Origin: Bryobacterales bacterium
Lineage (GTDB): Bacteria > Acidobacteriota > Terriglobia > Bryobacterales > Bryobacteraceae
Direction of reading: 5' to 3'
DNA: 64,000 bases
Assembly: GCA_025463005.1 (NCBI GenBank)
Contig: JAOAPR010000065.1
Coordinates: forward strand, 1-64,000
The notes beneath the pieces were generated by a model that was not told where the DNA came from, did no database searches, and saw only the letters and a program-made list of their open reading frames with translations. Both the position numbers and the translations under genes were made by a program. The stretch's first letter is position 1, and each line of letters opens with the position of its first letter. Positions 1-64,000 of the stretch are shown here, piece after piece.

Positions 1-830
1 TAGGACGTGTAATAGAGACGCGTGGGCATGCCCGCCGCGATCAGCGCCGCGACCTTGGGCAGGTCGAGACCGGTAATTCCGTAGTCCACCGGCGAACGGT
101 ATTTCGCCCAGGCTTCCCGCACCAGCACCGACGCATCCTTGGCGCTTTGAGCCGTCTCGAGAAGGAATTGCCGCGAGGGATTAGCGATCGTCTCCTTGGC
201 TGGCACAGAATCGAGGATCTCGCGCTCCTCGTAGAATTTCTCTTGAGTAAATTTGTTGGGATCGTCAAAGACGACCGGAACGTGTCGTCGGCTGCGAACG
301 GCAAGGGATTGCCGCGCGGCAATGTTCACCAGGAAGTTCGGGGGTGCATTGGGAGCCATCGAATCCGCCAGACGGCCAACCCACCCGTACTCCTCGCCAC
401 TGTTGGGAGCCGCGGTGTGCCAGTACGCCATCGACGTGAAATGCGAGAACGAAGGGTTTTCGTATCCGCAGCCGTGAACGATGGCTAGCTTGCCGTCCTT
501 ATACAAATGTTCGAACCCGGCCATGCCCTGGCTGAACCCGAAGTGATCGTCGATCGGCCGGAGTTCTTTCTTAGGGATGCCGATGTGGGGCCGGTGTTTG
601 TAGTACGCGTCATCGCCGTAGGGAACCAGCGTGTTGAGGCCGTCGTTACCCCCGGACAGCTCGAGCACCACCAGGATTTTTCCGTCGTGCTTGCCTTGGG
701 CGGCGAGCGCCGCGCCAGCCTGTGCGAACAGGGGCAGAGGAAGAGCGCCCGCAGTGACGCCGACGCCATACATGCCGGCCCGCATGAGATCCCGGCGCGT
801 GAGTTTCGAAAACGAAAACTGATTCGGCAT
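1..830 (-). CDS. DUF1501 domain-containing exported protein (C-terminus cut by window edge)
   Basis: Minus-strand reading from ATG at 830: MPNQFSFSKLTRRDLMRAGMYGVGVTAGALPLPLFAQAG...KILVVLELSGGNDGLNTLVPYGDDAYYKHRP...; RR signal and LSGGNDGLNT motif. Not in the ORF track because no stop lies in the window. Confidence 0.85.
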   Translation of the reverse strand, partial: MPNQFSFSKLTRRDLMRAGMYGVGVTAGALPLPLFAQAGAALAAQGKHDGKILVVLELSGGNDGLNTLVPYGDDAYYKHRPHIGIPKKELRPIDDHFGFSQGMAGFEHLYKDGKLAIVHGCGYENPSFSHFTSMAYWHTAAPNSGEEYGWVGRLADSMAPNAPPNFLVNIAARQSLAVRSRRHVPVVFDDPNKFTQEKFYEEREILDSVPAKETIANPSRQFLLETAQSAKDASVLVREAWAKYRSPVDYGITGLDLPKVAALIAAGMPTRLYYTS

Positions 831-842
831 GATATGTACTCC

Positions 843-2645
843 TCAATCCAACTGGTACTCTGGCTGGCTCATGATCAGATGCAGGACCAATCGCAACGGG
901 CCCTCTAGATAAGTTTGAGCGACGGCGATGTCGGTGGTTCCGAGATCCTTGTTCAGAAAGGCAATCAGTTTCTGACGCGCTTCGTCGCTGGGCGGGACGG
1001 TCATGAAGCGATGAACCAGATAGTCGACCACTTGCGTCGTGTTCGCGAAGTGCTGATCGAGCACCATACCCGACAAATTGATTTGCGCCGTATCGCGCGG
1101 TATGGGCTTAACTCTCTGGATGGCCATCTGCGAGCCGCGGAAGCTGCCATACCGCGTATTGAAATCCTCATCGCGATCGGCATTTTTGTTTGACTCGGCA
1201 CGGTCGCCGGTCTTAGTGTCATCCATCGTCGCGGTGGTGATGTCCATTCCTTGGCGGATGCGTTCGGCGACGCGTCGAACCTCTCCACCACCGGTATAAC
1301 GGTCCGGCGGCAGGAAACTGATGTCGGGAAAAAGAATGTCGCGGGCAAGATTTCCGCGCTCGAGCAGCAGTCCCGGTGTAATCCAGCTCTGGCCTCCAGC
1401 CCATCCCGCTACGGTCGGGGGCGAAAACAGTTGTTGCCCCAGGGCCGCGGTGGCCTGGTTGAAGTCCGGGACGCCGGGAATATTCTTTTGACCGAGTTTC
1501 CGGTACGTGCTGACAGCGAGCTGCACGGGGCTCTTGATCTGCGTGCCCACCGAGGCCGGACTGTAGAAGTCGCGCGACAGGAAGATGGTTTCGAGCAGCG
1601 GGGTGATCTCGTAATGATTTTGGCGCAGCACCGCGCCCAGTTTTGTCTGAAGCTCGGGCGAGAGCTCCTGCCGGACGAAGTAGCGATAGATTTTGCCCGC
1701 GATGTAGTCCGCGGTAGCCGGCTGCTGCATGATGATATCGATTACATCGACGCCGTCCAGGCGGCCCGTGTGTCCCAGGAACGTCTTCTCGCCGTCGTCG
1801 TGCTGGTCTTTGTTCACCACGAACTTCAAATCGACGTAGTTCCATCCGGTGAATGCCCGTGCGGCCTCGCGAATATCGGTCTCGGTGTAGTGGCCCACGC
1901 CCATGGTGAAGATCTCCATGATTTCGCGGGCGAAATTCTCGTTAGACGCGCCTTTGACATTGACGCCCGCGTCCAGGAATGAAAGCATCGCAGGGTCCTG
2001 GGCCACGCCGACCGTGAGATCCCGGAAATTGCCCGTTCCCTGTTTCTGGAACAGTTCTAATTGGCCCAGCAGTTTTCGGTAATCGCGAACCTTGGCTTCG
2101 TTGGAGGCGAAATGGCCGTGCCAGAACAAGGCCATTTTTTCCTGGAGCGGCCGCGGGCTGGTCAGCATCCGGTTCGCCCACCAATACGACACGCGATTGG
2201 TTTCGAGAACGCTGGCGCGGAGCCAATAGAAGAATTCGTTGACAACGGGCTGGAGGCGGCGGTTGCCGGTGGGTTTGACTTTGATCCCGAGCGCCTCGCC
2301 TTTCTCCTTGGCCATGTCGGTCACAGCTGGCCGGGTGGGAGGAAACGGCTCCAGTCCAGGATCGTGAACTCCAGAATGCTCGAACGAAGGTAACTGGCTG
2401 GTATCGGTCCCTTCAAAGCGAACCAGGCGGGCGATAGCTTGCGCCGGCGTAAATTTCACCAATGCCTGGATTTCCTCGGGTGTCCCGCCGAATCCGGCCC
2501 GCTCGAGCAGATGCGCCGCGAAATCGTAATTCCAATCCGTGCGAGCGATCGGAGCCAGATCGTTTTGCCAGGTCGCGGGCCCGGCGGTTTGGGCCATCGC
2601 CGTCAGTGCCCACAGAGCACCTAGAAATGCCAGTCTTCCAAGCAT
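843..2645 (-). CDS. DUF1800 domain-containing protein, exported
   Basis: ORF 843..2684; internal Met at 2645 gives a signal peptide (MLGRLAFLGALWALTAMAQ). Motifs HLLERAGFGGTPEEI, MALFWHGHFAS, NENFAREIMEIFTMGVGHYTETDI. Directly upstream of the DUF1501 gene. Confidence 0.88.
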   Translation of the reverse strand: MLGRLAFLGALWALTAMAQTAGPATWQNDLAPIARTDWNYDFAAHLLERAGFGGTPEEIQALVKFTPAQAIARLVRFEGTDTSQLPSFEHSGVHDPGLEPFPPTRPAVTDMAKEKGEALGIKVKPTGNRRLQPVVNEFFYWLRASVLETNRVSYWWANRMLTSPRPLQEKMALFWHGHFASNEAKVRDYRKLLGQLELFQKQGTGNFRDLTVGVAQDPAMLSFLDAGVNVKGASNENFAREIMEIFTMGVGHYTETDIREAARAFTGWNYVDLKFVVNKDQHDDGEKTFLGHTGRLDGVDVIDIIMQQPATADYIAGKIYRYFVRQELSPELQTKLGAVLRQNHYEITPLLETIFLSRDFYSPASVGTQIKSPVQLAVSTYRKLGQKNIPGVPDFNQATAALGQQLFSPPTVAGWAGGQSWITPGLLLERGNLARDILFPDISFLPPDRYTGGGEVRRVAERIRQGMDITTATMDDTKTGDRAESNKNADRDEDFNTRYGSFRGSQMAIQRVKPIPRDTAQINLSGMVLDQHFANTTQVVDYLVHRFMTVPPSDEARQKLIAFLNKDLGTTDIAVAQTYLEGPLRLVLHLIMSQPEYQLD

Positions 2646-2718
2646 GCTGGGACTCCTTGAGATCGTCTCAAAAGATGTTCCCACGAATGGCCCAGGGATG
2701 CCACGGGGCTGCCCCGGG

Positions 2719-3831
2719 CTACTTCTTCGCAGGGATCTTGACGATCCGGTCGCCCTGGAAAGCGCCGATGTAAATCGAATTGCCGGTCTGAAGCGCGATG
2801 GACACGCCGGAAATCAGCGCGCCCTTGCCTTCCGAATCGAAGACAGTCTTCGCCTCCATCTTTGCGGGATCGATCTCCGCCACCTCGAACGCCTGAATGC
2901 AAGGCGTACCGCTCCCGGCCGGGCAGTCGCCACGCGCGCCCTTCACGCCCGCGGCGAGCATGGTCCGCTTACTTGTCCAGGAGATGTTGTCAGGCATGAA
3001 GTCCAGCTTGACCAGGCCCGTTTCCTTGCCGTCCTTAAGGTCGTATTTGTGGACTTCTTTAGCGGTCCACGCATTGAAGTACATGTATCGTCCGTCGGCG
3101 CTCACCAGGACGCCGTTGGGATATCCGGCGCGGGTGCCGGGCAGTTCTGTTTCGCCCTTTCCCGGTGCCCAGCGCGACACGTAACCGCTGGGCTGGCCGC
3201 TGAAGTCAGCCCCGCCAGCCTGGGGAGCTTTCCCTTTTGGCGAAGCCCCCGGCGGCGGAGGAGGAGGCTGAAGCGCGGTGGGATGCGTCGCGATGAATCC
3301 TCCGTCCGGTTGCGCCGCAACGTCGTTAAAGGCCTGCATCGAGACGACACAACCGTGCCAGGTGAGATTCGACGTTCCTCCGGTTTGCTTCAGCTCAAAC
3401 ATTTCGATGGACTCGCGGCCTCCGTGGTTCACCACGTAGATTTGTACCGCGCCGTTGGTCCGTTTGGACAGCGAGATTCCATGTGGTGCGAGCGCGTCAC
3501 CGAGGGGACCGGGACACGCGGGATCACCCCAATCCTTGCGAGGCTCTTCGGTGATCGGGATTCTGGTGAAGGTCTTCTTGGCGGGATCGAACAGCATGAG
3601 GCCCGCGCCTCCCGCTGCGCCCCGGCCACCGCCCACAAACTGGCTCACGATGAGCGACTTGCCATCCGGCGTCAGCTCCAGATCTTCGGGCGATCGGGTG
3701 CCGCAGATGATGTCGATGTCGCCGTGGGTGCCGCAGTCCATCAGAGGGGGTTGCGGCGGGCCGCCCTTCCCCTGCGCGAGCGCGACCGATGCGGCGAACG
3801 CGGCGAGCACTATCATCATTACGGCTCTCAT
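2719..3831 (-). CDS. Exported beta-propeller (SMP-30/gluconolactonase-like) protein
   Basis: 370 aa ORF with signal peptide; SPEDLELTPDGKSLIVSQF and PNGVLVSADGRYMYFNAWTAKEVHKYDL propeller-like repeats. Confidence 0.6.
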   Translation of the reverse strand: MRAVMMIVLAAFAASVALAQGKGGPPQPPLMDCGTHGDIDIICGTRSPEDLELTPDGKSLIVSQFVGGGRGAAGGAGLMLFDPAKKTFTRIPITEEPRKDWGDPACPGPLGDALAPHGISLSKRTNGAVQIYVVNHGGRESIEMFELKQTGGTSNLTWHGCVVSMQAFNDVAAQPDGGFIATHPTALQPPPPPPGASPKGKAPQAGGADFSGQPSGYVSRWAPGKGETELPGTRAGYPNGVLVSADGRYMYFNAWTAKEVHKYDLKDGKETGLVKLDFMPDNISWTSKRTMLAAGVKGARGDCPAGSGTPCIQAFEVAEIDPAKMEAKTVFDSEGKGALISGVSIALQTGNSIYIGAFQGDRIVKIPAKK

Positions 3832-5105
3832 GGCAGTTTCTCCGTGTAGGGTTCCATGCGCATCAGCGCTCCGTTGTTCTCGGCGGTCAACAGGTACAGG
3901 AAGCCATCGGGACCCTGCCGAACGTCCCGAATGCGATTCTGGAGCTCGCGCAGCATGCCCTCACGGTGGAGCTCTTCCCACTTGTCATTAAAATCAATCC
4001 GCTCAAGATGGCCGGAGCGCGGAACCTCACCCTGCCGCATGCCGCCGACGAAGACGTTGTTCTTCCAGTTGGGAAACTTGTCGCCGGTGTAGAAAGTCAT
4101 GCCGGAAATGGCGATCGCGGGAACCCAGAACACCACAGGCAGTTCCATCCCCTCGCGCCATGGATTCTCCGACACACGCGGTCCGAGATAAAATCGGCCG
4201 AAGCTGACCACGGGCCACCCATAGTTCTTGCCCGGCTGCAGAATGTTGATCTCGTCGCCGCCGTTAGGTCCGTCTTCGCATTCCCAGATCGCGCCGGTTT
4301 CGGGGTTGACCGCGAGCCCCAGCGCATTGCGATGGCCAAGCGTGTAAATCTCCGGGCGGTAACCCGCGCGGCCGACAAAAGGGTTATCCGGCGGAACTGT
4401 TCCGTCGTCGCGCAACCGCAGCACCTTGCCGGCGAGGCTATTCGGATCCTGCGCGCTGCCTGCGGACGGCGGATCTCCGACCCCCACGGTCATATACACC
4501 ATTCCGTCCCGGCCGAAGACGATCCTCGACGCGTTGCCGCTCTGAATCGCGGAAAAGAGGTCGCGAACGTCCGTGAGAGCGGTGCCGTCCCATCGTCCCC
4601 TAGCGAGCGTGATGATCCCGGCATTGTTACCCGACGTGTTAGCGGGGGTTCCGGCGGCACCGGCCGGCTTGTGGTACGTGAAGTAGATCAGTTGGTTCTC
4701 GCTGAAGCGCGGATGCAGCGCCAGGTCCATCAGCCCTGCCAGGCCCTGTGCCTGGACTTGTGGGACGCCCGCGACCGGATTCGGATCGAGCACTCCCTTA
4801 CGCACGATACGCAAGCGCCCGGGACGCTCGGTGATCAGGATGGCGCCGTCTGGAAGAAACGCCATGCTCCAGGGCTGGTTGAGCCCTTTCGTCACGATCA
4901 GCCGGATCTGATGCTGGATACCGGTGTCGAGAATGATCGGGCCGTCGGGAAGCGGTGGTGACGGCCAATTGATCCCAGGCGGCGCGGTAGGCGCCTTTGC
5001 CACATTTCCTTTCGCGGCAGCCGGTTGTTGTGCGCGGCCCGCTACGGCGACCAGAGCGAATACAGAGGCAACGGCAAACGTCCAGACCGAGTCGCGCGTT
5101 TTCAT
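3828..5105 (-). CDS. PQQ-dependent sugar dehydrogenase (glucose/sorbosone dehydrogenase family)
   Basis: 425 aa; LNQPWSMAFLPDGAILITERPGRLRIV, GLMDLALHPRFSENQLIYFTYHKP, GHRNALGLAVNPETGAIWECEDGPNGGDEINILQPGKNYGWPVVSFG. Confidence 0.88.
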   Translation of the reverse strand: MKTRDSVWTFAVASVFALVAVAGRAQQPAAAKGNVAKAPTAPPGINWPSPPLPDGPIILDTGIQHQIRLIVTKGLNQPWSMAFLPDGAILITERPGRLRIVRKGVLDPNPVAGVPQVQAQGLAGLMDLALHPRFSENQLIYFTYHKPAGAAGTPANTSGNNAGIITLARGRWDGTALTDVRDLFSAIQSGNASRIVFGRDGMVYMTVGVGDPPSAGSAQDPNSLAGKVLRLRDDGTVPPDNPFVGRAGYRPEIYTLGHRNALGLAVNPETGAIWECEDGPNGGDEINILQPGKNYGWPVVSFGRFYLGPRVSENPWREGMELPVVFWVPAIAISGMTFYTGDKFPNWKNNVFVGGMRQGEVPRSGHLERIDFNDKWEELHREGMLRELQNRIRDVRQGPDGFLYLLTAENNGALMRMEPYTEKLP

Positions 5106-5162
5106 CGATTACTCCCTTAAGATCACCGTTGGCAAGTATAGTCCAAAGTCAGTCGGCCGTGG

Positions 5163-6632
5163 TTGTGGCGAAGCGCGACAATTAAGAGCGTGATCAATAC
5201 AACGGCACGTACACGCCGCAGTTTCGTTTCCGGGCTTACGGCAGGAATGGGCCTCCTCTTGGGAGGCTGCACTCGGGCACGTAACGAAACGTCCGCCACG
5301 CCCGATTCCGCTCCCGCTGACGTTACCCTGCGGATCGGTCCCGTGCTGGTCGATATCGCCAAGGATCATACCATCAGCACGATCGGCTATAACGGCAGCG
5401 TTCCGGGCCCCGTGATCCGGATGCGTGAAGGCGTTCCGGTTACGGTGGATCTGTTTAACGACACCGATGTGCCGGAGCTGGTCCATTGGCACGGCCAGAT
5501 TATTCCAGCCGACATAGATGGCGCGGCCGAGGAAAAGAGCCTGGTGGTGCCGGCCCACGGGCACTTGCGGTATCGGCTGACTCCGCAGCCGGCCGGAGCG
5601 CGTTGGGTGCATTCACACGTCATGGCGATGTCGGATTTGAGCCGCGGAACCTACACCGGCCAGTTTGGATTCGTCTACGTCGAACCCAAGAGCGAGCCCG
5701 GTTCCTACGATCAGGAAATCTTTCTGGCGACGCATGAATGGGAGCCCTTCTATACGTCAGCCGAAGAAGAACCGGAACTGGATGCGGAACAGCGCGCCCG
5801 AATGGCCGCGCAGAAGAAGGACGAAAAACCGAATGGCTGGGAGATCGGCTACCAGCGCTTCACCATCAACGGCAAGTGTCTCGGTTTCGGCGAGCCTGTT
5901 CGCGTAAAGGAAGGCCAACGCGTCCTGTTCCACTTCCTGAATGCGAGTGCCACCGAGAACATCCAACTGGCATTGCCGGGCCACATGTTTCAAGTCGTGG
6001 CGCTGGATGGCAATCCGGTGCCGCACCCGCAGGCAGTGGAAGTTCTCGATCTGGGAACAGCCGAGCGGATCGACGCCGTGGTGGAAATGAAGAATCCGGG
6101 CGTGTGGATTTTGGGGACCCCTAAGGACGACGATCGCAGGGATGGCATGGGGATCGTGATCGAGTACGCCAACAAGAGCGGCCAGCCTCGCTGGATCAAG
6201 CCTTCGAAAAAGGCGTGGGATTACACACTCTTCGGCGATAATCGTCCGGCGCCGGCTCCCGATGAAGTGATTCCAATGGTTTTCGGAAAGATCAACGGCG
6301 GAACCGGAAGCTTCAACCAATGGACCGTCAATGGGAAGATCTACGACGAGAAAGCGGAGCCAAAGATCCTGCACAAGGGAAAGCGATATCGGCTGGCCTT
6401 TGACAATCAGACCGATGATGCGCATCCCGTTCATCTGCACCGGAACAGCTTTGAGCTGACCAATGTGCACGGCAAGCCGACCGGTGGCATTGTGAAGGAC
6501 GTCGTTACCGTCAACGGCTTTAGAAAGATCGAAGCGGATTTCACGCCCGCCATGGAGGGATTGAAGCTATTCCATTGTCATCAACAGCTCCACATGGATT
6601 ATGGATTCAAGCTTCTCTTCAACGTGATGTAA
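5163..6632 (+). CDS. Multicopper oxidase, Tat-exported
   Basis: 489 aa (possible GTG start at 5190); RRSFVSG Tat-like signal; copper motifs HWHGQI, WVHSHVMAM, HPVHLHRNSFEL, HCHQQLHMDYGF. Confidence 0.88.
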   Translation: MWRSATIKSVINTTARTRRSFVSGLTAGMGLLLGGCTRARNETSATPDSAPADVTLRIGPVLVDIAKDHTISTIGYNGSVPGPVIRMREGVPVTVDLFNDTDVPELVHWHGQIIPADIDGAAEEKSLVVPAHGHLRYRLTPQPAGARWVHSHVMAMSDLSRGTYTGQFGFVYVEPKSEPGSYDQEIFLATHEWEPFYTSAEEEPELDAEQRARMAAQKKDEKPNGWEIGYQRFTINGKCLGFGEPVRVKEGQRVLFHFLNASATENIQLALPGHMFQVVALDGNPVPHPQAVEVLDLGTAERIDAVVEMKNPGVWILGTPKDDDRRDGMGIVIEYANKSGQPRWIKPSKKAWDYTLFGDNRPAPAPDEVIPMVFGKINGGTGSFNQWTVNGKIYDEKAEPKILHKGKRYRLAFDNQTDDAHPVHLHRNSFELTNVHGKPTGGIVKDVVTVNGFRKIEADFTPAMEGLKLFHCHQQLHMDYGFKLLFNVM

Positions 6633-6695
6633 GCCAGCTCCCGGCAAGCATGCCGAAGTGATATGATACGTGGTCACAACGAGCTGGAGTACCAA

Positions 6696-7715
6696 ATGGT
6701 TGTGATCATCTGCCTGCGAGCTTTGCTGCTGTTCGCGTTGTTGCTGTTACCTGCACTGAACTTTCCCGCTTTCACATTTCAAGATTTGGGCATAACCAAT
6801 GCCCGCATGGCGCCGGCCCGTTCTCGTGAGGGCAGCGTGCCTAAGATTCGGCCTGGCGGTCAGGATTTTCCGGAGGCGAATCTTCGCATCGATTCTTCGC
6901 TGGTGCTGATCCCGGCGCAGGTCACTACTCGCGCGGGATCGCCCATTGTGGATCTCACTCGGAAGGACTTCCGGATCTATGAAGACGGAACGGAACAGGA
7001 GATCGCATACTTCGCTAAGGACGATGCTCCGGTTTCCATCGGCTTGCTGTTGGACTCAAGCGGCAGCATGAGGAACAAGAAGCAGAAATCGTCAGAGGCC
7101 GCGGCGGCATTCTTCAGGACTGCCAATTCGGACGATGAGTTTTTCCTGATCGAATTCGACGATCGCCCCAAACTGGCCGTACCGTTTACGGGTGACACGG
7201 ACCTGCTCTATCGCGAAATCAATCACGCGCGGCCGTACGGCAGGACCTCTCTGTTCGACGCGATTCACATGGCCCTGGGAGTGATGAAGGGAGCCCGCCA
7301 CGCCCGGAAAGCCCTGGTGATCGTTTCCGATGGCGGCGACAATCGCAGCCGTCATACCTTCACCGCGATCAAGAGCGCTGTGCTCGAAGCCGACGTTCAG
7401 CTCTATGCCATGGGGATCTTTGATCCTGAGGGCACCCCGGCGGGCTCACCTGAAGAGTCCAACGGCCCGCAACTTCTGGACCAGCTCGCTGAATTGAGCG
7501 GGGGCCGCCATTTCCCGGTTTTCAATCTTGCGACCTTGCCGGAAGTGAGCGCCCGGATCGGGCACCTGCTGCGGAACCAGTATCTACTCGGGTACAACCC
7601 CACGAACGCGTCGCGTGACGGACTCTATCGGGGTATTAAGCTCGATGTTGTCGCGCCTGCGGATACCGCCTTGCACGTTCAGTTTCGCAAGGGTTATTAC
7701 GCGCCGCAGCAATAA
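6696..7715 (+). CDS. VWA domain-containing protein (VWFA-related acidobacterial type)
   Basis: ORF 6663..7715; internal ATG 6696 gives a signal peptide and is preceded by GGAG. MIDAS motif DSSGSM; DLTRKDFRIYEDGTEQEIAYF. Confidence 0.82.
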   Translation: MVVIICLRALLLFALLLLPALNFPAFTFQDLGITNARMAPARSREGSVPKIRPGGQDFPEANLRIDSSLVLIPAQVTTRAGSPIVDLTRKDFRIYEDGTEQEIAYFAKDDAPVSIGLLLDSSGSMRNKKQKSSEAAAAFFRTANSDDEFFLIEFDDRPKLAVPFTGDTDLLYREINHARPYGRTSLFDAIHMALGVMKGARHARKALVIVSDGGDNRSRHTFTAIKSAVLEADVQLYAMGIFDPEGTPAGSPEESNGPQLLDQLAELSGGRHFPVFNLATLPEVSARIGHLLRNQYLLGYNPTNASRDGLYRGIKLDVVAPADTALHVQFRKGYYAPQQ

Positions 7716-7724
7716 TGAGTCCGA

Positions 7725-9140
7725 TCAGCTGCGGCGATCTCTCGAAGTCATCAGCTCTTCGATATTGATCAGCTCGGTCGGATAGTTGCCGGTGTAACAG
7801 GCGTAACAGTAATCCTGACGATCGTCCTGGACGGCTTCGCGCAAGGACCCGAGCGACAGGTACCCTAGCGAGTCGGCCTCGACGAACCGGCGGATTTCTT
7901 CGACGGAGTGATTGGCAGCGATCAGCTCACCCAGGCTCGGCGTATCGACTCCATAGAAGCACGGCGAAACCGTGGGCGGACACGAGATGCGCATGTGGAC
8001 TTCGCGCGCGCCTGCGCCGCGCACCATCCGGACAATTTTGCGCGAGGTGGTCCCGCGGACCAGGGAATCATCCACCAGGATCACACGCTTGCCTTCGAGC
8101 AAATGCCGCACAGGGTTGAGCTTCAGCTTGACGCCGAAGTCGCGGATGGCCTGCGAAGGCTCAATGAAGGTCCGGCCCACGTAGTGATTGCGGATCAGTC
8201 CATGCCGGAACGGTATGCCGGATTCAGAGGCATAGCCGATAGCGGCAGCGACGCCCGAATCGGGAACCGGAACCACCACGTCGGCGTCAGCGGGATGCTC
8301 GCGCGCCAGCAATCGACCCAGCATCTCGCGCGATTCCTGCACCGGACGACCGAAGACGATCGAATCGGGCCGCGAAAAATACACATGTTCGAAGACGCAA
8401 TGTGCGTGGTCGCGCACGGGCGCGTAGCGCTCACGCGTCAGCCCCTCGGGTCCCACAATGACCATCTCGCCCGGTTCAACGTCGTTCAAGTACACGGCAT
8501 TAATCAGGTCGAAGGCGCAGGTTTCGGACGCGAAAACATTGCAGGTTCGGCCGCCGGACATCTCCATCTGGCCGATGGCGAGCGGCCGGAAGCCATGCGG
8601 ATCGCGCGCGACCAGAATCCGATCCTCGGCTAGAAAGACCAGGGAAAACGCGCCTTCCAGTTGCAGAAGGGCCTCTCGAAGCGCGGCGGGCAGAGTTTTC
8701 TCACGCGACCGGGCGACCAAATGCAGAATCACTTCCGTGTCGCTGTTGGCTTGAAAGATGGATCCTTCGCGTTCCAGGTCACGGCGCAGTTCCGCGGCGT
8801 TGGTGATGTTGCCGTTGTGGGCTACCGCGATGCGACCCTTGTTGCAGTTCACCGTGAACGGCTGCGCGTTTAGCATCCCGCTATCGCCCGCTGTGGCGTA
8901 GCGCGTGTGGCCGATTGCCATTTCGCCGGGCAAACCGCCCAACACTTCAGGAGTAAATAGATCTGCTACTTGGCCGATGCCGCGATGGGTGTGGATTATG
9001 CGGCCGTCGCTCGAAGCAATCCCGGCGCTTTCCTGTCCGCGATGTTGCAACGCATACAGGCCCAGGTAGGCAAGGTTCGAGGCTTCAGGATGCCCGTAGA
9101 TGGCAAACACGCCGCATTCTTCATGAAGTTCGTCGAACAT
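7725..9140 (-). CDS. purF: Amidophosphoribosyltransferase
   Basis: 471 aa; EECGVFAIYGH...LALQHRGQESAGIA N-terminus; VILVDDSLVRGTTSRKIVRMVRGAGAREVHMRISCPP PRPP-binding motif. Confidence 0.96.
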   Translation of the reverse strand: MFDELHEECGVFAIYGHPEASNLAYLGLYALQHRGQESAGIASSDGRIIHTHRGIGQVADLFTPEVLGGLPGEMAIGHTRYATAGDSGMLNAQPFTVNCNKGRIAVAHNGNITNAAELRRDLEREGSIFQANSDTEVILHLVARSREKTLPAALREALLQLEGAFSLVFLAEDRILVARDPHGFRPLAIGQMEMSGGRTCNVFASETCAFDLINAVYLNDVEPGEMVIVGPEGLTRERYAPVRDHAHCVFEHVYFSRPDSIVFGRPVQESREMLGRLLAREHPADADVVVPVPDSGVAAAIGYASESGIPFRHGLIRNHYVGRTFIEPSQAIRDFGVKLKLNPVRHLLEGKRVILVDDSLVRGTTSRKIVRMVRGAGAREVHMRISCPPTVSPCFYGVDTPSLGELIAANHSVEEIRRFVEADSLGYLSLGSLREAVQDDRQDYCYACYTGNYPTELINIEELMTSRDRRS

Positions 9141-9147
9141 TGACTCC

Positions 9148-11370
9148 TCACGCTACGGGGACTGGGCTCAACCGATTCTCCAGCGCGTTTTCCCAAACTT
9201 CGCGCAAGCGTTCGACGCGGCAATCAATCCAGGTTTCAGGCGGCGTCCCAGGCTCCGTAACAGGCGCGTTACTGATTTGTAATCTCTCTTTCATTGTAAC
9301 GCCCAGACGAACGCACTCGACCTTGTTTTCACGTGCAATCTTTTCCACCGCCTCAGGCTCACTTGTGGAAATCAGGATTCGGGATGGCCCTTCGTGGAAC
9401 AGCGCGAATTCCGGGCGCAAGCCGGTATCGAGAGCGATGGAGGCGCCCATGCCTTCCGCGCAAGACTCGGCTAGCGCCACCGCCAGACCGCCATCGCCGA
9501 CATCGTGCGAGGATTCCGCCAGCCCCTGGGCGATTACCTCGCGAACAGCAGTGTGGACACGTTTTTCGTAGTCCATATCGAGGGCCGGCGGCAATCCCCA
9601 CATCTCATTTAGCACCACCTTTGCGTATTGGGTGCCGCCGAAACGCGTAGCGTCCACGGAGCCTAACCCGCCCAGCAGCATCACGGTACGGCCCTCGTCT
9701 TTGAAAGGAATGGTGACCGGCGGCGCGGTTTTCAGAAGGCCCACGATGCCCATCACGGGCGTCGGCCAAATCGCTTCGCCGAGCGTTTCGTTATACAGGC
9801 TCACGTTACCGCCGGTAATGGGCGTTTCGAAATGGCTGCAAGCTTCCGCGATTCCTTCGATCGCTTCCACCAGTTGCGCCATAATCTCCGGCCGCTCGGG
9901 ATTGCCGAAATTCAGATTGTTAGTCGCCGCTACCGGCAGCGCGCCGACAGCCGACAGGTTGCGGCAGCATTCGGCCACCAGCAAGCGCGCTCCTTCGCGC
10001 GGCGAAAGCGAGCAGTAACGGCCGTTCCCATCCACCGACATGGCCACGCTGGTTCCGGTTTCCTTAATGCGCACGATCGCTGCGTCGCCACCCGGACCCT
10101 GCAGCGTGTTGGTGCGCACGGACTGGTCATACTGTTGCCAGATCCAGCGCTTGGAACACAGGTCGCCCGAGGCCAGCAACGCCAGGAGATCGGCATTCAA
10201 ATCGCGGCTGCGCGGAAACTCCGGCGCTTCCATCGGCGCGTCGCGATACGGCGCCATGCCGTGCGGCCGGTCATACAGCGGGGCTTCGTCGGCGAGCTCG
10301 CGGTTGGGAATCTCCGCGACCACCACGCCATGGTTTTTCACGCGCAGCTTCCCGTCGCCGGTCACTTCCCCGATGGTTACCGCGTCCAAACCCCACTTGT
10401 GGAAGACTGCGAACACTTCTTCCTCACGACCTTTTTCGGCCACCAGCAGCATGCGTTCCTGGGATTCGGACAGCATGATCTCGTACGGCGTCATGCCGGA
10501 TTCCCGCTGCGGCACGCGCGCCAGGTCGATCTCGACTCCGGTTCCCGCGCGGCTCCCCATTTCGCAGGTCGAGCAGGTCAGGCCCGCCGCGCCCATATCC
10601 TGGATGCCGACCACCGCGCCCGTGTGCATCGCCTCCAGGCAGGCTTCCAGCAGGAGCTTTTCCATAAACGGATCGCCCACCTGCACGTTAGGGCGCTTCT
10701 GCTTCGATTCTTCGGTGAATTCGGCCGAGGCCATGGATGCGCCGTGAATCCCGTCGCGGCCGGTCTTGGCGCCCACGTAGATCACCGGGTTGCCGATTCC
10801 GGATGCACGGCCGAAGAAGATTTCGTCGTGGCGAAATACTCCCAGGGCGAACACGTTCACGAGCGGATTGCCGTTGTAACATCGCTCGAAGACAGTTTCG
10901 CCACCGATCGTCGGCACGCCGAAACAGTTGCCATAGTGCGCGATGCCTTCGACCACGCCTTCCAGGATCCGCCGGTTGCGATCACCTGACTTAGGATCGT
11001 CCAAAGGGCCGAACCTTATGGCGTCCAAAACGGCAATAGGCCGCGCGCCCATGGAGAAGATGTCGCGCAGGATGCCACCGACGCCCGTGGCCGCGCCCTG
11101 GAACGGCTCGATGAAGCTGGGGTGATTGTGCGATTCGATCTTGAACGCGATCGCATACCCTTGTCCGATATCGATGATCCCGGCGTTTTCTCCGGGGCCC
11201 ACCAGAACGCGATTGCTTCGCGTGGGCAGTTTCTTCAAGTGCAGGCGCGAGCTTTTATAGGAGCAGTGTTCGCTCCACATCACCGTGAAGATGCCGGTCT
11301 CGGTTTGATTCGGCTCGCGTCCGAGAATCGCCTGGACTTTCGCGAGTTCGGAGGGAGCTAGGTCGCTCAT
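9148..11370 (-). CDS. purL: Phosphoribosylformylglycinamidine synthase II
   Basis: ORF to 11499; true ATG at 11370 overlaps the purQ stop (ATGA). [80 protein letters not shown]. Confidence 0.96.
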
Positions 11371-12041
11371 GCGTGTGCTGCTACCATCGACCGGACCATG
11401 GATTCCAGAATGATCCGCCCATCGGTTGAACCGAGCAGCGGATCGGAAGCCCGCTCCGGATGCGGCATCATCCCCATCACGTTGCGGCCCTCGCTGCAAA
11501 TGCCGGCGATGTCGCGTAGCGAGCCGTTGGGGTTATCGAGATAGCGGGCAACCACGCGATCCTCCGCCTTGAGCGCATCGAGGGTGCGCGGGTCGGCGAA
11601 GTAGCATCCCTCGCCGTGGGCGACCGGCACCTTAATCAGTTGTCCCGGATTGGCCGCGCAGGTGAACGGTGTATTGGTGGTTTCCAGGCGAATGGTGACG
11701 GGACGACACACGAACCGTAGATTGCGGTTGCGCAGCAGCGCCCCGGGGAGCAGGCCGCTCTCCACCAGGATCTGAAATCCATTACAGATGCCGAGAACCA
11801 GCCCGCCATCCTGGGCGAATTTCTTCACCGCACCCATGACGGGCGAAAACTTCGCAATGGCGCCGCAGCGCAGGTAATCTCCGTAGGAGAATCCGCCCGG
11901 CAGAATCACCGCATCGGCGTTGCCGAGCGAAGTGGAATCGTGCCAGATGAATTCGGCCCGATGGCCGAGATTGCCTGAAACCGCGTACCACGCGTCGTGA
12001 TCGCAATTGCTTCCCGGAAACACGACGACGCCGAATCGCAT
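11367..12041 (-). CDS. purQ: Phosphoribosylformylglycinamidine synthase I
   Basis: 224 aa; [76 protein letters not shown]. Confidence 0.96.
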
Positions 12042-12112
12042 AGGGGAAACTTCAGTTTAACATGATCGACACGCTGTCCGGGCTGTGGTAAGTTCAAGAA
12101 GTCTCACCGCGC

Positions 12113-12189
12113 GCGCCCGTAGCTCAGTTGGATAGAGCGTCTGGCTACGAACCAGAAGGTCGCATGTTCGAGTCATGCCGGGCGCACCA
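12113..12189 (+). tRNA. tRNA-Arg (anticodon ACG), CCA encoded
   Basis: GCGCCCG acceptor pairs with CGGGCGC, then A-CCA; D arm GCTCAGTTGGATAGAGC; anticodon arm TCTGG-CTACGAA-CCAGA (ACG); T arm GCATG-TTCGAGT-CATGC. Confidence 0.95.
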
Positions 12190-12565
12190 CAAAAGAAACG
12201 ATTTATAGATCAGGCGACCCTCTCGAGCATAGGTCTGCATCGTGAAGGATACCCGAGAGTGGCCGAGTAATTCAGTGATATAGCGCGGACTCACGCCCTG
12301 CGCCAGCAATAATGTCGCGGCGCTGAGGCGCGGGTCATGGAACCGGATCGGCGGGAACGCCAGTTGCGGCAGCTTCTCGCCTTCCTGGTCGCGTAATGGC
12401 TAGTAAGTCCTGTTTCTTGCCATCGCGACCCTGCCCATCGTCGACTGAGATCTTGATTGCCTCGTGCCGCGCCAGGGATGTCACGCAAACTGTTGGAAGC
12501 TGAATCGTTCTGCGGCTGGTGGCAGACTCCGGTTCGACTCGGACTAGTTTCTTGTCGACGCGTTA
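12190..12565 (-). pseudogene. Decayed tyrosine recombinase (site-specific integrase), C-terminal half
   Basis: Minus-strand hand translation: DKKLVRVEPESATSRRTIQLPTVCVTSLARHEAI... then, in another frame, LRDQEGEKLPQLAFPPIRFHDPRLSAATLLLAQGVSPRYITELLGHSRVSFTMQTYARE. Catalytic-type HxxR, LLGHS and Tyr are recognisable; a frame change/stop near 12400 breaks it. Confidence 0.82.
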
Positions 12566-12772
12566 CAACGCTCCTCGCACGCTGCTTTAGAAGCATAGCG
12601 CTTTGACGGTTGTGTTAACAGAACATGCATCGGTTCGTGTCCTAGCTGAGGAGCCAAAAACAACTCTCTGGTCCCGCGGAAGCCTGCACCAAGTCAGGCC
12701 AGATCGTGACTCTTTGGAACACTCTGTAAATTCTGTACGCGCTATTCAACGATAGGGGCCCTGCCTGGGGCC

Positions 12773-12801
12773 TTGACACGTAACTCAGAAGGGCATATGC
12801 T
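12773..12801 (+). promoter_or_regulatory. Candidate sigma-70 promoter for the TonB receptor gene
   Basis: TTGACA (12773-12778), 17-nt spacer, TATGCT (12796-12801), about 110 nt upstream of the GTG start. Confidence 0.5.
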
Positions 12802-12911
12802 TCTCCCCAATTGGACGCCTTCCGGGGGAACGGAATGGTGTCTTTCTCCGGTGATGCTTGGGTGACAGATCTTAATTCAATCTTGATTTAAATCTCGGCA
12901 GGGAGGCTTAC

Positions 12912-15900
12912 GTGCGCTTTCTTTCGGTTACATTTTGTTTGCTTGCTACCACGTTCGCTGCGTTCGCTCAGAGCGACCGCGGCACGATTACGGGGACAAT
13001 TTCGGATCCTGCTGGCGCGGTGATTGCCAGCGCGGCGATTGAAGCCAGAAACGTCGCTACGGGCAGCGTTTCCTCAGTCGCGAGTTCCGCGACCGGCAAC
13101 TACACCATTTCACAATTGCCGGCTGGTGCCTATCAGTTGACTATCACGGTGCCGGGCTTCAAGAAGTTCGTGCGGACTGGTTTGGTGGTGGAGGTGGCCG
13201 CCACTCTTCGCATCGACGCGATGCTTGAGGTCGGATCGGCCGCTGAAAGCGTGACCGTCACAGAATCAACGCCTCTGCTCAAGACCGAAGGCGGCGATGT
13301 GAGCCACAACGTCTCGACTGAAGCCATGGATAACCTTCCTATTCTCACGCTCCAAGTGGCTGCTGGCATCGGAACCGCGAACAGCTTGGGCAATATCCGG
13401 AACCCGCTGGCTGCGGTCGGACTGCTGCCAGGCTCGCGGATGACCACGGATTCAGTCATGCGCATTAATGGGATGCCTTCCAACTCACAATCCATCAACA
13501 TCGAAGGCCAGGACGCTACGAACGGTTTCTTTAAGCAGCAAAACCAGATCAGCCAAGCCGGCATGGACGCGATCCAGGAGGTAGCCATCCAAACCAGCAA
13601 TTTCGCCGCCGAGTATGGGCAGGCGGGTGGAGGGTACTTCAACTACACCATGAAATCCGGCACCAACCAGCTTCACGCAAGCGCGTACGACTATTTCGTG
13701 AACGAAGCCCTAAACGCCGGAGCGCCATTTACCGACGCCGGCACCGGCCTCGGCACGAACAACCAAGGCAAGGTCGGGCAGCACGTCCGGAACCCATTGC
13801 GGCAGAATGATTATGGCTTCACGGTGGGTGGCCCGATCCGGATTCCCAAGGTCTACGACGGTCACGACAAGAGTTTCTTTTTCTTTAACTTTGAGCAGTT
13901 CCGCCAATCCGCGAACATCAGCAACACGATTGGCATCGTGCCCACCGCAGCGCAACGCACCGGGGATTTCGGCGCAGCCCTCGACCTCAACCGGTGCGGC
14001 GGGCCCGATCCAGCCGGCCAACTGGTTTGCTTCAATGAAGTATTCGACCCTTCCACGCAACGAGTCGTAGCCGGCAGCCCCGTGCGCGACCCGTTCGTGG
14101 GCAACAAGATTCCGCTGACCTCGATGGATCCTACGGCGGCGATTATTCAGGCCATGATTCCGCAGCCCAACGCTGTGGGGAGTGTATTCAACTACACCGC
14201 GCCTGCCTACTCGAATTACCGGCATACTACGATCCCGTCGGTGAAGATCGATCACAGCCTGAACGACAGAATGAAGCTGTCCGGATACTATTCGGCGACC
14301 AAAACCTTCTCGCCCCAGAACAACGGCTTCCCCCAACCGTTTACCGCGACTCAACCCCAGAATGCTTTATCGCACACCGTGCGCCTTAACTGGGACTATA
14401 CCGCTACGCCGACATTGCTGATCCATTTGGGGGCGGGAATTCTTCGCACGTCCAATCCTCAGGACGCGCCCCAGTTCGATCAGGCAACCAATAAGTTGTT
14501 TCCGCAGGGCCTTCCCTTTGCTGCGCCTTACTTCCCTTACTTAGCGGGCATGTCGAGCACGCTGGGAGGCGGCTGGAACGGGGGCGGCGGATACCCTGTG
14601 ACGAATACCAGTGTAGCGTTCACTCTCACGCCGGAAGCGCACGATACCAAGCCCACCTTTAACGCCAACGCAACCTGGGTCAAGGCAAACCATACTTTCA
14701 AGCTGGGCGCATCGGCGGTGTACGAAGGAATACAAAGCGTGAACGCCAGCCGCGCTAATGGACAATTCGGGTTCGCGCAACAACAGACCAGCGATCCCTG
14801 GCAATTCGGCCAGCCTTTTTCGAATTCGGCCAGCAGCGGATTTGGATACGCCAGCTTCTTCCTCGGCGACGCCACGAACGTCGCGCTGGCGCAGGTGGCG
14901 CGTCCGCGCCTGGGAACGCACGCCTATGGACTGTATATCCAGGACAACTGGAAGATCACTCGCAAACTGACCTTCGATTACGGACTGCGCTGGGATTACG
15001 CGATCCTCTGGAAGGAACAATATGGCCGCATGCAGAGCGCAGCATTCGACCAACCTAATGTGTTGATCGGTGGACGGAAGGGCACGGTGCAATATGAGGC
15101 CACGTGCAATTGCAACTTCTCTTCTGCCTATCCGTATGCCATCGGACCGCACTTGGGAGTCGCCTATCAAGTCACGCCCAAGACTGTGTTCCGCGGGGGC
15201 GCCGCCATCTCCTACGGATCCATTTCCGATCAGGCCGGGCTCAACAGTAGTGCCGGGGACTTCTACAATGTGAACTCGCCCGCCTATGGAGCTCCCGGGG
15301 GTCTCATGAAAGACGGGAACCCCTACGCGCCGGGCAACCGGTTTGGGAATACGCCCGTCGCTTGGCCTGATTTTCGTCCCTTGTTTCCGTTTCCGGCCGC
15401 ACCCGGGGTGATCCCTCCGTCGTCGCCATTCGTCTCCATCGCGCCCAACGCGGGACGGCTGCCGCGAATCTTCCAATGGAGCGTGGGCTTCCAGCGTGAA
15501 ATCATGCGTGACCTGGCCGTGGATGTGTCTTATGTGGGGAATCGCAGTGCCTGGTTTGTAGCGCCGCTGCTCGCGCCACTGAACTACAACGCGCTTACGC
15601 CCGAGGGTTTGAAGTCGCGGTACGGGATCGATGTGACCAATCGGACCGACGCGGCTCTGCTCAACACGCCCATCAATTCGCCCTCGGTCACCGCCCGCTT
15701 CCCCTGGCTGGCGAATCCCAACAGCGTCTACCCGGGATTCCCCGCAACTCAGCCCTTGAAGCAGGCGCTGCGAGACTACCCGCAATGGAACGGCATTCCA
15801 CCTTTCCTGGGGCCTCCCAACGGAAACACTTGGTACGACTCACTTCAGATCAAAGCGACCAAGCGCCTTTCGCACGGCCTGAATGTGCAGTTGGCCTATG

Positions 15901-16712
15901 CCTGGCAGAAGGAGCTGACCAATGGCACCAACTCCAACACATCCTACGTCACGCCGTCGGCGCCGCTGATCAATGACGTATATAACAAAGCGCTGGACAA
16001 GCAGATCTCCGGTTTCAGCCAGCCACAGACTCTGACCATTTCGTTCAACTACACGACACCTAAATTACGGTCCGATCGAAGCGCGTTCAAGGCGCTGTCT
16101 TGGACGGCGCGCGACTGGACGGTCGGCGGAGTCATGAGCTATCGAAGTGGCCAGATTCTGGGAACACCGTCCTCAGCCAACAACCTTCTCGATAATCTGG
16201 CGCGCGGACCGTCCAACAACCCAGCTATCTGGGGCGGGGGCTACACGTTCATGAACCGGGTGCCTGGCCAGCCTCTCTTCCTGGTGGATCCCAACTCCAA
16301 GTTCGATCCGACCAAGCAGCTGGTGCTCAATCCGGCGGCATGGACGGAACCGCCGTACGGCACCTTTGGGGCTTCGGCGCCTTACTTTAATGACTACCGC
16401 TGGCAGCGGCAGCCCTCCGAGAGCATCGCCTTTGGACGAATGTTCCCGATTGGGGCAGAGGGAAAGTACCGCTTCCAGATCCGGGTAGAATTCCAGAACG
16501 TCTTGAATCGCCTGTACTACACGTTGCCCACTGGCTCAGGTGGTACGTTCACCACCGTGCCCACCGGACGCGCGAACAGCTTGAGCGGCAGCAGCGGCCT
16601 TCTGTCTTCCGGCTTCGGATATGTGAACTGGGTGAACGGGGGCGGGTACAACAGCCTCGGCACGGGGCCTGCACCGCGAGCCGGCCAGCTCGTGGCGCGA
16701 TTCCAGTTCTAA
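12912..16712 (+). CDS. TonB-dependent receptor with N-terminal carboxypeptidase-regulatory-like domain (Oar-like)
   Basis: 1266 aa, GTG start after GGGAGG; GTITGTISDPAGAVIASAAIEARNVATG; QDATNGFFKQQNQISQAGMDAIQEVAIQTSNFAAEYGQAGGGYFNYTMKSGTNQ plug; FEQFRQ; C-terminal ARFQF. Confidence 0.93.
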   Translation: MRFLSVTFCLLATTFAAFAQSDRGTITGTISDPAGAVIASAAIEARNVATGSVSSVASSATGNYTISQLPAGAYQLTITVPGFKKFVRTGLVVEVAATLRIDAMLEVGSAAESVTVTESTPLLKTEGGDVSHNVSTEAMDNLPILTLQVAAGIGTANSLGNIRNPLAAVGLLPGSRMTTDSVMRINGMPSNSQSINIEGQDATNGFFKQQNQISQAGMDAIQEVAIQTSNFAAEYGQAGGGYFNYTMKSGTNQLHASAYDYFVNEALNAGAPFTDAGTGLGTNNQGKVGQHVRNPLRQNDYGFTVGGPIRIPKVYDGHDKSFFFFNFEQFRQSANISNTIGIVPTAAQRTGDFGAALDLNRCGGPDPAGQLVCFNEVFDPSTQRVVAGSPVRDPFVGNKIPLTSMDPTAAIIQAMIPQPNAVGSVFNYTAPAYSNYRHTTIPSVKIDHSLNDRMKLSGYYSATKTFSPQNNGFPQPFTATQPQNALSHTVRLNWDYTATPTLLIHLGAGILRTSNPQDAPQFDQATNKLFPQGLPFAAPYFPYLAGMSSTLGGGWNGGGGYPVTNTSVAFTLTPEAHDTKPTFNANATWVKANHTFKLGASAVYEGIQSVNASRANGQFGFAQQQTSDPWQFGQPFSNSASSGFGYASFFLGDATNVALAQVARPRLGTHAYGLYIQDNWKITRKLTFDYGLRWDYAILWKEQYGRMQSAAFDQPNVLIGGRKGTVQYEATCNCNFSSAYPYAIGPHLGVAYQVTPKTVFRGGAAISYGSISDQAGLNSSAGDFYNVNSPAYGAPGGLMKDGNPYAPGNRFGNTPVAWPDFRPLFPFPAAPGVIPPSSPFVSIAPNAGRLPRIFQWSVGFQREIMRDLAVDVSYVGNRSAWFVAPLLAPLNYNALTPEGLKSRYGIDVTNRTDAALLNTPINSPSVTARFPWLANPNSVYPGFPATQPLKQALRDYPQWNGIPPFLGPPNGNTWYDSLQIKATKRLSHGLNVQLAYAWQKELTNGTNSNTSYVTPSAPLINDVYNKALDKQISGFSQPQTLTISFNYTTPKLRSDRSAFKALSWTARDWTVGGVMSYRSGQILGTPSSANNLLDNLARGPSNNPAIWGGGYTFMNRVPGQPLFLVDPNSKFDPTKQLVLNPAAWTEPPYGTFGASAPYFNDYRWQRQPSESIAFGRMFPIGAEGKYRFQIRVEFQNVLNRLYYTLPTGSGGTFTTVPTGRANSLSGSSGLLSSGFGYVNWVNGGGYNSLGTGPAPRAGQLVARFQF

Positions 16713-16736
16713 TTTCGCGGTTATACTGACGAGGGC

Positions 16737-19274
16737 ATGCCTAGACGATCAGCTGCCCTCCGCCAATCAAAGGCGGCGGAAGTAACTCGGGTCGAGGCAA
16801 ATCCCGCAGAGGTTCAAACGGGGACGCCGTACCTGGTCCCCTGCCTGTTGCTGTTTGCGGGCAGTGGATGCGCAGCGCTCATCTACGAGATCGTATGGTT
16901 TCAGTTGCTGGAGCTGGTGATCGGCTCGTCAGGCATCTCGCTGGGATTGCTGCTCGCAGCCTACATGGGTGGTCTGTGCTTGGGAAGTGCGCTGCTTGCC
17001 CGGCTGGTCTCGCGCGTCTACCACCCGCTACGGGTGTACGCGTTTCTGGAACTCGGGATCGCGCTATTCGGCATTGCCGCGCTGTTCCTCACTCCTGTGG
17101 TCGGGCGCGCTTACATTTCAGGACCGGTTTCGGGAACGGCCGGATTGGTCCTGCGAGGCGTCGTGGCGGCCGTTTGCCTGCTCCCGCCCACGTTCCTGAT
17201 GGGCGCCTCGCTCCCGGCCATGTCCCGCTGGGTCGAAACTACGCCGAAGGGAATCTCCTGGCTAGGGTACCTTTATAGCGCCAATGTGGCGGGCGCAGTG
17301 ACCGGCTGCCTGCTGGCTGGTTTTTACTTACTCCGCTTCTACGATTTGGGCGTCGCGACATACGTCGCCGCCGCAATCAATGTGACAGTTGCAGGGCTGG
17401 CGTGGGCGCTAGCGACCCGCGCTTCGCAACAACCAGCGGGCGGCACGGAGGTTTCCGGCGGCATTTTCAATGGCGTCCAGCACGCACCGGGAGCTCCGCT
17501 GGTCTTTGTTGCGGTCGGGCTTTCGGGCCTGACAGCTCTGGGCGCCGAAGTCGTCTGGACGCGGCTGCTTTCTTTGCTGCTGGGCGGGACGGTCTACACG
17601 TTCTCAATCATTCTCGCGGTATTCCTGCTGGGCTTATGGGCCGGCAGCAGCGCGGGGTCGTTTATGGCGCGACGGCTGGCAGAACCGCGATTGGCGCTGG
17701 CCGCCTGCCAGATTCTGCTGGCCGCCGCTATTGCGTGGACTGCCTTTACGCTGGCCTCCGTTCTGCCCTATTGGCCGGTGGACCCGTTGCTTTCGCTCAG
17801 CCCCTGGTTTAACTTCGATCTCGACCTGACACGCTGTCTCCGTGCGATTCTTCCAGCCACGCTGCTGTGGGGCGCCAGTTTCCCTTTGGCTCTAGCTAGC
17901 GCGGCCGCCGAAGGCGAAGATCCGGCTCGCCTCTCCGGCTCGATCTACGCGGTCAATACCGCCGGCTCCATTGCGGGTGCGCTGTTATTTAGCCTGGTTT
18001 TGATCCCCGGGTGGGGGACGCGAGTGTCGCAAGAGGTATTGATCTGGATGGCCGCGATAGGCGGGCTGATGGCTTTCGCCGCGGCGATCGGCGGACGCAA
18101 TCGCACACCGGTGTGGATGGTCGGAGGGGCCGCGGCGGCCATAATTCTGCTGACCTGGGGATTGACCACGACCGTTTCCGATTTGCCCTGGCAGGCGATG
18201 GCTTACGGCCGGCGCGTGGCGCCCATTCTTCGCGGCTTGAGTGTGGCCAGCGACAAGCTGGCACGGCCGCTGTTTGTGGGCGAGGGAATTAATTCCTCGG
18301 TCGTAATCACGCAGCGGGGAGAGCAGCGATTCTTCTACGTGAGTGGAAAGGCGGAGGCCTCGTCGGCACCCGTTGACATGCGCCTCCAGCGCATGATGGC
18401 GCATGTGCCGGCGCTGCTCCACCCGTCACTTCCCGACGGACCGCGTTCCGTGCTGGTGGTGGGGTTTGGCGCCGGTGTCACTGCCGGGTCCTTTGTCCCC
18501 TACCCGGAGGTAGGGAACATTGTGGTCTGCGAATTGGAATCCCTCATTCCGCCTGCTTCCGATGAGTTTTTTGGAAAGGAGAACAACAACGTTCTGCGGG
18601 ACCGCCGCACTCGTATCGTTTACGATGACGCCCGCCACTACATCGCGACGACTCCCGAAAAGTTCGACATCATCACTACCGACCCCATCCATCCGTGGGT
18701 GAAAGGAACGTCCACGTTGTACTCGAAGGAATACTATGAGCTGGCGAGGAGCCACCTGAATCCGGGCGGCATCGTGGCGCAGTGGCTGCCGATTTACGAG
18801 AGCGACGAGGAGACAGTGAAAACCGAGCTGGCCACCTTCTTCAGTGTTTTTCCGGATGCCACTGTGTGGAGCAATTATTTGCAAGACGAGGGATACGACC
18901 TGGTTTTGGTCGGGCGCAAGGATTCTTCCCTGGTGGATATAGACGCACTCCAGCAGCGTTTAGATCGACCCGCCTACCGTGGCGTGGCAGCCTCTCTCGC
19001 CGAGGTCGATTTTCATTCCGCCGTGGAATTGTTGGCTTCCTATACGGGGCGGGCATCGGACCTCGCGCCGATGCTGGCGGGCACTCCCATCAATAACGAT
19101 TTGAATCTCCGTCTGCAATACCTGGCGGGATTAGGGCTGAACTCCCTTCGATCGCCGGAAATTTACGGCAATCTTCTGACCTACCGCAAGTTTCCGGATG
19201 ATCTTTTGACCGGCAAGGGTGACCGTATCGACAGTTTGCGCAGCCGGTTGGGCCAAGAGCACCGGACGTTTTAG
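16737..19274 (+). CDS. Fused integral-membrane (MFS-like)/spermidine synthase-like protein
   Basis: 845 aa; multiple hydrophobic segments (GSGCAALIYEIVWFQLLELVIGSS, LGAEVVWTRLLSLLLGGTVYTFS) followed by a Rossmann methyltransferase-like part (VLVVGFGAGVTAGSF..DDARHYIATTPEKFDIITTDPIHPWVKGTSTLYSKEYYE). Confidence 0.85.
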   Translation: MPRRSAALRQSKAAEVTRVEANPAEVQTGTPYLVPCLLLFAGSGCAALIYEIVWFQLLELVIGSSGISLGLLLAAYMGGLCLGSALLARLVSRVYHPLRVYAFLELGIALFGIAALFLTPVVGRAYISGPVSGTAGLVLRGVVAAVCLLPPTFLMGASLPAMSRWVETTPKGISWLGYLYSANVAGAVTGCLLAGFYLLRFYDLGVATYVAAAINVTVAGLAWALATRASQQPAGGTEVSGGIFNGVQHAPGAPLVFVAVGLSGLTALGAEVVWTRLLSLLLGGTVYTFSIILAVFLLGLWAGSSAGSFMARRLAEPRLALAACQILLAAAIAWTAFTLASVLPYWPVDPLLSLSPWFNFDLDLTRCLRAILPATLLWGASFPLALASAAAEGEDPARLSGSIYAVNTAGSIAGALLFSLVLIPGWGTRVSQEVLIWMAAIGGLMAFAAAIGGRNRTPVWMVGGAAAAIILLTWGLTTTVSDLPWQAMAYGRRVAPILRGLSVASDKLARPLFVGEGINSSVVITQRGEQRFFYVSGKAEASSAPVDMRLQRMMAHVPALLHPSLPDGPRSVLVVGFGAGVTAGSFVPYPEVGNIVVCELESLIPPASDEFFGKENNNVLRDRRTRIVYDDARHYIATTPEKFDIITTDPIHPWVKGTSTLYSKEYYELARSHLNPGGIVAQWLPIYESDEETVKTELATFFSVFPDATVWSNYLQDEGYDLVLVGRKDSSLVDIDALQQRLDRPAYRGVAASLAEVDFHSAVELLASYTGRASDLAPMLAGTPINNDLNLRLQYLAGLGLNSLRSPEIYGNLLTYRKFPDDLLTGKGDRIDSLRSRLGQEHRTF

Positions 19275-19296
19275 GCGGGATGATCGGAGATGAACG

Positions 19297-19899
19297 ATGT
19301 TGATCAAGTACAGCGTGTCGCTCATGGTCTGCTGGCTGCCTCTCAGCGGGGCGGCCCAAGTCATCTGCGTACTTGGATCCGGCGCGTCTTCCTACAAGGC
19401 TTCCGCCGATCAACGTCCCTCGGCTGACGCCATGCAACTCGTCGCCCGCGCTAATGCGGCGGCAAAGACCATATGTGTGTCCAATTGTCCGGAAGTGGTG
19501 GTCTTCCGCAATACCACCGCGTCCAATCTAATGTTGATCGCGGACGCCGGGCGGGCCAAACTCGTTTACGCGCCGATGGTCTTCGCGGCCGTGCACGACC
19601 GCTACGGCGACGCTGGAATCGTGGCCCTTGTAGCCCACGCACTCGGTCACGCCTTGGACGATGGGATCGGGGCCGCGTGGATCGACAAAGCCTGGACTAC
19701 CGAATTGCGCGCGGATTCCTGGGCGGGCTGCACTCTGGCGAGGAGCAGCCTGAGCTCGGCCGAGGTGCAAGCAGCATTGGGGGCGTTGGCGGATTATCCA
19801 TCGCCCTCTCACCCGAAGTGGAACTTTCGGCTGCAGGCCATCGGCGCCGGATACACGCACTGTGGAGGAGCAGGCTCTAAACTCGGCGCACCGAAGTGA
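19297..19899 (+). CDS. Metallopeptidase-like exported protein with degenerate active-site motif (HALGH)
   Basis: 200 aa; ALVAHALGHALDDGIGAAWIDKAWTTELRADSWAGCTLARSSLS resembles HExxH...ExxAD/xAGC zinc peptidases, with Ala replacing the catalytic Glu. Confidence 0.5.
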   Translation: MLIKYSVSLMVCWLPLSGAAQVICVLGSGASSYKASADQRPSADAMQLVARANAAAKTICVSNCPEVVVFRNTTASNLMLIADAGRAKLVYAPMVFAAVHDRYGDAGIVALVAHALGHALDDGIGAAWIDKAWTTELRADSWAGCTLARSSLSSAEVQAALGALADYPSPSHPKWNFRLQAIGAGYTHCGGAGSKLGAPK

Positions 19900-19983
19900 C
19901 GGGGGTCCAGTTTGCGACTTAGCCCAAATCTCGGTCTGACGGTCATTACAAGACTCATGGGCACCCTGACTCGGGCAACTCGT

Positions 19984-20640
19984 TCATTGGTCCTTGGAAA
20001 GGCCGCTCGGCGAAGCCGCTCTACTTTCTTGAACAACCGCCAAACCTTTGATGATTGTCTGCACGGCTGCTTCCTCGCCGATCGTGGAGTTAATCATAAG
20101 GTGGAAGAAATGCCTGGCTGGAAAATTGACCCCGAAGTGCTGCTTGATGAACGCGGCTCGGTCGCGGTCCACACTCTCGGCAAGCTCGATGGCTTCCTCC
20201 TGGCTCTTTCGCTGCGATTGCAGTCGGCGCACTTTTTCTTCAAATGGCGCGTAGATGAACACATGGAAGGTATCCGGGCGATCGCGCAGATCGTAAGCCG
20301 AGCCGCGTCCGACGATCACCGCATTACCTTCGGCGGCTGCCTTTCTGATCAGTTGTTCGGCCACCTTGCGGATGCCTTCTGCATCCGCTATTTTCATCCG
20401 GGGCGCATTCACGTTTCCTTCGAAGCTGCCGTGCAAGAAGGCCTTGAGAAGACGGTAGTGGAACGGGTCAATTTGTTCTTCATGGCGTTCCACGTGACGC
20501 CGGTCACACTCCAGCCATCGGGCGATCTCGTCCGTCAGCAGCTGATCCCACAATTTCCAGCCGAGCTTTGCCGCAACTTTCTGGGCGATGGCGGCGCCCC
20601 CGCTTCCGTACTCACGCTCGATGGTCAGCACTCTTATCAT
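19984..20640 (-). CDS. Cytidylate kinase-like family protein
   Basis: 218 aa; IEREYGSGGAAIAQKVAAKLGWKLWD, NAVIVGRGSAYDLRDRPDTFHVFIYAPFEEKVRRL. Confidence 0.8.
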   Translation of the reverse strand: MIRVLTIEREYGSGGAAIAQKVAAKLGWKLWDQLLTDEIARWLECDRRHVERHEEQIDPFHYRLLKAFLHGSFEGNVNAPRMKIADAEGIRKVAEQLIRKAAAEGNAVIVGRGSAYDLRDRPDTFHVFIYAPFEEKVRRLQSQRKSQEEAIELAESVDRDRAAFIKQHFGVNFPARHFFHLMINSTIGEEAAVQTIIKGLAVVQESRAASPSGLSKDQ

Positions 20641-20666
20641 GACGCCTCTTCATTATTCCGCTACAC

Positions 20667-22244
20667 TTATTCCGCCACCACCGCTCGCGCGCGTGGGTCG
20701 TTCTTTCGAACCACAAACGAGAGCAAGAACATGAGACTCGCGGCAATCGCCAGCAGCATGTAGGTGTCGATATAGGCAAGTGTCTGCGATTGAATCAGGA
20801 GGGACTGGTAAGAGCGCGCGTAGGCTTGTACCTGCGCGTCGGGTGCACTCGCTCCCGCTTGATTCAACTGCGCGGCAAGTCCACTCAATTGATTGCGGAA
20901 GACCGGTTCATACAGGTTGGTATGCGCGGAGAGCATGGATTGATGAACCTGGGCTCGCCGCGCCAGCAGCGTCGTGACCATGGAAGTTCCCACGCTGCTT
21001 CCAATATTCCGCATGAAATTCACCAGTCCGGAAACGCTATTCCCTTTTTCCGCCGGAATCCCGCTATAAGCGGAGAGCGAAATAGGCACGAACAGAAACC
21101 CCAGGCCAAACGCTTGCGCTATTCTAAGCCGGCTTGCTGCTCCAAAGCTAATGAGCAAGTTTAGCCGCTGGGCAGAATAATACATTCCAAACGCCAGGCA
21201 CACCCAGCCAAAGGCCATGATGTACTTCGCCGGAACTTTGGTGGTGAGCTGGCCAACGATGGGCATCTCGAACAGGATAATTATACTGGCCCCAGAAAGA
21301 ACCAGGCCGGCGGCCTCAGCCGTGTACCCCATAAGCGTTTGAAGAAACAAAGGCATCATCACCAGGCTGCTGAACAGGAGAACGCCCAGGGCGAACATCA
21401 TGAGGCTTGACACGGCGAAGCTAACGCTCTTGAACATGCGGACATCCACAACCGGCGCCTGCTGGCGCCACTCCCAGATAACCAGCGAAATGAAGCAGAC
21501 GATCGAGATTACAGCGAGCGTAACGATGAAATTGGAGCCAAACCAATCGTCTTCCTGGCCTTTATCCAGAAGGATCTGCAGCGCCCCAACCGCAAGGATG
21601 AGCAGTGCAATTCCGATGTAATCGACGCGGATGCCCGCTCCCTTGCGGGCGCTCAGGTAAGGCGGGTCCTCCACCAATCGGTACACCAGCAACAGGGTCA
21701 ACAGACCCACAGGGAGGTTGATATAAAAAATCCAGCGCCAGGAGTAATTGTCGGTCAGCCAGCCGCCCAGCGTCGGGCCGATCGTTGGCGCCATGATCGC
21801 GGTAATCCCGTAGAGAGCGAAAGCCAGCCCGCGTTTCTCCGGCGGGAACGTGTCCGCCAAAATGGCCTGCGCCATGGGCTGAAGCCCGCCGCCGCCGGCA
21901 CCTTGTATCACTCGGAAAACGACCAGCATCCCGAGGCTGGGTGCGATGCCGCACAGCAGGGAGGTAACGGTGAACAGAAGGATGCACAGCAGAAAAAACC
22001 GTTTGCGGCCAAAGGTAGTCGCCAGCCATCCGCTGATCGGAAGAACGATGGCATTCGAAACAAGATACGAAGTAAGCACCCACGTGCTCTCATCGTTGCT
22101 GGCCCCCAGGTCCCCCGCCAAATGCGGTAAAGCTACATTGGCGATGCTGGTGTCCAGCACCTCCATGAACGCGGCCATTGCGACTACTACCGCAATTGTC
22201 CAGGGATTGAATTTTGGTTTCCAAGCCTCTGCCGCATCAGCCAT
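20667..22244 (-). CDS. MFS drug transporter, DHA2/EmrB family
   Basis: 525 aa; VAMAAFMEVLDTSIANVALPHLAGDLGASNDESTWVLTSYLVSNAIVLPISGWLATTFGRKRFF; 14-TM-like hydrophobic pattern. Confidence 0.93.
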   Translation of the reverse strand: MADAAEAWKPKFNPWTIAVVVAMAAFMEVLDTSIANVALPHLAGDLGASNDESTWVLTSYLVSNAIVLPISGWLATTFGRKRFFLLCILLFTVTSLLCGIAPSLGMLVVFRVIQGAGGGGLQPMAQAILADTFPPEKRGLAFALYGITAIMAPTIGPTLGGWLTDNYSWRWIFYINLPVGLLTLLLVYRLVEDPPYLSARKGAGIRVDYIGIALLILAVGALQILLDKGQEDDWFGSNFIVTLAVISIVCFISLVIWEWRQQAPVVDVRMFKSVSFAVSSLMMFALGVLLFSSLVMMPLFLQTLMGYTAEAAGLVLSGASIIILFEMPIVGQLTTKVPAKYIMAFGWVCLAFGMYYSAQRLNLLISFGAASRLRIAQAFGLGFLFVPISLSAYSGIPAEKGNSVSGLVNFMRNIGSSVGTSMVTTLLARRAQVHQSMLSAHTNLYEPVFRNQLSGLAAQLNQAGASAPDAQVQAYARSYQSLLIQSQTLAYIDTYMLLAIAASLMFLLSFVVRKNDPRARAVVAE

Positions 22245-22253
22245 GGTGCTTTC

Positions 22254-23519
22254 CTACTCGAGATAGACTTTCGGGTCCACTGACATGCCCGGGCGCAGCT
22301 TGTGGTCGCTGTTCTGTCCCGCGTCGAGATTAATCCGAACAGGAATGCGCTGCACCACTTTCACGTAATTGCCGGTGGCGTTCTCCGGCGGCAGCACGCT
22401 GAATCTCGAACCGCTGGCTCCGCCGACGGCCACGACCTTTCCGGTGTACTCTCGCTTGTACGCATCCACGGCGACCTGGGCGTTCTGGCCCGGCTTCATC
22501 CGGCTCAGCTGGGTTTCCTTGAAATTGGCGATCACCCAAATGTCGTCGAGAGGCACCAACGCCATCAACTGCTGCCCCGGAGAAATGTTGTGCCCAAGTT
22601 CGACGGTCTTCTTCCCGATAATTCCGCCTACCGGCGCCACGATCGTGCAGTAACTGAGGTTCAGTTTCGCTTGCTCGACCAGAGCTTTCCTTTGAGCGAC
22701 TTGAGCTAAAGCGGATTTTGCGCGAGCTTCGCTGACCGCCACTTGCCTCGGCGCGGTCAGCGCCGAATCAATCGAGGCCTCGGCCTGCGTGATTCGCTGG
22801 TTCGCCTGTTCCACCGCACTCTGTGCCACGACGATGTTTTGCTCCGCCTCACCGACCCCGGCCCTGCGAGCGTCGAGCGCGGCTTGCGCCGCCGCAGCGT
22901 TCGAAACTGCCGTCTCGTACTGCTGCCGCGGAATTTCGTTTTTATCGACCAGTAGTTTGTATCGCGCCACGTCGTCACTGGCTTTTTTGTAGTTGGCTTC
23001 GGCTTCCCGAACCTGGGCTTGCGCGGATTCGAGCCGCGCCCGTGTAGCCGTTAACTGACGCTGCGCGCCCTCGACAAATGCGCTCGCATCGACCCGGGAC
23101 GAGTTAGCCGTCTTCAACTGACTGGCGGTGTTGGTGGCGGTGATCGGGATCTCGATGCGCGAGCTTCCGAGCGCCGCTTCGGCGTCTCCCAAGTCCGCTT
23201 GCGCCTTCGCGAGCGCGACTTCGAAATCCCGGGGATCGAGCCTTACCAGAACGTCCCCGGCATTGACGTATTGCTCATCTTGGACCAGCACGTCACTTAC
23301 GTTACCGGCAATCCTGCCGCTGACAGCAATGATGTGGCCGTCGATCTGGGCGTCATCGGTGGTTTCATAGGTGTTCAAATACTTCCAGACGTAATAGCCT
23401 CCCACGGCCAGAACAACCACCGCTGCAGCGATCACCAGATAGCGCGCCACCCTGCGCCTTTTGCGCGGAACAATTTTGTCTTTTTCGGGCTTGCCGTTCT
23501 CGGGTTCGGCCATGGTCAC
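22254..23519 (-). CDS. HlyD/EmrA family membrane fusion protein
   Basis: 421 aa; TTDDAQIDGHIIAVSGRIAGNVSDVLVQDEQYVNAGDVLVRLDPRDFEVALAKAQADL; C-terminal LRPGMSVDPKVYLE. Confidence 0.93.
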   Translation of the reverse strand: MTMAEPENGKPEKDKIVPRKRRRVARYLVIAAAVVVLAVGGYYVWKYLNTYETTDDAQIDGHIIAVSGRIAGNVSDVLVQDEQYVNAGDVLVRLDPRDFEVALAKAQADLGDAEAALGSSRIEIPITATNTASQLKTANSSRVDASAFVEGAQRQLTATRARLESAQAQVREAEANYKKASDDVARYKLLVDKNEIPRQQYETAVSNAAAAQAALDARRAGVGEAEQNIVVAQSAVEQANQRITQAEASIDSALTAPRQVAVSEARAKSALAQVAQRKALVEQAKLNLSYCTIVAPVGGIIGKKTVELGHNISPGQQLMALVPLDDIWVIANFKETQLSRMKPGQNAQVAVDAYKREYTGKVVAVGGASGSRFSVLPPENATGNYVKVVQRIPVRINLDAGQNSDHKLRPGMSVDPKVYLE

Positions 23520-24895
23520 TTCACCTCCAGGAACTGTTGGATTCCCTGTTCGGTGCCGCCCAAGGCACGCGCCAGGCCTACCTTCGCTACGTTGTGGGCA
23601 AAAAGCGCGGAGATCAGTGTGTCATTTGCGGCCGCGACCGACTCTTGCGCCTGCACGACCTCGATATTGTCCGTTACGCCGGCCGAAAACCTGTCGCGCG
23701 CCTGGACCAACGTCTGATTGGCGAGATCGAGATTGTCCCGCGCAACCGCCACCTGGTCGGCCGCCGAGCCGATGTCCAGAAAAGCCGAGCGGACCTGGTA
23801 ATCGATCTGTCCGCCCAAGTCCGCCAGTTCATCCTGGCGCTGCTTCAGCGCGGCCCTCGCCTGGATGATATCCCCGGCGATTCGCCCGCCGTCAAAGATC
23901 GTGATCCTGGCCGAGGCCACGAATGAGAATGTGCCATGAGATTTGCCGAGGGTCGGTCCGACGTCTCCGTAGTCCGCGGTGACGTCCGCGATGGGATAAC
24001 GTTCGCCGCGCGCGGCTTTGACAGTTTCCTCGGCAGCGCGCACGCGCGCTTTATAGCTCTGATAGTCGGGACGCTGCTGAATCGCAGCCTGCAAAGCCTG
24101 ATCCTGGGTCATGGCGGCGAGCGGCGCGAAGGGCGCCGTCTCCGAGATATTGAAGACCTGACCGGGAGGTAACCCGATCACACGACCGAGCGTGAGTTTG
24201 TCCTTCTCGAACTGATTCCGCTGAGCGAGAAGCCGCTGTTGCTGCTGTTTAAGCTCCACTTGGGATCGCAGAACATCGATGCCGGCGGCGGTTCCTGCGT
24301 TCTGCTGGTCCACGGCTCGATCGTAGAGCGCCTGAGAAGTCTCCACCTGTGAGCGAATGGCATCCACTCGAGAAGCGTCGGCGATGATCTGAAGATAGCC
24401 ATTCGCCGTAGCTTGAACGACGAGGTCGCGCGCATCCAACACGGAGAGCTGGGCGGCGCGCTGGCTCTCCTGAGCCGACTTATAATTCTTTCGCGCATTA
24501 TAGTCGAAGGCTGTCCATGAAGCGTAGGCACGTATGTCGGTGTAATGAAACGGACCGACAACGGTGGGAATGGAGACTCCTGGAATCTGGAAATTCAATC
24601 CAATCGTGTTCAAGCTGATTTGTTGGACGGTCTCGGCAGCTTTGGCATTCAATTGAGGCATCAGAGCGCTCAGGGCACGGAGACGCTCACCCCGGGCGTT
24701 GTCTTTCGCCGCGTCGCTAACCAACAATCCCAAATTCGCCTTCAGACCACGATCGATCGCCTCGCGCAGCGTGAGCGCCAAAGGCGTGGACGACGGGGCG
24801 CCGGTTGGAACGCTGCCCTGGAACTGGTTCTGCTGGGCAAGTACCACACAAGCAGCCAGAAGTCCAAAGACGAAGCGTCCTATTGTGAATCGCAT
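23516..24895 (-). CDS. TolC family outer membrane efflux protein
   Basis: 459 aa with signal peptide; LTLREAIDRGLKANLGLLVSDA; QARDRFSAGVTDNIEVVQAQESVAAANDTLISALFAHNVAKVGLARALG. Confidence 0.92.
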   Translation of the reverse strand: MRFTIGRFVFGLLAACVVLAQQNQFQGSVPTGAPSSTPLALTLREAIDRGLKANLGLLVSDAAKDNARGERLRALSALMPQLNAKAAETVQQISLNTIGLNFQIPGVSIPTVVGPFHYTDIRAYASWTAFDYNARKNYKSAQESQRAAQLSVLDARDLVVQATANGYLQIIADASRVDAIRSQVETSQALYDRAVDQQNAGTAAGIDVLRSQVELKQQQQRLLAQRNQFEKDKLTLGRVIGLPPGQVFNISETAPFAPLAAMTQDQALQAAIQQRPDYQSYKARVRAAEETVKAARGERYPIADVTADYGDVGPTLGKSHGTFSFVASARITIFDGGRIAGDIIQARAALKQRQDELADLGGQIDYQVRSAFLDIGSAADQVAVARDNLDLANQTLVQARDRFSAGVTDNIEVVQAQESVAAANDTLISALFAHNVAKVGLARALGGTEQGIQQFLEVK

Positions 24896-25594
24896 TCGGA
24901 GTATCTCCTTAGCTCTTGCTCCATCGTGCTGGATCGTTGATCGAGGTGTTTTTTGGTGTAATCGTGATGAAATGCCTCACTGTCACGCCCTCGCCGGAAC
25001 CCGGACTGACGTGAAACATATTCATCCCCTTATTGATGCGCGACTAGGTTTGGGATACCAAGATCGATTCCCGGCTCCTCATACCCCACGAGTTCGAGGG
25101 AAGCTCCCACGGGTAACCAACAGAAAGAAGCCGTTCAGGCCGAATGCAAACGCTGGCCAAATAATGTGCGGGACGGGAACTCATCTGCATTGAACGTCTG
25201 ACCGCCGCTACATTGCCGGTCATGTAGCTATTAAAACATGGCCCAATCTAAGAGGCTGGCGGAATCACAACCCAGTGACCGCGCTCATTCCGAGAAGGAT
25301 GGCTGGCGATAAGGAACCGAGAAACGTGTCATTCACTTCCGAACCGCGCTGCTACTTCGTCGGTGAATACCGAGCGAGTTTAGACCCGTCCGGCGGAGGA
25401 ACCGCACCTTTAAGGTCGCCTTGTTATTCACTTCGTGCCCGTAGAGCCTCCGGTCCTTACTGCCGTCTTTGCTCACAACTCTCCCGTCCGCGCAGTGACC
25501 ACATAGCGACGGCCGTGTCGTGATCGCGCCCAAAGGCAAGTCGCGGAATGCCTAGAACACTGCTATTCCAAGCGTCGCCGCCAAGGCGAGAAAC

Positions 25595-26887
25595 GTGCTG
25601 ACTACTGACCAGGCGATGAACGGGAAGCTGGAACCAGGAGAGGAGTTGTCTGCGCCGGAGTCACGATCGCCGTCCTCCGATGCGCCGGTCCCAGCGCGCA
25701 ACAAACGAAGGGTGTTGGGATGGATTGCGTTGCTACTTGTCTGCGCCGGGACTGTTTCCTTCGTAATGGCCAAGCGTGACGACGCCCGCAAAAAAGCGCA
25801 GCTCTCATCGCCTAAGTCGATCCCTTCCGTCGCGATCACGGCGGCCACAGCGCAGAAGGGCAACATTGGTGTTTACCTGGACGCCATTGGCACGGTTACG
25901 CCTGTTTACACGTCGTCAATTACCCCTCAGGCAAACGGAATCGTGACCGCCGTGAGCTACACGGAAGGTCAAATGGTCCAGAAAGGCGATCCACTGATTG
26001 AAATCGATCCACGCCCTTACCAGGCTCAGTTGGCGGAAGCGCAAGGCACACTCGAGCACGACACTAACGTGCTGGCGCAGGCCCGGATGGACCTCGAACG
26101 ATTCCGCGCAGCTTGGGCCCGCAATGCGATCCCGAAGCAAACGCTTGATGACCAGGAAAAATTGGTGCTCCAGCTTCAAGGCACGGTTAAGTTCGACGTA
26201 GGCGCCGTAGCTTTCGCCGAGATACAGCTCGGCTACTGTCACATCACTGCGCCAATCCCCGGTCGCGTGGGACTGCGGCTGGTGGACCCGGGCAACGTGG
26301 TTCAGGCCAATCAGACCAGCGCAACGACTTCAGCACTCGTAATCATCACGCAAATCCAACCGATCACCGTCATTTTTACGATCGCGGAAGACAGCATCGA
26401 TGCCGTGCAGGCGCAGATACGCAAGGGAGCCGTTTTGCCGGTCGAGGCATTCAATCGCACGGAGGCGGTCAAGATCGACACCGGTAAGCTGCTGACGCTC
26501 GACAACCAGATCGATACGACCACAGGAACGGTAAAGCTTCGCGCGCTTTTTGACAATAAGGACCAAGCCCTTTTCCCGAACGAATTCGTGAACGCGAGAC
26601 TTCTGGTCAAGACCTTGAAGGGCGTGACGCTGATTCCCACGAATGCCATTCAGCACAACGGGCAAGAGACCTTCGTCTACTTGGTCCGGAACGGCACGGC
26701 AGTCATGCAGACTATCAAAGCAGGAGTTGCGGACGCCGGCATGACGGCCGTTGAAGGCATTAATCCGGGCGACGTGGTCGCCACCAGCAGCTTCAATAAG
26801 CTCCAAAACGGGTCGAAGGTCGCTATATCGACCCAGCCGATCCCCTCCGAGACAAGCGGGAGCAAAACCGGAAGCAACGCCCCATGA
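25595..26887 (+). CDS. RND efflux periplasmic adaptor (MdtA-like)
   Basis: 430 aa; [99 protein letters not shown]. Confidence 0.93.
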
Positions 26888-29800
26888 GTCTGTCTCGCCC
26901 ATTCATCCTGCGGCCCGTCGCAACTTCGCTTCTGATGGCCGCCGTCCTGCTGGTGGGTGGCATTGCTTATACCCAATTACCGGTCTCCGCCTTGCCGCAG
27001 GTCGACTACCCGACCATCCAGGTGCTCACCTTCTACCCTGGCGCCAGCCCCAGAGTGATGGCTACCACGGTGACCGCGCCGCTGGAGCGCCAGTTTGGCC
27101 AGATGCCGGGCCTTAGCCAGATCACCTCCACCAGCTCGGGCGGCAGCTCGATCATTGTCCTGCAATTCAATCTCACCCTGAACATCGACGTGGCGGAGGA
27201 AGAAGTGCAAGCGGGCATCAACGCGGCCCAGAGTTTCCTGCCGTCCAATCTCCCTTCGCCGCCGGTCTATAGCAAGACGAATCCCGCCGACGCGCCGGTT
27301 CTCACCCTAGGGATCACCTCAGACTCTATGCCGCTATCGCAGGTCGAGGACCTGGTGGATACAAGACTCGCTCCAAAGTTGTCGCAACTCAGCGGAGTCG
27401 GTCTGGTCAGCATCAGCGGCGGCCAGAAGCCGGCCGTACGCATTCAGGCGAATCCAGCGGAGCTGTCTTCCTACGGAATCAACCTCGAGAACCTGCGCAC
27501 TGCACTGGCACAAACCAGCGTGAACCAGGCGAAGGGCAATTTCGATGGTCCCTACCAGGATTACCAGATCGACTCTACGGATCAGTTACTCACGGGGGCC
27601 GACTATCTGAACGTCGTCGTCGCCTTCCGCAACGGTGCGCCCGTTCTGCTGAGAGACGTAGCGCACGTGGTCGATGGTGTTGAGAACGACAAACTCGCCG
27701 CTTGGATGAACCAGACGCCGGCGGTCATCCTCAACATTCAGCGGCAACCCGGCGCCAACACGATCAGTGTCGTAAAGAGCATCAAGTCACTCCTGCCTCA
27801 GCTCGAGGCCGGCCTACCCGTTTCAATTCACGTCACAGAGCTCACCGATCTGACTACAGCGATCGAGGCGTCTGTTTCCGACGTTGAGTTCGAGCTGGTC
27901 CTGACCATCGGGCTGGTGGTGATGGTCATCCTTGTTTTTCTGCGCAATATTTACGCGACCATCATTCCCAGCGTCGCCGTCCCGTTATCGCTGATCGGCA
28001 CGTTCGGGGCGATGTACGCTCTCGGCTACAGCCTGGACAACCTGTCGCTGATGGCGCTGACCATCTCGACCGGATTTGTGGTCGACGATGCCATCGTAAT
28101 GATCGAAAATATCTCGCGCTACATCGAGCAAGGCGAGCCGCCGATGCAGGCGGCGCTCAAGGGCGCGGAGCAGATCGGGTTCACCATTCTGTCGCTTACG
28201 GTATCGCTGATCGCGGTGCTCATTCCGCTGCTGTTCATGGGCGACGTGGTCGGCCGCCTCTTTCGCGAATTCGCTGTGACGCTGGCGGTCACGATCATTA
28301 TTTCGGCGGTGGTGTCGCTCACGCTCACACCGATGATGTGTTCGCGAATTTTGAAGCATAATCCGGGCGGGCAAGGACGGATGTACAGAGCATCCGAACG
28401 GGTCTTCGAGAGCATCATCGCGTTCTACGGCCGCACGCTCAAATTCGTTCTGCGATTCCGGACGGTTACTTTGCTGGTGGCTGCCGCAACACTCGCACTC
28501 ACGATTTATCTGTACATTGTCATTCCGAAAGGTTTCTTCCCGGTGCAGGACACCGGCGTGATCCAGGGCATCTCGCAAGCGCCGGGGACCATCTCATTCC
28601 CGGCCATGGCGGAAAAGCAGAAGCAACTCGCCGGTGTGATCCTGCAGGATCCGGCGGTCGAGAGTCTTTCGTCTTTTATTGGTGCGGACGGCGCTAATAC
28701 CACTTTAAACAGCGGCCGCATGTCCATCAATTTAAAACCGCTGAATGTGCGCACAATCAGCGCCTCTGAGGTGATCCGCCGGCTACAGCAGAACCTGCAG
28801 GAGGTGCAGGGAATCACGCTCTACATGCAGCCGGTGCAGAACATTACCGTGGACGATCGCGTCAGTCGCACGCAATATCAGTACACACTCGAAGACGCGG
28901 ACGCGAACGAGCTCGATCTGTGGACCAACAGCTTCGTCGCGAAGCTCAAAGAACTGCCGCAGCTCGCCGACGTCGCCACCGACCAGCAAACGGGAGGCCT
29001 CGCGGCATCGCTCATTATCGACCGGGTCACGGCATCGCGCCTGGGCATCGCTCCTTCGACCATCGATAACACCCTTTACGACGCATTCGGGCAGCGCCAG
29101 ATCAACACGATGTTCACGCAGGTCAACCAATATCACGTCATCCTGGAGGCCGAGCCGCAGTTTCAGCGCGATCCAAAGAAGCTGCAGAAAATGTACATTC
29201 AGGCGAACGCGTCCTCAGGCGCGACGGGACCTGGCGGGACTTCTTCTTTCGCAGCCTCCGGATCCTCCGCCGCCGGATCGAACGCGCTCAGTGCTCCCGT
29301 ACAATTCACGCCCTCGTCTGGCGTCCTCACTCCGCCGTTCAATGCCCTCAGATCAGGCGTCGGCGCGACTGCAACTACCGCGACCAACGCCTCGAACACT
29401 GCCAATAGCTCAACGCCCGCGAATGCGGTGCCGTTGAGCGCGTTCACGCATTTCGAAAGTACGACCTCGCCGCTTGCGATTAGTCATCAGGGCCAGTTTC
29501 CTTCCGTAACGATTTCCTTCAATCTGGCGCCCAATGCAGCGCTGGGCAGCGCTATCGCCGCCATCGAAACAGTGCGGAAGGATCTCAACATGCCGGCGAG
29601 TGTGCAAGCCGATTTTCAGGGTGCCGCCGCAGCTTTCCAAAATTCTCTTTCCAATGAAGGACTGCTGATCCTCGCCGCACTGGTGACAGTCTACATCGTG
29701 CTGGGCGTGCTGTATGAAAGCTTCATCCATCCGGTCACGATTCTGTCAACCCTGCCTTCCGCCGGCGTGGGAGCACTGCTGGCTCTGATCCTGTTCCATC

Positions 29801-30171
29801 AGGACCTCAGTGTCGTCGCTATCATCGGCATCATTTTGTTAATCGGGATCGTAAAGAAGAACGGCATCATGATGGTCGATTTCGCGCTTGAGGCTGAGCG
29901 CGAGCATGGAAAGAGCGCGACCGATGCCATCTATGAAGCCTCTCTGCTGCGCTTCCGCCCCATCATGATGACGACGATGGCGGCGCTGCTGGCCGGACTC
30001 CCTTTGGCGTTCGGAGGCGGCGTCGGATCCGAGCTGCGGCGTCCCTTGGGAATCGCCATGGTTGGCGGGCTCCTGCTCAGCCAGGCGCTCACGCTTTACA
30101 CCACGCCCGTCATCTACGTCTTCTTTGATCGCTTCGTCAAACGGAACAGACCGCAACCGGAGGCGACATGA
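26884..30171 (+). CDS. RND multidrug efflux permease (MdtB-like)
   Basis: 1095 aa, ATGA overlap with adaptor; [83 protein letters not shown]. Confidence 0.94.
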
Positions 30172-33100
30172 ACCTGTCGCAGCCATTCATCCGCCGGCCC
30201 GTGGCGACCACGCTCCTGACGATCGCGATCGCGATCGCCGGATTCATCGCCTACAACGTGCTCCCGGTGGCGCCCTTGCCTGAGGTTGATTTTCCGACGA
30301 TTTCGGTCGCCGCCACCTTGCCCGGCGCGAGCGCGGAAATTATGGCGTCGTCGGTCGCCACTCCGCTCGAACGGCAGTTCGGACACATCGCCGGCATCAC
30401 GGAAATGACCTCTTCGAGTTCGATTGGAAACACCGCAGTGACGCTTCAGTTCGACCTTAGCCGAAATATCGACGGCGCCGCGCGCGATGTAGAAGCAGCC
30501 ATTAACGCCGCCCGAACGTATCTGCCCTCGAACCTTCCGGCGAATCCAACATACAGGAAGGTCAATCCAGCCGACGCGCCGATCCTGATCCTGGGCCTCA
30601 CCTCCGACAAGTACGATCGGTCCAAACTTTACGACGAAGCATCGACGGTCGTGCAGCAGAAGATTTCGCAGATTCAGGGCGTCGGCGAAGTAAATCTGGG
30701 CGGCGGCGCGTTGCCTGCCGTCCGCGTGGAGGTCAATCCCACTCGGCTCAACAGTAACGGACTCACGCTTCAAAATGTCCAGTCTGTCCTAAGCCTCCAG
30801 AATGCCGATCAGCCCGCCGGCCAGCTTTCTGATGAGGTGGTGACTGCCGATATCATCACCAACGATCAGATCTCTCGTGCCGAGGAGTATAAACCGCTGG
30901 TTATCGGCTTCAACCACGGCGCGGCTGTCCACCTTTCCGACGTGGCCGATGTCGTGGATTCGACGCAGAACGTGCGCAACGCGGGATTGCTGAACGGGAA
31001 GCCGGCCATCATGCTGATCATCTTCCGCCAGCCCGGCGCCAACATCATCCAGACCGTGGAGCGCATCCGTGCTCAGTTGCCATCCGTCGAGGCGTCTATC
31101 CCCAAGGGCATTGACACGACCATTGTTCTCGACCGCACCACCACCATACGCGCCTCGGTCGCCGATGTCGAACGCACGCTAGTCATCTCGATCGTTCTTG
31201 TGGTCGTGGTCGTATTCCTGTTTCTCAGAAACGCCCGCGCCACCCTCATCCCGAGCGTTGCTGTGCCAGTGTCTCTGATCGGAACCCTCGCCGCGATGTA
31301 TTTGTTCGGATACAGTCTCGACAATCTCTCGCTGATGGCGCTTACGATCGCGACCGGGTTTGTCGTCGACGATGCGATCGTAGTGATGGAGAACATCTCA
31401 CGGCATCTCGAAGCTGGTCTGGCTCCGTTTGCCGCCGCCGTCAAGGGAGCTAAAGAGATCGGCTTCACAGTGTTTTCCATCAGCGTCTCTCTGATCGCCG
31501 TTTTCATCCCCATCCTCATGATGAGCGGCATCGTCGGCCGCCTTTTCCGCGAATTTGCGATCACTCTCTCTGCCGCCATCGTGATCTCGATGATGGTTTC
31601 TCTAACTACCACGCCGATGATGTGCGCATATCTGCTAAAGAACGAAAGCATTACAAATCATGGCCGGCTTTACCGGGCGAGTGAGCGGTTCTTCGCCAGG
31701 ATGCTCTCCATGTACCGGCACTCGCTCGCGTGGGTACTGGAGCATCCCACACCGACGCTCCTCGTGCTCCTGTCGGCCATTGCATTGAACTTTGTGCTGA
31801 TCGTCAAAATTCCGAAGGGCTTTTTTCCGCAGCAGGACACAGGCGCCCTGGCGGGCGGTCTGCAGGGGCCGCAGGACTCGTCTTTCCCGGCGATGGACAA
31901 CTCCCTTCAGCAACTGGTCGCCGTAATCAAGGCTGATCCTGCGGTCGACAATGTAGTTGGTTTTACAGGCGGCCAAGGACCTTCGAATGGCGGCTTCATC
32001 TTCATCGCTTTGAAGCCGCTGGATGTCCGCAAGGTGGATGCGCCGCAGATCATCGACCGGCTGCGGCCGCAGTTGAATGGTCTTCCGGTCGCGTCGGTGT
32101 TCCTCCAGGCAGCTCAGGATCTGCGCATCGGCGGACGATCGAGTAACGCGCTCTATCAGTACACCATTCAGTCCGATAGCGTACAGGAGTTGTCGCACTG
32201 GGGTCCGATTCTGTTGGCGCAAATGAAAACTCTCCCCGGCTTTCAGGATGTGAACTCGGATCAGCAGAACAACGGGCTGGATGTGTTGCTGACATACGAT
32301 CGCGCCACTGCTGCCAGGCTTGGCGCAACCGCGCAATCCCTTGACGCACTGCTTGACAGCGCCTTCGGACAGTCCGAAGTCTCCATCATATATACGCAGT
32401 TGAACCAGTATTACGTGGTGCTGGAAGTCGCGCCGCAATATTGGCAAAGCCCGGAAGATTTGAATGATATATATCTCGAAGGAACGAACGGGGTCGTGCC
32501 GCTAAGGACCGTTACCACGTCTCAAACGAATACGATTCCCTTGACAGTGAACCACACCGGGTTGTTCCCTTCCGTAACTGTGTCGTTCAATCTTGCTCCT
32601 GGATTGTCTTTAAGCGATGCGACGCAGGCGATTGACGCGATGAAACAGAAGCTCGGTACGCCTTCATCCGTGAGCGGCTTCTTCAGCGGCACCCTGCTTG
32701 CCTACACGGAGTCGCTGAGCACTGAGCCGTATCTGATCTTGACCGCATTGCTGGCTGTTTACATTGTGCTCGGTGTTCTGTATGAAAGCCTGGTGCACCC
32801 GCTAACTATTATTTCGACGCTCCCGTCAGCCAGCCTTGGCGCAATTCTCGCGCTCATGCTTTTCAAGATCGATCTCAACATCATTTCGATCATTGGCATT
32901 GTGCTCCTCATCGGGATCGTGAAAAAGAACGCAATCATGATGATCGATTTCGCTATCAATGCCGAGCGGGAACAGGGCAAGAGTCCCGCCGACGCGATTT
33001 TCGAGGGTTGTACGCTGCGCTTTCGCCCGATCCTTATGACGACGATGGCCGCGCTGTTTGGCGCACTCCCTCTGGCGTTCGGGACCGGGACTGGATCGGA

Positions 33101-33263
33101 ATTGCGCCGTCCACTCGGGATCACGATCGTCGGCGGCCTCATCGTCAGCCAGATCCTCACGCTCTACACCACGCCGGTGCTTTATTTGTTCCTCGATAAC
33201 TTGCGGCTTCGCATCAAGGGCGAGCCTCGCGGCAGCTTCCACTCGCCACTAGGAGAGGTATGA
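30168..33263 (+). CDS. RND multidrug efflux permease (MdtC-like)
   Basis: 1031 aa, ATGA overlap with preceding permease; [65 protein letters not shown]. Confidence 0.94.
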
Positions 33264-34780
33264 CCTGCTTCCGCTTCCTGTCGGCGGCGTTGATCCTGAC
33301 ACTTGCTGGATGCTCGATTGGCCCCAAGTATCAACCCCCGGTTCCGCACGCGCCTGTTGTTTATAAGGAGTCGCCCACGCAGTTTAAGGAAACGGACGGC
33401 TGGAAGGTAGCGCAGCCGTCGGATGCGATGCTGCGCGGCAAATGGTGGGAGATCTATGAGGATCCCGAGCTGAACGCGCTTGAAGAGCAGCTCAACATCG
33501 ATAACCAAAACATTAAGCAATTCTTCGAGAACTTCATGCAGGCCAGGGCGCTGGTCCGTGAAGCCCGGTCCCAATACTTTCCCACCGTGGGGACCACGCC
33601 GTCCTTCAACCGGTCCGCCTCTTCGGCGAACCTCGGAGCATCGCGCGGCGCCACCAGCGGCTCTTCCGGAACGGCCACGTTCGCAGGGTCCCAAAGCACC
33701 CTCCATGCTTTGCCTCTGGACATCTCATGGGCCCCCGACCTCTGGGGCAAAGTTCGAAAAACCGTGCAGGAGAATCAGTACGCGGCGCAACTCAGCGCGG
33801 CCGATCTCGAGAATGAACGGCTGACCGAGCAGGCCAGCCTGGCTTCATTCTTTTTCGAGATCCGTGGGCAGGATGCACTGCAAAGAGTCTTGGACGACAC
33901 GGTGGAAGCAGATAAGAAGTCGCTCGAGCTGACCCAGGCGCTCTACGACACAGGCATCGACGACCAGATTTCCGTCGTCCAGGCGCAGACTGCGCTGGAG
34001 AGCGCCCAAGCGGCAGCGATCAACCTCGGCATCGCGCGCGCCCAGTTTGAACACGCCATTGCTCTGCTGATCGGAAAGCCGGCGTCTGAGTTCTCTATTC
34101 CCGTCAGGCCGATGACCACCGCGCCCCCTCCGATTCCAATCGCTGTGCCGTCGCAGTTGCTGGAGCGCCGGCCCGACATCGCCGCCGCCGAACGCAACAT
34201 GGCCGCCGCCAATGCTCAGATTGGAATCGCCTATGCGGCCTACTATCCATCTTTGACTCTTTCCGCGTCCGGCGGTTTTGAAAGCTCGACGCTTCACCAG
34301 TTGTTTGCCTGGCCGAGCCGGTTCTGGTCGATCGGCGGGTCCCTCTCTGAGACGCTCTTCGATGCCGGACTGCGCCGCGCCACAGTCGACCAGTTCATCG
34401 CGACGTATAACGCAGCCGTCGCCAGCTACCGGGAGAGCGTGCTTGCCGGCTTCCAGCAAGTAGAAGATAACCTCGCGTCCGTGCGCATTCTTGCGCAGCA
34501 GATCCAGCGTCAGCAGCAGGCCGTTGCTTCGGCGGAAACGTATTTGAAGCTCGAACTGGGCCGGTACGAAACCGGCATCGATCCGTATGTTGACGTGGTC
34601 ATCGCGCAAACTACCTTGTTGGCCAACCAACAGGCGCTGATCAGTGCGCAAGTTACACAGATGACTGCCTCGGTTCAGCTCATTGCGGCTCTCGGTGGGG
34701 GATGGGATAAATCGCAGCTACCCACTGCAAGCCAGGTTACACAGAAGCCTACAAAGGCGCAGTCCGCTATCGAGCATTAG
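33260..34780 (+). CDS. NodT-family outer membrane factor lipoprotein
   Basis: 506 aa; lipobox LTLAGCSIGPKYQPP; WWEIYEDPELNALEEQLNIDNQNIKQFFENFMQARALVREARSQYFPTV; PSQLLERRPDIAAAERNMAAANAQIGIAYAAYYPSLTLS. Confidence 0.93.
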   Translation: MTCFRFLSAALILTLAGCSIGPKYQPPVPHAPVVYKESPTQFKETDGWKVAQPSDAMLRGKWWEIYEDPELNALEEQLNIDNQNIKQFFENFMQARALVREARSQYFPTVGTTPSFNRSASSANLGASRGATSGSSGTATFAGSQSTLHALPLDISWAPDLWGKVRKTVQENQYAAQLSAADLENERLTEQASLASFFFEIRGQDALQRVLDDTVEADKKSLELTQALYDTGIDDQISVVQAQTALESAQAAAINLGIARAQFEHAIALLIGKPASEFSIPVRPMTTAPPPIPIAVPSQLLERRPDIAAAERNMAAANAQIGIAYAAYYPSLTLSASGGFESSTLHQLFAWPSRFWSIGGSLSETLFDAGLRRATVDQFIATYNAAVASYRESVLAGFQQVEDNLASVRILAQQIQRQQQAVASAETYLKLELGRYETGIDPYVDVVIAQTTLLANQQALISAQVTQMTASVQLIAALGGGWDKSQLPTASQVTQKPTKAQSAIEH

Positions 34781-35101
34781 AGCTAACCGTCTCTGAGGTG
34801 CGAGCTACGAGTCTCCAGACCGCCGGCGTGCTCGGGCGCACCATGCTTCATGTATCAATCCAATGACTTAGGCGATACCGCGCTCCAAGGCGGTTTCGAG
34901 GCGTTTCGTGATTTTCGCAACCCCTTCCTCGGAGCGGCGGTACACTTTCACGGCGATCTTCAACGGGGTTGTCCATATTTGGTCAAGCGGCGTCCGGAAG
35001 TCAGTCCTTCAAATAAACGTGTGGTCCCAGCCATTGTAAGAGTATAGATTGTTCAGTAAAAGACAGTGGTGCCTGAATTGCCTGCGGAAATTGAGATATT
35101 A

Positions 35102-35500
35102 ATGGAACAACCACTTAATCAAAACAAAAAGACCATTCTTGTGGTTGATGATGACCCAACCCTCTTGAAGTCGGTCTCCGGGTTCCTGGCAGGTGACTAC
35201 AATGTTCTCAGCGCGAACAGCCCCAAAGAAGCCCTTCAGCAGTCGAAAGAATCAAAGTCCGAGATTCATCTTCTTTTGTCAGACTTCCAAATGGCGGAAA
35301 TGACCGGCATAGATCTAGCCACCCAGATCACCGCTCAGCGACCGAAAATCAAAGTATTGCTGATGTCCGGCTATCCTGCAGGAATGCTTGTGCTCAATGA
35401 AGGATGGCATTTTCTCCCTAAGCCGTTCATCGCATCGCAACTGCTCGCGTTGGTTGTGGGCCTCGTCTCAGCAGACAAAGCGTCCAAATACGCGGCCTAA
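35102..35500 (+). CDS. Single-domain response regulator (receiver only)
   Basis: ORF 35066..35500; internal ATG 35102. KTILVVDDDPTLLKSVSGFL, LLLSDFQMAEMTGIDLA, VLLMSGYP, FLPKPF. Confidence 0.85.
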   Translation: MEQPLNQNKKTILVVDDDPTLLKSVSGFLAGDYNVLSANSPKEALQQSKESKSEIHLLLSDFQMAEMTGIDLATQITAQRPKIKVLLMSGYPAGMLVLNEGWHFLPKPFIASQLLALVVGLVSADKASKYAA

Positions 35501-35682
35501 CCCTCGCATGAGCATGCCGGCCCGTGCAGGTCGGTCTGGCCGGAACCTAAGGCTCTAAGTCAGTCAATTCAACGTATCTCGCGGTATTCACACGCAGGCA
35601 AACATCAATATCTTGGCTCAGTCTAAATAGGATCCACGCGATACCCCCAAGGGACCCACGTCATACCCCCCTTTGGGGCCTC

Positions 35683-36588
35683 GTGGGGAGTGTCAACAGA
35701 ACTATAGTCGTAACCGTGACGAAAACTAATACGATTTCCACGGATATTATACGTAATGCGCCGCTGAAAAAAGATAAGGCTCTAGCCGATTCAACGAAGA
35801 CCGTCGCAGCCCAGCGTGGACCTCCGCGTTGTAAGCCTGCCAGCAGCGCGCAGCAGGCGGCCAAGTTCGCCCGCCGCGACAGTTTGGTGATGGAGCATCT
35901 ATCGCTGGTGAAAGCCATCGCCGTGCGAGTCCACGAGAAGGTTCCGGTGCACGTGGATATGGACGATCTCATCCACGCCGGTATCCTGGGCTTGTTCGAC
36001 GCCGCCAGCAAATTCAATTTGGAGAAACAGGTATTATTTCCCAGCTACGCGAAACACCGCATCAAGGGAGCAATTCTCGATAGCCTCCGGCAGCTCGACT
36101 GGGCCTCGCGCGACATGCGCCGCCGCCATAAACAGGTTGAGTGCGCCAGCCGCGATCTGGGCGCCGAGCTGCAGCGTAACCCCACCGAAGCGGAGATGGC
36201 GCAAAAGCTGGGCATGGACGTAGAGCGCTTGCGCACCATGATGATGGATCTTCGCAACGTGGGCCTGATTTCGGCGTCTACCCGCGGCAATGAAGGCGAT
36301 GATCTTCCCGCTCCGGATTTCCCCAGCAAGCTCGAAACCCGTCCCGATTACATTTGTGTCCAGAAAGAATTGCGCAGCACGCTGGGGGTAGCCATCAAGA
36401 CGCTGCCGGAGCGCTACCAGAAGGTGGTAGTTCTGTATTACACCAAGGAACTGACGATGAATGAGATCGGCGGGATACTCGGCATTAACGAAAGCCGTGT
36501 TTCGCAGATCCACAAAGCGGCGCTGGAAAAAATGGCCATAGTGCTGAAGAATACTGGAATCAATTCGGTTCAAGCGTTCCAAAACTGA
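35683..36588 (+). CDS. FliA/sigma-28-type RNA polymerase sigma factor
   Basis: 301 aa (GTG at 35716 is an alternative start); VPVHVDMDDLIHAGILGLFDAASKFNLEKQVLFPSYAKHRIKGAILDSLRQLDWASRDMRRR; ELTMNEIGGILGINESRVSQIHKAALEKM. Confidence 0.88.
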   Translation: MGSVNRTIVVTVTKTNTISTDIIRNAPLKKDKALADSTKTVAAQRGPPRCKPASSAQQAAKFARRDSLVMEHLSLVKAIAVRVHEKVPVHVDMDDLIHAGILGLFDAASKFNLEKQVLFPSYAKHRIKGAILDSLRQLDWASRDMRRRHKQVECASRDLGAELQRNPTEAEMAQKLGMDVERLRTMMMDLRNVGLISASTRGNEGDDLPAPDFPSKLETRPDYICVQKELRSTLGVAIKTLPERYQKVVVLYYTKELTMNEIGGILGINESRVSQIHKAALEKMAIVLKNTGINSVQAFQN

Positions 36589-36648
36589 GAGGCTTTCGGG
36601 ATAATACTCCAAATAATGCTAGCTTGGAGTGGAATAAGCGACGATCAC

Positions 36649-37101
36649 ATGGAGACGTCCCCGATGACATCAGAAGAACTGAAGAAGCTATTCCTGCACT
36701 ACTCCGAAGATGCTCAATTCCAAAACTGGAACAAGGGAGAAGCGCCGGGAATGCGATTCGTGTACGCCTGCGAGTATGGCACGATTTGGAAATTTACGCC
36801 TCAAACCTGGTGGCAATTCGTTACGAAGGCCGTCCGCAACAACGGCTGCCACGACTTCCTCCTATCGAAAGCACTACGCAGCCGGCCCAAGCAGATCATC
36901 AAGGGCGAGGATAACAAGTTCTATTCGTCGGACGTTACGATCCGTTGCGTGAATCCGGTGGATTGGACGCTGCTGGACTGGACCAATGAACTGATACCCG
37001 GCAAAAGAACAACACCAAACATGGAGCATGCGGTTGCCGCCCAGCGGAAAGGACCGATCTCCGAACTCCGAACCGATAAGGCTCGCATGCGTTGCCGGTG
37101 A
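36649..37101 (+). CDS. Hypothetical protein
   Basis: ORF 36616..37101 with ATGs at 36649 and 36664; MTSEELKKLFLHYSEDAQFQNWNKGEAPGMRFVYACEYGTIWKFTPQTWWQFVTKAVRNNG; no family recognised. Confidence 0.55.
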   Translation: METSPMTSEELKKLFLHYSEDAQFQNWNKGEAPGMRFVYACEYGTIWKFTPQTWWQFVTKAVRNNGCHDFLLSKALRSRPKQIIKGEDNKFYSSDVTIRCVNPVDWTLLDWTNELIPGKRTTPNMEHAVAAQRKGPISELRTDKARMRCR

Positions 37102-37104
37102 GTT

Positions 37105-37500
37105 CTATTTCTGGTTGTGCCGGTGCACCTGAGGTACGCCGAGCCGTTCCACGGTCTCGCCTTCGAAATCGAATTCAATCAACACGGCCGGTTCGTTGCC
37201 AACCACCCATCCTTCGTGCCCCGGCTCGACTGCGACAAACTGCGGGGCCTTGTACTCGACGACACACCCGTCCGCAAACCGAACGTTAATTTGGCCTCGA
37301 GCCATGAAGCCCACGTGCGCATGCATACACTGTTCCGTCCCGACCACCCCTCTTAAGTGGGCCGCCCAATTGAATCCAGGCGGGTAAATCATGCGCTTTA
37401 CCCGGACATTACCGGCGCGGGCAATATCGACCTGAACACCGCCAACCTCTCGGTGCTCGTCAGCTTTCACGGGCGCGAGCAGGGGATCCGTATCATTCAT
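37105..37500 (-). CDS. Small cupin-fold protein
   Basis: 131 aa; YPPGFNWAAHLRGVVGTEQCMHAHVGFMARGQINVRFADGCVVEYKAPQFVAVEPGHEGWVVG cupin-like pattern. Confidence 0.7.
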   Translation of the reverse strand: MNDTDPLLAPVKADEHREVGGVQVDIARAGNVRVKRMIYPPGFNWAAHLRGVVGTEQCMHAHVGFMARGQINVRFADGCVVEYKAPQFVAVEPGHEGWVVGNEPAVLIEFDFEGETVERLGVPQVHRHNQK

Positions 37501-37559
37501 GGTTGATTACTCCAAACTAAGAAGCAGCATAACGCAATAATGAAGCAGCGGAGCTTCCT

Positions 37560-38426
37560 GTGATCTGGCATGACTTGCGAGACCCGAATGACCCGGAGTT
37601 AGACGCCTTAGCGGAACGCTATCATCTCCATCCGCTGCACATCGAGGATTGCCGCCATCGAAATCAGCGAGCCAAGGTTGAAGAAGGCGACGATTACATC
37701 TTTGTCGTCCTAAAGCCCGTCCACATCAACAAGGCGGGCGAGCTGGAGATTACAGACTTCGACCTGTTCCTGGGTCGCGATTATCTGATCACCGTTGAAG
37801 AGGGTGAGTGCCCCAGTCTTCGGGCGAGCGTCGACCAGCTTCGCGCGACTGCCAATCGATCTCGCGCGGACCAGCTCTTTTACAAAATCATGGACGCCAC
37901 GGTCGATGCGTACGCGCCGGTGCTCGATTGGTTCAATGACGCCATAGACGCCATTGAAGATAAGGTCCTGGAGAAACCCTCGCCGGACACCCTCCAACGA
38001 ATTTTCGAGCTTAAACGGGGATTGATCGAACTTCGACGTGTTCTAACCAACATGCGCGATGTAGCCAGTCATCTTCAGCGGCTGGAGACCGACTTGATTC
38101 AACGCGACCTGTGGCCGTTTCTCCGGGATGTGTACGATCATCTGGCACGCGATGTGGAAATGGTGGAAATGCACCGCGATCTGCTAGCGGGGGCAATGGA
38201 TATTTACTTGTCGAGCGTCGCGAATCGAACCAACCAGGTGATGAAAGTGCTAACCGTGCTGGGGACGATCGCCCTCCCCGCGATTGTAATCTCCGGCTTC
38301 TACGGAATGAATACCAAGGGTCTGCCGTGGATTGAGTCACCGCACGCGGCTGCAATTGCCGCCGGGCTGATGATCGTGACTACGGCGGGATTGCTCCTTG
38401 TGCTTAAGAGGTTCGATTGGTTCTAA
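37560..38426 (+). CDS. corA: CorA family divalent-cation transporter
   Basis: 288 aa, GTG start; LHPLHIEDCRHRNQRAKVEEGDDYIFVVLKP; C-terminal ISGFYGMNTKGLPW (GMN motif) with two TM segments. Confidence 0.92.
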   Translation: MIWHDLRDPNDPELDALAERYHLHPLHIEDCRHRNQRAKVEEGDDYIFVVLKPVHINKAGELEITDFDLFLGRDYLITVEEGECPSLRASVDQLRATANRSRADQLFYKIMDATVDAYAPVLDWFNDAIDAIEDKVLEKPSPDTLQRIFELKRGLIELRRVLTNMRDVASHLQRLETDLIQRDLWPFLRDVYDHLARDVEMVEMHRDLLAGAMDIYLSSVANRTNQVMKVLTVLGTIALPAIVISGFYGMNTKGLPWIESPHAAAIAAGLMIVTTAGLLLVLKRFDWF

Positions 38427-38452
38427 ACTAGCTAGTGGCAAAAGGAGGGGGC

Positions 38453-40492
38453 ATGCGACGAACCTTGTTTGGATTGTTGGGGACGGTGGTGCTGTGCGGG
38501 TTAATAGCGTGGCCCGCCGCCGGTCAGCAAGGCGCCAAGAACGGCGAGTGGCGGACCTACGGCGGCGACCTCGGGAATACCCACTACTCGCCGCTCGATC
38601 AGATCAGCGCAAGTAACTTCGATAAGCTCGAAGTCGCCTGGCGATTCAAGACCTCGAACCTAGGCCCGCGTCCCGAGTTCAACCTCGAATCGACGCCCCT
38701 GATGGCCAACGGCGTCCTCTATGCCGCGGCGGGAACAAGGCGCTCGGTTGTCGCGCTCGACGCCGCCACCGGAGAGCTTCTATGGGTACACGGCGAGCGC
38801 GAAGGCGCGCGAGGTAGCGCGGCTCCTCGTCAATTATCCGGCCGCGGCCTGGCTTACTGGACAGATGGCCGCGAGGAGCGGATTCTTTACGTGACGCCTG
38901 GTTACCGCATGGTCGCGCTGAATGCGAAGACCGGCGATCCCGTCTCCGGCTTCGGCCAGGGCGGAGTCGTCGACTTGAAGCTGGAAGATGACCAGCAGAT
39001 CGATCTGGTCACGGGCGAAGTGGGGTTGCATGCGACCCCGGTGGTCGCGGGCGACACCGTGATTGTCGGCGCCGCGCACCGGTCGGGCGGAGTGCCGCGA
39101 AGTAAAACCAACGTCAAAGGCTACGTCCGTGGATTCGACGTGCGGACCGGCAAACGCCTTTGGATCTTCCACACCATTCCGCGCCCGGGAGAGTTCGGAT
39201 ATAACACCTGGGAGAAAGATTCCGCGGACTACACAGGGAATGCAGGTGTGTGGGGCCAGATCAGCGTGGATGAAGAGTTGGGCATGGCCTACCTCCCGGT
39301 GGAACTCCCGACCGGTGACTATTACGGAGGTCATCGCCCCGGGGCTGGGCTGTTCGGCGAAAGCCTCGTCGCGGTGGACCTGAAAACCGGCCAGCGCAAA
39401 TGGCATTACCAGCTAGTGCACCACGGAATCTGGGACATGGACATTCCGTGCGCTCCGATTCTGGCCGACATCAGCATCAACGGCCGGACGGTGAAGGCCG
39501 TCGCGCAGCCCACCAAGCAGGCGTTTCTCTATGTTTTCGATCGCGCAACGGGCCAGCCGATCTGGCCGATCGAGGAAAAGCCCGTGGAGAAAGGCACAGT
39601 TCCCGGCGAATGGTACTCACCCACGCAGCCATTTCCGAGCAAGCCGCCGGCCTATGACCGGCAGGGTTTCCAACTTGAGGATCTGATCGATTTCACGCCG
39701 GCTCTTCATGCCGAGGCGGTGAAAATGGCGGCGTTGTACAAGCTCGGGCCGGTCTTCACGCCGCCGGTGGTCAGCAAGGTGGATGGCCCCCTGGCCACGC
39801 TAGCCTTGGCCACCGCAGGCGGCGGCACGAATTGGGCCGGCGGCTCCTACGATCCTGAGACTCATAGGGTCTACGTGTTCTCGCAACGTTCTATCAGCAC
39901 GCTCGGGCTGGTTCCCGGCGATCCCAGAATGACCGATGAAGCCTATATCCAGGGGTCGGCACGAACTGGCGCTCGGACCTCGGGGGGAGCGGGCGCGGAT
40001 GCCGCCCAGGACACCAGACCAGCCGCGGCCCGCGAGGGCGATGGAGGGGGAGGCCTGACCGTCCAAGGGCTGCCGCTAGTGAAGCCGCCGTATGCCAGCA
40101 TCAGCGCCATCGATCTGAATCGAGGGGAGATACTCTGGCAGGTTGCACATGGGGAAACTCCGGATAACATCCGCAATCACCCGGCCCTCAAGGGCTTGAC
40201 GATACCGCGCACCGGCCGACCGGGCGTCATAGGCACCCTGGTGACCAAGACTCTGATGATCGCAGGCGAACGCGACTTCTTCACGACGCCCTCAGGCCAG
40301 AAAGGCGCCATGCTGCGCGCTTACGACAAGGCATCCGGCAAAGACGCCGGCGCGGTTTACATGCCGGCCGGGCAAACTGGTACGCCGATGACGTATATGT
40401 TGAATGGCAAGCAGTACATCGTTGTAGCGATCGGCGGAACCGGGTATGAGGCGGAATTCATCGCGTTCCGGCTGCCCAATTCGACCCCTTAG
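38453..40492 (+). CDS. Exported PQQ-dependent dehydrogenase (glucose dehydrogenase-like quinoprotein)
   Basis: ORF 38435..40492; ATG 38453 preceded by AAAGGAGGGG. GEWRTYGGDLGNTHYSPLDQISASNFDKLEVAWRFKT; HHGIWDMDIPCAPILADISINGRTVKAVAQPTKQAFLYVFDRATGQPIWPIEE. Confidence 0.92.
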   Translation: MRRTLFGLLGTVVLCGLIAWPAAGQQGAKNGEWRTYGGDLGNTHYSPLDQISASNFDKLEVAWRFKTSNLGPRPEFNLESTPLMANGVLYAAAGTRRSVVALDAATGELLWVHGEREGARGSAAPRQLSGRGLAYWTDGREERILYVTPGYRMVALNAKTGDPVSGFGQGGVVDLKLEDDQQIDLVTGEVGLHATPVVAGDTVIVGAAHRSGGVPRSKTNVKGYVRGFDVRTGKRLWIFHTIPRPGEFGYNTWEKDSADYTGNAGVWGQISVDEELGMAYLPVELPTGDYYGGHRPGAGLFGESLVAVDLKTGQRKWHYQLVHHGIWDMDIPCAPILADISINGRTVKAVAQPTKQAFLYVFDRATGQPIWPIEEKPVEKGTVPGEWYSPTQPFPSKPPAYDRQGFQLEDLIDFTPALHAEAVKMAALYKLGPVFTPPVVSKVDGPLATLALATAGGGTNWAGGSYDPETHRVYVFSQRSISTLGLVPGDPRMTDEAYIQGSARTGARTSGGAGADAAQDTRPAAAREGDGGGGLTVQGLPLVKPPYASISAIDLNRGEILWQVAHGETPDNIRNHPALKGLTIPRTGRPGVIGTLVTKTLMIAGERDFFTTPSGQKGAMLRAYDKASGKDAGAVYMPAGQTGTPMTYMLNGKQYIVVAIGGTGYEAEFIAFRLPNSTP

Positions 40493-40528
40493 GAAGTAAC
40501 CTATCGCTCTGCAACCCCGCCATATATA

Positions 40529-41461
40529 ATGGCTTACGTGATTTGCGCATCGAATCGTCGCGATTTCATCCGGACCCTAGCCGGTGGCGTCGCAGGTCTG
40601 TCGTTGTCTCGGGCGCAGACCGGCTCTACGCCGATCACCGCCATCACGCTCGCCGATAATTTCATTCACATCGCCGGAGCCGGATCGAACGTCCTCCTGG
40701 TTACCGGACCCGACGGCGTGTTGCTGGTCGACGGCGGTTCGCCGGAACACTCGGCTGAGTTGCTGAAGGTAGTCGCCGAACAGTCGGGTGCGCGCAAAGT
40801 ACAAACGCTTTTCAACACCCACTGGCATCTGGAAAGCACGGGATCGAATGACGTCCTGGGCAAAGCCGGGGCGAAGATTATCGCGCATGAAAACACCAAG
40901 CTCTGGATGGGCACCGACATCATCTGCAAGTGGCAGAACCGGACCTATCAGCCTCGTGCGAAGGAAGCGCTTCCGAACCAGACCTTCTACACCACCGGGA
41001 AAATGACGTTCGGCAAAGAACAGGTGGTGTACGGGTACCTCGGACAGGCGCACACCGATGGCGATATCTATGTATTCTTCCCCGGACCCAACATATTGAT
41101 GACCGGCGACGTCTTTTCCGTCGGCCAATACCCGATCCTCGATTACACCACCGGTGGCTGGATCGGCGGGCTTTCTGACGCGTGTAAAACACTTCTCAAT
41201 ATAGGTGATGCCCAGACGCGCATTATTCCCGGCGTCGGTCCGGTGCAGGCTAAGGCGGATTTGCAGGCTCAGGCCGATATGTGCGCGACGATGCGCACCA
41301 AGTTCGTTGAGCTGATGAGGAAAGGCATGGGCGCAAAAGACATGCTGGCCGCCGCGCCTACCAAGGACTTCGACGCCAAGTGGGGAAATCCCGAACTGTT
41401 CATCATGAATGCCTATCCGGGCTTGTGGGGACACGTTCGCGAGGTGGGTGGGATCGTTTAG
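40529..41461 (+). CDS. Metallo-beta-lactamase-fold protein, Tat-exported, incomplete metal site
   Basis: 310 aa; RRDFIRTLAGG signal; FNTHWHLESTGSN, GQAHTDGDIYVFFPGPNILMTGDVF, RIIPGVGPVQ. In-frame GTG at 40538 is an alternative start. Confidence 0.82.
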   Translation: MAYVICASNRRDFIRTLAGGVAGLSLSRAQTGSTPITAITLADNFIHIAGAGSNVLLVTGPDGVLLVDGGSPEHSAELLKVVAEQSGARKVQTLFNTHWHLESTGSNDVLGKAGAKIIAHENTKLWMGTDIICKWQNRTYQPRAKEALPNQTFYTTGKMTFGKEQVVYGYLGQAHTDGDIYVFFPGPNILMTGDVFSVGQYPILDYTTGGWIGGLSDACKTLLNIGDAQTRIIPGVGPVQAKADLQAQADMCATMRTKFVELMRKGMGAKDMLAAAPTKDFDAKWGNPELFIMNAYPGLWGHVREVGGIV

Positions 41462-41475
41462 TTAGGGAGATCTGA

Positions 41476-43845
41476 ATGCGCTACGTTGTCGCTGCAGTTA
41501 CTGTCGGGCTGGCCCTTATCTCCCTTTCAGGACACCTTGGCGCTCAGCAGAGAACTGTTCAGGCGGCGAACGCGGCATCGGCAAAAGCTCTTCTCGACAA
41601 ATACTGCGTCACCTGCCACAACCAGCGCCTGAAAACCGCGAATCTCACGTTCGACACCATGGATCTCGCGCATGTGTCCAACGACGGCGCCGTTTGGGAA
41701 AAAGCGGTGCGGAAACTGCGGGGCGGGATGATGCCTCCTCCGGGCGCGCCGCGGCCGGAACTGACCGCAGTGGATTCCTTCGTGACATGGCTCGAAACTT
41801 CTCTGGACCAAGCCGCGGCCGCCAACCCCAATCCGGGGAGCGTGGCGCTTCATCGGCTCAACCGCACCGAATATGCCAATGCGATGCGCGAGCTGTTTGG
41901 AATCGACGTGGACGCCGCGGCTCTCCTGCCCGCAGATGATATGTCCGATGGGTTCGACAATATTGCGAACGTGCTCAAGGTATCGCCGTCATTTTTGGAC
42001 CAATACATAACCGCCGCGCGGGCCGTAACACTTCAGGCTATCGGTAAGCCAGCTCCAGCGGAGGCAGTGCGCGTTACCCTTCGCGGAAATCCCGCCGAGC
42101 CGGGCGATCTTCCCCTAGGCACCCGTGGCGGAACGGTGGCCGAGTATCTCTTCCCAGCCGACGGCGAGTACGAATTCCGCATGGCAGGGGGCGGCGGAGG
42201 GGGTCGAGGCGGCCGGGGTGCTGCTCCCGCTGCCGATCCCGAAAGCGTCGTCGTGACTTTGGACGACGTCAAAATTTCCACCCTCGGGCGCGTGAACGTG
42301 AAAGCCGGAGTGCACAAGATCGCGGTCAGCACTCCGGCCCGGAGTTTCATCGAAAACGAATCTACCCTGCAAGCGTTTGTTCCCGGCGGAAGCGGCCCGG
42401 CCTACGGCGGAGCAGGCGGCGGACGCGGAGGCGGGCCCCCAGCCGTCACGGTCAACGGTCCGTTCAATCCCGCGGGCAATCGCGTCGAAGCCGGCAGCCG
42501 CCAGCGCATTTTCGTCTGTCATCCACCGGATGCGAGCGAAGAAGCTGCATGCGCTTCGCGGATTTTTACGAACATTGCGCACCGGGCGTTCCGAAGGCCA
42601 GTGACGGACCGCGACGTGGCCGCGCCGCTCGCGTTCTTTAAGCAGGCTCGGGCGGCTGGCGATTTCGAGAAGGGCATCGAAGGAGGCCTGATCGCGATTC
42701 TGGCGAGTCCCAAATTCCTGTACCGCGCTGAAATCCCACCGCAGAGCGTCGCCGCCGGCGCGATGTATCGCATCAGCGATCTCGAGCTCGCTTCCCGGCT
42801 GTCGTTCTTTCTGTGGAGCAGCCTTCCGGACAACGAGCTGCTCACCGTCGCGGAACAGGGCAAGCTCAAGGATCCGGCGGTTCTGGAGCAGCAGGTCAAG
42901 CGCATGCTGGCGCAACCCCAAGCGAAGTCGCTGGTCACGAACTTTGCGTTCCAGTGGCTGAAGCTGCGCGACATGGCAAGCTTTGAGCCCGACCCCATCA
43001 TTTATCCCAGTTTCGATGCGAGCCTGCGCCGGGCATTTCAACGCGAAATGGAACTGTTCGTCGAGAGCGTGTTCCATGAAGACCGCAGCACGCTCGATCT
43101 GCTCAAAGGCGACTACACCTTCGTCAACGAACGTCTCGCGCTGCACTACGGCATCCCCAACGTCCGCGGCGACCAGTTCCGTCGCGTCACGCTGGCCGAT
43201 CCGAATCGGTGGGGCCTGCTCGGCAAGGGCGCGATTTTGATGGTGACGTCCTATCCCAACCGGACCGCTCCGGTGCTGCGCGGCGCGTTTATTCTCGAAA
43301 ACATCGCCGGGACGCCGCCCTCGCCTCCGCCGCCCAACGTGGAGGCGTTTAAGGAAAACAAGGAAGGCGAGAAGGCCAAGACCGTGCGCGAGATCATGGA
43401 GCAGCATCGCGCGAGTCCTTCTTGCAACGCATGTCACGGAGTCATGGATCCCTTGGGCTTCGCGTTCGAGAATTACGACTCGATCGGTACCTGGCGGAAC
43501 AAGGACAAGTACGCGCGCACGCTGATCGATTCGGCCGGGAAGCTGGTGGATGGGACCTCGGTCAACGGTCCCGCAGACGTACGCGCGGCCCTGATGAAGC
43601 ATCCCGACCAGTTCGTGCAGACCATGACCGAAAAGCTGTTGACCTACGGGCTGGGCCGGCGTCTCGAATACTACGACATGCCGGGTGTCCGCAAGATCGT
43701 GCGCGACGCCGCGCGCGATGATTATCGGTTCTCCTCGGTGGTGATGGGTATCGTGAAGAGCGCGCCATTTCAGATGAGCGTCAGGGGTACGGAAACGGCC
43801 CCCAAGAATACGGAAACGGCGTCAAACAAAAAGGCTGGGAATTGA
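41476..43845 (+). CDS. DUF1592/DUF1588/DUF1587/DUF1585-type exported protein with two CxxCH motifs
   Basis: 789 aa, signal peptide; LLDKYCVTCHNQRLKTANLTFD; LHRLNRTEYANAMRELFGIDVDAAALLPADDMSDGFDNIANVL; ASRLSFFLWSSLPDNELL; CNACHGVMDPLGFAFENYD. Confidence 0.9.
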   Translation: MRYVVAAVTVGLALISLSGHLGAQQRTVQAANAASAKALLDKYCVTCHNQRLKTANLTFDTMDLAHVSNDGAVWEKAVRKLRGGMMPPPGAPRPELTAVDSFVTWLETSLDQAAAANPNPGSVALHRLNRTEYANAMRELFGIDVDAAALLPADDMSDGFDNIANVLKVSPSFLDQYITAARAVTLQAIGKPAPAEAVRVTLRGNPAEPGDLPLGTRGGTVAEYLFPADGEYEFRMAGGGGGGRGGRGAAPAADPESVVVTLDDVKISTLGRVNVKAGVHKIAVSTPARSFIENESTLQAFVPGGSGPAYGGAGGGRGGGPPAVTVNGPFNPAGNRVEAGSRQRIFVCHPPDASEEAACASRIFTNIAHRAFRRPVTDRDVAAPLAFFKQARAAGDFEKGIEGGLIAILASPKFLYRAEIPPQSVAAGAMYRISDLELASRLSFFLWSSLPDNELLTVAEQGKLKDPAVLEQQVKRMLAQPQAKSLVTNFAFQWLKLRDMASFEPDPIIYPSFDASLRRAFQREMELFVESVFHEDRSTLDLLKGDYTFVNERLALHYGIPNVRGDQFRRVTLADPNRWGLLGKGAILMVTSYPNRTAPVLRGAFILENIAGTPPSPPPPNVEAFKENKEGEKAKTVREIMEQHRASPSCNACHGVMDPLGFAFENYDSIGTWRNKDKYARTLIDSAGKLVDGTSVNGPADVRAALMKHPDQFVQTMTEKLLTYGLGRRLEYYDMPGVRKIVRDAARDDYRFSSVVMGIVKSAPFQMSVRGTETAPKNTETASNKKAGN

Positions 43846-43861
43846 GAAAGGGAGTTTTCAA

Positions 43862-45178
43862 ATGTACATAACCAAGAAGCATCTCCCCCGGCGGACATTT
43901 TTGCGCGGCATGGGCACTGCGATCGCTCTGCCGTTGCTCGACGCCATGATCCCGGCCCGGACGGCGCTGGCGCAGACCGCTGCGAATCCGACCCCTCACC
44001 TGGGATTCATCTATTTCCCACACGGCGCCATCATGAATCAGTGGACGCCGAAGACGGAAGGCGCCGGCTTCGAGCTTTCGCCGATTCTCAAGCCGCTGGC
44101 TCCCTTCCAGAAACAGTTGACTGTTGTGAGCGGCCTCGCCAACCGACCAGCCGTCAGCCCGGCCGTGCATGCGATTACTCCCGGAACATGGTTGAGCTGC
44201 GTTCATCCGCGCGCGAGCCAGGATCCTTACGGCGGCCCTACGGTCGACCAGATCGCCGCGCGCCACATCGGCCAGGACACGCCCTTCCCATCGCTCGAAA
44301 TCGCGACCGAGACACGCGGCGGAGGCGGTTCATGCGATCGCGACTTCGGTTGCAGCTATGCCGGCACGATTTCCTTCCGTACCCCCAGCAATCCCCTGCC
44401 GATGGAAAACGATCCACGCAAACTGTTCCAGCGGCTGTTCGGCCAAGGCGACACGCCCGACGAGCGAAAGAGAATCTCCAAGCAGTATTCGAGCGTGCTG
44501 GACCTGGTTTCCCAGGAAGCCTCCGATCTGCGCCGCAGCTTAGGCCCGCAGGACAGTGCAATGCTCGGCGATTATCTCGACACTGTCCGTGAAATCGAGC
44601 GGCGCGTTGAGAAAATGGACGCGCGCGATCTTTCCCACGTCAACATCCCCGATACGCCCGGCGGCGTTCCTCCCAGCTTCGAGCAGCACATCAGCCTGTT
44701 GTTCGATCTGGTGGCCGTCGCGTATCAGGCCAATATGACCCGGGTTTTTAGTTTCATGATGGCGGCCGAGGTCAGCGGGCTGACCTACAACCAGATCGGT
44801 GTCTCCGATGCGTTCCATCCGCTATCGCATCACAACAACGAGCAGGCCAAGATGGATCGGCTGGTGAAAATCCAGACCTATCACACCGACATCTTCGCCA
44901 AGTTCCTGGCCAAACTCCAGAAGATGCCGGACGGCGACGGCACCATGCTCGATCATTCGATCATTCTGTACGGCAGCAACATGAGCAACAGCAATCTGCA
45001 CAATCACGATCCGCTGCCAACAGCGCTGGTGGGCGGATGGAAATCGGTCAAAGGCGGCCAGCATCTGCGGTATCCCGACCAGACTCCGCTGGCCAATATG
45101 CTCCTCACCATACTCGATCGCGCGGGAGTTCCCGAGGAGAAATTCGGCGACAGCTCCGGCAAGTTCGCGGAGGTTTAA
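43862..45178 (+). CDS. DUF1552 domain-containing protein, Tat-exported
   Basis: 438 aa; KHLPRRTFLRGMGTAIALPLLDAMIPA; LGFIYFPHGAIMNQWTPKTEGAGFELSPILKPLAPFQKQLTVVSGL; typical partner of DUF1592 genes. Confidence 0.9.
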   Translation: MYITKKHLPRRTFLRGMGTAIALPLLDAMIPARTALAQTAANPTPHLGFIYFPHGAIMNQWTPKTEGAGFELSPILKPLAPFQKQLTVVSGLANRPAVSPAVHAITPGTWLSCVHPRASQDPYGGPTVDQIAARHIGQDTPFPSLEIATETRGGGGSCDRDFGCSYAGTISFRTPSNPLPMENDPRKLFQRLFGQGDTPDERKRISKQYSSVLDLVSQEASDLRRSLGPQDSAMLGDYLDTVREIERRVEKMDARDLSHVNIPDTPGGVPPSFEQHISLLFDLVAVAYQANMTRVFSFMMAAEVSGLTYNQIGVSDAFHPLSHHNNEQAKMDRLVKIQTYHTDIFAKFLAKLQKMPDGDGTMLDHSIILYGSNMSNSNLHNHDPLPTALVGGWKSVKGGQHLRYPDQTPLANMLLTILDRAGVPEEKFGDSSGKFAEV

Positions 45179-45180
45179 TC

Positions 45181-46587
45181 ATGAAGACGTGGTTTCTGGC
45201 TGCTCTTGTCGTGACCTCGGCGTTTGCCGCTGACGTCAACGCTCCTTCGTCTGACGGCACTACTCCGCTGCACTGGGCTGCGCACAACAACGACGCCGCT
45301 CTCGTGGACAAGCTCCTCAAAGCCGGGGCCGACGCCAAGGCCAGGAACGAATTCGGCGCAACGCCGATGTCTGAAGCCGCGTTCAACGCGAACACCGAGA
45401 TCATTGAGAAGCTGCTCAAAGCCGGCGCCGATCCCGACTCTCCGTCGGCCGACGGCCAAACCGCCTTGATGTTGATCGCGCGATCGAGTAACGTAACGGC
45501 GGCTAGACTTTTACTCGAACACGGCGCGCACGTGAACGCGAAGGAAAAACAGAAGGACCAGACGGCTCTGATGTGGGCGGCCGCGCAACGCCAGGGACCG
45601 ATGGTGAGGGAATTGGTCGCGCATGGAGCCGACGTGAACGCGCGGACCGTCGTGAACGATGTCCCGTCGCAGGTCAGCACCGAGCCGCGTGCGCAGTATC
45701 GGTCCTACGGCGGGCTTACAGCGATGCTGTATGCAACCCGCGAAGGCTGTCTCGAGTGCGTCAAAGCCATGGTTGAAGGGAAGGCCGACCTGAATCTGGC
45801 GGATCCGGAAGGCGTCACTCCCCTGATTACGGCGATCTGGAACGCCCATTGGGATACTGCGGCGTATCTGATCAAAGCTGGCGCGAATGTGAACAAGTGG
45901 GATTGGTGGGGACGAAGCCCGCTATATCTCGCGGTCGATTACAACACGCTTCCTCATGGCGGAAGGCCCGATGCTCCGTCGATCGATGACACCACGCCTC
46001 TGCAGGTGATCGAACAGCTTTTGAATGCAGGAGCCAACCCGAATCTGCAATTGAAGCTGCTGCCTCCCTACCGGAGCATCGGCTCGGATCGTGGGGTGGA
46101 TGCCATGCTGACCATCGGGGCTACGCCGCTGCTGCGGGCAGCCAAGGCTCTGGATGCGCCTGCGATTCGTCTGCTTCTCGAACACGGCGCAAAGGTTGAC
46201 CTTCCCAATAACCAGGGAATCACGCCGACCATGGCGGCGGCAGGACTGGGATCAGTCGACGCAGACACGCGCGGACTCTATACGACGTTTGACGTGCAAC
46301 AGAAGTCCATCGAGTCGCTCGATCTTCTGCTTAAAGCTGGTGGCGATATCAACGCGCCCGGCGGACGAAGGATGCAGACCCCGCTCCACGCCGCAGCGTT
46401 CTGGGGATGGAACGACGTGGTGCAGTACTTAGTGGACCACGGCGCCAAGCTCGATGTGAAAGATTCCGGCGGCATGTCACCCATCGACGCGGCGCTGGGC
46501 AAAGCGGGCGGCAACAGCCGAGGCGGCCAGCGCATCGATGTGCATGAGGACACCGCGGCTTTGCTCCGGAAGCTCGGCGTAAAGTAA
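45181..46587 (+). CDS. Exported ankyrin-repeat protein
   Basis: ORF 45037..46587; ATG 45181 starts MKTWFLAALVVTSAFAADV signal peptide, then many ankyrin repeats (DGTTPLHWAAHNNDAALVDKLLKAGADAKARNEFGATPMSEAA...). Confidence 0.92.
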   Translation: MKTWFLAALVVTSAFAADVNAPSSDGTTPLHWAAHNNDAALVDKLLKAGADAKARNEFGATPMSEAAFNANTEIIEKLLKAGADPDSPSADGQTALMLIARSSNVTAARLLLEHGAHVNAKEKQKDQTALMWAAAQRQGPMVRELVAHGADVNARTVVNDVPSQVSTEPRAQYRSYGGLTAMLYATREGCLECVKAMVEGKADLNLADPEGVTPLITAIWNAHWDTAAYLIKAGANVNKWDWWGRSPLYLAVDYNTLPHGGRPDAPSIDDTTPLQVIEQLLNAGANPNLQLKLLPPYRSIGSDRGVDAMLTIGATPLLRAAKALDAPAIRLLLEHGAKVDLPNNQGITPTMAAAGLGSVDADTRGLYTTFDVQQKSIESLDLLLKAGGDINAPGGRRMQTPLHAAAFWGWNDVVQYLVDHGAKLDVKDSGGMSPIDAALGKAGGNSRGGQRIDVHEDTAALLRKLGVK

Positions 46588-46589
46588 AA

Positions 46590-46680
46590 AGTGGGGCAGG
46601 CTTTCCAGCCGGCGCTCTATACAAGGACAGCGAGGTGCCGAGCGGAAGCCCGGCTGCAGCCTCGAAAGGCTGACCCCACT
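46590..46680. repeat. REP-like long imperfect palindrome between convergent genes
   Basis: AGTGGGGCAGGCTTTC (46590-46605)...GAAAGGCTGACCCCACT (46664-46680), inner arms CAGCCGG (46606-46612)/CCGGCTG (46650-46656). Confidence 0.6.
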
Positions 46681-46687
46681 ATTGCGG

Positions 46688-47335
46688 CTAGCGCTTCACC
46701 TGATCGACGTCCACATCGAGGTTGTGGCCGATCCGGAACCCGATCTGGCCATCCGCGTGGATCTTGCTCTTGGGTTGGCGCGCGACTTCCATGCCGTTGA
46801 CGGTGAAGATCACGTTATCGCCCTGGACCTGGATGCCCAGCGTATTGGTCTGCTTGCCGTCAGCGCCCTGCTTGACGATGGCCGGGTTCGCGGTCCAGTC
46901 CACTACTGTTTTCGGCCCCGATCCCTCCCAGTTGGCGATGAAATACTCGCCCTGATTGCGGACCAGGAAATAGGTATAAGTCGGCGTCGGGCCCATATTC
47001 GTGCCGCCGATCACCAGTCCATAGGAAATTGGGTGGGAGGGCCGTTGCAACTGGGTCAGGCGCGCCGAGTAAGTGTAGTTGCCTGACTTGATCCAATCGT
47101 TGCGATAGAACGTTCCAGCGGATCCCATCTGGAAGTGGTAGACGTCCCCTGCCTGGGAGAACTTGATTCCCGCGGGAGTTCCGCGATCCGGGCGTACATT
47201 CCAGCCGGCTGGAAACTGCCCGCCGGTAACGGCCCGATCCGGGTCATTCTTCCCGCCCTCTTGGGCAGACGCCACGGCACTGACCAAAGCGAACATCAAA
47301 ACGAGCGTACGGAGTTTATGAAAGTGATTGATCAT
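46688..47335 (-). CDS. DUF1080 (3-keto-disaccharide hydrolase-like) exported protein
   Basis: ORF 46688..47569; ATG at 47335 gives signal peptide MINHFHKLRTLVLMFALVSAVASAQ. NYTYSARLTQLQRPSHPISYGLVIGG; DNVIFTVNGMEVARQPKSKIHADGQIGFRIGHNLDVDVDQVKR. Confidence 0.7.
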   Translation of the reverse strand: MINHFHKLRTLVLMFALVSAVASAQEGGKNDPDRAVTGGQFPAGWNVRPDRGTPAGIKFSQAGDVYHFQMGSAGTFYRNDWIKSGNYTYSARLTQLQRPSHPISYGLVIGGTNMGPTPTYTYFLVRNQGEYFIANWEGSGPKTVVDWTANPAIVKQGADGKQTNTLGIQVQGDNVIFTVNGMEVARQPKSKIHADGQIGFRIGHNLDVDVDQVKR

Positions 47336-47426
47336 AACGGAGATCCTAATGGCGAGTATATCAGTCCGCCTTCGGCGGGTGTTTGTTATACACTCTTTGG
47401 ATATCTCTAAGTGGGAGGCACACCGA

Positions 47427-49436
47427 ATGTTCGTCACCCGGCTAAAATCATGGGCGCTGGCGCTGCCAGTCGCCGCGTTCGTCATCTGGAATCTGACGCC
47501 CGCACGCGGGCAGCAGGGAACGCCTGCAACCGGCGAGTGGCGCGTGAACGGAGGCGACACCGGTAGCACCCGCTATTCGCCGCTGGATCAGATCAGCGCG
47601 ACGAACGTCAAGAATCTGCAGGTAGTCTGGCGCTGGAAGGCTCAGAACATGGGGCCCGCGCCGCAGGCCGCCTGGGAAGTGACTCCGCTGATGGTGGGCG
47701 GCAGACTGTTCTTCACCGCAGGTACCGGGCGGACCGTAATCGCCGCCGACGCCGCCACCGGCGAGACCCTGTGGACCTATCGCGGTGACGATACCGCCGA
47801 GCGTGGCGCCGTGCGCGCCAATAATCGCGGAGTAAGCTACTGGAGCGATGGCCGCGGCGACGATCGGATCCTGTTCATCACGCCTGGCTACCAACTGGTC
47901 GCGTTGAATGCCAAGACCGGGGCGCCCGTTTCAACTTTCGGAAAAGACAGTCACGTAGACCTGTGGCTCGGCCTCGACCGGCCGGTGGTGCAGAACGGAA
48001 CCATTGGCGCGACCTCCCCGCCGATCATTATTCGCGATGTTGCAGTGGTGGGCGCTTCTCTCAAGGTCGGCGTCGCGCTGCCCACCCGGCTGAACACCCC
48101 GGGCTACATCCGCGGCTATGACGTCCGCACCGGCAAGCTGCTGTGGACCTTCCACACCGTTCCCCAAGCGGGCGAATTTGGGGTCGAAACCTGGGGCAAA
48201 GACGACCGCGGTCAGGATTCGTGGAAATTTACCGGCAACACCGGCGCCTGGGGACCGTTGACCGGCGATGAAGAGCTCGGCTACGTCTATATTCCCGTCG
48301 AGGCGCCCAGTGGCGATACCTACGGCGGCCAGCGTCCTGGAGCGAACCTGTTCTCCGATAGCGTTGTGTGTCTCGACGCGAAAACCGGCAAGCGCGTGTG
48401 GCACTACCAGTTAATCCACCACGAAATGTGGGATTACGATATTCCCGCCGCGCCCATTCTGCTTGATATTACGGTGAACGGAAAAAAGATCAAAGCCCTG
48501 GCGCAGGTGAATAAGTCGGCGTTTACGTTCGTGTTCGACCGCACCAACGGGCAGCCGGTGTGGCCCATAGAGGAGCGTGCGGTGCCCCAAGGCAGCGCGC
48601 CTGGCGAGTGGTATTCGCCCACGCAACCGTTTCCCACCAAGCCCGCGGCGTTCGATCGCCAGGGCGTCACCGAAGCCGACTTGGCCGATTACACGCCCGC
48701 GATCAAAGCCGAAGCTTTGAAGGTCGCCTCGCAATATGTTCTTGGGCCGATCTACACGCCGCCGATCGTCAAGGATACCGGCGGCAAGCTGGGAACCATT
48801 CAGCTTCCGGGCGCGGGCGGCGGGGCCAACTGGATGGGCGGGGCGGTCGATCCCGAAACGGGGATGCTGTACATCCCCTCGACCACCAGTCCGTACATCT
48901 CGTCACTGGTTCCGGGCGGCGAGCGTTCGGAGATGCCGTACATCGCCGGTGGTGGGGGCGGAAACACCAACGTGGCGGGCAACCTGCCGCTGATCAAGGG
49001 TCCATATGGACGCATCACGGCATTCAATCTCAACACCGGCGACCAGGCCTGGATGATTCCCAACGGCAAGCCCGCGGACGCGGTGGTGAACAATCCCGCG
49101 CTAAAAGCCGCCGGGATCGACGCCAGCAACTGGGGTGGCGGGCAGCGCTCGCCTATCCTCGTGACGAAGACCATGTTGGTGGAAGGCAGCGCCGACCTGC
49201 GCTTCATCGACAAGAAGACCGGAGCTGTCATCCATGAAATGCCGCTAGGCTCGAATGTAGGCCCCACCATGACGTATCTGGTCAACGGGCGGCAGTTCCT
49301 GGTCGCCGTCGTGAACGGTACTCAGGGCGGCGGTGCTGAGCTGGTCGGATTGGCCATCGCGCAACCCGGAGCAGCAGGGGCCGGTGGCCGTGGCGGACGC
49401 GGTGGTCGAGGTGGAGCGGCGCCTCCAGAAAACTAG
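47427..49436 (+). CDS. Exported PQQ-dependent dehydrogenase (paralog of 38453..40492)
   Basis: ATG 47427 after GGGAGG; GEWRVNGGDTGSTRYSPLDQISATNVKNLQVVWRWKAQ; HHEMWDYDIPAAPILLDITVNGKKIKALAQVNKSAFTFVFDRTNGQPVWPIEE. Confidence 0.92.
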   Translation: MFVTRLKSWALALPVAAFVIWNLTPARGQQGTPATGEWRVNGGDTGSTRYSPLDQISATNVKNLQVVWRWKAQNMGPAPQAAWEVTPLMVGGRLFFTAGTGRTVIAADAATGETLWTYRGDDTAERGAVRANNRGVSYWSDGRGDDRILFITPGYQLVALNAKTGAPVSTFGKDSHVDLWLGLDRPVVQNGTIGATSPPIIIRDVAVVGASLKVGVALPTRLNTPGYIRGYDVRTGKLLWTFHTVPQAGEFGVETWGKDDRGQDSWKFTGNTGAWGPLTGDEELGYVYIPVEAPSGDTYGGQRPGANLFSDSVVCLDAKTGKRVWHYQLIHHEMWDYDIPAAPILLDITVNGKKIKALAQVNKSAFTFVFDRTNGQPVWPIEERAVPQGSAPGEWYSPTQPFPTKPAAFDRQGVTEADLADYTPAIKAEALKVASQYVLGPIYTPPIVKDTGGKLGTIQLPGAGGGANWMGGAVDPETGMLYIPSTTSPYISSLVPGGERSEMPYIAGGGGGNTNVAGNLPLIKGPYGRITAFNLNTGDQAWMIPNGKPADAVVNNPALKAAGIDASNWGGGQRSPILVTKTMLVEGSADLRFIDKKTGAVIHEMPLGSNVGPTMTYLVNGRQFLVAVVNGTQGGGAELVGLAIAQPGAAGAGGRGGRGGRGGAAPPEN

Positions 49437-50539
49437 ACGGCGCGCGTGCTAACCTGCGCGAAGCGGTTCTTCCATCGCAGGAACGGGCTCTCCAGATACC
49501 GATAGGAGAGCGCCGCGAGCGCGACGGTCAGCGAAAACGCGATCAGTAGCACTACGGGTCCGGGGAGCGACGCCGCTTTCTGCACCAGCCGGATCGCTGC
49601 CACGTGGAATACGTAGAGTCCGTAACTGATCTTCCCTAAATATGTAAGGATCCTGGGCGTTCTCGCACCATCGGGAGCGAAGCTGCCGTAGAAGATCGCC
49701 ACGCACCCGGCGGCAGCTAATGGATAGGTCAGAAGCCATATCCAGCCGGGGTCTTTGAGCACGCTTCCTGCGACCCACAGCGCCACGCTTCCGCTCGCGA
49801 TCCACATTATCCGGCCACGCAGAGTGTGTTTAGGAATTCTTCCGCGAAGCAATAAAGCCAGCAACGCCCCGCCCGCAATCGGGTCGAGCCGTGCGAACGT
49901 GTTCGTCCAGATCGCTGCCTCGCTCGCGTGATGGCCGATCAGAAATGCGCGCGTGATCGTGGCGATTACCAACATCCCGACGGCACACAGAGGCATGGAA
50001 GATCCGCAAAGTCGCATCAGCCACGGCCACACGACGTAGAATTGCTCTTCAATCGACACTGACCATAGCAGCGCAAGGGATGTCGGAAACAGGTTCCACC
50101 AGGCGCAGGCCCAGTTGCCCGCGAAAAAGAGGAACGCCAGCCAAAAATTTCCGGACATCTGGTCCGCAGGCATGGCGATTGCCAGCAGGGGAAGCAGCAC
50201 CAGCAGAGCAAAGTAGTACAGCGGCCAGATCCGCAGGATCCTCCGGATGTAGAACGCGCGAATATCGAATGAGCCCCGTGCGCGCTGCTCCCGCAGCAGC
50301 AGTTCGGTGATCAGGTAGGCACTCAGAGCGAAGAACAGGTCGACACCCAGCGCTCCGGCGCGCGCTCCTGCTGCCAAGAACGCCGCGAGAGTATGCGGAA
50401 CTCCCCAGCCTACGTATTCGGCCGCGGTGAGCGGGAATCCATGGTGGATAAACACCAGCAGGAACGCCCCGAATCGAAGCACGTCCAACTCCGGGCGATA
50501 GAAGTGTCGGCGGCTTTCCGCGACAATGCTTTCTGCCAT
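49433..50539 (-). CDS. Acyltransferase family 3 membrane protein
   Basis: 368 aa; FYRPELDVLRFGAFLLVFIHHGFP; ALGVDLFFALSAYLITELLLREQ; multiple TM segments. Confidence 0.92.
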   Translation of the reverse strand: MAESIVAESRRHFYRPELDVLRFGAFLLVFIHHGFPLTAAEYVGWGVPHTLAAFLAAGARAGALGVDLFFALSAYLITELLLREQRARGSFDIRAFYIRRILRIWPLYYFALLVLLPLLAIAMPADQMSGNFWLAFLFFAGNWACAWWNLFPTSLALLWSVSIEEQFYVVWPWLMRLCGSSMPLCAVGMLVIATITRAFLIGHHASEAAIWTNTFARLDPIAGGALLALLLRGRIPKHTLRGRIMWIASGSVALWVAGSVLKDPGWIWLLTYPLAAAGCVAIFYGSFAPDGARTPRILTYLGKISYGLYVFHVAAIRLVQKAASLPGPVVLLIAFSLTVALAALSYRYLESPFLRWKNRFAQVSTRAV

Positions 50540-50560
50540 GTGTTAACTTGCTGAAGATAC

Positions 50561-51064
50561 ATGGTACTGACAAAAGAAGAACTCATCGCGTCCCTGCAGA
50601 ATGAGGTTCGAATCCTGCTCCACCTGGCGAGCAAGATCGATCGCAACCAACTGGACTACCGGCCCACACCGAAACAGCGCAGCACCATCGAACTGCTTCG
50701 ATACCTTACGATCATGGGACCCAACCTGATCCCGGCGATCAAGACCGGGGCTTTCGATGGCGCAGCCTTTGGCGCCGCCCAGGCCGCGGCCAATGCCATG
50801 AACTTCGATCAAATCATCGCCGCAATTGAAAAGCAGAGCAGCGACTACGCCCAACAACTCGGCGGATTCTCGGATGCCGATTTCCGCGGCGAGATCGACA
50901 TGTTCGGCCGCAAAACCAGCCGCGGCTCGCTGATCGTGAACATGGTGCTGTGTGGCTTTGCGGCATACCGGACTCAGCTATTCTGCTACTTGAAAGCCTG
51001 CGGACGCGACGAGTTGAATACCATGAATCTCTGGGCCGGCATGGACGGTCCGATGCAAGGCTGA
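50561..51064 (+). CDS. DinB-like helical-bundle protein
   Basis: 167 aa; MVLTKEELIASLQNEVRILLHLASKIDRNQLDYRPTPKQRSTIELLRYLTIMGP; DinB-like pattern. Confidence 0.55.
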   Translation: MVLTKEELIASLQNEVRILLHLASKIDRNQLDYRPTPKQRSTIELLRYLTIMGPNLIPAIKTGAFDGAAFGAAQAAANAMNFDQIIAAIEKQSSDYAQQLGGFSDADFRGEIDMFGRKTSRGSLIVNMVLCGFAAYRTQLFCYLKACGRDELNTMNLWAGMDGPMQG

Positions 51065-51085
51065 TTGGTCGCGAAAGGAATTCCC

Positions 51086-52870
51086 GTGCTCAAAACCCTG
51101 CTTGCTGCTCTGATCGCAATTCAGTTCGTTCATGCTCAGGCTGCCCGTCCGCTAAGCCCCGATGAGTGGACCACCTACGGGCTCACCCCGGGCGAGACGC
51201 GCTACAGCCCACTGAACCAAATCAACGCGTCCAACGTGAGCCGGCTAGGTCTCAACTGGTCCTTCGATGTGGGCCGCGGCGGCGGTAACCAGGAAGCTAC
51301 GCCTTTATTCGCGAACAGCACGCTCTACAGCATCACGAACTGGAGCATCGTTTTCGCCGTCGACGCGCGCACCGGCAAGGAAAAGTGGCGCTGGGATCCG
51401 GAGGTCAATCAGGATAAAGTCCGCCCCCAAATCTGCTGCGGTGTAGTGAATCGCGGCCTCGCGCTGTATCAAAACCTGATCATCGCACCGGTCATCGACG
51501 GCCGCCTGATCGCTCTGAATGCGGAAACCGGAAAGCCGGTTTGGGAGGCCCGCGTGTCCTATTCGAACGAAGGCTACACCGTGACCATGGCGCCGCGCAT
51601 CGCGAAGGGGAAAGTGATCATTGGGGTCGCTGGCGCCGAACTTCCAATCCGCGGATTTTTCGCCGCCTATGACGCCGCTACCGGTAAATTCGCCTGGCGC
51701 TTTTACACCGTTCCCGGCGATCCCTCGAAACCGTTCGAAAATCCCGCGCTCAAGAAAGCCGCGGAAACCTGGTCGGGCGACTATTGGAAGCTCGGTGGCG
51801 GCGGATCCGTGTGGGACGGCATGGCTTACGATCCGGACGCCGATCTCCTCTACGTCGGCACCGGCAATGGCGGTCCATGGCCCGAGGAGCTGCGCAAGTC
51901 CAAGGGTAAGGAGAACCTGTATCTGGCTTCGATTCTCGCTGTGAAGCCCGATACCGGCGAGCTCAAATGGTATTTCCAAGTGGTGCCGGGCGATTCCTGG
52001 GATTACGACAGCGTGCAGCAGTTGTTGCTCGCCGACGTGACCATACGGGGCCAGCAACGCAAGGTCCTGATGCAGGCCAACAAAGACGGGTTCTACTACG
52101 TGATCGACCGCGTCTCCGGCCAGTTCATCTCAGGCCAGGCCTATGCCAAAGTCACATGGGCGAGAGGATTGGACGAACGCACCGGCCGCCCTTTCGTCAA
52201 TCCTGAAGCGCACTATGGCACCGAATCCATCCAGATCTCGCCCGGACCGGGTGGCGCGCACAACTGGGCGCCGATGTCGTTCAATCCTGCGACCGGGTTG
52301 GTTTACGTGCCGACTGCTATGGTGAGTAGTTCCAACTTCGCGATCGATCCCGAGTTCACCGTTAAACCGGGTCGCAGCAACCTGGGTGTGAAGCGCGGTG
52401 CGCCTCCAGCGAACGGCCAAGGTGTTGCGCCGCCACCGCCTCCGACTCTCCCGCCTCCTCCGGCAATAGGTCCTGAAGCTCCTCCCGCCGGTCAAACGAA
52501 CGTGCTGGTCGCCTGGGACCCGGTAACGCAGAAAGAACGCTGGCGGACCCTCGGCGGCGGATCGATTGGCGGGGGGACGGTGACTACCGCAGGCAACCTG
52601 GTGATCCAGGTGATTCCCGACGGGCGCCTGGTCGCTTACAGCGCGGACAAAGGCGAAAAACTCCTCGACATCCAGACCGGACTTCGCGGCGGCATGGGTC
52701 CTCCGATCACGTATCAGTTGGACGGCAAACAGTACATCGCGCTGATGGGCGGAACGGGCGTCGTGATCGCTCGCAGCGCCGAACCGGGCGCTCCACCGCC
52801 TCCGCCGACCGCACAGACGGTGCTGCCCAAGCTAATGACGTTCGTCCTGGACGGGAAGCCCCTGCAGTAG
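51086..52870 (+). CDS. Quinoprotein alcohol dehydrogenase (vicinal-disulfide type)
   Basis: ORF from 51065; GTG 51086 preceded by AAAGGA, signal peptide. EWTTYGLTPGETRYSPLNQINASNVSRLGLNWSFDVG; PQICCGVVNRGLALY; PGDSWDYDSVQQLLLADV; proline-rich insert VAPPPPPTLPPPPAIGPEAPP. Confidence 0.92.
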   Translation: MLKTLLAALIAIQFVHAQAARPLSPDEWTTYGLTPGETRYSPLNQINASNVSRLGLNWSFDVGRGGGNQEATPLFANSTLYSITNWSIVFAVDARTGKEKWRWDPEVNQDKVRPQICCGVVNRGLALYQNLIIAPVIDGRLIALNAETGKPVWEARVSYSNEGYTVTMAPRIAKGKVIIGVAGAELPIRGFFAAYDAATGKFAWRFYTVPGDPSKPFENPALKKAAETWSGDYWKLGGGGSVWDGMAYDPDADLLYVGTGNGGPWPEELRKSKGKENLYLASILAVKPDTGELKWYFQVVPGDSWDYDSVQQLLLADVTIRGQQRKVLMQANKDGFYYVIDRVSGQFISGQAYAKVTWARGLDERTGRPFVNPEAHYGTESIQISPGPGGAHNWAPMSFNPATGLVYVPTAMVSSSNFAIDPEFTVKPGRSNLGVKRGAPPANGQGVAPPPPPTLPPPPAIGPEAPPAGQTNVLVAWDPVTQKERWRTLGGGSIGGGTVTTAGNLVIQVIPDGRLVAYSADKGEKLLDIQTGLRGGMGPPITYQLDGKQYIALMGGTGVVIARSAEPGAPPPPPTAQTVLPKLMTFVLDGKPLQ

Positions 52871-52871
52871 G

Positions 52872-54416
52872 CTACTCTACCGACAGCGCCAGTAAAACAT
52901 TTCCCGGGATTCCGTTCCGGACACCGACGTAACCGGACGGGACATACAACGTTCCACCGGCCACCACCGGTCCTGCCGCGCCCATGGATCCACCTTTCGC
53001 AGCTACCCCGTTCACTGTGGTGAATTCCTGAATGGTGTTGTACTCCCACGCGATTTTCCCGTCGGTGGCAGAGAGCGCGCGCAGCACTCCGTCCCACCCG
53101 CCCGAAAACACCATGCCAGGAATCGCGGTCAGCGGACCCTCGTGTCCGGGGTGTTGCGCGAGCGCGGGCGCCAGTTCCGGCTTGGTGAACCATTTCCGCT
53201 CGCCGTCCCTGAGCTGCACGGCGGCGATCCCTCCGGGACCGAGGCCGAAGTAAGCGTTCTGGTCGTCAGCCGCCCCGCCCCACACGATCTTTCCGCCGAA
53301 CTCGCTGGTATTATTCACCAGCGCGGTTTTCCAGATCACCGCGCCTTTCTGATCGGGATCGTGGGCCCAGACGTTGCCGCTTTTCTGCCCCGCCACCAGG
53401 ATGGTCCGTCCACTGGGTAAAGTCTTCAAAATCGGCGGTGATCCGAAGTCGTGATCCGGCCCTAATTCCTTGGGACAGTTTTCGGGAAGCGTCGCGCCGT
53501 TGCATCCTGCGAGCCATGCATCCTTTCCGGTATCCTGGACCGACCACTGGATCTTGCCGGTGTTCAGGTCCAGAGCCATAATCGCGTCAGTCGTGTCGGG
53601 CGCCGGTTCGGTGTAAGCGTCACCTGTGCCTATGTAGAGCACATGGCGCGCCGGATCGATAGTGGGCGAATTCCAAACTCCACCGCCCGCCGGAGCGAAC
53701 CGCTGCACGCCGTTGGAGTTTTTCCCGGCCGGCTTGGGTTCATCTGAAATGGTGTAGGTTTTCCAGACTTGCTTGCCCGTCGCGGCATCCAGCGCGACTA
53801 CGCTGCCGCGAAATGTGCAGCACGGATAGTTTCGGTTGGTGCCCGCGCCTTCTTCGCCTGACGCCACCGGCACGTACACGCGCCCTTCGTATACCTTGAG
53901 ACCGCCCGTGATTCTCGCCGAGGCGTGATCGTCCACGTGGACCTTCCAGATTTGCTGGCCGGTAGCCGCATCCACCGCGTACGCGTTGGCTTTGCCGTCA
54001 CCGAAATAGGCGGCGTAATTTGTGCCGAGGCGTTCGATGGTGACCGCGCTGCGCACTCCTGCGTCCGCCTGGAACGACCAATATACGCATCCCGAACCGG
54101 CGTCGAGCGAGTAAACGGCTCCCGTATCGACTCCGACTAACACGCGTCCCGCCGCAACGGACGGCTGCCCGTATACCGATTTGGCGCCGGGGAATCCGAA
54201 CGCCCATTTCAGCTTGAGCCGAGGTACGTCGGCAACTCCGATCTGGACGCTTTTCTGAAAACGGGTATTGGCGAGGCCCGCGCCCCAGCCATTCCAGGAC
54301 GCACTCACGGCAGGATCGCCGAACTTCTCGTTGGCCGGGCATTGGCCGGTCTGGGCAGCCAGACTGTGGGCGAACCAAAACAGGCAGGCGCACGATAACG
54401 CCGGGAGTCTTTTCAT
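52872..54416 (-). CDS. PQQ-binding-like beta-propeller dehydrogenase (polyvinyl-alcohol dehydrogenase-like)
   Basis: 514 aa with signal peptide; WNGWGAGLANTRFQKSVQIGVADVPRLKLKWAFGFPGAKSVYGQPSVAAGRVLVGVDTGAVYSLDAGSGCVYWSFQADAGVRSAV. Confidence 0.82.
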   Translation of the reverse strand: MKRLPALSCACLFWFAHSLAAQTGQCPANEKFGDPAVSASWNGWGAGLANTRFQKSVQIGVADVPRLKLKWAFGFPGAKSVYGQPSVAAGRVLVGVDTGAVYSLDAGSGCVYWSFQADAGVRSAVTIERLGTNYAAYFGDGKANAYAVDAATGQQIWKVHVDDHASARITGGLKVYEGRVYVPVASGEEGAGTNRNYPCCTFRGSVVALDAATGKQVWKTYTISDEPKPAGKNSNGVQRFAPAGGGVWNSPTIDPARHVLYIGTGDAYTEPAPDTTDAIMALDLNTGKIQWSVQDTGKDAWLAGCNGATLPENCPKELGPDHDFGSPPILKTLPSGRTILVAGQKSGNVWAHDPDQKGAVIWKTALVNNTSEFGGKIVWGGAADDQNAYFGLGPGGIAAVQLRDGERKWFTKPELAPALAQHPGHEGPLTAIPGMVFSGGWDGVLRALSATDGKIAWEYNTIQEFTTVNGVAAKGGSMGAAGPVVAGGTLYVPSGYVGVRNGIPGNVLLALSVE

Positions 54417-54490
54417 CTCGTTGGCCGCTCCTCCGTTGTAGGATACTGCGCGGCAAGGCAGAAGCGCGGCGCTTGCGTGGCAGGGATAAT

Positions 54491-54515
54491 ATGGACTAGA
54501 CTTAGTCTAGTCCAT
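54491..54515 (+). promoter_or_regulatory. Perfect palindrome, candidate autoregulatory operator of the TA operon
   Basis: ATGGACTAGAC-TTA-GTCTAGTCCAT, 11-nt perfect arms; overlaps the antitoxin ATG (54514); GATAAT (-10-like) at 54485-54490. Confidence 0.75.
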
Positions 54516-54759
54516 GAAAGTCACCAACATTCACGAAGCCAAGACGCACTTCTCCAAGCTAGTGGAGCGCGCGGCCGCCGGCGAAGAAATCGTCATCGGT
54601 AAGGCGGGCAAGCCAGTGGCGCGGCTAGGGCCGTATCGGGAGTCCGCCGCCGTCCCCAAACGAAAGCCGGGATCGTTGAGAGGGAAGATCAAGATCCTTC
54701 CGGGATTTGACAAGGTGGACAAAGAAATCGGGAAACTGTTCACCGGTGAACTCGATTGA
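54514..54759 (+). CDS. Phd/YefM-type antitoxin
   Basis: 81 aa; MKVTNIHEAKTHFSKLVERAAAGEEIVIGKAGKPVARLGPY. Confidence 0.92.
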   Translation: MKVTNIHEAKTHFSKLVERAAAGEEIVIGKAGKPVARLGPYRESAAVPKRKPGSLRGKIKILPGFDKVDKEIGKLFTGELD

Positions 54760-55130
54760 GGCTCCTCCTGGATACTCATATTCTTCTTTGGTGGCTTTCA
54801 TCCGGTACTCGCCTTCCCAAGGGCGCGCGGACTGCGATTGCGGAATGCTCCGCGGCATACGTGAGTGCTGCTACAGCCTGGGAGATCGCGCTTAAGTCGG
54901 CCGCGGGAAAGCTGGAATTTCGCGGTGATCTGGAGGAGCAACTGAAGGTGAACAATTTCTTCCCGCTACCAATCTCCGTCGCACATGCGGTGCTATCAGC
55001 GAAGCTCCCGCGTCATCACGCCGACCCGTTCGACCGAATGCTGGTCGCTCAGGCATCTCTCGAATCACTCACACTGGTGACTGCGGATCCGCAGCTCGCA
55101 GCGTACGAAGTGCAGATCCTTAAGACCTGA
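54756..55130 (+). CDS. vapC: PIN-domain toxin (VapC family)
   Basis: 124 aa, ATGA overlap with antitoxin; MRLLLDTHILLWWL, SAATAWEIALKSAAGKL, HHADPFDRMLVAQASLESLTLVTADPQLAAY. Confidence 0.92.
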   Translation: MRLLLDTHILLWWLSSGTRLPKGARTAIAECSAAYVSAATAWEIALKSAAGKLEFRGDLEEQLKVNNFFPLPISVAHAVLSAKLPRHHADPFDRMLVAQASLESLTLVTADPQLAAYEVQILKT

Positions 55131-56942
<1,812 letters not shown>

Positions 56943-56947
56943 GCGGT

Positions 56948-57472
56948 ATGATTGAAGCCGACCGGTACCCTGATTATCCCACGATGTCCCGTGAAACCCC
57001 GCATTGGAGCCCTGAAGGGACGCAGTCGGCAAGAAATGACGCCCGCGGGCTGAAGTTCGCCATCGTGGTTGCGCGCTTCAACTCCGGCATCACCAGCAAG
57101 CTTCTGGATGGGGCACGCGAGGCCCTTTCGAAAGCCGGCGCCGACGCGGTTGAGGTGTTCGATGTTCCCGGCGCTTTCGAGTTGCCGCTGGCCGCGAAAC
57201 GGCTCGCGCGTGGGGGCTATAGCGGCATTATCGCCCTGGGCGCGGTGATCCGTGGCGAGACGCCCCACTTCGATTACGTCGCCGGGGAGGCTGCGCGAGG
57301 GCTGCAGCAAGTCGCGCTGGAGTGCAATATCCCGGTGGCTTTCGGCGTTCTCACTACCGATACCATGGAACAAGCCGCCGCCCGCGCCGGGGGCGAGTAT
57401 GGCAACAAAGGTTACGACGCCGCTATGACCGCGATCGAAATGGCGCAGTTCTGTAAGGCGCCCGGGAAATAA
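56948..57472 (+). CDS. ribH: 6,7-dimethyl-8-ribityllumazine synthase
   Basis: 174 aa (ATG 56984 also possible); [90 protein letters not shown]. Confidence 0.96.
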
Positions 57473-57473
57473 T

Positions 57474-57893
57474 ATGCCCGCTCGACACCGGTCCCGGCAG
57501 CGCGCCCTTCAGGTTTTGTTTTCGTGCGACCTGCGGCAGCAACCTGTGGAAGAAGCGATCACGGCGTACTATAAAACGCTGGTATCGGAAGAAGAGGATC
57601 CAAATCCCGAGCAACCGGACGACTTTATGGAAACGCTGGTCCGTGGCGCCACCGGCCAGGCCGCCGCGATCGACCAGCGCATCTCCGCCAAATCCGAGCA
57701 CTGGCGGCTGGATCGCATGCCGGCCGTGGATCGGAACATTCTGCGGCTGGCCGTCTACGAGATGAGCGAAGTGGGTACGCCTGCTCCGGTGGTGATCGAC
57801 GAAGCGCTGGAGCTCGCGCGAAAGTTTTCGACCGACGAGTCCGTCGCGTTCATTAATGGAGTGCTGGACGCCGTCCGCCGGGACGCGGTGTGA
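57474..57893 (+). CDS. nusB: Transcription antitermination factor NusB
   Basis: 139 aa; RSRQRALQVLFSCDLR; WRLDRMPAVDRNILRLAVYEM; VVIDEALELARKFSTDESVAFINGVLDAV. Confidence 0.96.
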   Translation: MPARHRSRQRALQVLFSCDLRQQPVEEAITAYYKTLVSEEEDPNPEQPDDFMETLVRGATGQAAAIDQRISAKSEHWRLDRMPAVDRNILRLAVYEMSEVGTPAPVVIDEALELARKFSTDESVAFINGVLDAVRRDAV

Positions 57894-58612
57894 CTTCCGG
57901 CGTCCATCCGCTGCGCGTAGTTTTGGTAGCGCCCCGCAATCCGCTGAACATCGGTGCGGCCGCGCGGGCGATGAGCAACTTCGGGTGCACCGAGCTAAGA
58001 CTGGTGAATCCGTACGAAGTGGCTTTTCGAGAAGCGCGTTCTGCCGTCAAAGCTCATAAGGTTCTCGAAAAGGCCGAGGAATTTCCGACGCTGGGCGAAG
58101 CCGTCGCCGATTGCGGGTTGGTGGTAGGCACTACTTCCATTGGTCACCGCGCCCTGGAACATCCCCTGCGGAGGCTGGAGTATGGAGGCCGGCTGATCGC
58201 CCGCAAGCTCGTCAGCACTCCGGTAGCGCTGCTGTTCGGCTCGGAAAAATTCGGACTTTCGAACGACGATATGAGCCACTGCCATTGGCTGATGCGCATC
58301 CCCACGCGCGAGGAGCATGGGTCGATGAATCTGGGTCAAGCCGTAGCGGTGTGTCTTTACGAAATCGTCCGCAATCCGGCGGCTGCGAAACCCGAACCGG
58401 ATTCGCGACGCGCTGCCCGGGCGGGGGATCTGGAGCGGATCACGGGACTGCTCGGAGAAATCCTCGAGCATTCCGGGTATGTGCACGAGCGCGTGGAAGG
58501 ATCAACCGAGCTCAAGCTCCGCCGCCTGGTGCGGCGCATGAAACTGAACGCGCACGATGCCGAAGTGTGGCTGGGAATGCTGCGGCAGATACGATGGAAG
58601 CTGCTATCCTGA
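57890..58612 (+). CDS. SpoU/TrmH-family RNA methyltransferase (TrmJ-like)
   Basis: 240 aa; LRVVLVAPRNPLNIGAAARAMSNFGCTELRLVNPY; ALLFGSEKFGLSNDDMSHCHWLMRIPTREEHGSMNLGQAVAVCLYEI. Confidence 0.92.
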   Translation: MTSGVHPLRVVLVAPRNPLNIGAAARAMSNFGCTELRLVNPYEVAFREARSAVKAHKVLEKAEEFPTLGEAVADCGLVVGTTSIGHRALEHPLRRLEYGGRLIARKLVSTPVALLFGSEKFGLSNDDMSHCHWLMRIPTREEHGSMNLGQAVAVCLYEIVRNPAAAKPEPDSRRAARAGDLERITGLLGEILEHSGYVHERVEGSTELKLRRLVRRMKLNAHDAEVWLGMLRQIRWKLLS

Positions 58613-58623
58613 TTTTTCCAATC

Positions 58624-58848
58624 ATGACCAAGGTCACACTTCATTACGATCTCAGCCGCAAGCTCACTGAGGAAGACTACCCCAACATCGCTGCGGTGCA
58701 TAGCGTATATGGAATGGTGCGGGTCCAGATGGCCCCGTCGCTCGATAAGATCACGGTGGATTACGATGCATCGCGTCTTACGAAGACGGATGTGGAAGCG
58801 GCGCTGGCTCGCTACGGAATCCCCCTCGCCCACCGCGCCGCCGCGTAG
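58624..58848 (+). CDS. Small HMA-like (heavy-metal-associated fold) protein lacking CxxC
   Basis: 74 aa in the 3' end of ORF 58111..58848: MTKVTLHYDLSRKLTEEDYPNIAAVHSVYGMVRVQMAPSLDKITVDYDASRLTKTDVEAALARYGIPLAHRAAA; ITVDYDASRLTKTDVEAALARYGI resembles HMA C-terminal half. Confidence 0.6.
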   Translation: MTKVTLHYDLSRKLTEEDYPNIAAVHSVYGMVRVQMAPSLDKITVDYDASRLTKTDVEAALARYGIPLAHRAAA

Positions 58849-58855
58849 ACGGACA

Positions 58856-58941
58856 AAGTGGGGACTGCCTCCGAATTTCAGCAGCCGCAAGGCGTCAAAA
58901 ACCTGATTCAGTTAAGCGCGGAATTTCGCGGGCTGTCCCCT
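58856..58941. repeat. REP-like imperfect palindrome between convergent genes
   Basis: AAGTGGGGACTGCC..GAATTTC at the left and GAATTTCGCGGGCTGTCCCCT at the right; same AAGTGGGG head as 46590-46680. Confidence 0.5.
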
Positions 58942-59899
58942 ATCGTTTCAGCCCCGGCACCCCGCCTAACGTCCGCGCCTCGCGCACTGCCCGAAGAATC
59001 GCTTCCGCCGTAGCCTCAGCCGCCGCCACCCCCAACGCGTCCACTGGCGCCGTCGCATTGCCGATCGAAAGCGCGATAGTGACATCGCCATCCGACATCG
59101 TATTCACCGGGTCGATCGCCCGCGCGACGCCCAACTGCGCCAGTTGCGAAAGCTTGGTCGCCTCCACTTTATTCAAGCGTGCATTGGTCGCGACCACCAC
59201 CAGCGTGGTGTTCGCCCGCGAAAGTCCCGATTGAACGCCGGCCTTCATGGCCCGTGCGCTGTCCGCGAACTCCATCGAGTTCCGAGCGATACGGGCCCCC
59301 GCGACAATCGTTCGCGTGGCTGGATCCCGCACATCGCCCACTGCGTTTACCGCGGCGAGGGCGGCCACCTTCACGCCGGCGTAGGCGCCTCCGAGCTCCA
59401 CCGTCCACGAGCCGATGCCCGATTTCATCGCGCGCTCCAGGCCGAACAGCTTTCCGACGGTGGCGCCCGTGCCGGCTCCCACTGCGCCTTCGGCCACCGC
59501 TTCATCGCTGGCTGCCGATGCCGCCGCTTCGCCCATTTCCCGCGTCGGACGTGCGCTGCTCTTCCCGATATTCAGGTCGTACAGAATCGCGCAGGGAACC
59601 AGTGGCACGCGCGCCGCACCGGTTTCGAAACCCACGCCTTTGTGCTCCAGGTAGTGGCGAACGCCGCTGGCGGCTTCCAGGCCAAAGGCGCTCCCGCCCG
59701 CCAGAACCACCGCGTGAATCCGTTCGGTCACATGGTGCGGATGGAGCAGGTCCCACTCTTCGGTGCCTGTGGCTGAGCCGCGAATGTCGCCGCCAGCCGC
59801 CGCGCCGGCCTCACACAGAATGGCCGTGCAGCCCGTTAATCCGTCATAATCGGAAGCGTGGCCGACCAGAATACCCGCAATGTCGGTCAAACCCTTCAT
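58940..59899 (-). CDS. P1 family peptidase (DmpA-like aminopeptidase)
   Basis: 319 aa; GLTDIAGILVGHASDYDGLTGCTAILCEAGAAAGGDIRGSATGTEEWDLLHPHHVTERIHAVVLAGGSAFGLEAASGVRHYLE; NTTLVVVATNARLNKVEATKL. Confidence 0.94.
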   Translation of the reverse strand: MKGLTDIAGILVGHASDYDGLTGCTAILCEAGAAAGGDIRGSATGTEEWDLLHPHHVTERIHAVVLAGGSAFGLEAASGVRHYLEHKGVGFETGAARVPLVPCAILYDLNIGKSSARPTREMGEAAASAASDEAVAEGAVGAGTGATVGKLFGLERAMKSGIGSWTVELGGAYAGVKVAALAAVNAVGDVRDPATRTIVAGARIARNSMEFADSARAMKAGVQSGLSRANTTLVVVATNARLNKVEATKLSQLAQLGVARAIDPVNTMSDGDVTIALSIGNATAPVDALGVAAAEATAEAILRAVREARTLGGVPGLKR

Positions 59900-59943
59900 C
59901 GCGCGAACCCAATGGTAGCATCTACGTTATCGGGGGATCCGGA

Positions 59944-60711
59944 TTGCTCGACATCCTAAAACCTGCAGTCGAGGCGTTTCAGGACTTTGTTTTGCTGAGT
60001 GTACGGGCGGTCCGGAATATTTTCCGCAGCCCCCACTACGGCGACGATATTCTGATCCAGATGGACGTGATTGGAGTCGGATCACTATTCATCGTTTCTC
60101 TCATCGGGCTGTTCACTGGTATTGTCATGGCTCTGCAGATGGCGCGCGCGCTCACCATCTACGGCGCGCAAGACCAGGTCGGACAGATCGTCTCCATCAC
60201 CCTGGTGCGCGAGCTGGGCCCCGTGCTGACCGCCGTGCTGGTGGCCGGCCGCAACGCCAGCGGTATCGCCAGCGAACTGGGCTCCATGAAAGTTACCGAG
60301 CAGATCGATGCAATGCGCGCTCTGGGCACCGATCCCATCCAGAAGCTGGTGACGCCGCGGCTGATCGCCACGGCTGTCGTACTGCCCTTGCTGACCATCA
60401 TTTCGGATTTCATCGGGCTGGCTGGCGGATACTTCATCGCCAGCACCATGCTGGGTCTCACCTTTTCCGAATACTGGACTTCGGCTTGGCAGGTTCTGGA
60501 ATACAACGATCTGGCACAGGGTTTGATCAAGCCATTCGTGTTCGCCGTGGTGATTGCTCTGGTGGGGTGTTTCTACGGCATGCGGACCAGCGGTGGAACC
60601 CAGGGCGTGGGACGGTCCACCACGAGTGCCGTGGTCAGTTCGTCCGTTTGGATCTTTGTGCTGACGGCGTTCATCACCTACGTCTGGAACCGTGCGTTTG
60701 CAAAACAGTGA
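59944..60711 (+). CDS. mlaE: MlaE-type ABC transporter permease
   Basis: 3' part of ORF 59179..60711; TTG start at 59944 after GGGGGA. LVRELGPVLTAVLVAGRNASGIASELGSMKVTEQIDAMRALGTDPIQKLVTPRLIAT. Confidence 0.93.
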   Translation: MLDILKPAVEAFQDFVLLSVRAVRNIFRSPHYGDDILIQMDVIGVGSLFIVSLIGLFTGIVMALQMARALTIYGAQDQVGQIVSITLVRELGPVLTAVLVAGRNASGIASELGSMKVTEQIDAMRALGTDPIQKLVTPRLIATAVVLPLLTIISDFIGLAGGYFIASTMLGLTFSEYWTSAWQVLEYNDLAQGLIKPFVFAVVIALVGCFYGMRTSGGTQGVGRSTTSAVVSSSVWIFVLTAFITYVWNRAFAKQ

Positions 60712-61562
60712 CACCTTCCGATTCCACCATCCTGCGTTTCGAAGACGTCAGCCTGCATTTCGGCGCAACACCGGCGCTCGATCACGTGTCCTTCGAGATG
60801 CAACCCGGCCAGACCTTCGTAATCCAGGGAGCCGCCGGCAGCGGAAAGACCATACTGCTCAAGGTGGCCGTGGGTCTGGTGCGGCCCGATTCCGGGCGCG
60901 TGTGGCTTTTCGGTCAGGAGATCACTCACCTCCGCGAACAGGACCTGTTCGACCTGCGGACCCGCGTAGGAATCCTGTTTCAGGAGGGTGGATTATTCGA
61001 TTCGCTCACGGTGGCCGAGAACGTCGCGTACCCGCTGATCAACCGGCGGATCCTGCACCACGCCGTCAAGGGCAGCTCCAACGGCAACGGCGACCCGGCC
61101 ATTGAGGAACGCGTGCGCGAAACCCTGCGCTTCGTGGAATTGGAGGAAACCTTGGATAAGTTCCCGAACGAGCTATCCGGAGGGATGCGGCGCCGGGTCG
61201 GGATCGCCCGCGCGGTGGTGACAGAGCCTGCTCTGGTGCTCTACGACTCGCCCACGGCCGGTCTCGACCCCATCACGGCCTACACCATCATCTCCCTGAT
61301 CCTCAAGGAGCGCGACCAGCGCAATACCGCCACCATCATGGTTACGCATCGCTTTCAAGACGGGCACCTTATGGCGAACTTTCGCTACAATCCCAACAGT
61401 GGCCAGATCGAGCGGGCAGCCGGCGGAAGCAACTCCGGCCAGATGAGCACTAAATTCCTGGTCATGAACGCCGGACGCCTTGTTTTCGAAGGAACTGAAT
61501 CTGAAATGCAGGCTACGCAGGACCCGTATGTCCGCAAGTTTCTGCGCCTGGGAGGCGCCTGA
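60708..61562 (+). CDS. mlaF: MlaF-type ABC transporter ATP-binding protein
   Basis: GTG at 60708 overlapping the mlaE stop (GTGA); VIQGAAGSGKTILLKVAVGLVRPDSGRV Walker A; LSGGMRRRVGIARAVVTEPALVLYDSPTAGLDPITA. Confidence 0.93.
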   Translation: MTPSDSTILRFEDVSLHFGATPALDHVSFEMQPGQTFVIQGAAGSGKTILLKVAVGLVRPDSGRVWLFGQEITHLREQDLFDLRTRVGILFQEGGLFDSLTVAENVAYPLINRRILHHAVKGSSNGNGDPAIEERVRETLRFVELEETLDKFPNELSGGMRRRVGIARAVVTEPALVLYDSPTAGLDPITAYTIISLILKERDQRNTATIMVTHRFQDGHLMANFRYNPNSGQIERAAGGSNSGQMSTKFLVMNAGRLVFEGTESEMQATQDPYVRKFLRLGGA

Positions 61563-61567
61563 GCGCG

Positions 61568-62644
61568 ATGCCTACAACAAAAAAAACGACGTGGGCCCAG
61601 CTCAAAGTGGGCATTATGGCCATCGTCGCGCTGCTTCTCCTGGCCGCGCTGATCATCCTCATGTCCAGCAGTAACCCGCTGTTCCGGAGAACCTCGGACG
61701 TCTACACATACCTGCCCGACTCAGTCGCCATGACCGAGGGTGCCACGCCAGTCCGGCTGAATGGCATCCTGATCGGCAAAGTGAAGAAGATAGAGCTTTC
61801 GGGTTCGTCCGACCCCAACCGCGTTGTGAGACTCACGCTCAGCATTTATGACGATGCTCTGAGCCTGGTGCCGGTAGACTCGGAGGCCAAGCTCGCGCAG
61901 CAGAACCTGCTGGGCAGCCGCTACGTCAACATTAAGAAAGGAACTAGCCCCCAGACCATTCGGCCCGGAGCCGAAATTCCCAGTGCCGAAACTCCCGAAA
62001 TCGAGGATTTGTTCCAGCAAAGCTCCTCGACGCTGGCCGCCTTGCAGAATATCCTGGAGCGAGTAAACCGCATTGTCGGCCAAGTCGAAGGCGGCCAGGG
62101 CACCATCGGCGCGCTTTTGAACGACCCCACGCTCTACAACCGCTTTGTCGCAATCACGAATGACGTCAAAGAGCTGACCACCGCTCTGAACGCGCAAGAC
62201 AGCACCATGGGACGGCTGATCCATGAGGATACGCTGTATCAGGACTTCCGCGGTACAGCGGCCCGGATCAACAGTATGCTGGACGGCCTCAACGCCGGCC
62301 AGGGCACCGCCGGCAAGCTCCTCAAGGACGAGGCTATGTACGACGAGCTTCGCGCGGCAATCGGCGACGTTCGCGACACCATCGCGCGCGTCAATCGCGG
62401 CGACGGTACCGTCGGGAAGCTGCTCAATAGCAGCGAAATGCACGACCAGTTGATCGCCACCATCGGCAAGCTGGATGGCGTACTGGATAAAGTCAACACT
62501 GGCAATGGAACCATCGGACGGCTGTTGAACGATCCGGCCTTGTATGAAGGCCTCGACTCGACCACGCGCGAGATGCAAGGTCTGCTCAAAGACTTCCGCG
62601 CGAATCCTTCCAAGTTCATGCAAATTCGCCTGCGGCTGTTCTAG
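61568..62644 (+). CDS. mlaD: MlaD/MCE domain-containing protein
   Basis: 358 aa; N-terminal TM anchor; VYTYLPDSVAMTEGATPVRLNGILIGKVKKIELSGSSDPNRVVRLTLSI; five C-terminal 34-aa repeats. Confidence 0.92.
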   Translation: MPTTKKTTWAQLKVGIMAIVALLLLAALIILMSSSNPLFRRTSDVYTYLPDSVAMTEGATPVRLNGILIGKVKKIELSGSSDPNRVVRLTLSIYDDALSLVPVDSEAKLAQQNLLGSRYVNIKKGTSPQTIRPGAEIPSAETPEIEDLFQQSSSTLAALQNILERVNRIVGQVEGGQGTIGALLNDPTLYNRFVAITNDVKELTTALNAQDSTMGRLIHEDTLYQDFRGTAARINSMLDGLNAGQGTAGKLLKDEAMYDELRAAIGDVRDTIARVNRGDGTVGKLLNSSEMHDQLIATIGKLDGVLDKVNTGNGTIGRLLNDPALYEGLDSTTREMQGLLKDFRANPSKFMQIRLRLF

Positions 62645-63430
62645 GTGGTCCGGATCTTAATCGTCAACGCGGATGACTTCGGCTTTACGCGCGATGTCAA
62701 TGCTGGAATCCTGGAGGCGCATCGCAACGGAATCCTGACCGCTACCACTTTGATGGCCACCGGAGAGGCGTTTGACGATGCCGTACGGCTCGCCAAGGAA
62801 ACACCGTCGCTCGATATCGGCTGCCACCTGGTGCTGGTCGGGGCCCCCGGATTTCCACTCACCATCCCGCAACTGTTGCGGGCCGTGGCTCTCGGGCGCA
62901 TCCAGATCTATGACGAACTTGTCCGGCAGGTGCGGCGTATTTTCGATGCGGGCTTGAACCCGACCCATTTGGATACTCATAAGCACACGCACTTGCTTCC
63001 TCCCGTACTCGAAGCCGTGGCCCGCATCTCCGAGGAGTTTCGGATCCCGTGGGTGCGGCGCCCGTTTGATTTTCCGCTCCAGCCGGGCGGGGTAGGATGG
63101 ACCAACCGGCTCATGCGGCTGATGAATGGGCGCTTTCGCTCCGCGCTCGCGCGTCATCACTGCCGTTCAACGGATTGGTTTGCGGGATTCCGGCTCACAG
63201 GCAGCTATCAAAGCGGCGATCTCGCCGAGCTGATTAGAGCGCTTCCGGAAGGCGTGACCGAGTTCATGTGCCATCCGGGCCGCTGCGGCGCGGATCTGCG
63301 TTCGGCACGCACTCGCCTCAAGGAAAGCCGGGAACAAGAGCTGCGCGCGCTTATCGCGCCTGAAATTCGGACGATCCTGACCGAAGCCGGAGTGAAACTC
63401 GCCAACTTTCGCGACCTCAGCGAAGTGTGA
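62645..63430 (+). CDS. ChbG/HpnK (YdjC-like) deacetylase
   Basis: 261 aa, GTG start; RILIVNADDFGFTRDVNAGILEAHRNGILTATTLMATG; GCHLVLVG; PTHLDTHKHTHLLPPVLEAVARI; EFMCHPG. Confidence 0.92.
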   Translation: MVRILIVNADDFGFTRDVNAGILEAHRNGILTATTLMATGEAFDDAVRLAKETPSLDIGCHLVLVGAPGFPLTIPQLLRAVALGRIQIYDELVRQVRRIFDAGLNPTHLDTHKHTHLLPPVLEAVARISEEFRIPWVRRPFDFPLQPGGVGWTNRLMRLMNGRFRSALARHHCRSTDWFAGFRLTGSYQSGDLAELIRALPEGVTEFMCHPGRCGADLRSARTRLKESREQELRALIAPEIRTILTEAGVKLANFRDLSEV

Positions 63431-63998
63431 GGTGCAGAGTTTCCCTGGACTGGATCAGGTATCCAACGAAGTAAGTCAGATTGTAGCCGGCGTGTAGCAG
63501 CGCGGCTGCCGCAGTCGACCCGCTCTTGTAGCGCGCGTATCCAAACGCCACACCTGCTAATCCGATCAACAACAGGTGCTTCCAGGACCACATGTATTGC
63601 GGACCGTGCAGCAGCGCGAATCCCGTCGCGGCCAGGATTATGGCAGGCCACGCGCCCAGCACGCGATGCAGCAGAGGCTGCAGGAATCCTCGAAACAGCA
63701 ACTCTTCGAACAAAGGGCCAAGCACGACTGCAAAGAATGCGACCAGGAAGAGCGATCCGCGTCCGGAAATCAGGTTTTCGACCGGCGTGGGAATCTCGGG
63801 CGCGCCTAGCGCTACACCTAGCGTGGAAAGTCCGATGGCCAGGGCCGGTCCGCCGAAAACGCACCACCACGCTCCTCGCTCCGGCGGCACCCATCCCAGC
63901 GACTGCCACAAGGGCCGTCTGTAACGGACGGTGATCACCATGTAGAGCGCGCCGATCAGAAGCGCGTAAATTGCGCTCTGGAAAGCCAGCGCGCGCAC
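63417..63998 (-). CDS. CPBP-family intramembrane glutamic endopeptidase (5' end probably beyond the window)
   Basis: 193 aa in window; GPLFEELLFRGFLQPLLHRVLG EExxxR motif, GFALLHGPQYMWSW, AALLHAGYNLTYF. Confidence 0.88.
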   Translation of the reverse strand: MRALAFQSAIYALLIGALYMVITVRYRRPLWQSLGWVPPERGAWWCVFGGPALAIGLSTLGVALGAPEIPTPVENLISGRGSLFLVAFFAVVLGPLFEELLFRGFLQPLLHRVLGAWPAIILAATGFALLHGPQYMWSWKHLLLIGLAGVAFGYARYKSGSTAAAALLHAGYNLTYFVGYLIQSRETLHLTLR

Positions 63999-64000
63999 GG

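Follow-up and report, generated by a model that had tools for sequence, protein, structure and literature searches.

The window, a 64,000-nucleotide stretch of DNA from a Bryobacterales bacterium of the phylum Acidobacteriota, contains a run of predicted exported proteins flanked by quinoprotein genes (Table 1). All open reading frames reported in a first-pass annotation were recovered at the same positions, and its family calls hold under Pfam for the quinoproteins, the MBL-fold protein (MBL), the DUF1592 and DUF1552 proteins, and the ankyrin-repeat protein (ANK), whereas its DUF1080 (PF06439, E 0.0057) and DinB calls correspond to sub-threshold matches only. From Q1 through MBL, DUF1592, and DUF1552 to ANK, successive genes are separated by 36, 14, 16, and 2 nt. 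Judged by eye and by hydrophobicity, MBL and DUF1552 have Tat-type twin-arginine N termini (NRRDF and PRRTF, respectively), and DUF1592 and ANK have Sec-like ones. Promoter and terminator scans of the locus gave no signal beyond that of shuffled sequence.

Table 1. Positions and characteristics of the genes at the locus.
Feature	Position	Strand	Characteristics
Quinoprotein Q1	38453-40492	+	PF01011, E 1.8e-182 (Pfam); soluble relative, membrane glucose dehydrogenase family
MBL-fold protein	40529-41461	+	Lactamase_B fold (Pfam); Tat-type exported; fourth component of the window's subtype
DUF1592 protein	41476-43845	+	Pfam order PSD3-PSD5-PSD4(DUF1592)-PSCyt3-PSD2; two CxxCH
DUF1552 (HXXSHH) protein	43862-45178	+	Pfam E 3e-83; Tat-type signal
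Exported ankyrin-repeat protein (ANK)	45181-46587	+	Ankyrin array (Pfam); Sec-like signal MKTWFLAALVVTSAFA
Exported DUF1080-like protein	46688-47329	-	Sub-threshold match, 3-keto-disaccharide hydrolase; neighbour
Quinoprotein Q2	47427-49436	+	PF01011, E 4.7e-171; same family as Q1; neighbour
Quinoprotein Q3	51086-52870	+	PF01011, E 2.1e-80; alcohol dehydrogenase type; neighbour
Quinoprotein-like propeller Q4	52872-54416	-	Weaker PQQ_2/PQQ match, E 4e-26; neighbour

The conserved unit at this locus is MBL-DUF1592-DUF1552-ankyrin (40529-46587), which the first-pass annotation had also read as one tightly spaced unit, and not the quinoprotein island around it. The host carries approximately 15 copies of this set of exported proteins, which has been little described. 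Of the 15 DUF1592 genes in the host genome, all adjoin a DUF1552 gene and 14 an exported ankyrin gene, an association that exceeds chance, and 16 of the ~21 host ankyrin genes directly adjoin a DUF1552 gene. Among the 80 best-scoring DUF1552 loci of other genomes, a biased selection, DUF1592 and ANK each adjoin 75. In an unbiased phylum sample of 60 Acidobacteriota genomes, all nine genomes with DUF1552 also carry DUF1592, the two genes are adjacent in 16 of the 17 copies outside the host, and ANK accompanies 8 of these 17. The pair is found in Acidobacteriota, Proteobacteria, Planctomycetes, and Verrucomicrobia, with up to 59 copies per genome in Acidobacteriota, Planctomycetes, and Verrucomicrobia. 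The proposal of a conserved, under-described, exported multi-protein system is borne out, and our literature search found no paper treating DUF1592 together with DUF1552 or ankyrin proteins.

ANK had been regarded as accessory, a view that does not fit its linkage, which in this subtype is as tight as that of DUF1592. Four different gene orders all keep it with its partner (82, 12, 8, and 2 cases), and distance matrices of the paralogues are correlated (Mantel r = 0.83, 0.73, and 0.88; p 2e-4 each; n = 12). The ankyrin protein marks a subtype of the DUF1592-DUF1552 pair and co-diverges with its partner. In Verrucomicrobia and Planctomycetes, PSCyt3 genes usually adjoin a family of unknown genes (PMC5615132), and the planctomycete-specific cytochrome proteins PSCyt3/PSD of these phyla have the Pfam domains of the window protein as well as this paired gene, but their loci mostly lack ankyrin or MBL. 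ANK is dispensable for the core function, since most planctomycete and verrucomicrobial copies do without it (ANK in 1 of 29 loci tested). No biochemical result for any ANK-type member was found in the literature. Other recurrent neighbours across loci are an exported "PDLQGIW" family that has no Pfam match (16 loci), TonB-type receptors (11), an NHL-repeat protein (8), and DUF6152 (6), none of which matches ANK in constancy.

The MBL-fold protein is more restricted. It lies near 3 of the 15 host DUF1592 genes and is present in 40 of the 46 rows of the DUF1552 clade that holds the window copy, a copy that clusters with proteobacterial ones; MBL marks a mostly proteobacterial subclade. The protein keeps the three-histidine Zn1 site (H98, H100, and H175), and the Zn2 ligands are not conserved. 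Like the SoxH-related relay zinc metallohydrolases (TIGR04558 and TIGR04559), it is an exported MBL-fold protein encoded near quinoproteins, but it tracks DUF1592-DUF1552 instead of the quinoproteins, and assignment to these families was rejected at scores of 41 and 66 bits against cut-offs of 300 and 280, respectively. Scores for beta-lactamases were likewise far below the cut-offs, and no solved relative was obtained at E 1e-10.

Neighbourhood conservation, which the first-pass annotation had named as a check, was found for DUF1592 and DUF1552 across the four phyla but not for the quinoproteins that it had counted in the unit. Quinoproteins are near 3 of the 15 DUF1592 copies in the host and within 10 kb of none of the 17 DUF1552 copies in the unbiased Acidobacteriota sample. 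Among ten congeners, only the two closest keep the flanking quinoproteins beside the orthologous operon, and in the other eight the operon occurs without Q1 and Q2. On these data, a quinoprotein relay was rejected as the core of the system. The corresponding explanation, in which the quinoproteins are catalytic and pass their electrons to the DUF1592 cytochrome as a dedicated acceptor, with MBL, ANK, and DUF1080 as accessory proteins, draws on the co-directional position of Q1 just upstream of MBL, on synteny of Q1-Q3 in two congeners and in locus L033, and on a weak enrichment of quinoproteins within 10 kb of DUF1552 in the host (6 of 18 against 2.35 expected; p ~0.02). Q3 also keeps the PQQ-site residues of 1kv9, together with a WDYD motif of the lanthanide type, Q1 keeps several PQQ-site positions, and one natural fusion joins a sugar dehydrogenase (GSDH), a cytochrome, and DUF1592 (L230, with CBM26). 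We nevertheless consider it unlikely, given the neighbourhood counts and the lack of PqqC and PqqE throughout the genus (23 genomes), although uptake of PQQ from outside is possible. Quinoprotein neighbours are, moreover, to be expected because the host carries dozens of such genes. Q4 has no intact PQQ site and lacks the vicinal cysteines of the ADH type. Membership in acido-empty-quinoprotein group A (TIGR04528) was rejected, with a best score of 372 bits (Q3) against a cut-off of 650 and a full PQQ site in Q3. Methanol and ethanol dehydrogenase systems similarly place quinoproteins beside a c-type cytochrome gene; however, the neighbourhood in the window is not conserved, the genus is without PQQ biosynthesis, and the cytochrome is a large, predicted diheme DUF1592 protein. 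The PQQ dehydrogenases beside the unit are mostly incidental neighbours, although Q1 is possibly co-transcribed with the MBL operon here, because it lies only 36 nt upstream, without being a conserved member of the system. The general idea of a dehydrogenase feeding a DUF1592 cytochrome receives indirect support from the GSDH fusion and from flavocytochrome-type dehydrogenases that adjoin DUF1552 in two loci. Where a genus makes no PQQ, a gene island rich in PQQ enzymes should not be taken for a single system.

The DUF1552 protein scores over the PF07586 cut-off and contains the HxxSHH motif (H319, S322, H323, and H324); its conserved polar set comprises H103, D129, D214, D231, R243, E246, H319, H323, D364, and H380. 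No significant solved relative was found by sequence for DUF1552 or DUF1592. The best Foldseek matches for DUF1552 (E 9e-8) are sulfatases, including many that act on carrageenan or glycosaminoglycans, which suggests a sulfatase/alkaline-phosphatase-like fold at a weak TM-score of ~0.4. DUF1552 could accordingly be a sulfatase- or phosphatase-like hydrolase that performs the main reaction on glycans bearing sulfate or phosphate groups, after which DUF1592 would oxidise what is released, and PSCyt genes in Verrucomicrobia indeed often adjoin sulfatases (PMC5615132). We find this quite unlikely in view of the low TM-score, of a conserved His/Asp set that differs from that of sulfatases, and of the sulfatase nucleophile motif C/S-x-P-x-R, which was not seen by eye in the DUF1552 alignment.

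In the DUF1592 protein, the domain order DUF1587-1595-1592-1588-1585, with matches over curated cut-offs, and two CxxCH motifs place it among the PSCyt3-type cytochromes with predicted hemes. The first motif (CVTCH, residue 44) belongs to an N-terminal c-type site and the second (CNACH, residue 650) lies within DUF1588; both motifs are kept in at least 90% of 87 sequences, across which their surroundings are conserved as well. An AlphaFold2 model (pLDDT 88.9), for which no solved fold match was found, predicts an inner beta-sandwich of the carbohydrate-binding-module type between DUF1587 and DUF1595 (residues ~198-333). Its weak best matches, all non-significant (best E ~0.05), include CBM35, CBM6, PA14, and xylan-binding modules, and in relatives this position is annotated as CBM60 or Laminin_G_3. 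The surroundings of the operon showed no CAZyme cluster.

A diheme protein beside an exported ankyrin protein also recalls periplasmic stress defence. In PMC7567364, the periplasmic ankyrin proteins of AnkB-KatB and Cj1386 are cited as assisting heme catalases, and in AnkB-KatB and Cj1386-KatA, as in the window, an exported ankyrin protein shares an operon with a heme protein; the partner in the window, however, is a predicted covalent diheme c-type protein instead of a catalase, and DUF1552 is present as a third partner. A detoxification device, with a diheme peroxidase-like protein and an ankyrin protein acting like AnkB or Cj1386, would agree with the listing of a Rhodopirellula DUF1552 gene among stress-responsive genes (PMC2754498), but it is decidedly improbable, as Foldseek finds no peroxidase fold in the DUF1592 model and 15 copies per genome, together with the carbohydrate-binding modules that relatives carry as fusions or insertions, are hard to explain in this way. 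Finally, that lineage-specific gene families merely travel together without a joint function, as the clustering with proteobacterial copies might suggest through whole-cassette transfer, is very improbable for an association that spans four or more phyla, four gene orders, and 15 paralogous loci per genome.

Among the closest described systems is Cbp2D of Cellvibrio, for which PMC8981238 gives the layout CBM2/FN3/X183/DUF1587/X132 and without which, as PMC12542752 reports, the bacterium does not grow on insoluble cellulose; a Cellvibrio CBM2 protein has been annotated as DUF1592 (PMC6004670). Cbp2D of Cellvibrio japonicus and its Teredinibacter relatives (TERTU_2913 and TERTU_3803) share with the window protein a cytochrome c (X183 in Cbp2D), DUF1587, and a C-terminal CxxCH block in the same order, a kinship based on the domain layout in the literature and on sequences resembling Cbp2D rather than on the Cbp2D sequence itself. 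Gammaproteobacterial relatives combine three CBM2 or four CBM26 modules with a cytochrome c and DUF1587-1595-1592-1588-1585, followed directly by DUF1552, and the CBM2-bearing L228 and L229 have the C-terminal block DUF1595-1592-1588-1585 as in the window, with DUF1552 directly after it. The window protein has the domain set of the C-terminal half of these CBM2-bearing proteins. In contrast to Cbp2D, it carries the inner beta-sandwich slot and no CBM2, FN3, or YceI domain, and since neither the cellulose-binding CBM2 nor the YceI-like X158 was found by Pfam, it is a relative of Cbp2D, not an orthologue. Two Cbp2D-like loci differ further in having a flavocytochrome-c-type flavoprotein where the window operon has ANK and MBL. 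Teredinibacter X183 domains did not reduce an LPMO (PMC10916295).

Taken as an exported redox system with DUF1592 and DUF1552 as its core, the unit is most likely a periplasmic or secreted module for glycan or polymer breakdown, and we hold this explanation as a whole with moderate confidence. The slot of the DUF1592 protein that resembles a carbohydrate-binding module would bind a fragment of a glycan or similar polymer. Electron transfer between the two hemes of the protein and a donor or acceptor in the periplasm would then activate or cleave a substrate bond oxidatively. DUF1552 would be the obligate partner and second half of the active unit, contributing metal-dependent bond chemistry or completing the active site, while the ankyrin protein could serve as a scaffold for the complex or as a helper that loads or protects the hemes, and MBL may handle a lactone, an ester, or a similar product. 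Substrates probably differ among the 15 paralogous sets, and in some strains interchangeable PQQ dehydrogenases like the neighbouring ones may supply or withdraw electrons.

A further-reaching idea, which we advance tentatively and think rather doubtful, is that DUF1592 and DUF1552 together form a secreted diheme oxidative depolymerase of a class not yet described. This two-protein enzyme would be the missing active unit behind Cbp2D-dependent cellulose breakdown, would have expanded in Planctomycetes and Bryobacteraceae to tens of copies directed at different polymers, and would be assembled on an exported scaffold in the ankyrin subtype. The passages on Cbp2D that were consulted mention no DUF1552-like partner. 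For Cbp2D-type systems, our data predict that DUF1552 is an obligate partner, that one large subtype has an ankyrin protein as a further partner, and that the carbohydrate-binding slot is interchangeable. Because of the high copy numbers per genome, DUF1592-DUF1552 chemistry may account for a sizeable part of the turnover of polymers in soils and waters.

All open reading frames named in the first-pass annotation are present at the positions described (see table). Three of them encode full PF01011 quinoproteins, all on the plus strand, and the minus-strand quinoprotein-like propeller gives a weaker match; Pfam also identified the MBL-fold protein, the DUF1552 protein and the ankyrin array. The DUF1592 protein consists of DUF1587-1595-1592-1588-1585 with two CxxCH motifs. 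From Q1 through the MBL, DUF1592, DUF1552 and ankyrin genes the gaps measure 36, 14, 16, and 2 nt, and purine tracts resembling ribosome sites precede the last three genes; a sequence scan found no promoter or terminator signals at the operon above shuffled background. Judged from their N termini, the MBL and DUF1552 proteins have predicted Tat-type twin arginines, and the DUF1592 and ankyrin proteins predicted Sec-type signals. In the MBL protein, the Zn1 triad is the only part of the metal site that is retained. An exported protein downstream shows subthreshold similarity to 3-keto-disaccharide hydrolase (PF06439, E 0.0057), an identity that would fit an oxidative sugar pathway, and a small PIN-domain-like (VapC-type) frame lies between the quinoprotein island and lepA.

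Locations of the genes and loci discussed
Feature	Location	Strand
Quinoprotein Q1	window 38453-40492	+
MBL-fold	window 40529-41461	+
DUF1592	window 41476-43845	+
DUF1552	window 43862-45178	+
Ankyrin	window 45181-46587	+
Exported protein, PF06439-like	window 46688-47329	-
Quinoprotein Q2	window 47427-49436	+
Quinoprotein Q3	window 51086-52870	+
Quinoprotein-like Q4	window 52872-54416	-
PIN-domain-like	window 54756-55130	
CBM2-bearing DUF1592 and DUF1552	L228:4962-11638	
CBM2-bearing DUF1592 and DUF1552	L229:4741-11230	
DUF1592 fusion locus	L230:5621-13672	
Spaced DUF1592 and DUF1552	L207 (congener G020) 8757-13419	
Exported PDLQGIWDYRTMTPLERP-motif protein	L083:18896-19909	

The host genome, assembled to 6.36 Mb in 342 contigs, carries 15 DUF1592 and 18 DUF1552 genes, three of the latter at contig ends. 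DUF1552 adjoins 15/15 DUF1592 genes and an exported ankyrin gene adjoins 14/15, the remaining copy being on a 6.7-kb contig; MBL and window-type quinoproteins are each near 3/15. Counting three extra DUF1552 loci, 16 of ~21 host ankyrin genes sit directly beside DUF1552. Paralogue distance matrices agree for DUF1592/DUF1552 (Mantel r 0.83), DUF1592/ankyrin (r 0.73), and DUF1552/ankyrin (r 0.88; p 2e-4 and n=12 in each case).

Outside the host, DUF1552 loci from a genome-wide scan were ranked by score; among the best 80, DUF1592 accompanies 75 and ankyrin 75. Since this list is skewed towards close relatives, an evenly drawn 60-genome phylum sample served as a check: DUF1552 occurs in 9/60 genomes, all nine also with DUF1592, and its 17 non-host copies adjoin DUF1592 in 16 cases and ankyrin in 8. 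Forty more loci from eight genomes, reached via hits in this sample, have DUF1592 adjoining 36/40, with ankyrin beside 10/11 proteobacterial copies and only 1/29 planctomycete or verrucomicrobial ones. Neighbour calls are BLAST matches to host proteins (bit score >60), which distant partners may escape; contig ends may hide partners, and MAG labels of single loci may be wrong. Four positions of the ankyrin gene relative to the pair occur among 152 distinct copies (82, 12, 8, and 2 cases), and its presence changes 7 times on a quick, approximate tree, against 37.6 in shuffles. By this spread, the arrangements and the tree, DUF1592-DUF1552 is the core unit, and ankyrin the mark of one subtype. 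The MBL gene, present in 40/46 rows of the supported clade containing the window copy (most of them proteobacterial), marks a subclade. The operon occurs in 10 other genomes of the host genus (DUF1552 identity, 66–93%). The window copy is 92–93% identical to two congeners and 60–68% to many proteobacterial MAGs, which suggests horizontal transfer, in either direction, between the host lineage and proteobacteria. In one congener, ~1 kb separates DUF1592 and DUF1552. A Planctomycetaceae MAG (G159, locus L104) shows an extreme expansion, with 59 DUF1552 matches, nearly all on separate contigs. An exported family with the motif PDLQGIWDYRTMTPLERP, without a Pfam match, lies near DUF1552 in 16 loci (median distance, 1.9 kb).

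The first-pass annotation had proposed that the DUF1592 protein could be the electron acceptor or a heme partner for one or more of the quinoproteins. In the phylum sample, PF01011 hits lie within 10 kb of 0/17 copies (up to 18 candidates scored in each genome). Q1–Q3 are kept only in the two nearest of the 10 operon-bearing congeners, the others having no quinoprotein beside the operon or a different one. Within the host, a quinoprotein gene is within 10 kb of 6/18 DUF1552 loci (2.35 expected, p 0.02). In Q3, the residues of the PQQ site in the alcohol dehydrogenase 1kv9 are all retained, and an Asp stands two residues past the catalytic Asp (WDYD), the signature of lanthanide-dependent alcohol dehydrogenases. 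The host genome encodes dozens of PF01011 quinoproteins, though neither PqqC nor PqqE passed the cut-off in any of 23 genus genomes (host and 22 congeners); 7 of all 101 genomes searched have PqqC. The host may import external PQQ, as other Acidobacteria are reported to do (PMC12124388). The electron-acceptor model is therefore possible in the window, but not as a combination kept together by natural selection.

The predicted DUF1552 model (pLDDT 85) matches sulfatases weakly (E 9e-8, TM ~0.4). Inspection of the DUF1552 alignment did not reveal the sulfatase nucleophile motif, and DUF1552 has its own His/Asp set, conserved across 153 copies. On these grounds we infer that it probably forms an active metal site and is not a dead fold. 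The closest precedents for the ankyrin protein are P. aeruginosa AnkB and Campylobacter Cj1386, on which heme catalases depend; Cj1386 acts by delivering hemin (cited in PMC7567364).

Three lines of evidence suggest that the DUF1592 system carries out redox chemistry on polymers of carbohydrate-like type. Both CxxCH sites are conserved in an 87-sequence alignment. The DUF1592 protein was modelled with high confidence by AlphaFold2 (pLDDT 88.9, pTM 0.88), and no PDB fold matches the model significantly. Weak best matches of the inner beta-sandwich (198–333) include xylan-binding, CBM35, CBM6, and PA14 domains, and the equivalent slot in relatives is called as CBM60 or Laminin_G_3. As a second line, relatives with carbohydrate modules turned up among 274 sampled gammaproteobacterial genomes. 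In two loci (L228, L229), DUF1592 proteins bear three CBM2, FN3, and extra cytochrome c domains, with DUF1552 directly next; the two genes overlap. A Tat-type, flavocytochrome c sulfide-dehydrogenase-like flavoprotein follows, and in both genomes this trio has the appearance of a single operon. A third locus (L230) encodes a natural fusion protein of 2237 aa in which four starch-binding CBM26 modules are joined to a GSDH sugar dehydrogenase, cytochrome c domains, and a full DUF1592 block, with DUF1552 directly after it. As a third line, dehydrogenase partners of several kinds recur: fused GSDH, flavoproteins beside DUF1552, and quinoproteins in the window.

The CBM2-bearing relatives share the layout of Cellvibrio Cbp2D, CBM2–FN3–cytochrome–DUF1587–C-terminal CxxCH (PMC8981238), and by this published domain order its C-terminal X132 block corresponds to their DUF1595-1592-1588-1585. 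A Cellvibrio CBM2 protein carries a DUF1592 annotation (PMC6004670). Growth on insoluble cellulose requires Cbp2D, which its authors suspect of taking part directly in cleavage (PMC12542752). Isolated X183 domains are described as reducing LPMOs slowly (PMC8981238) or as failing to reduce them (PMC10916295).

In Verrucomicrobia, an earlier study noted that PSCyt3-type genes are paired with an unknown gene (PMC5615132), and we found no open-access paper on DUF1592 together with DUF1552 or ankyrin.
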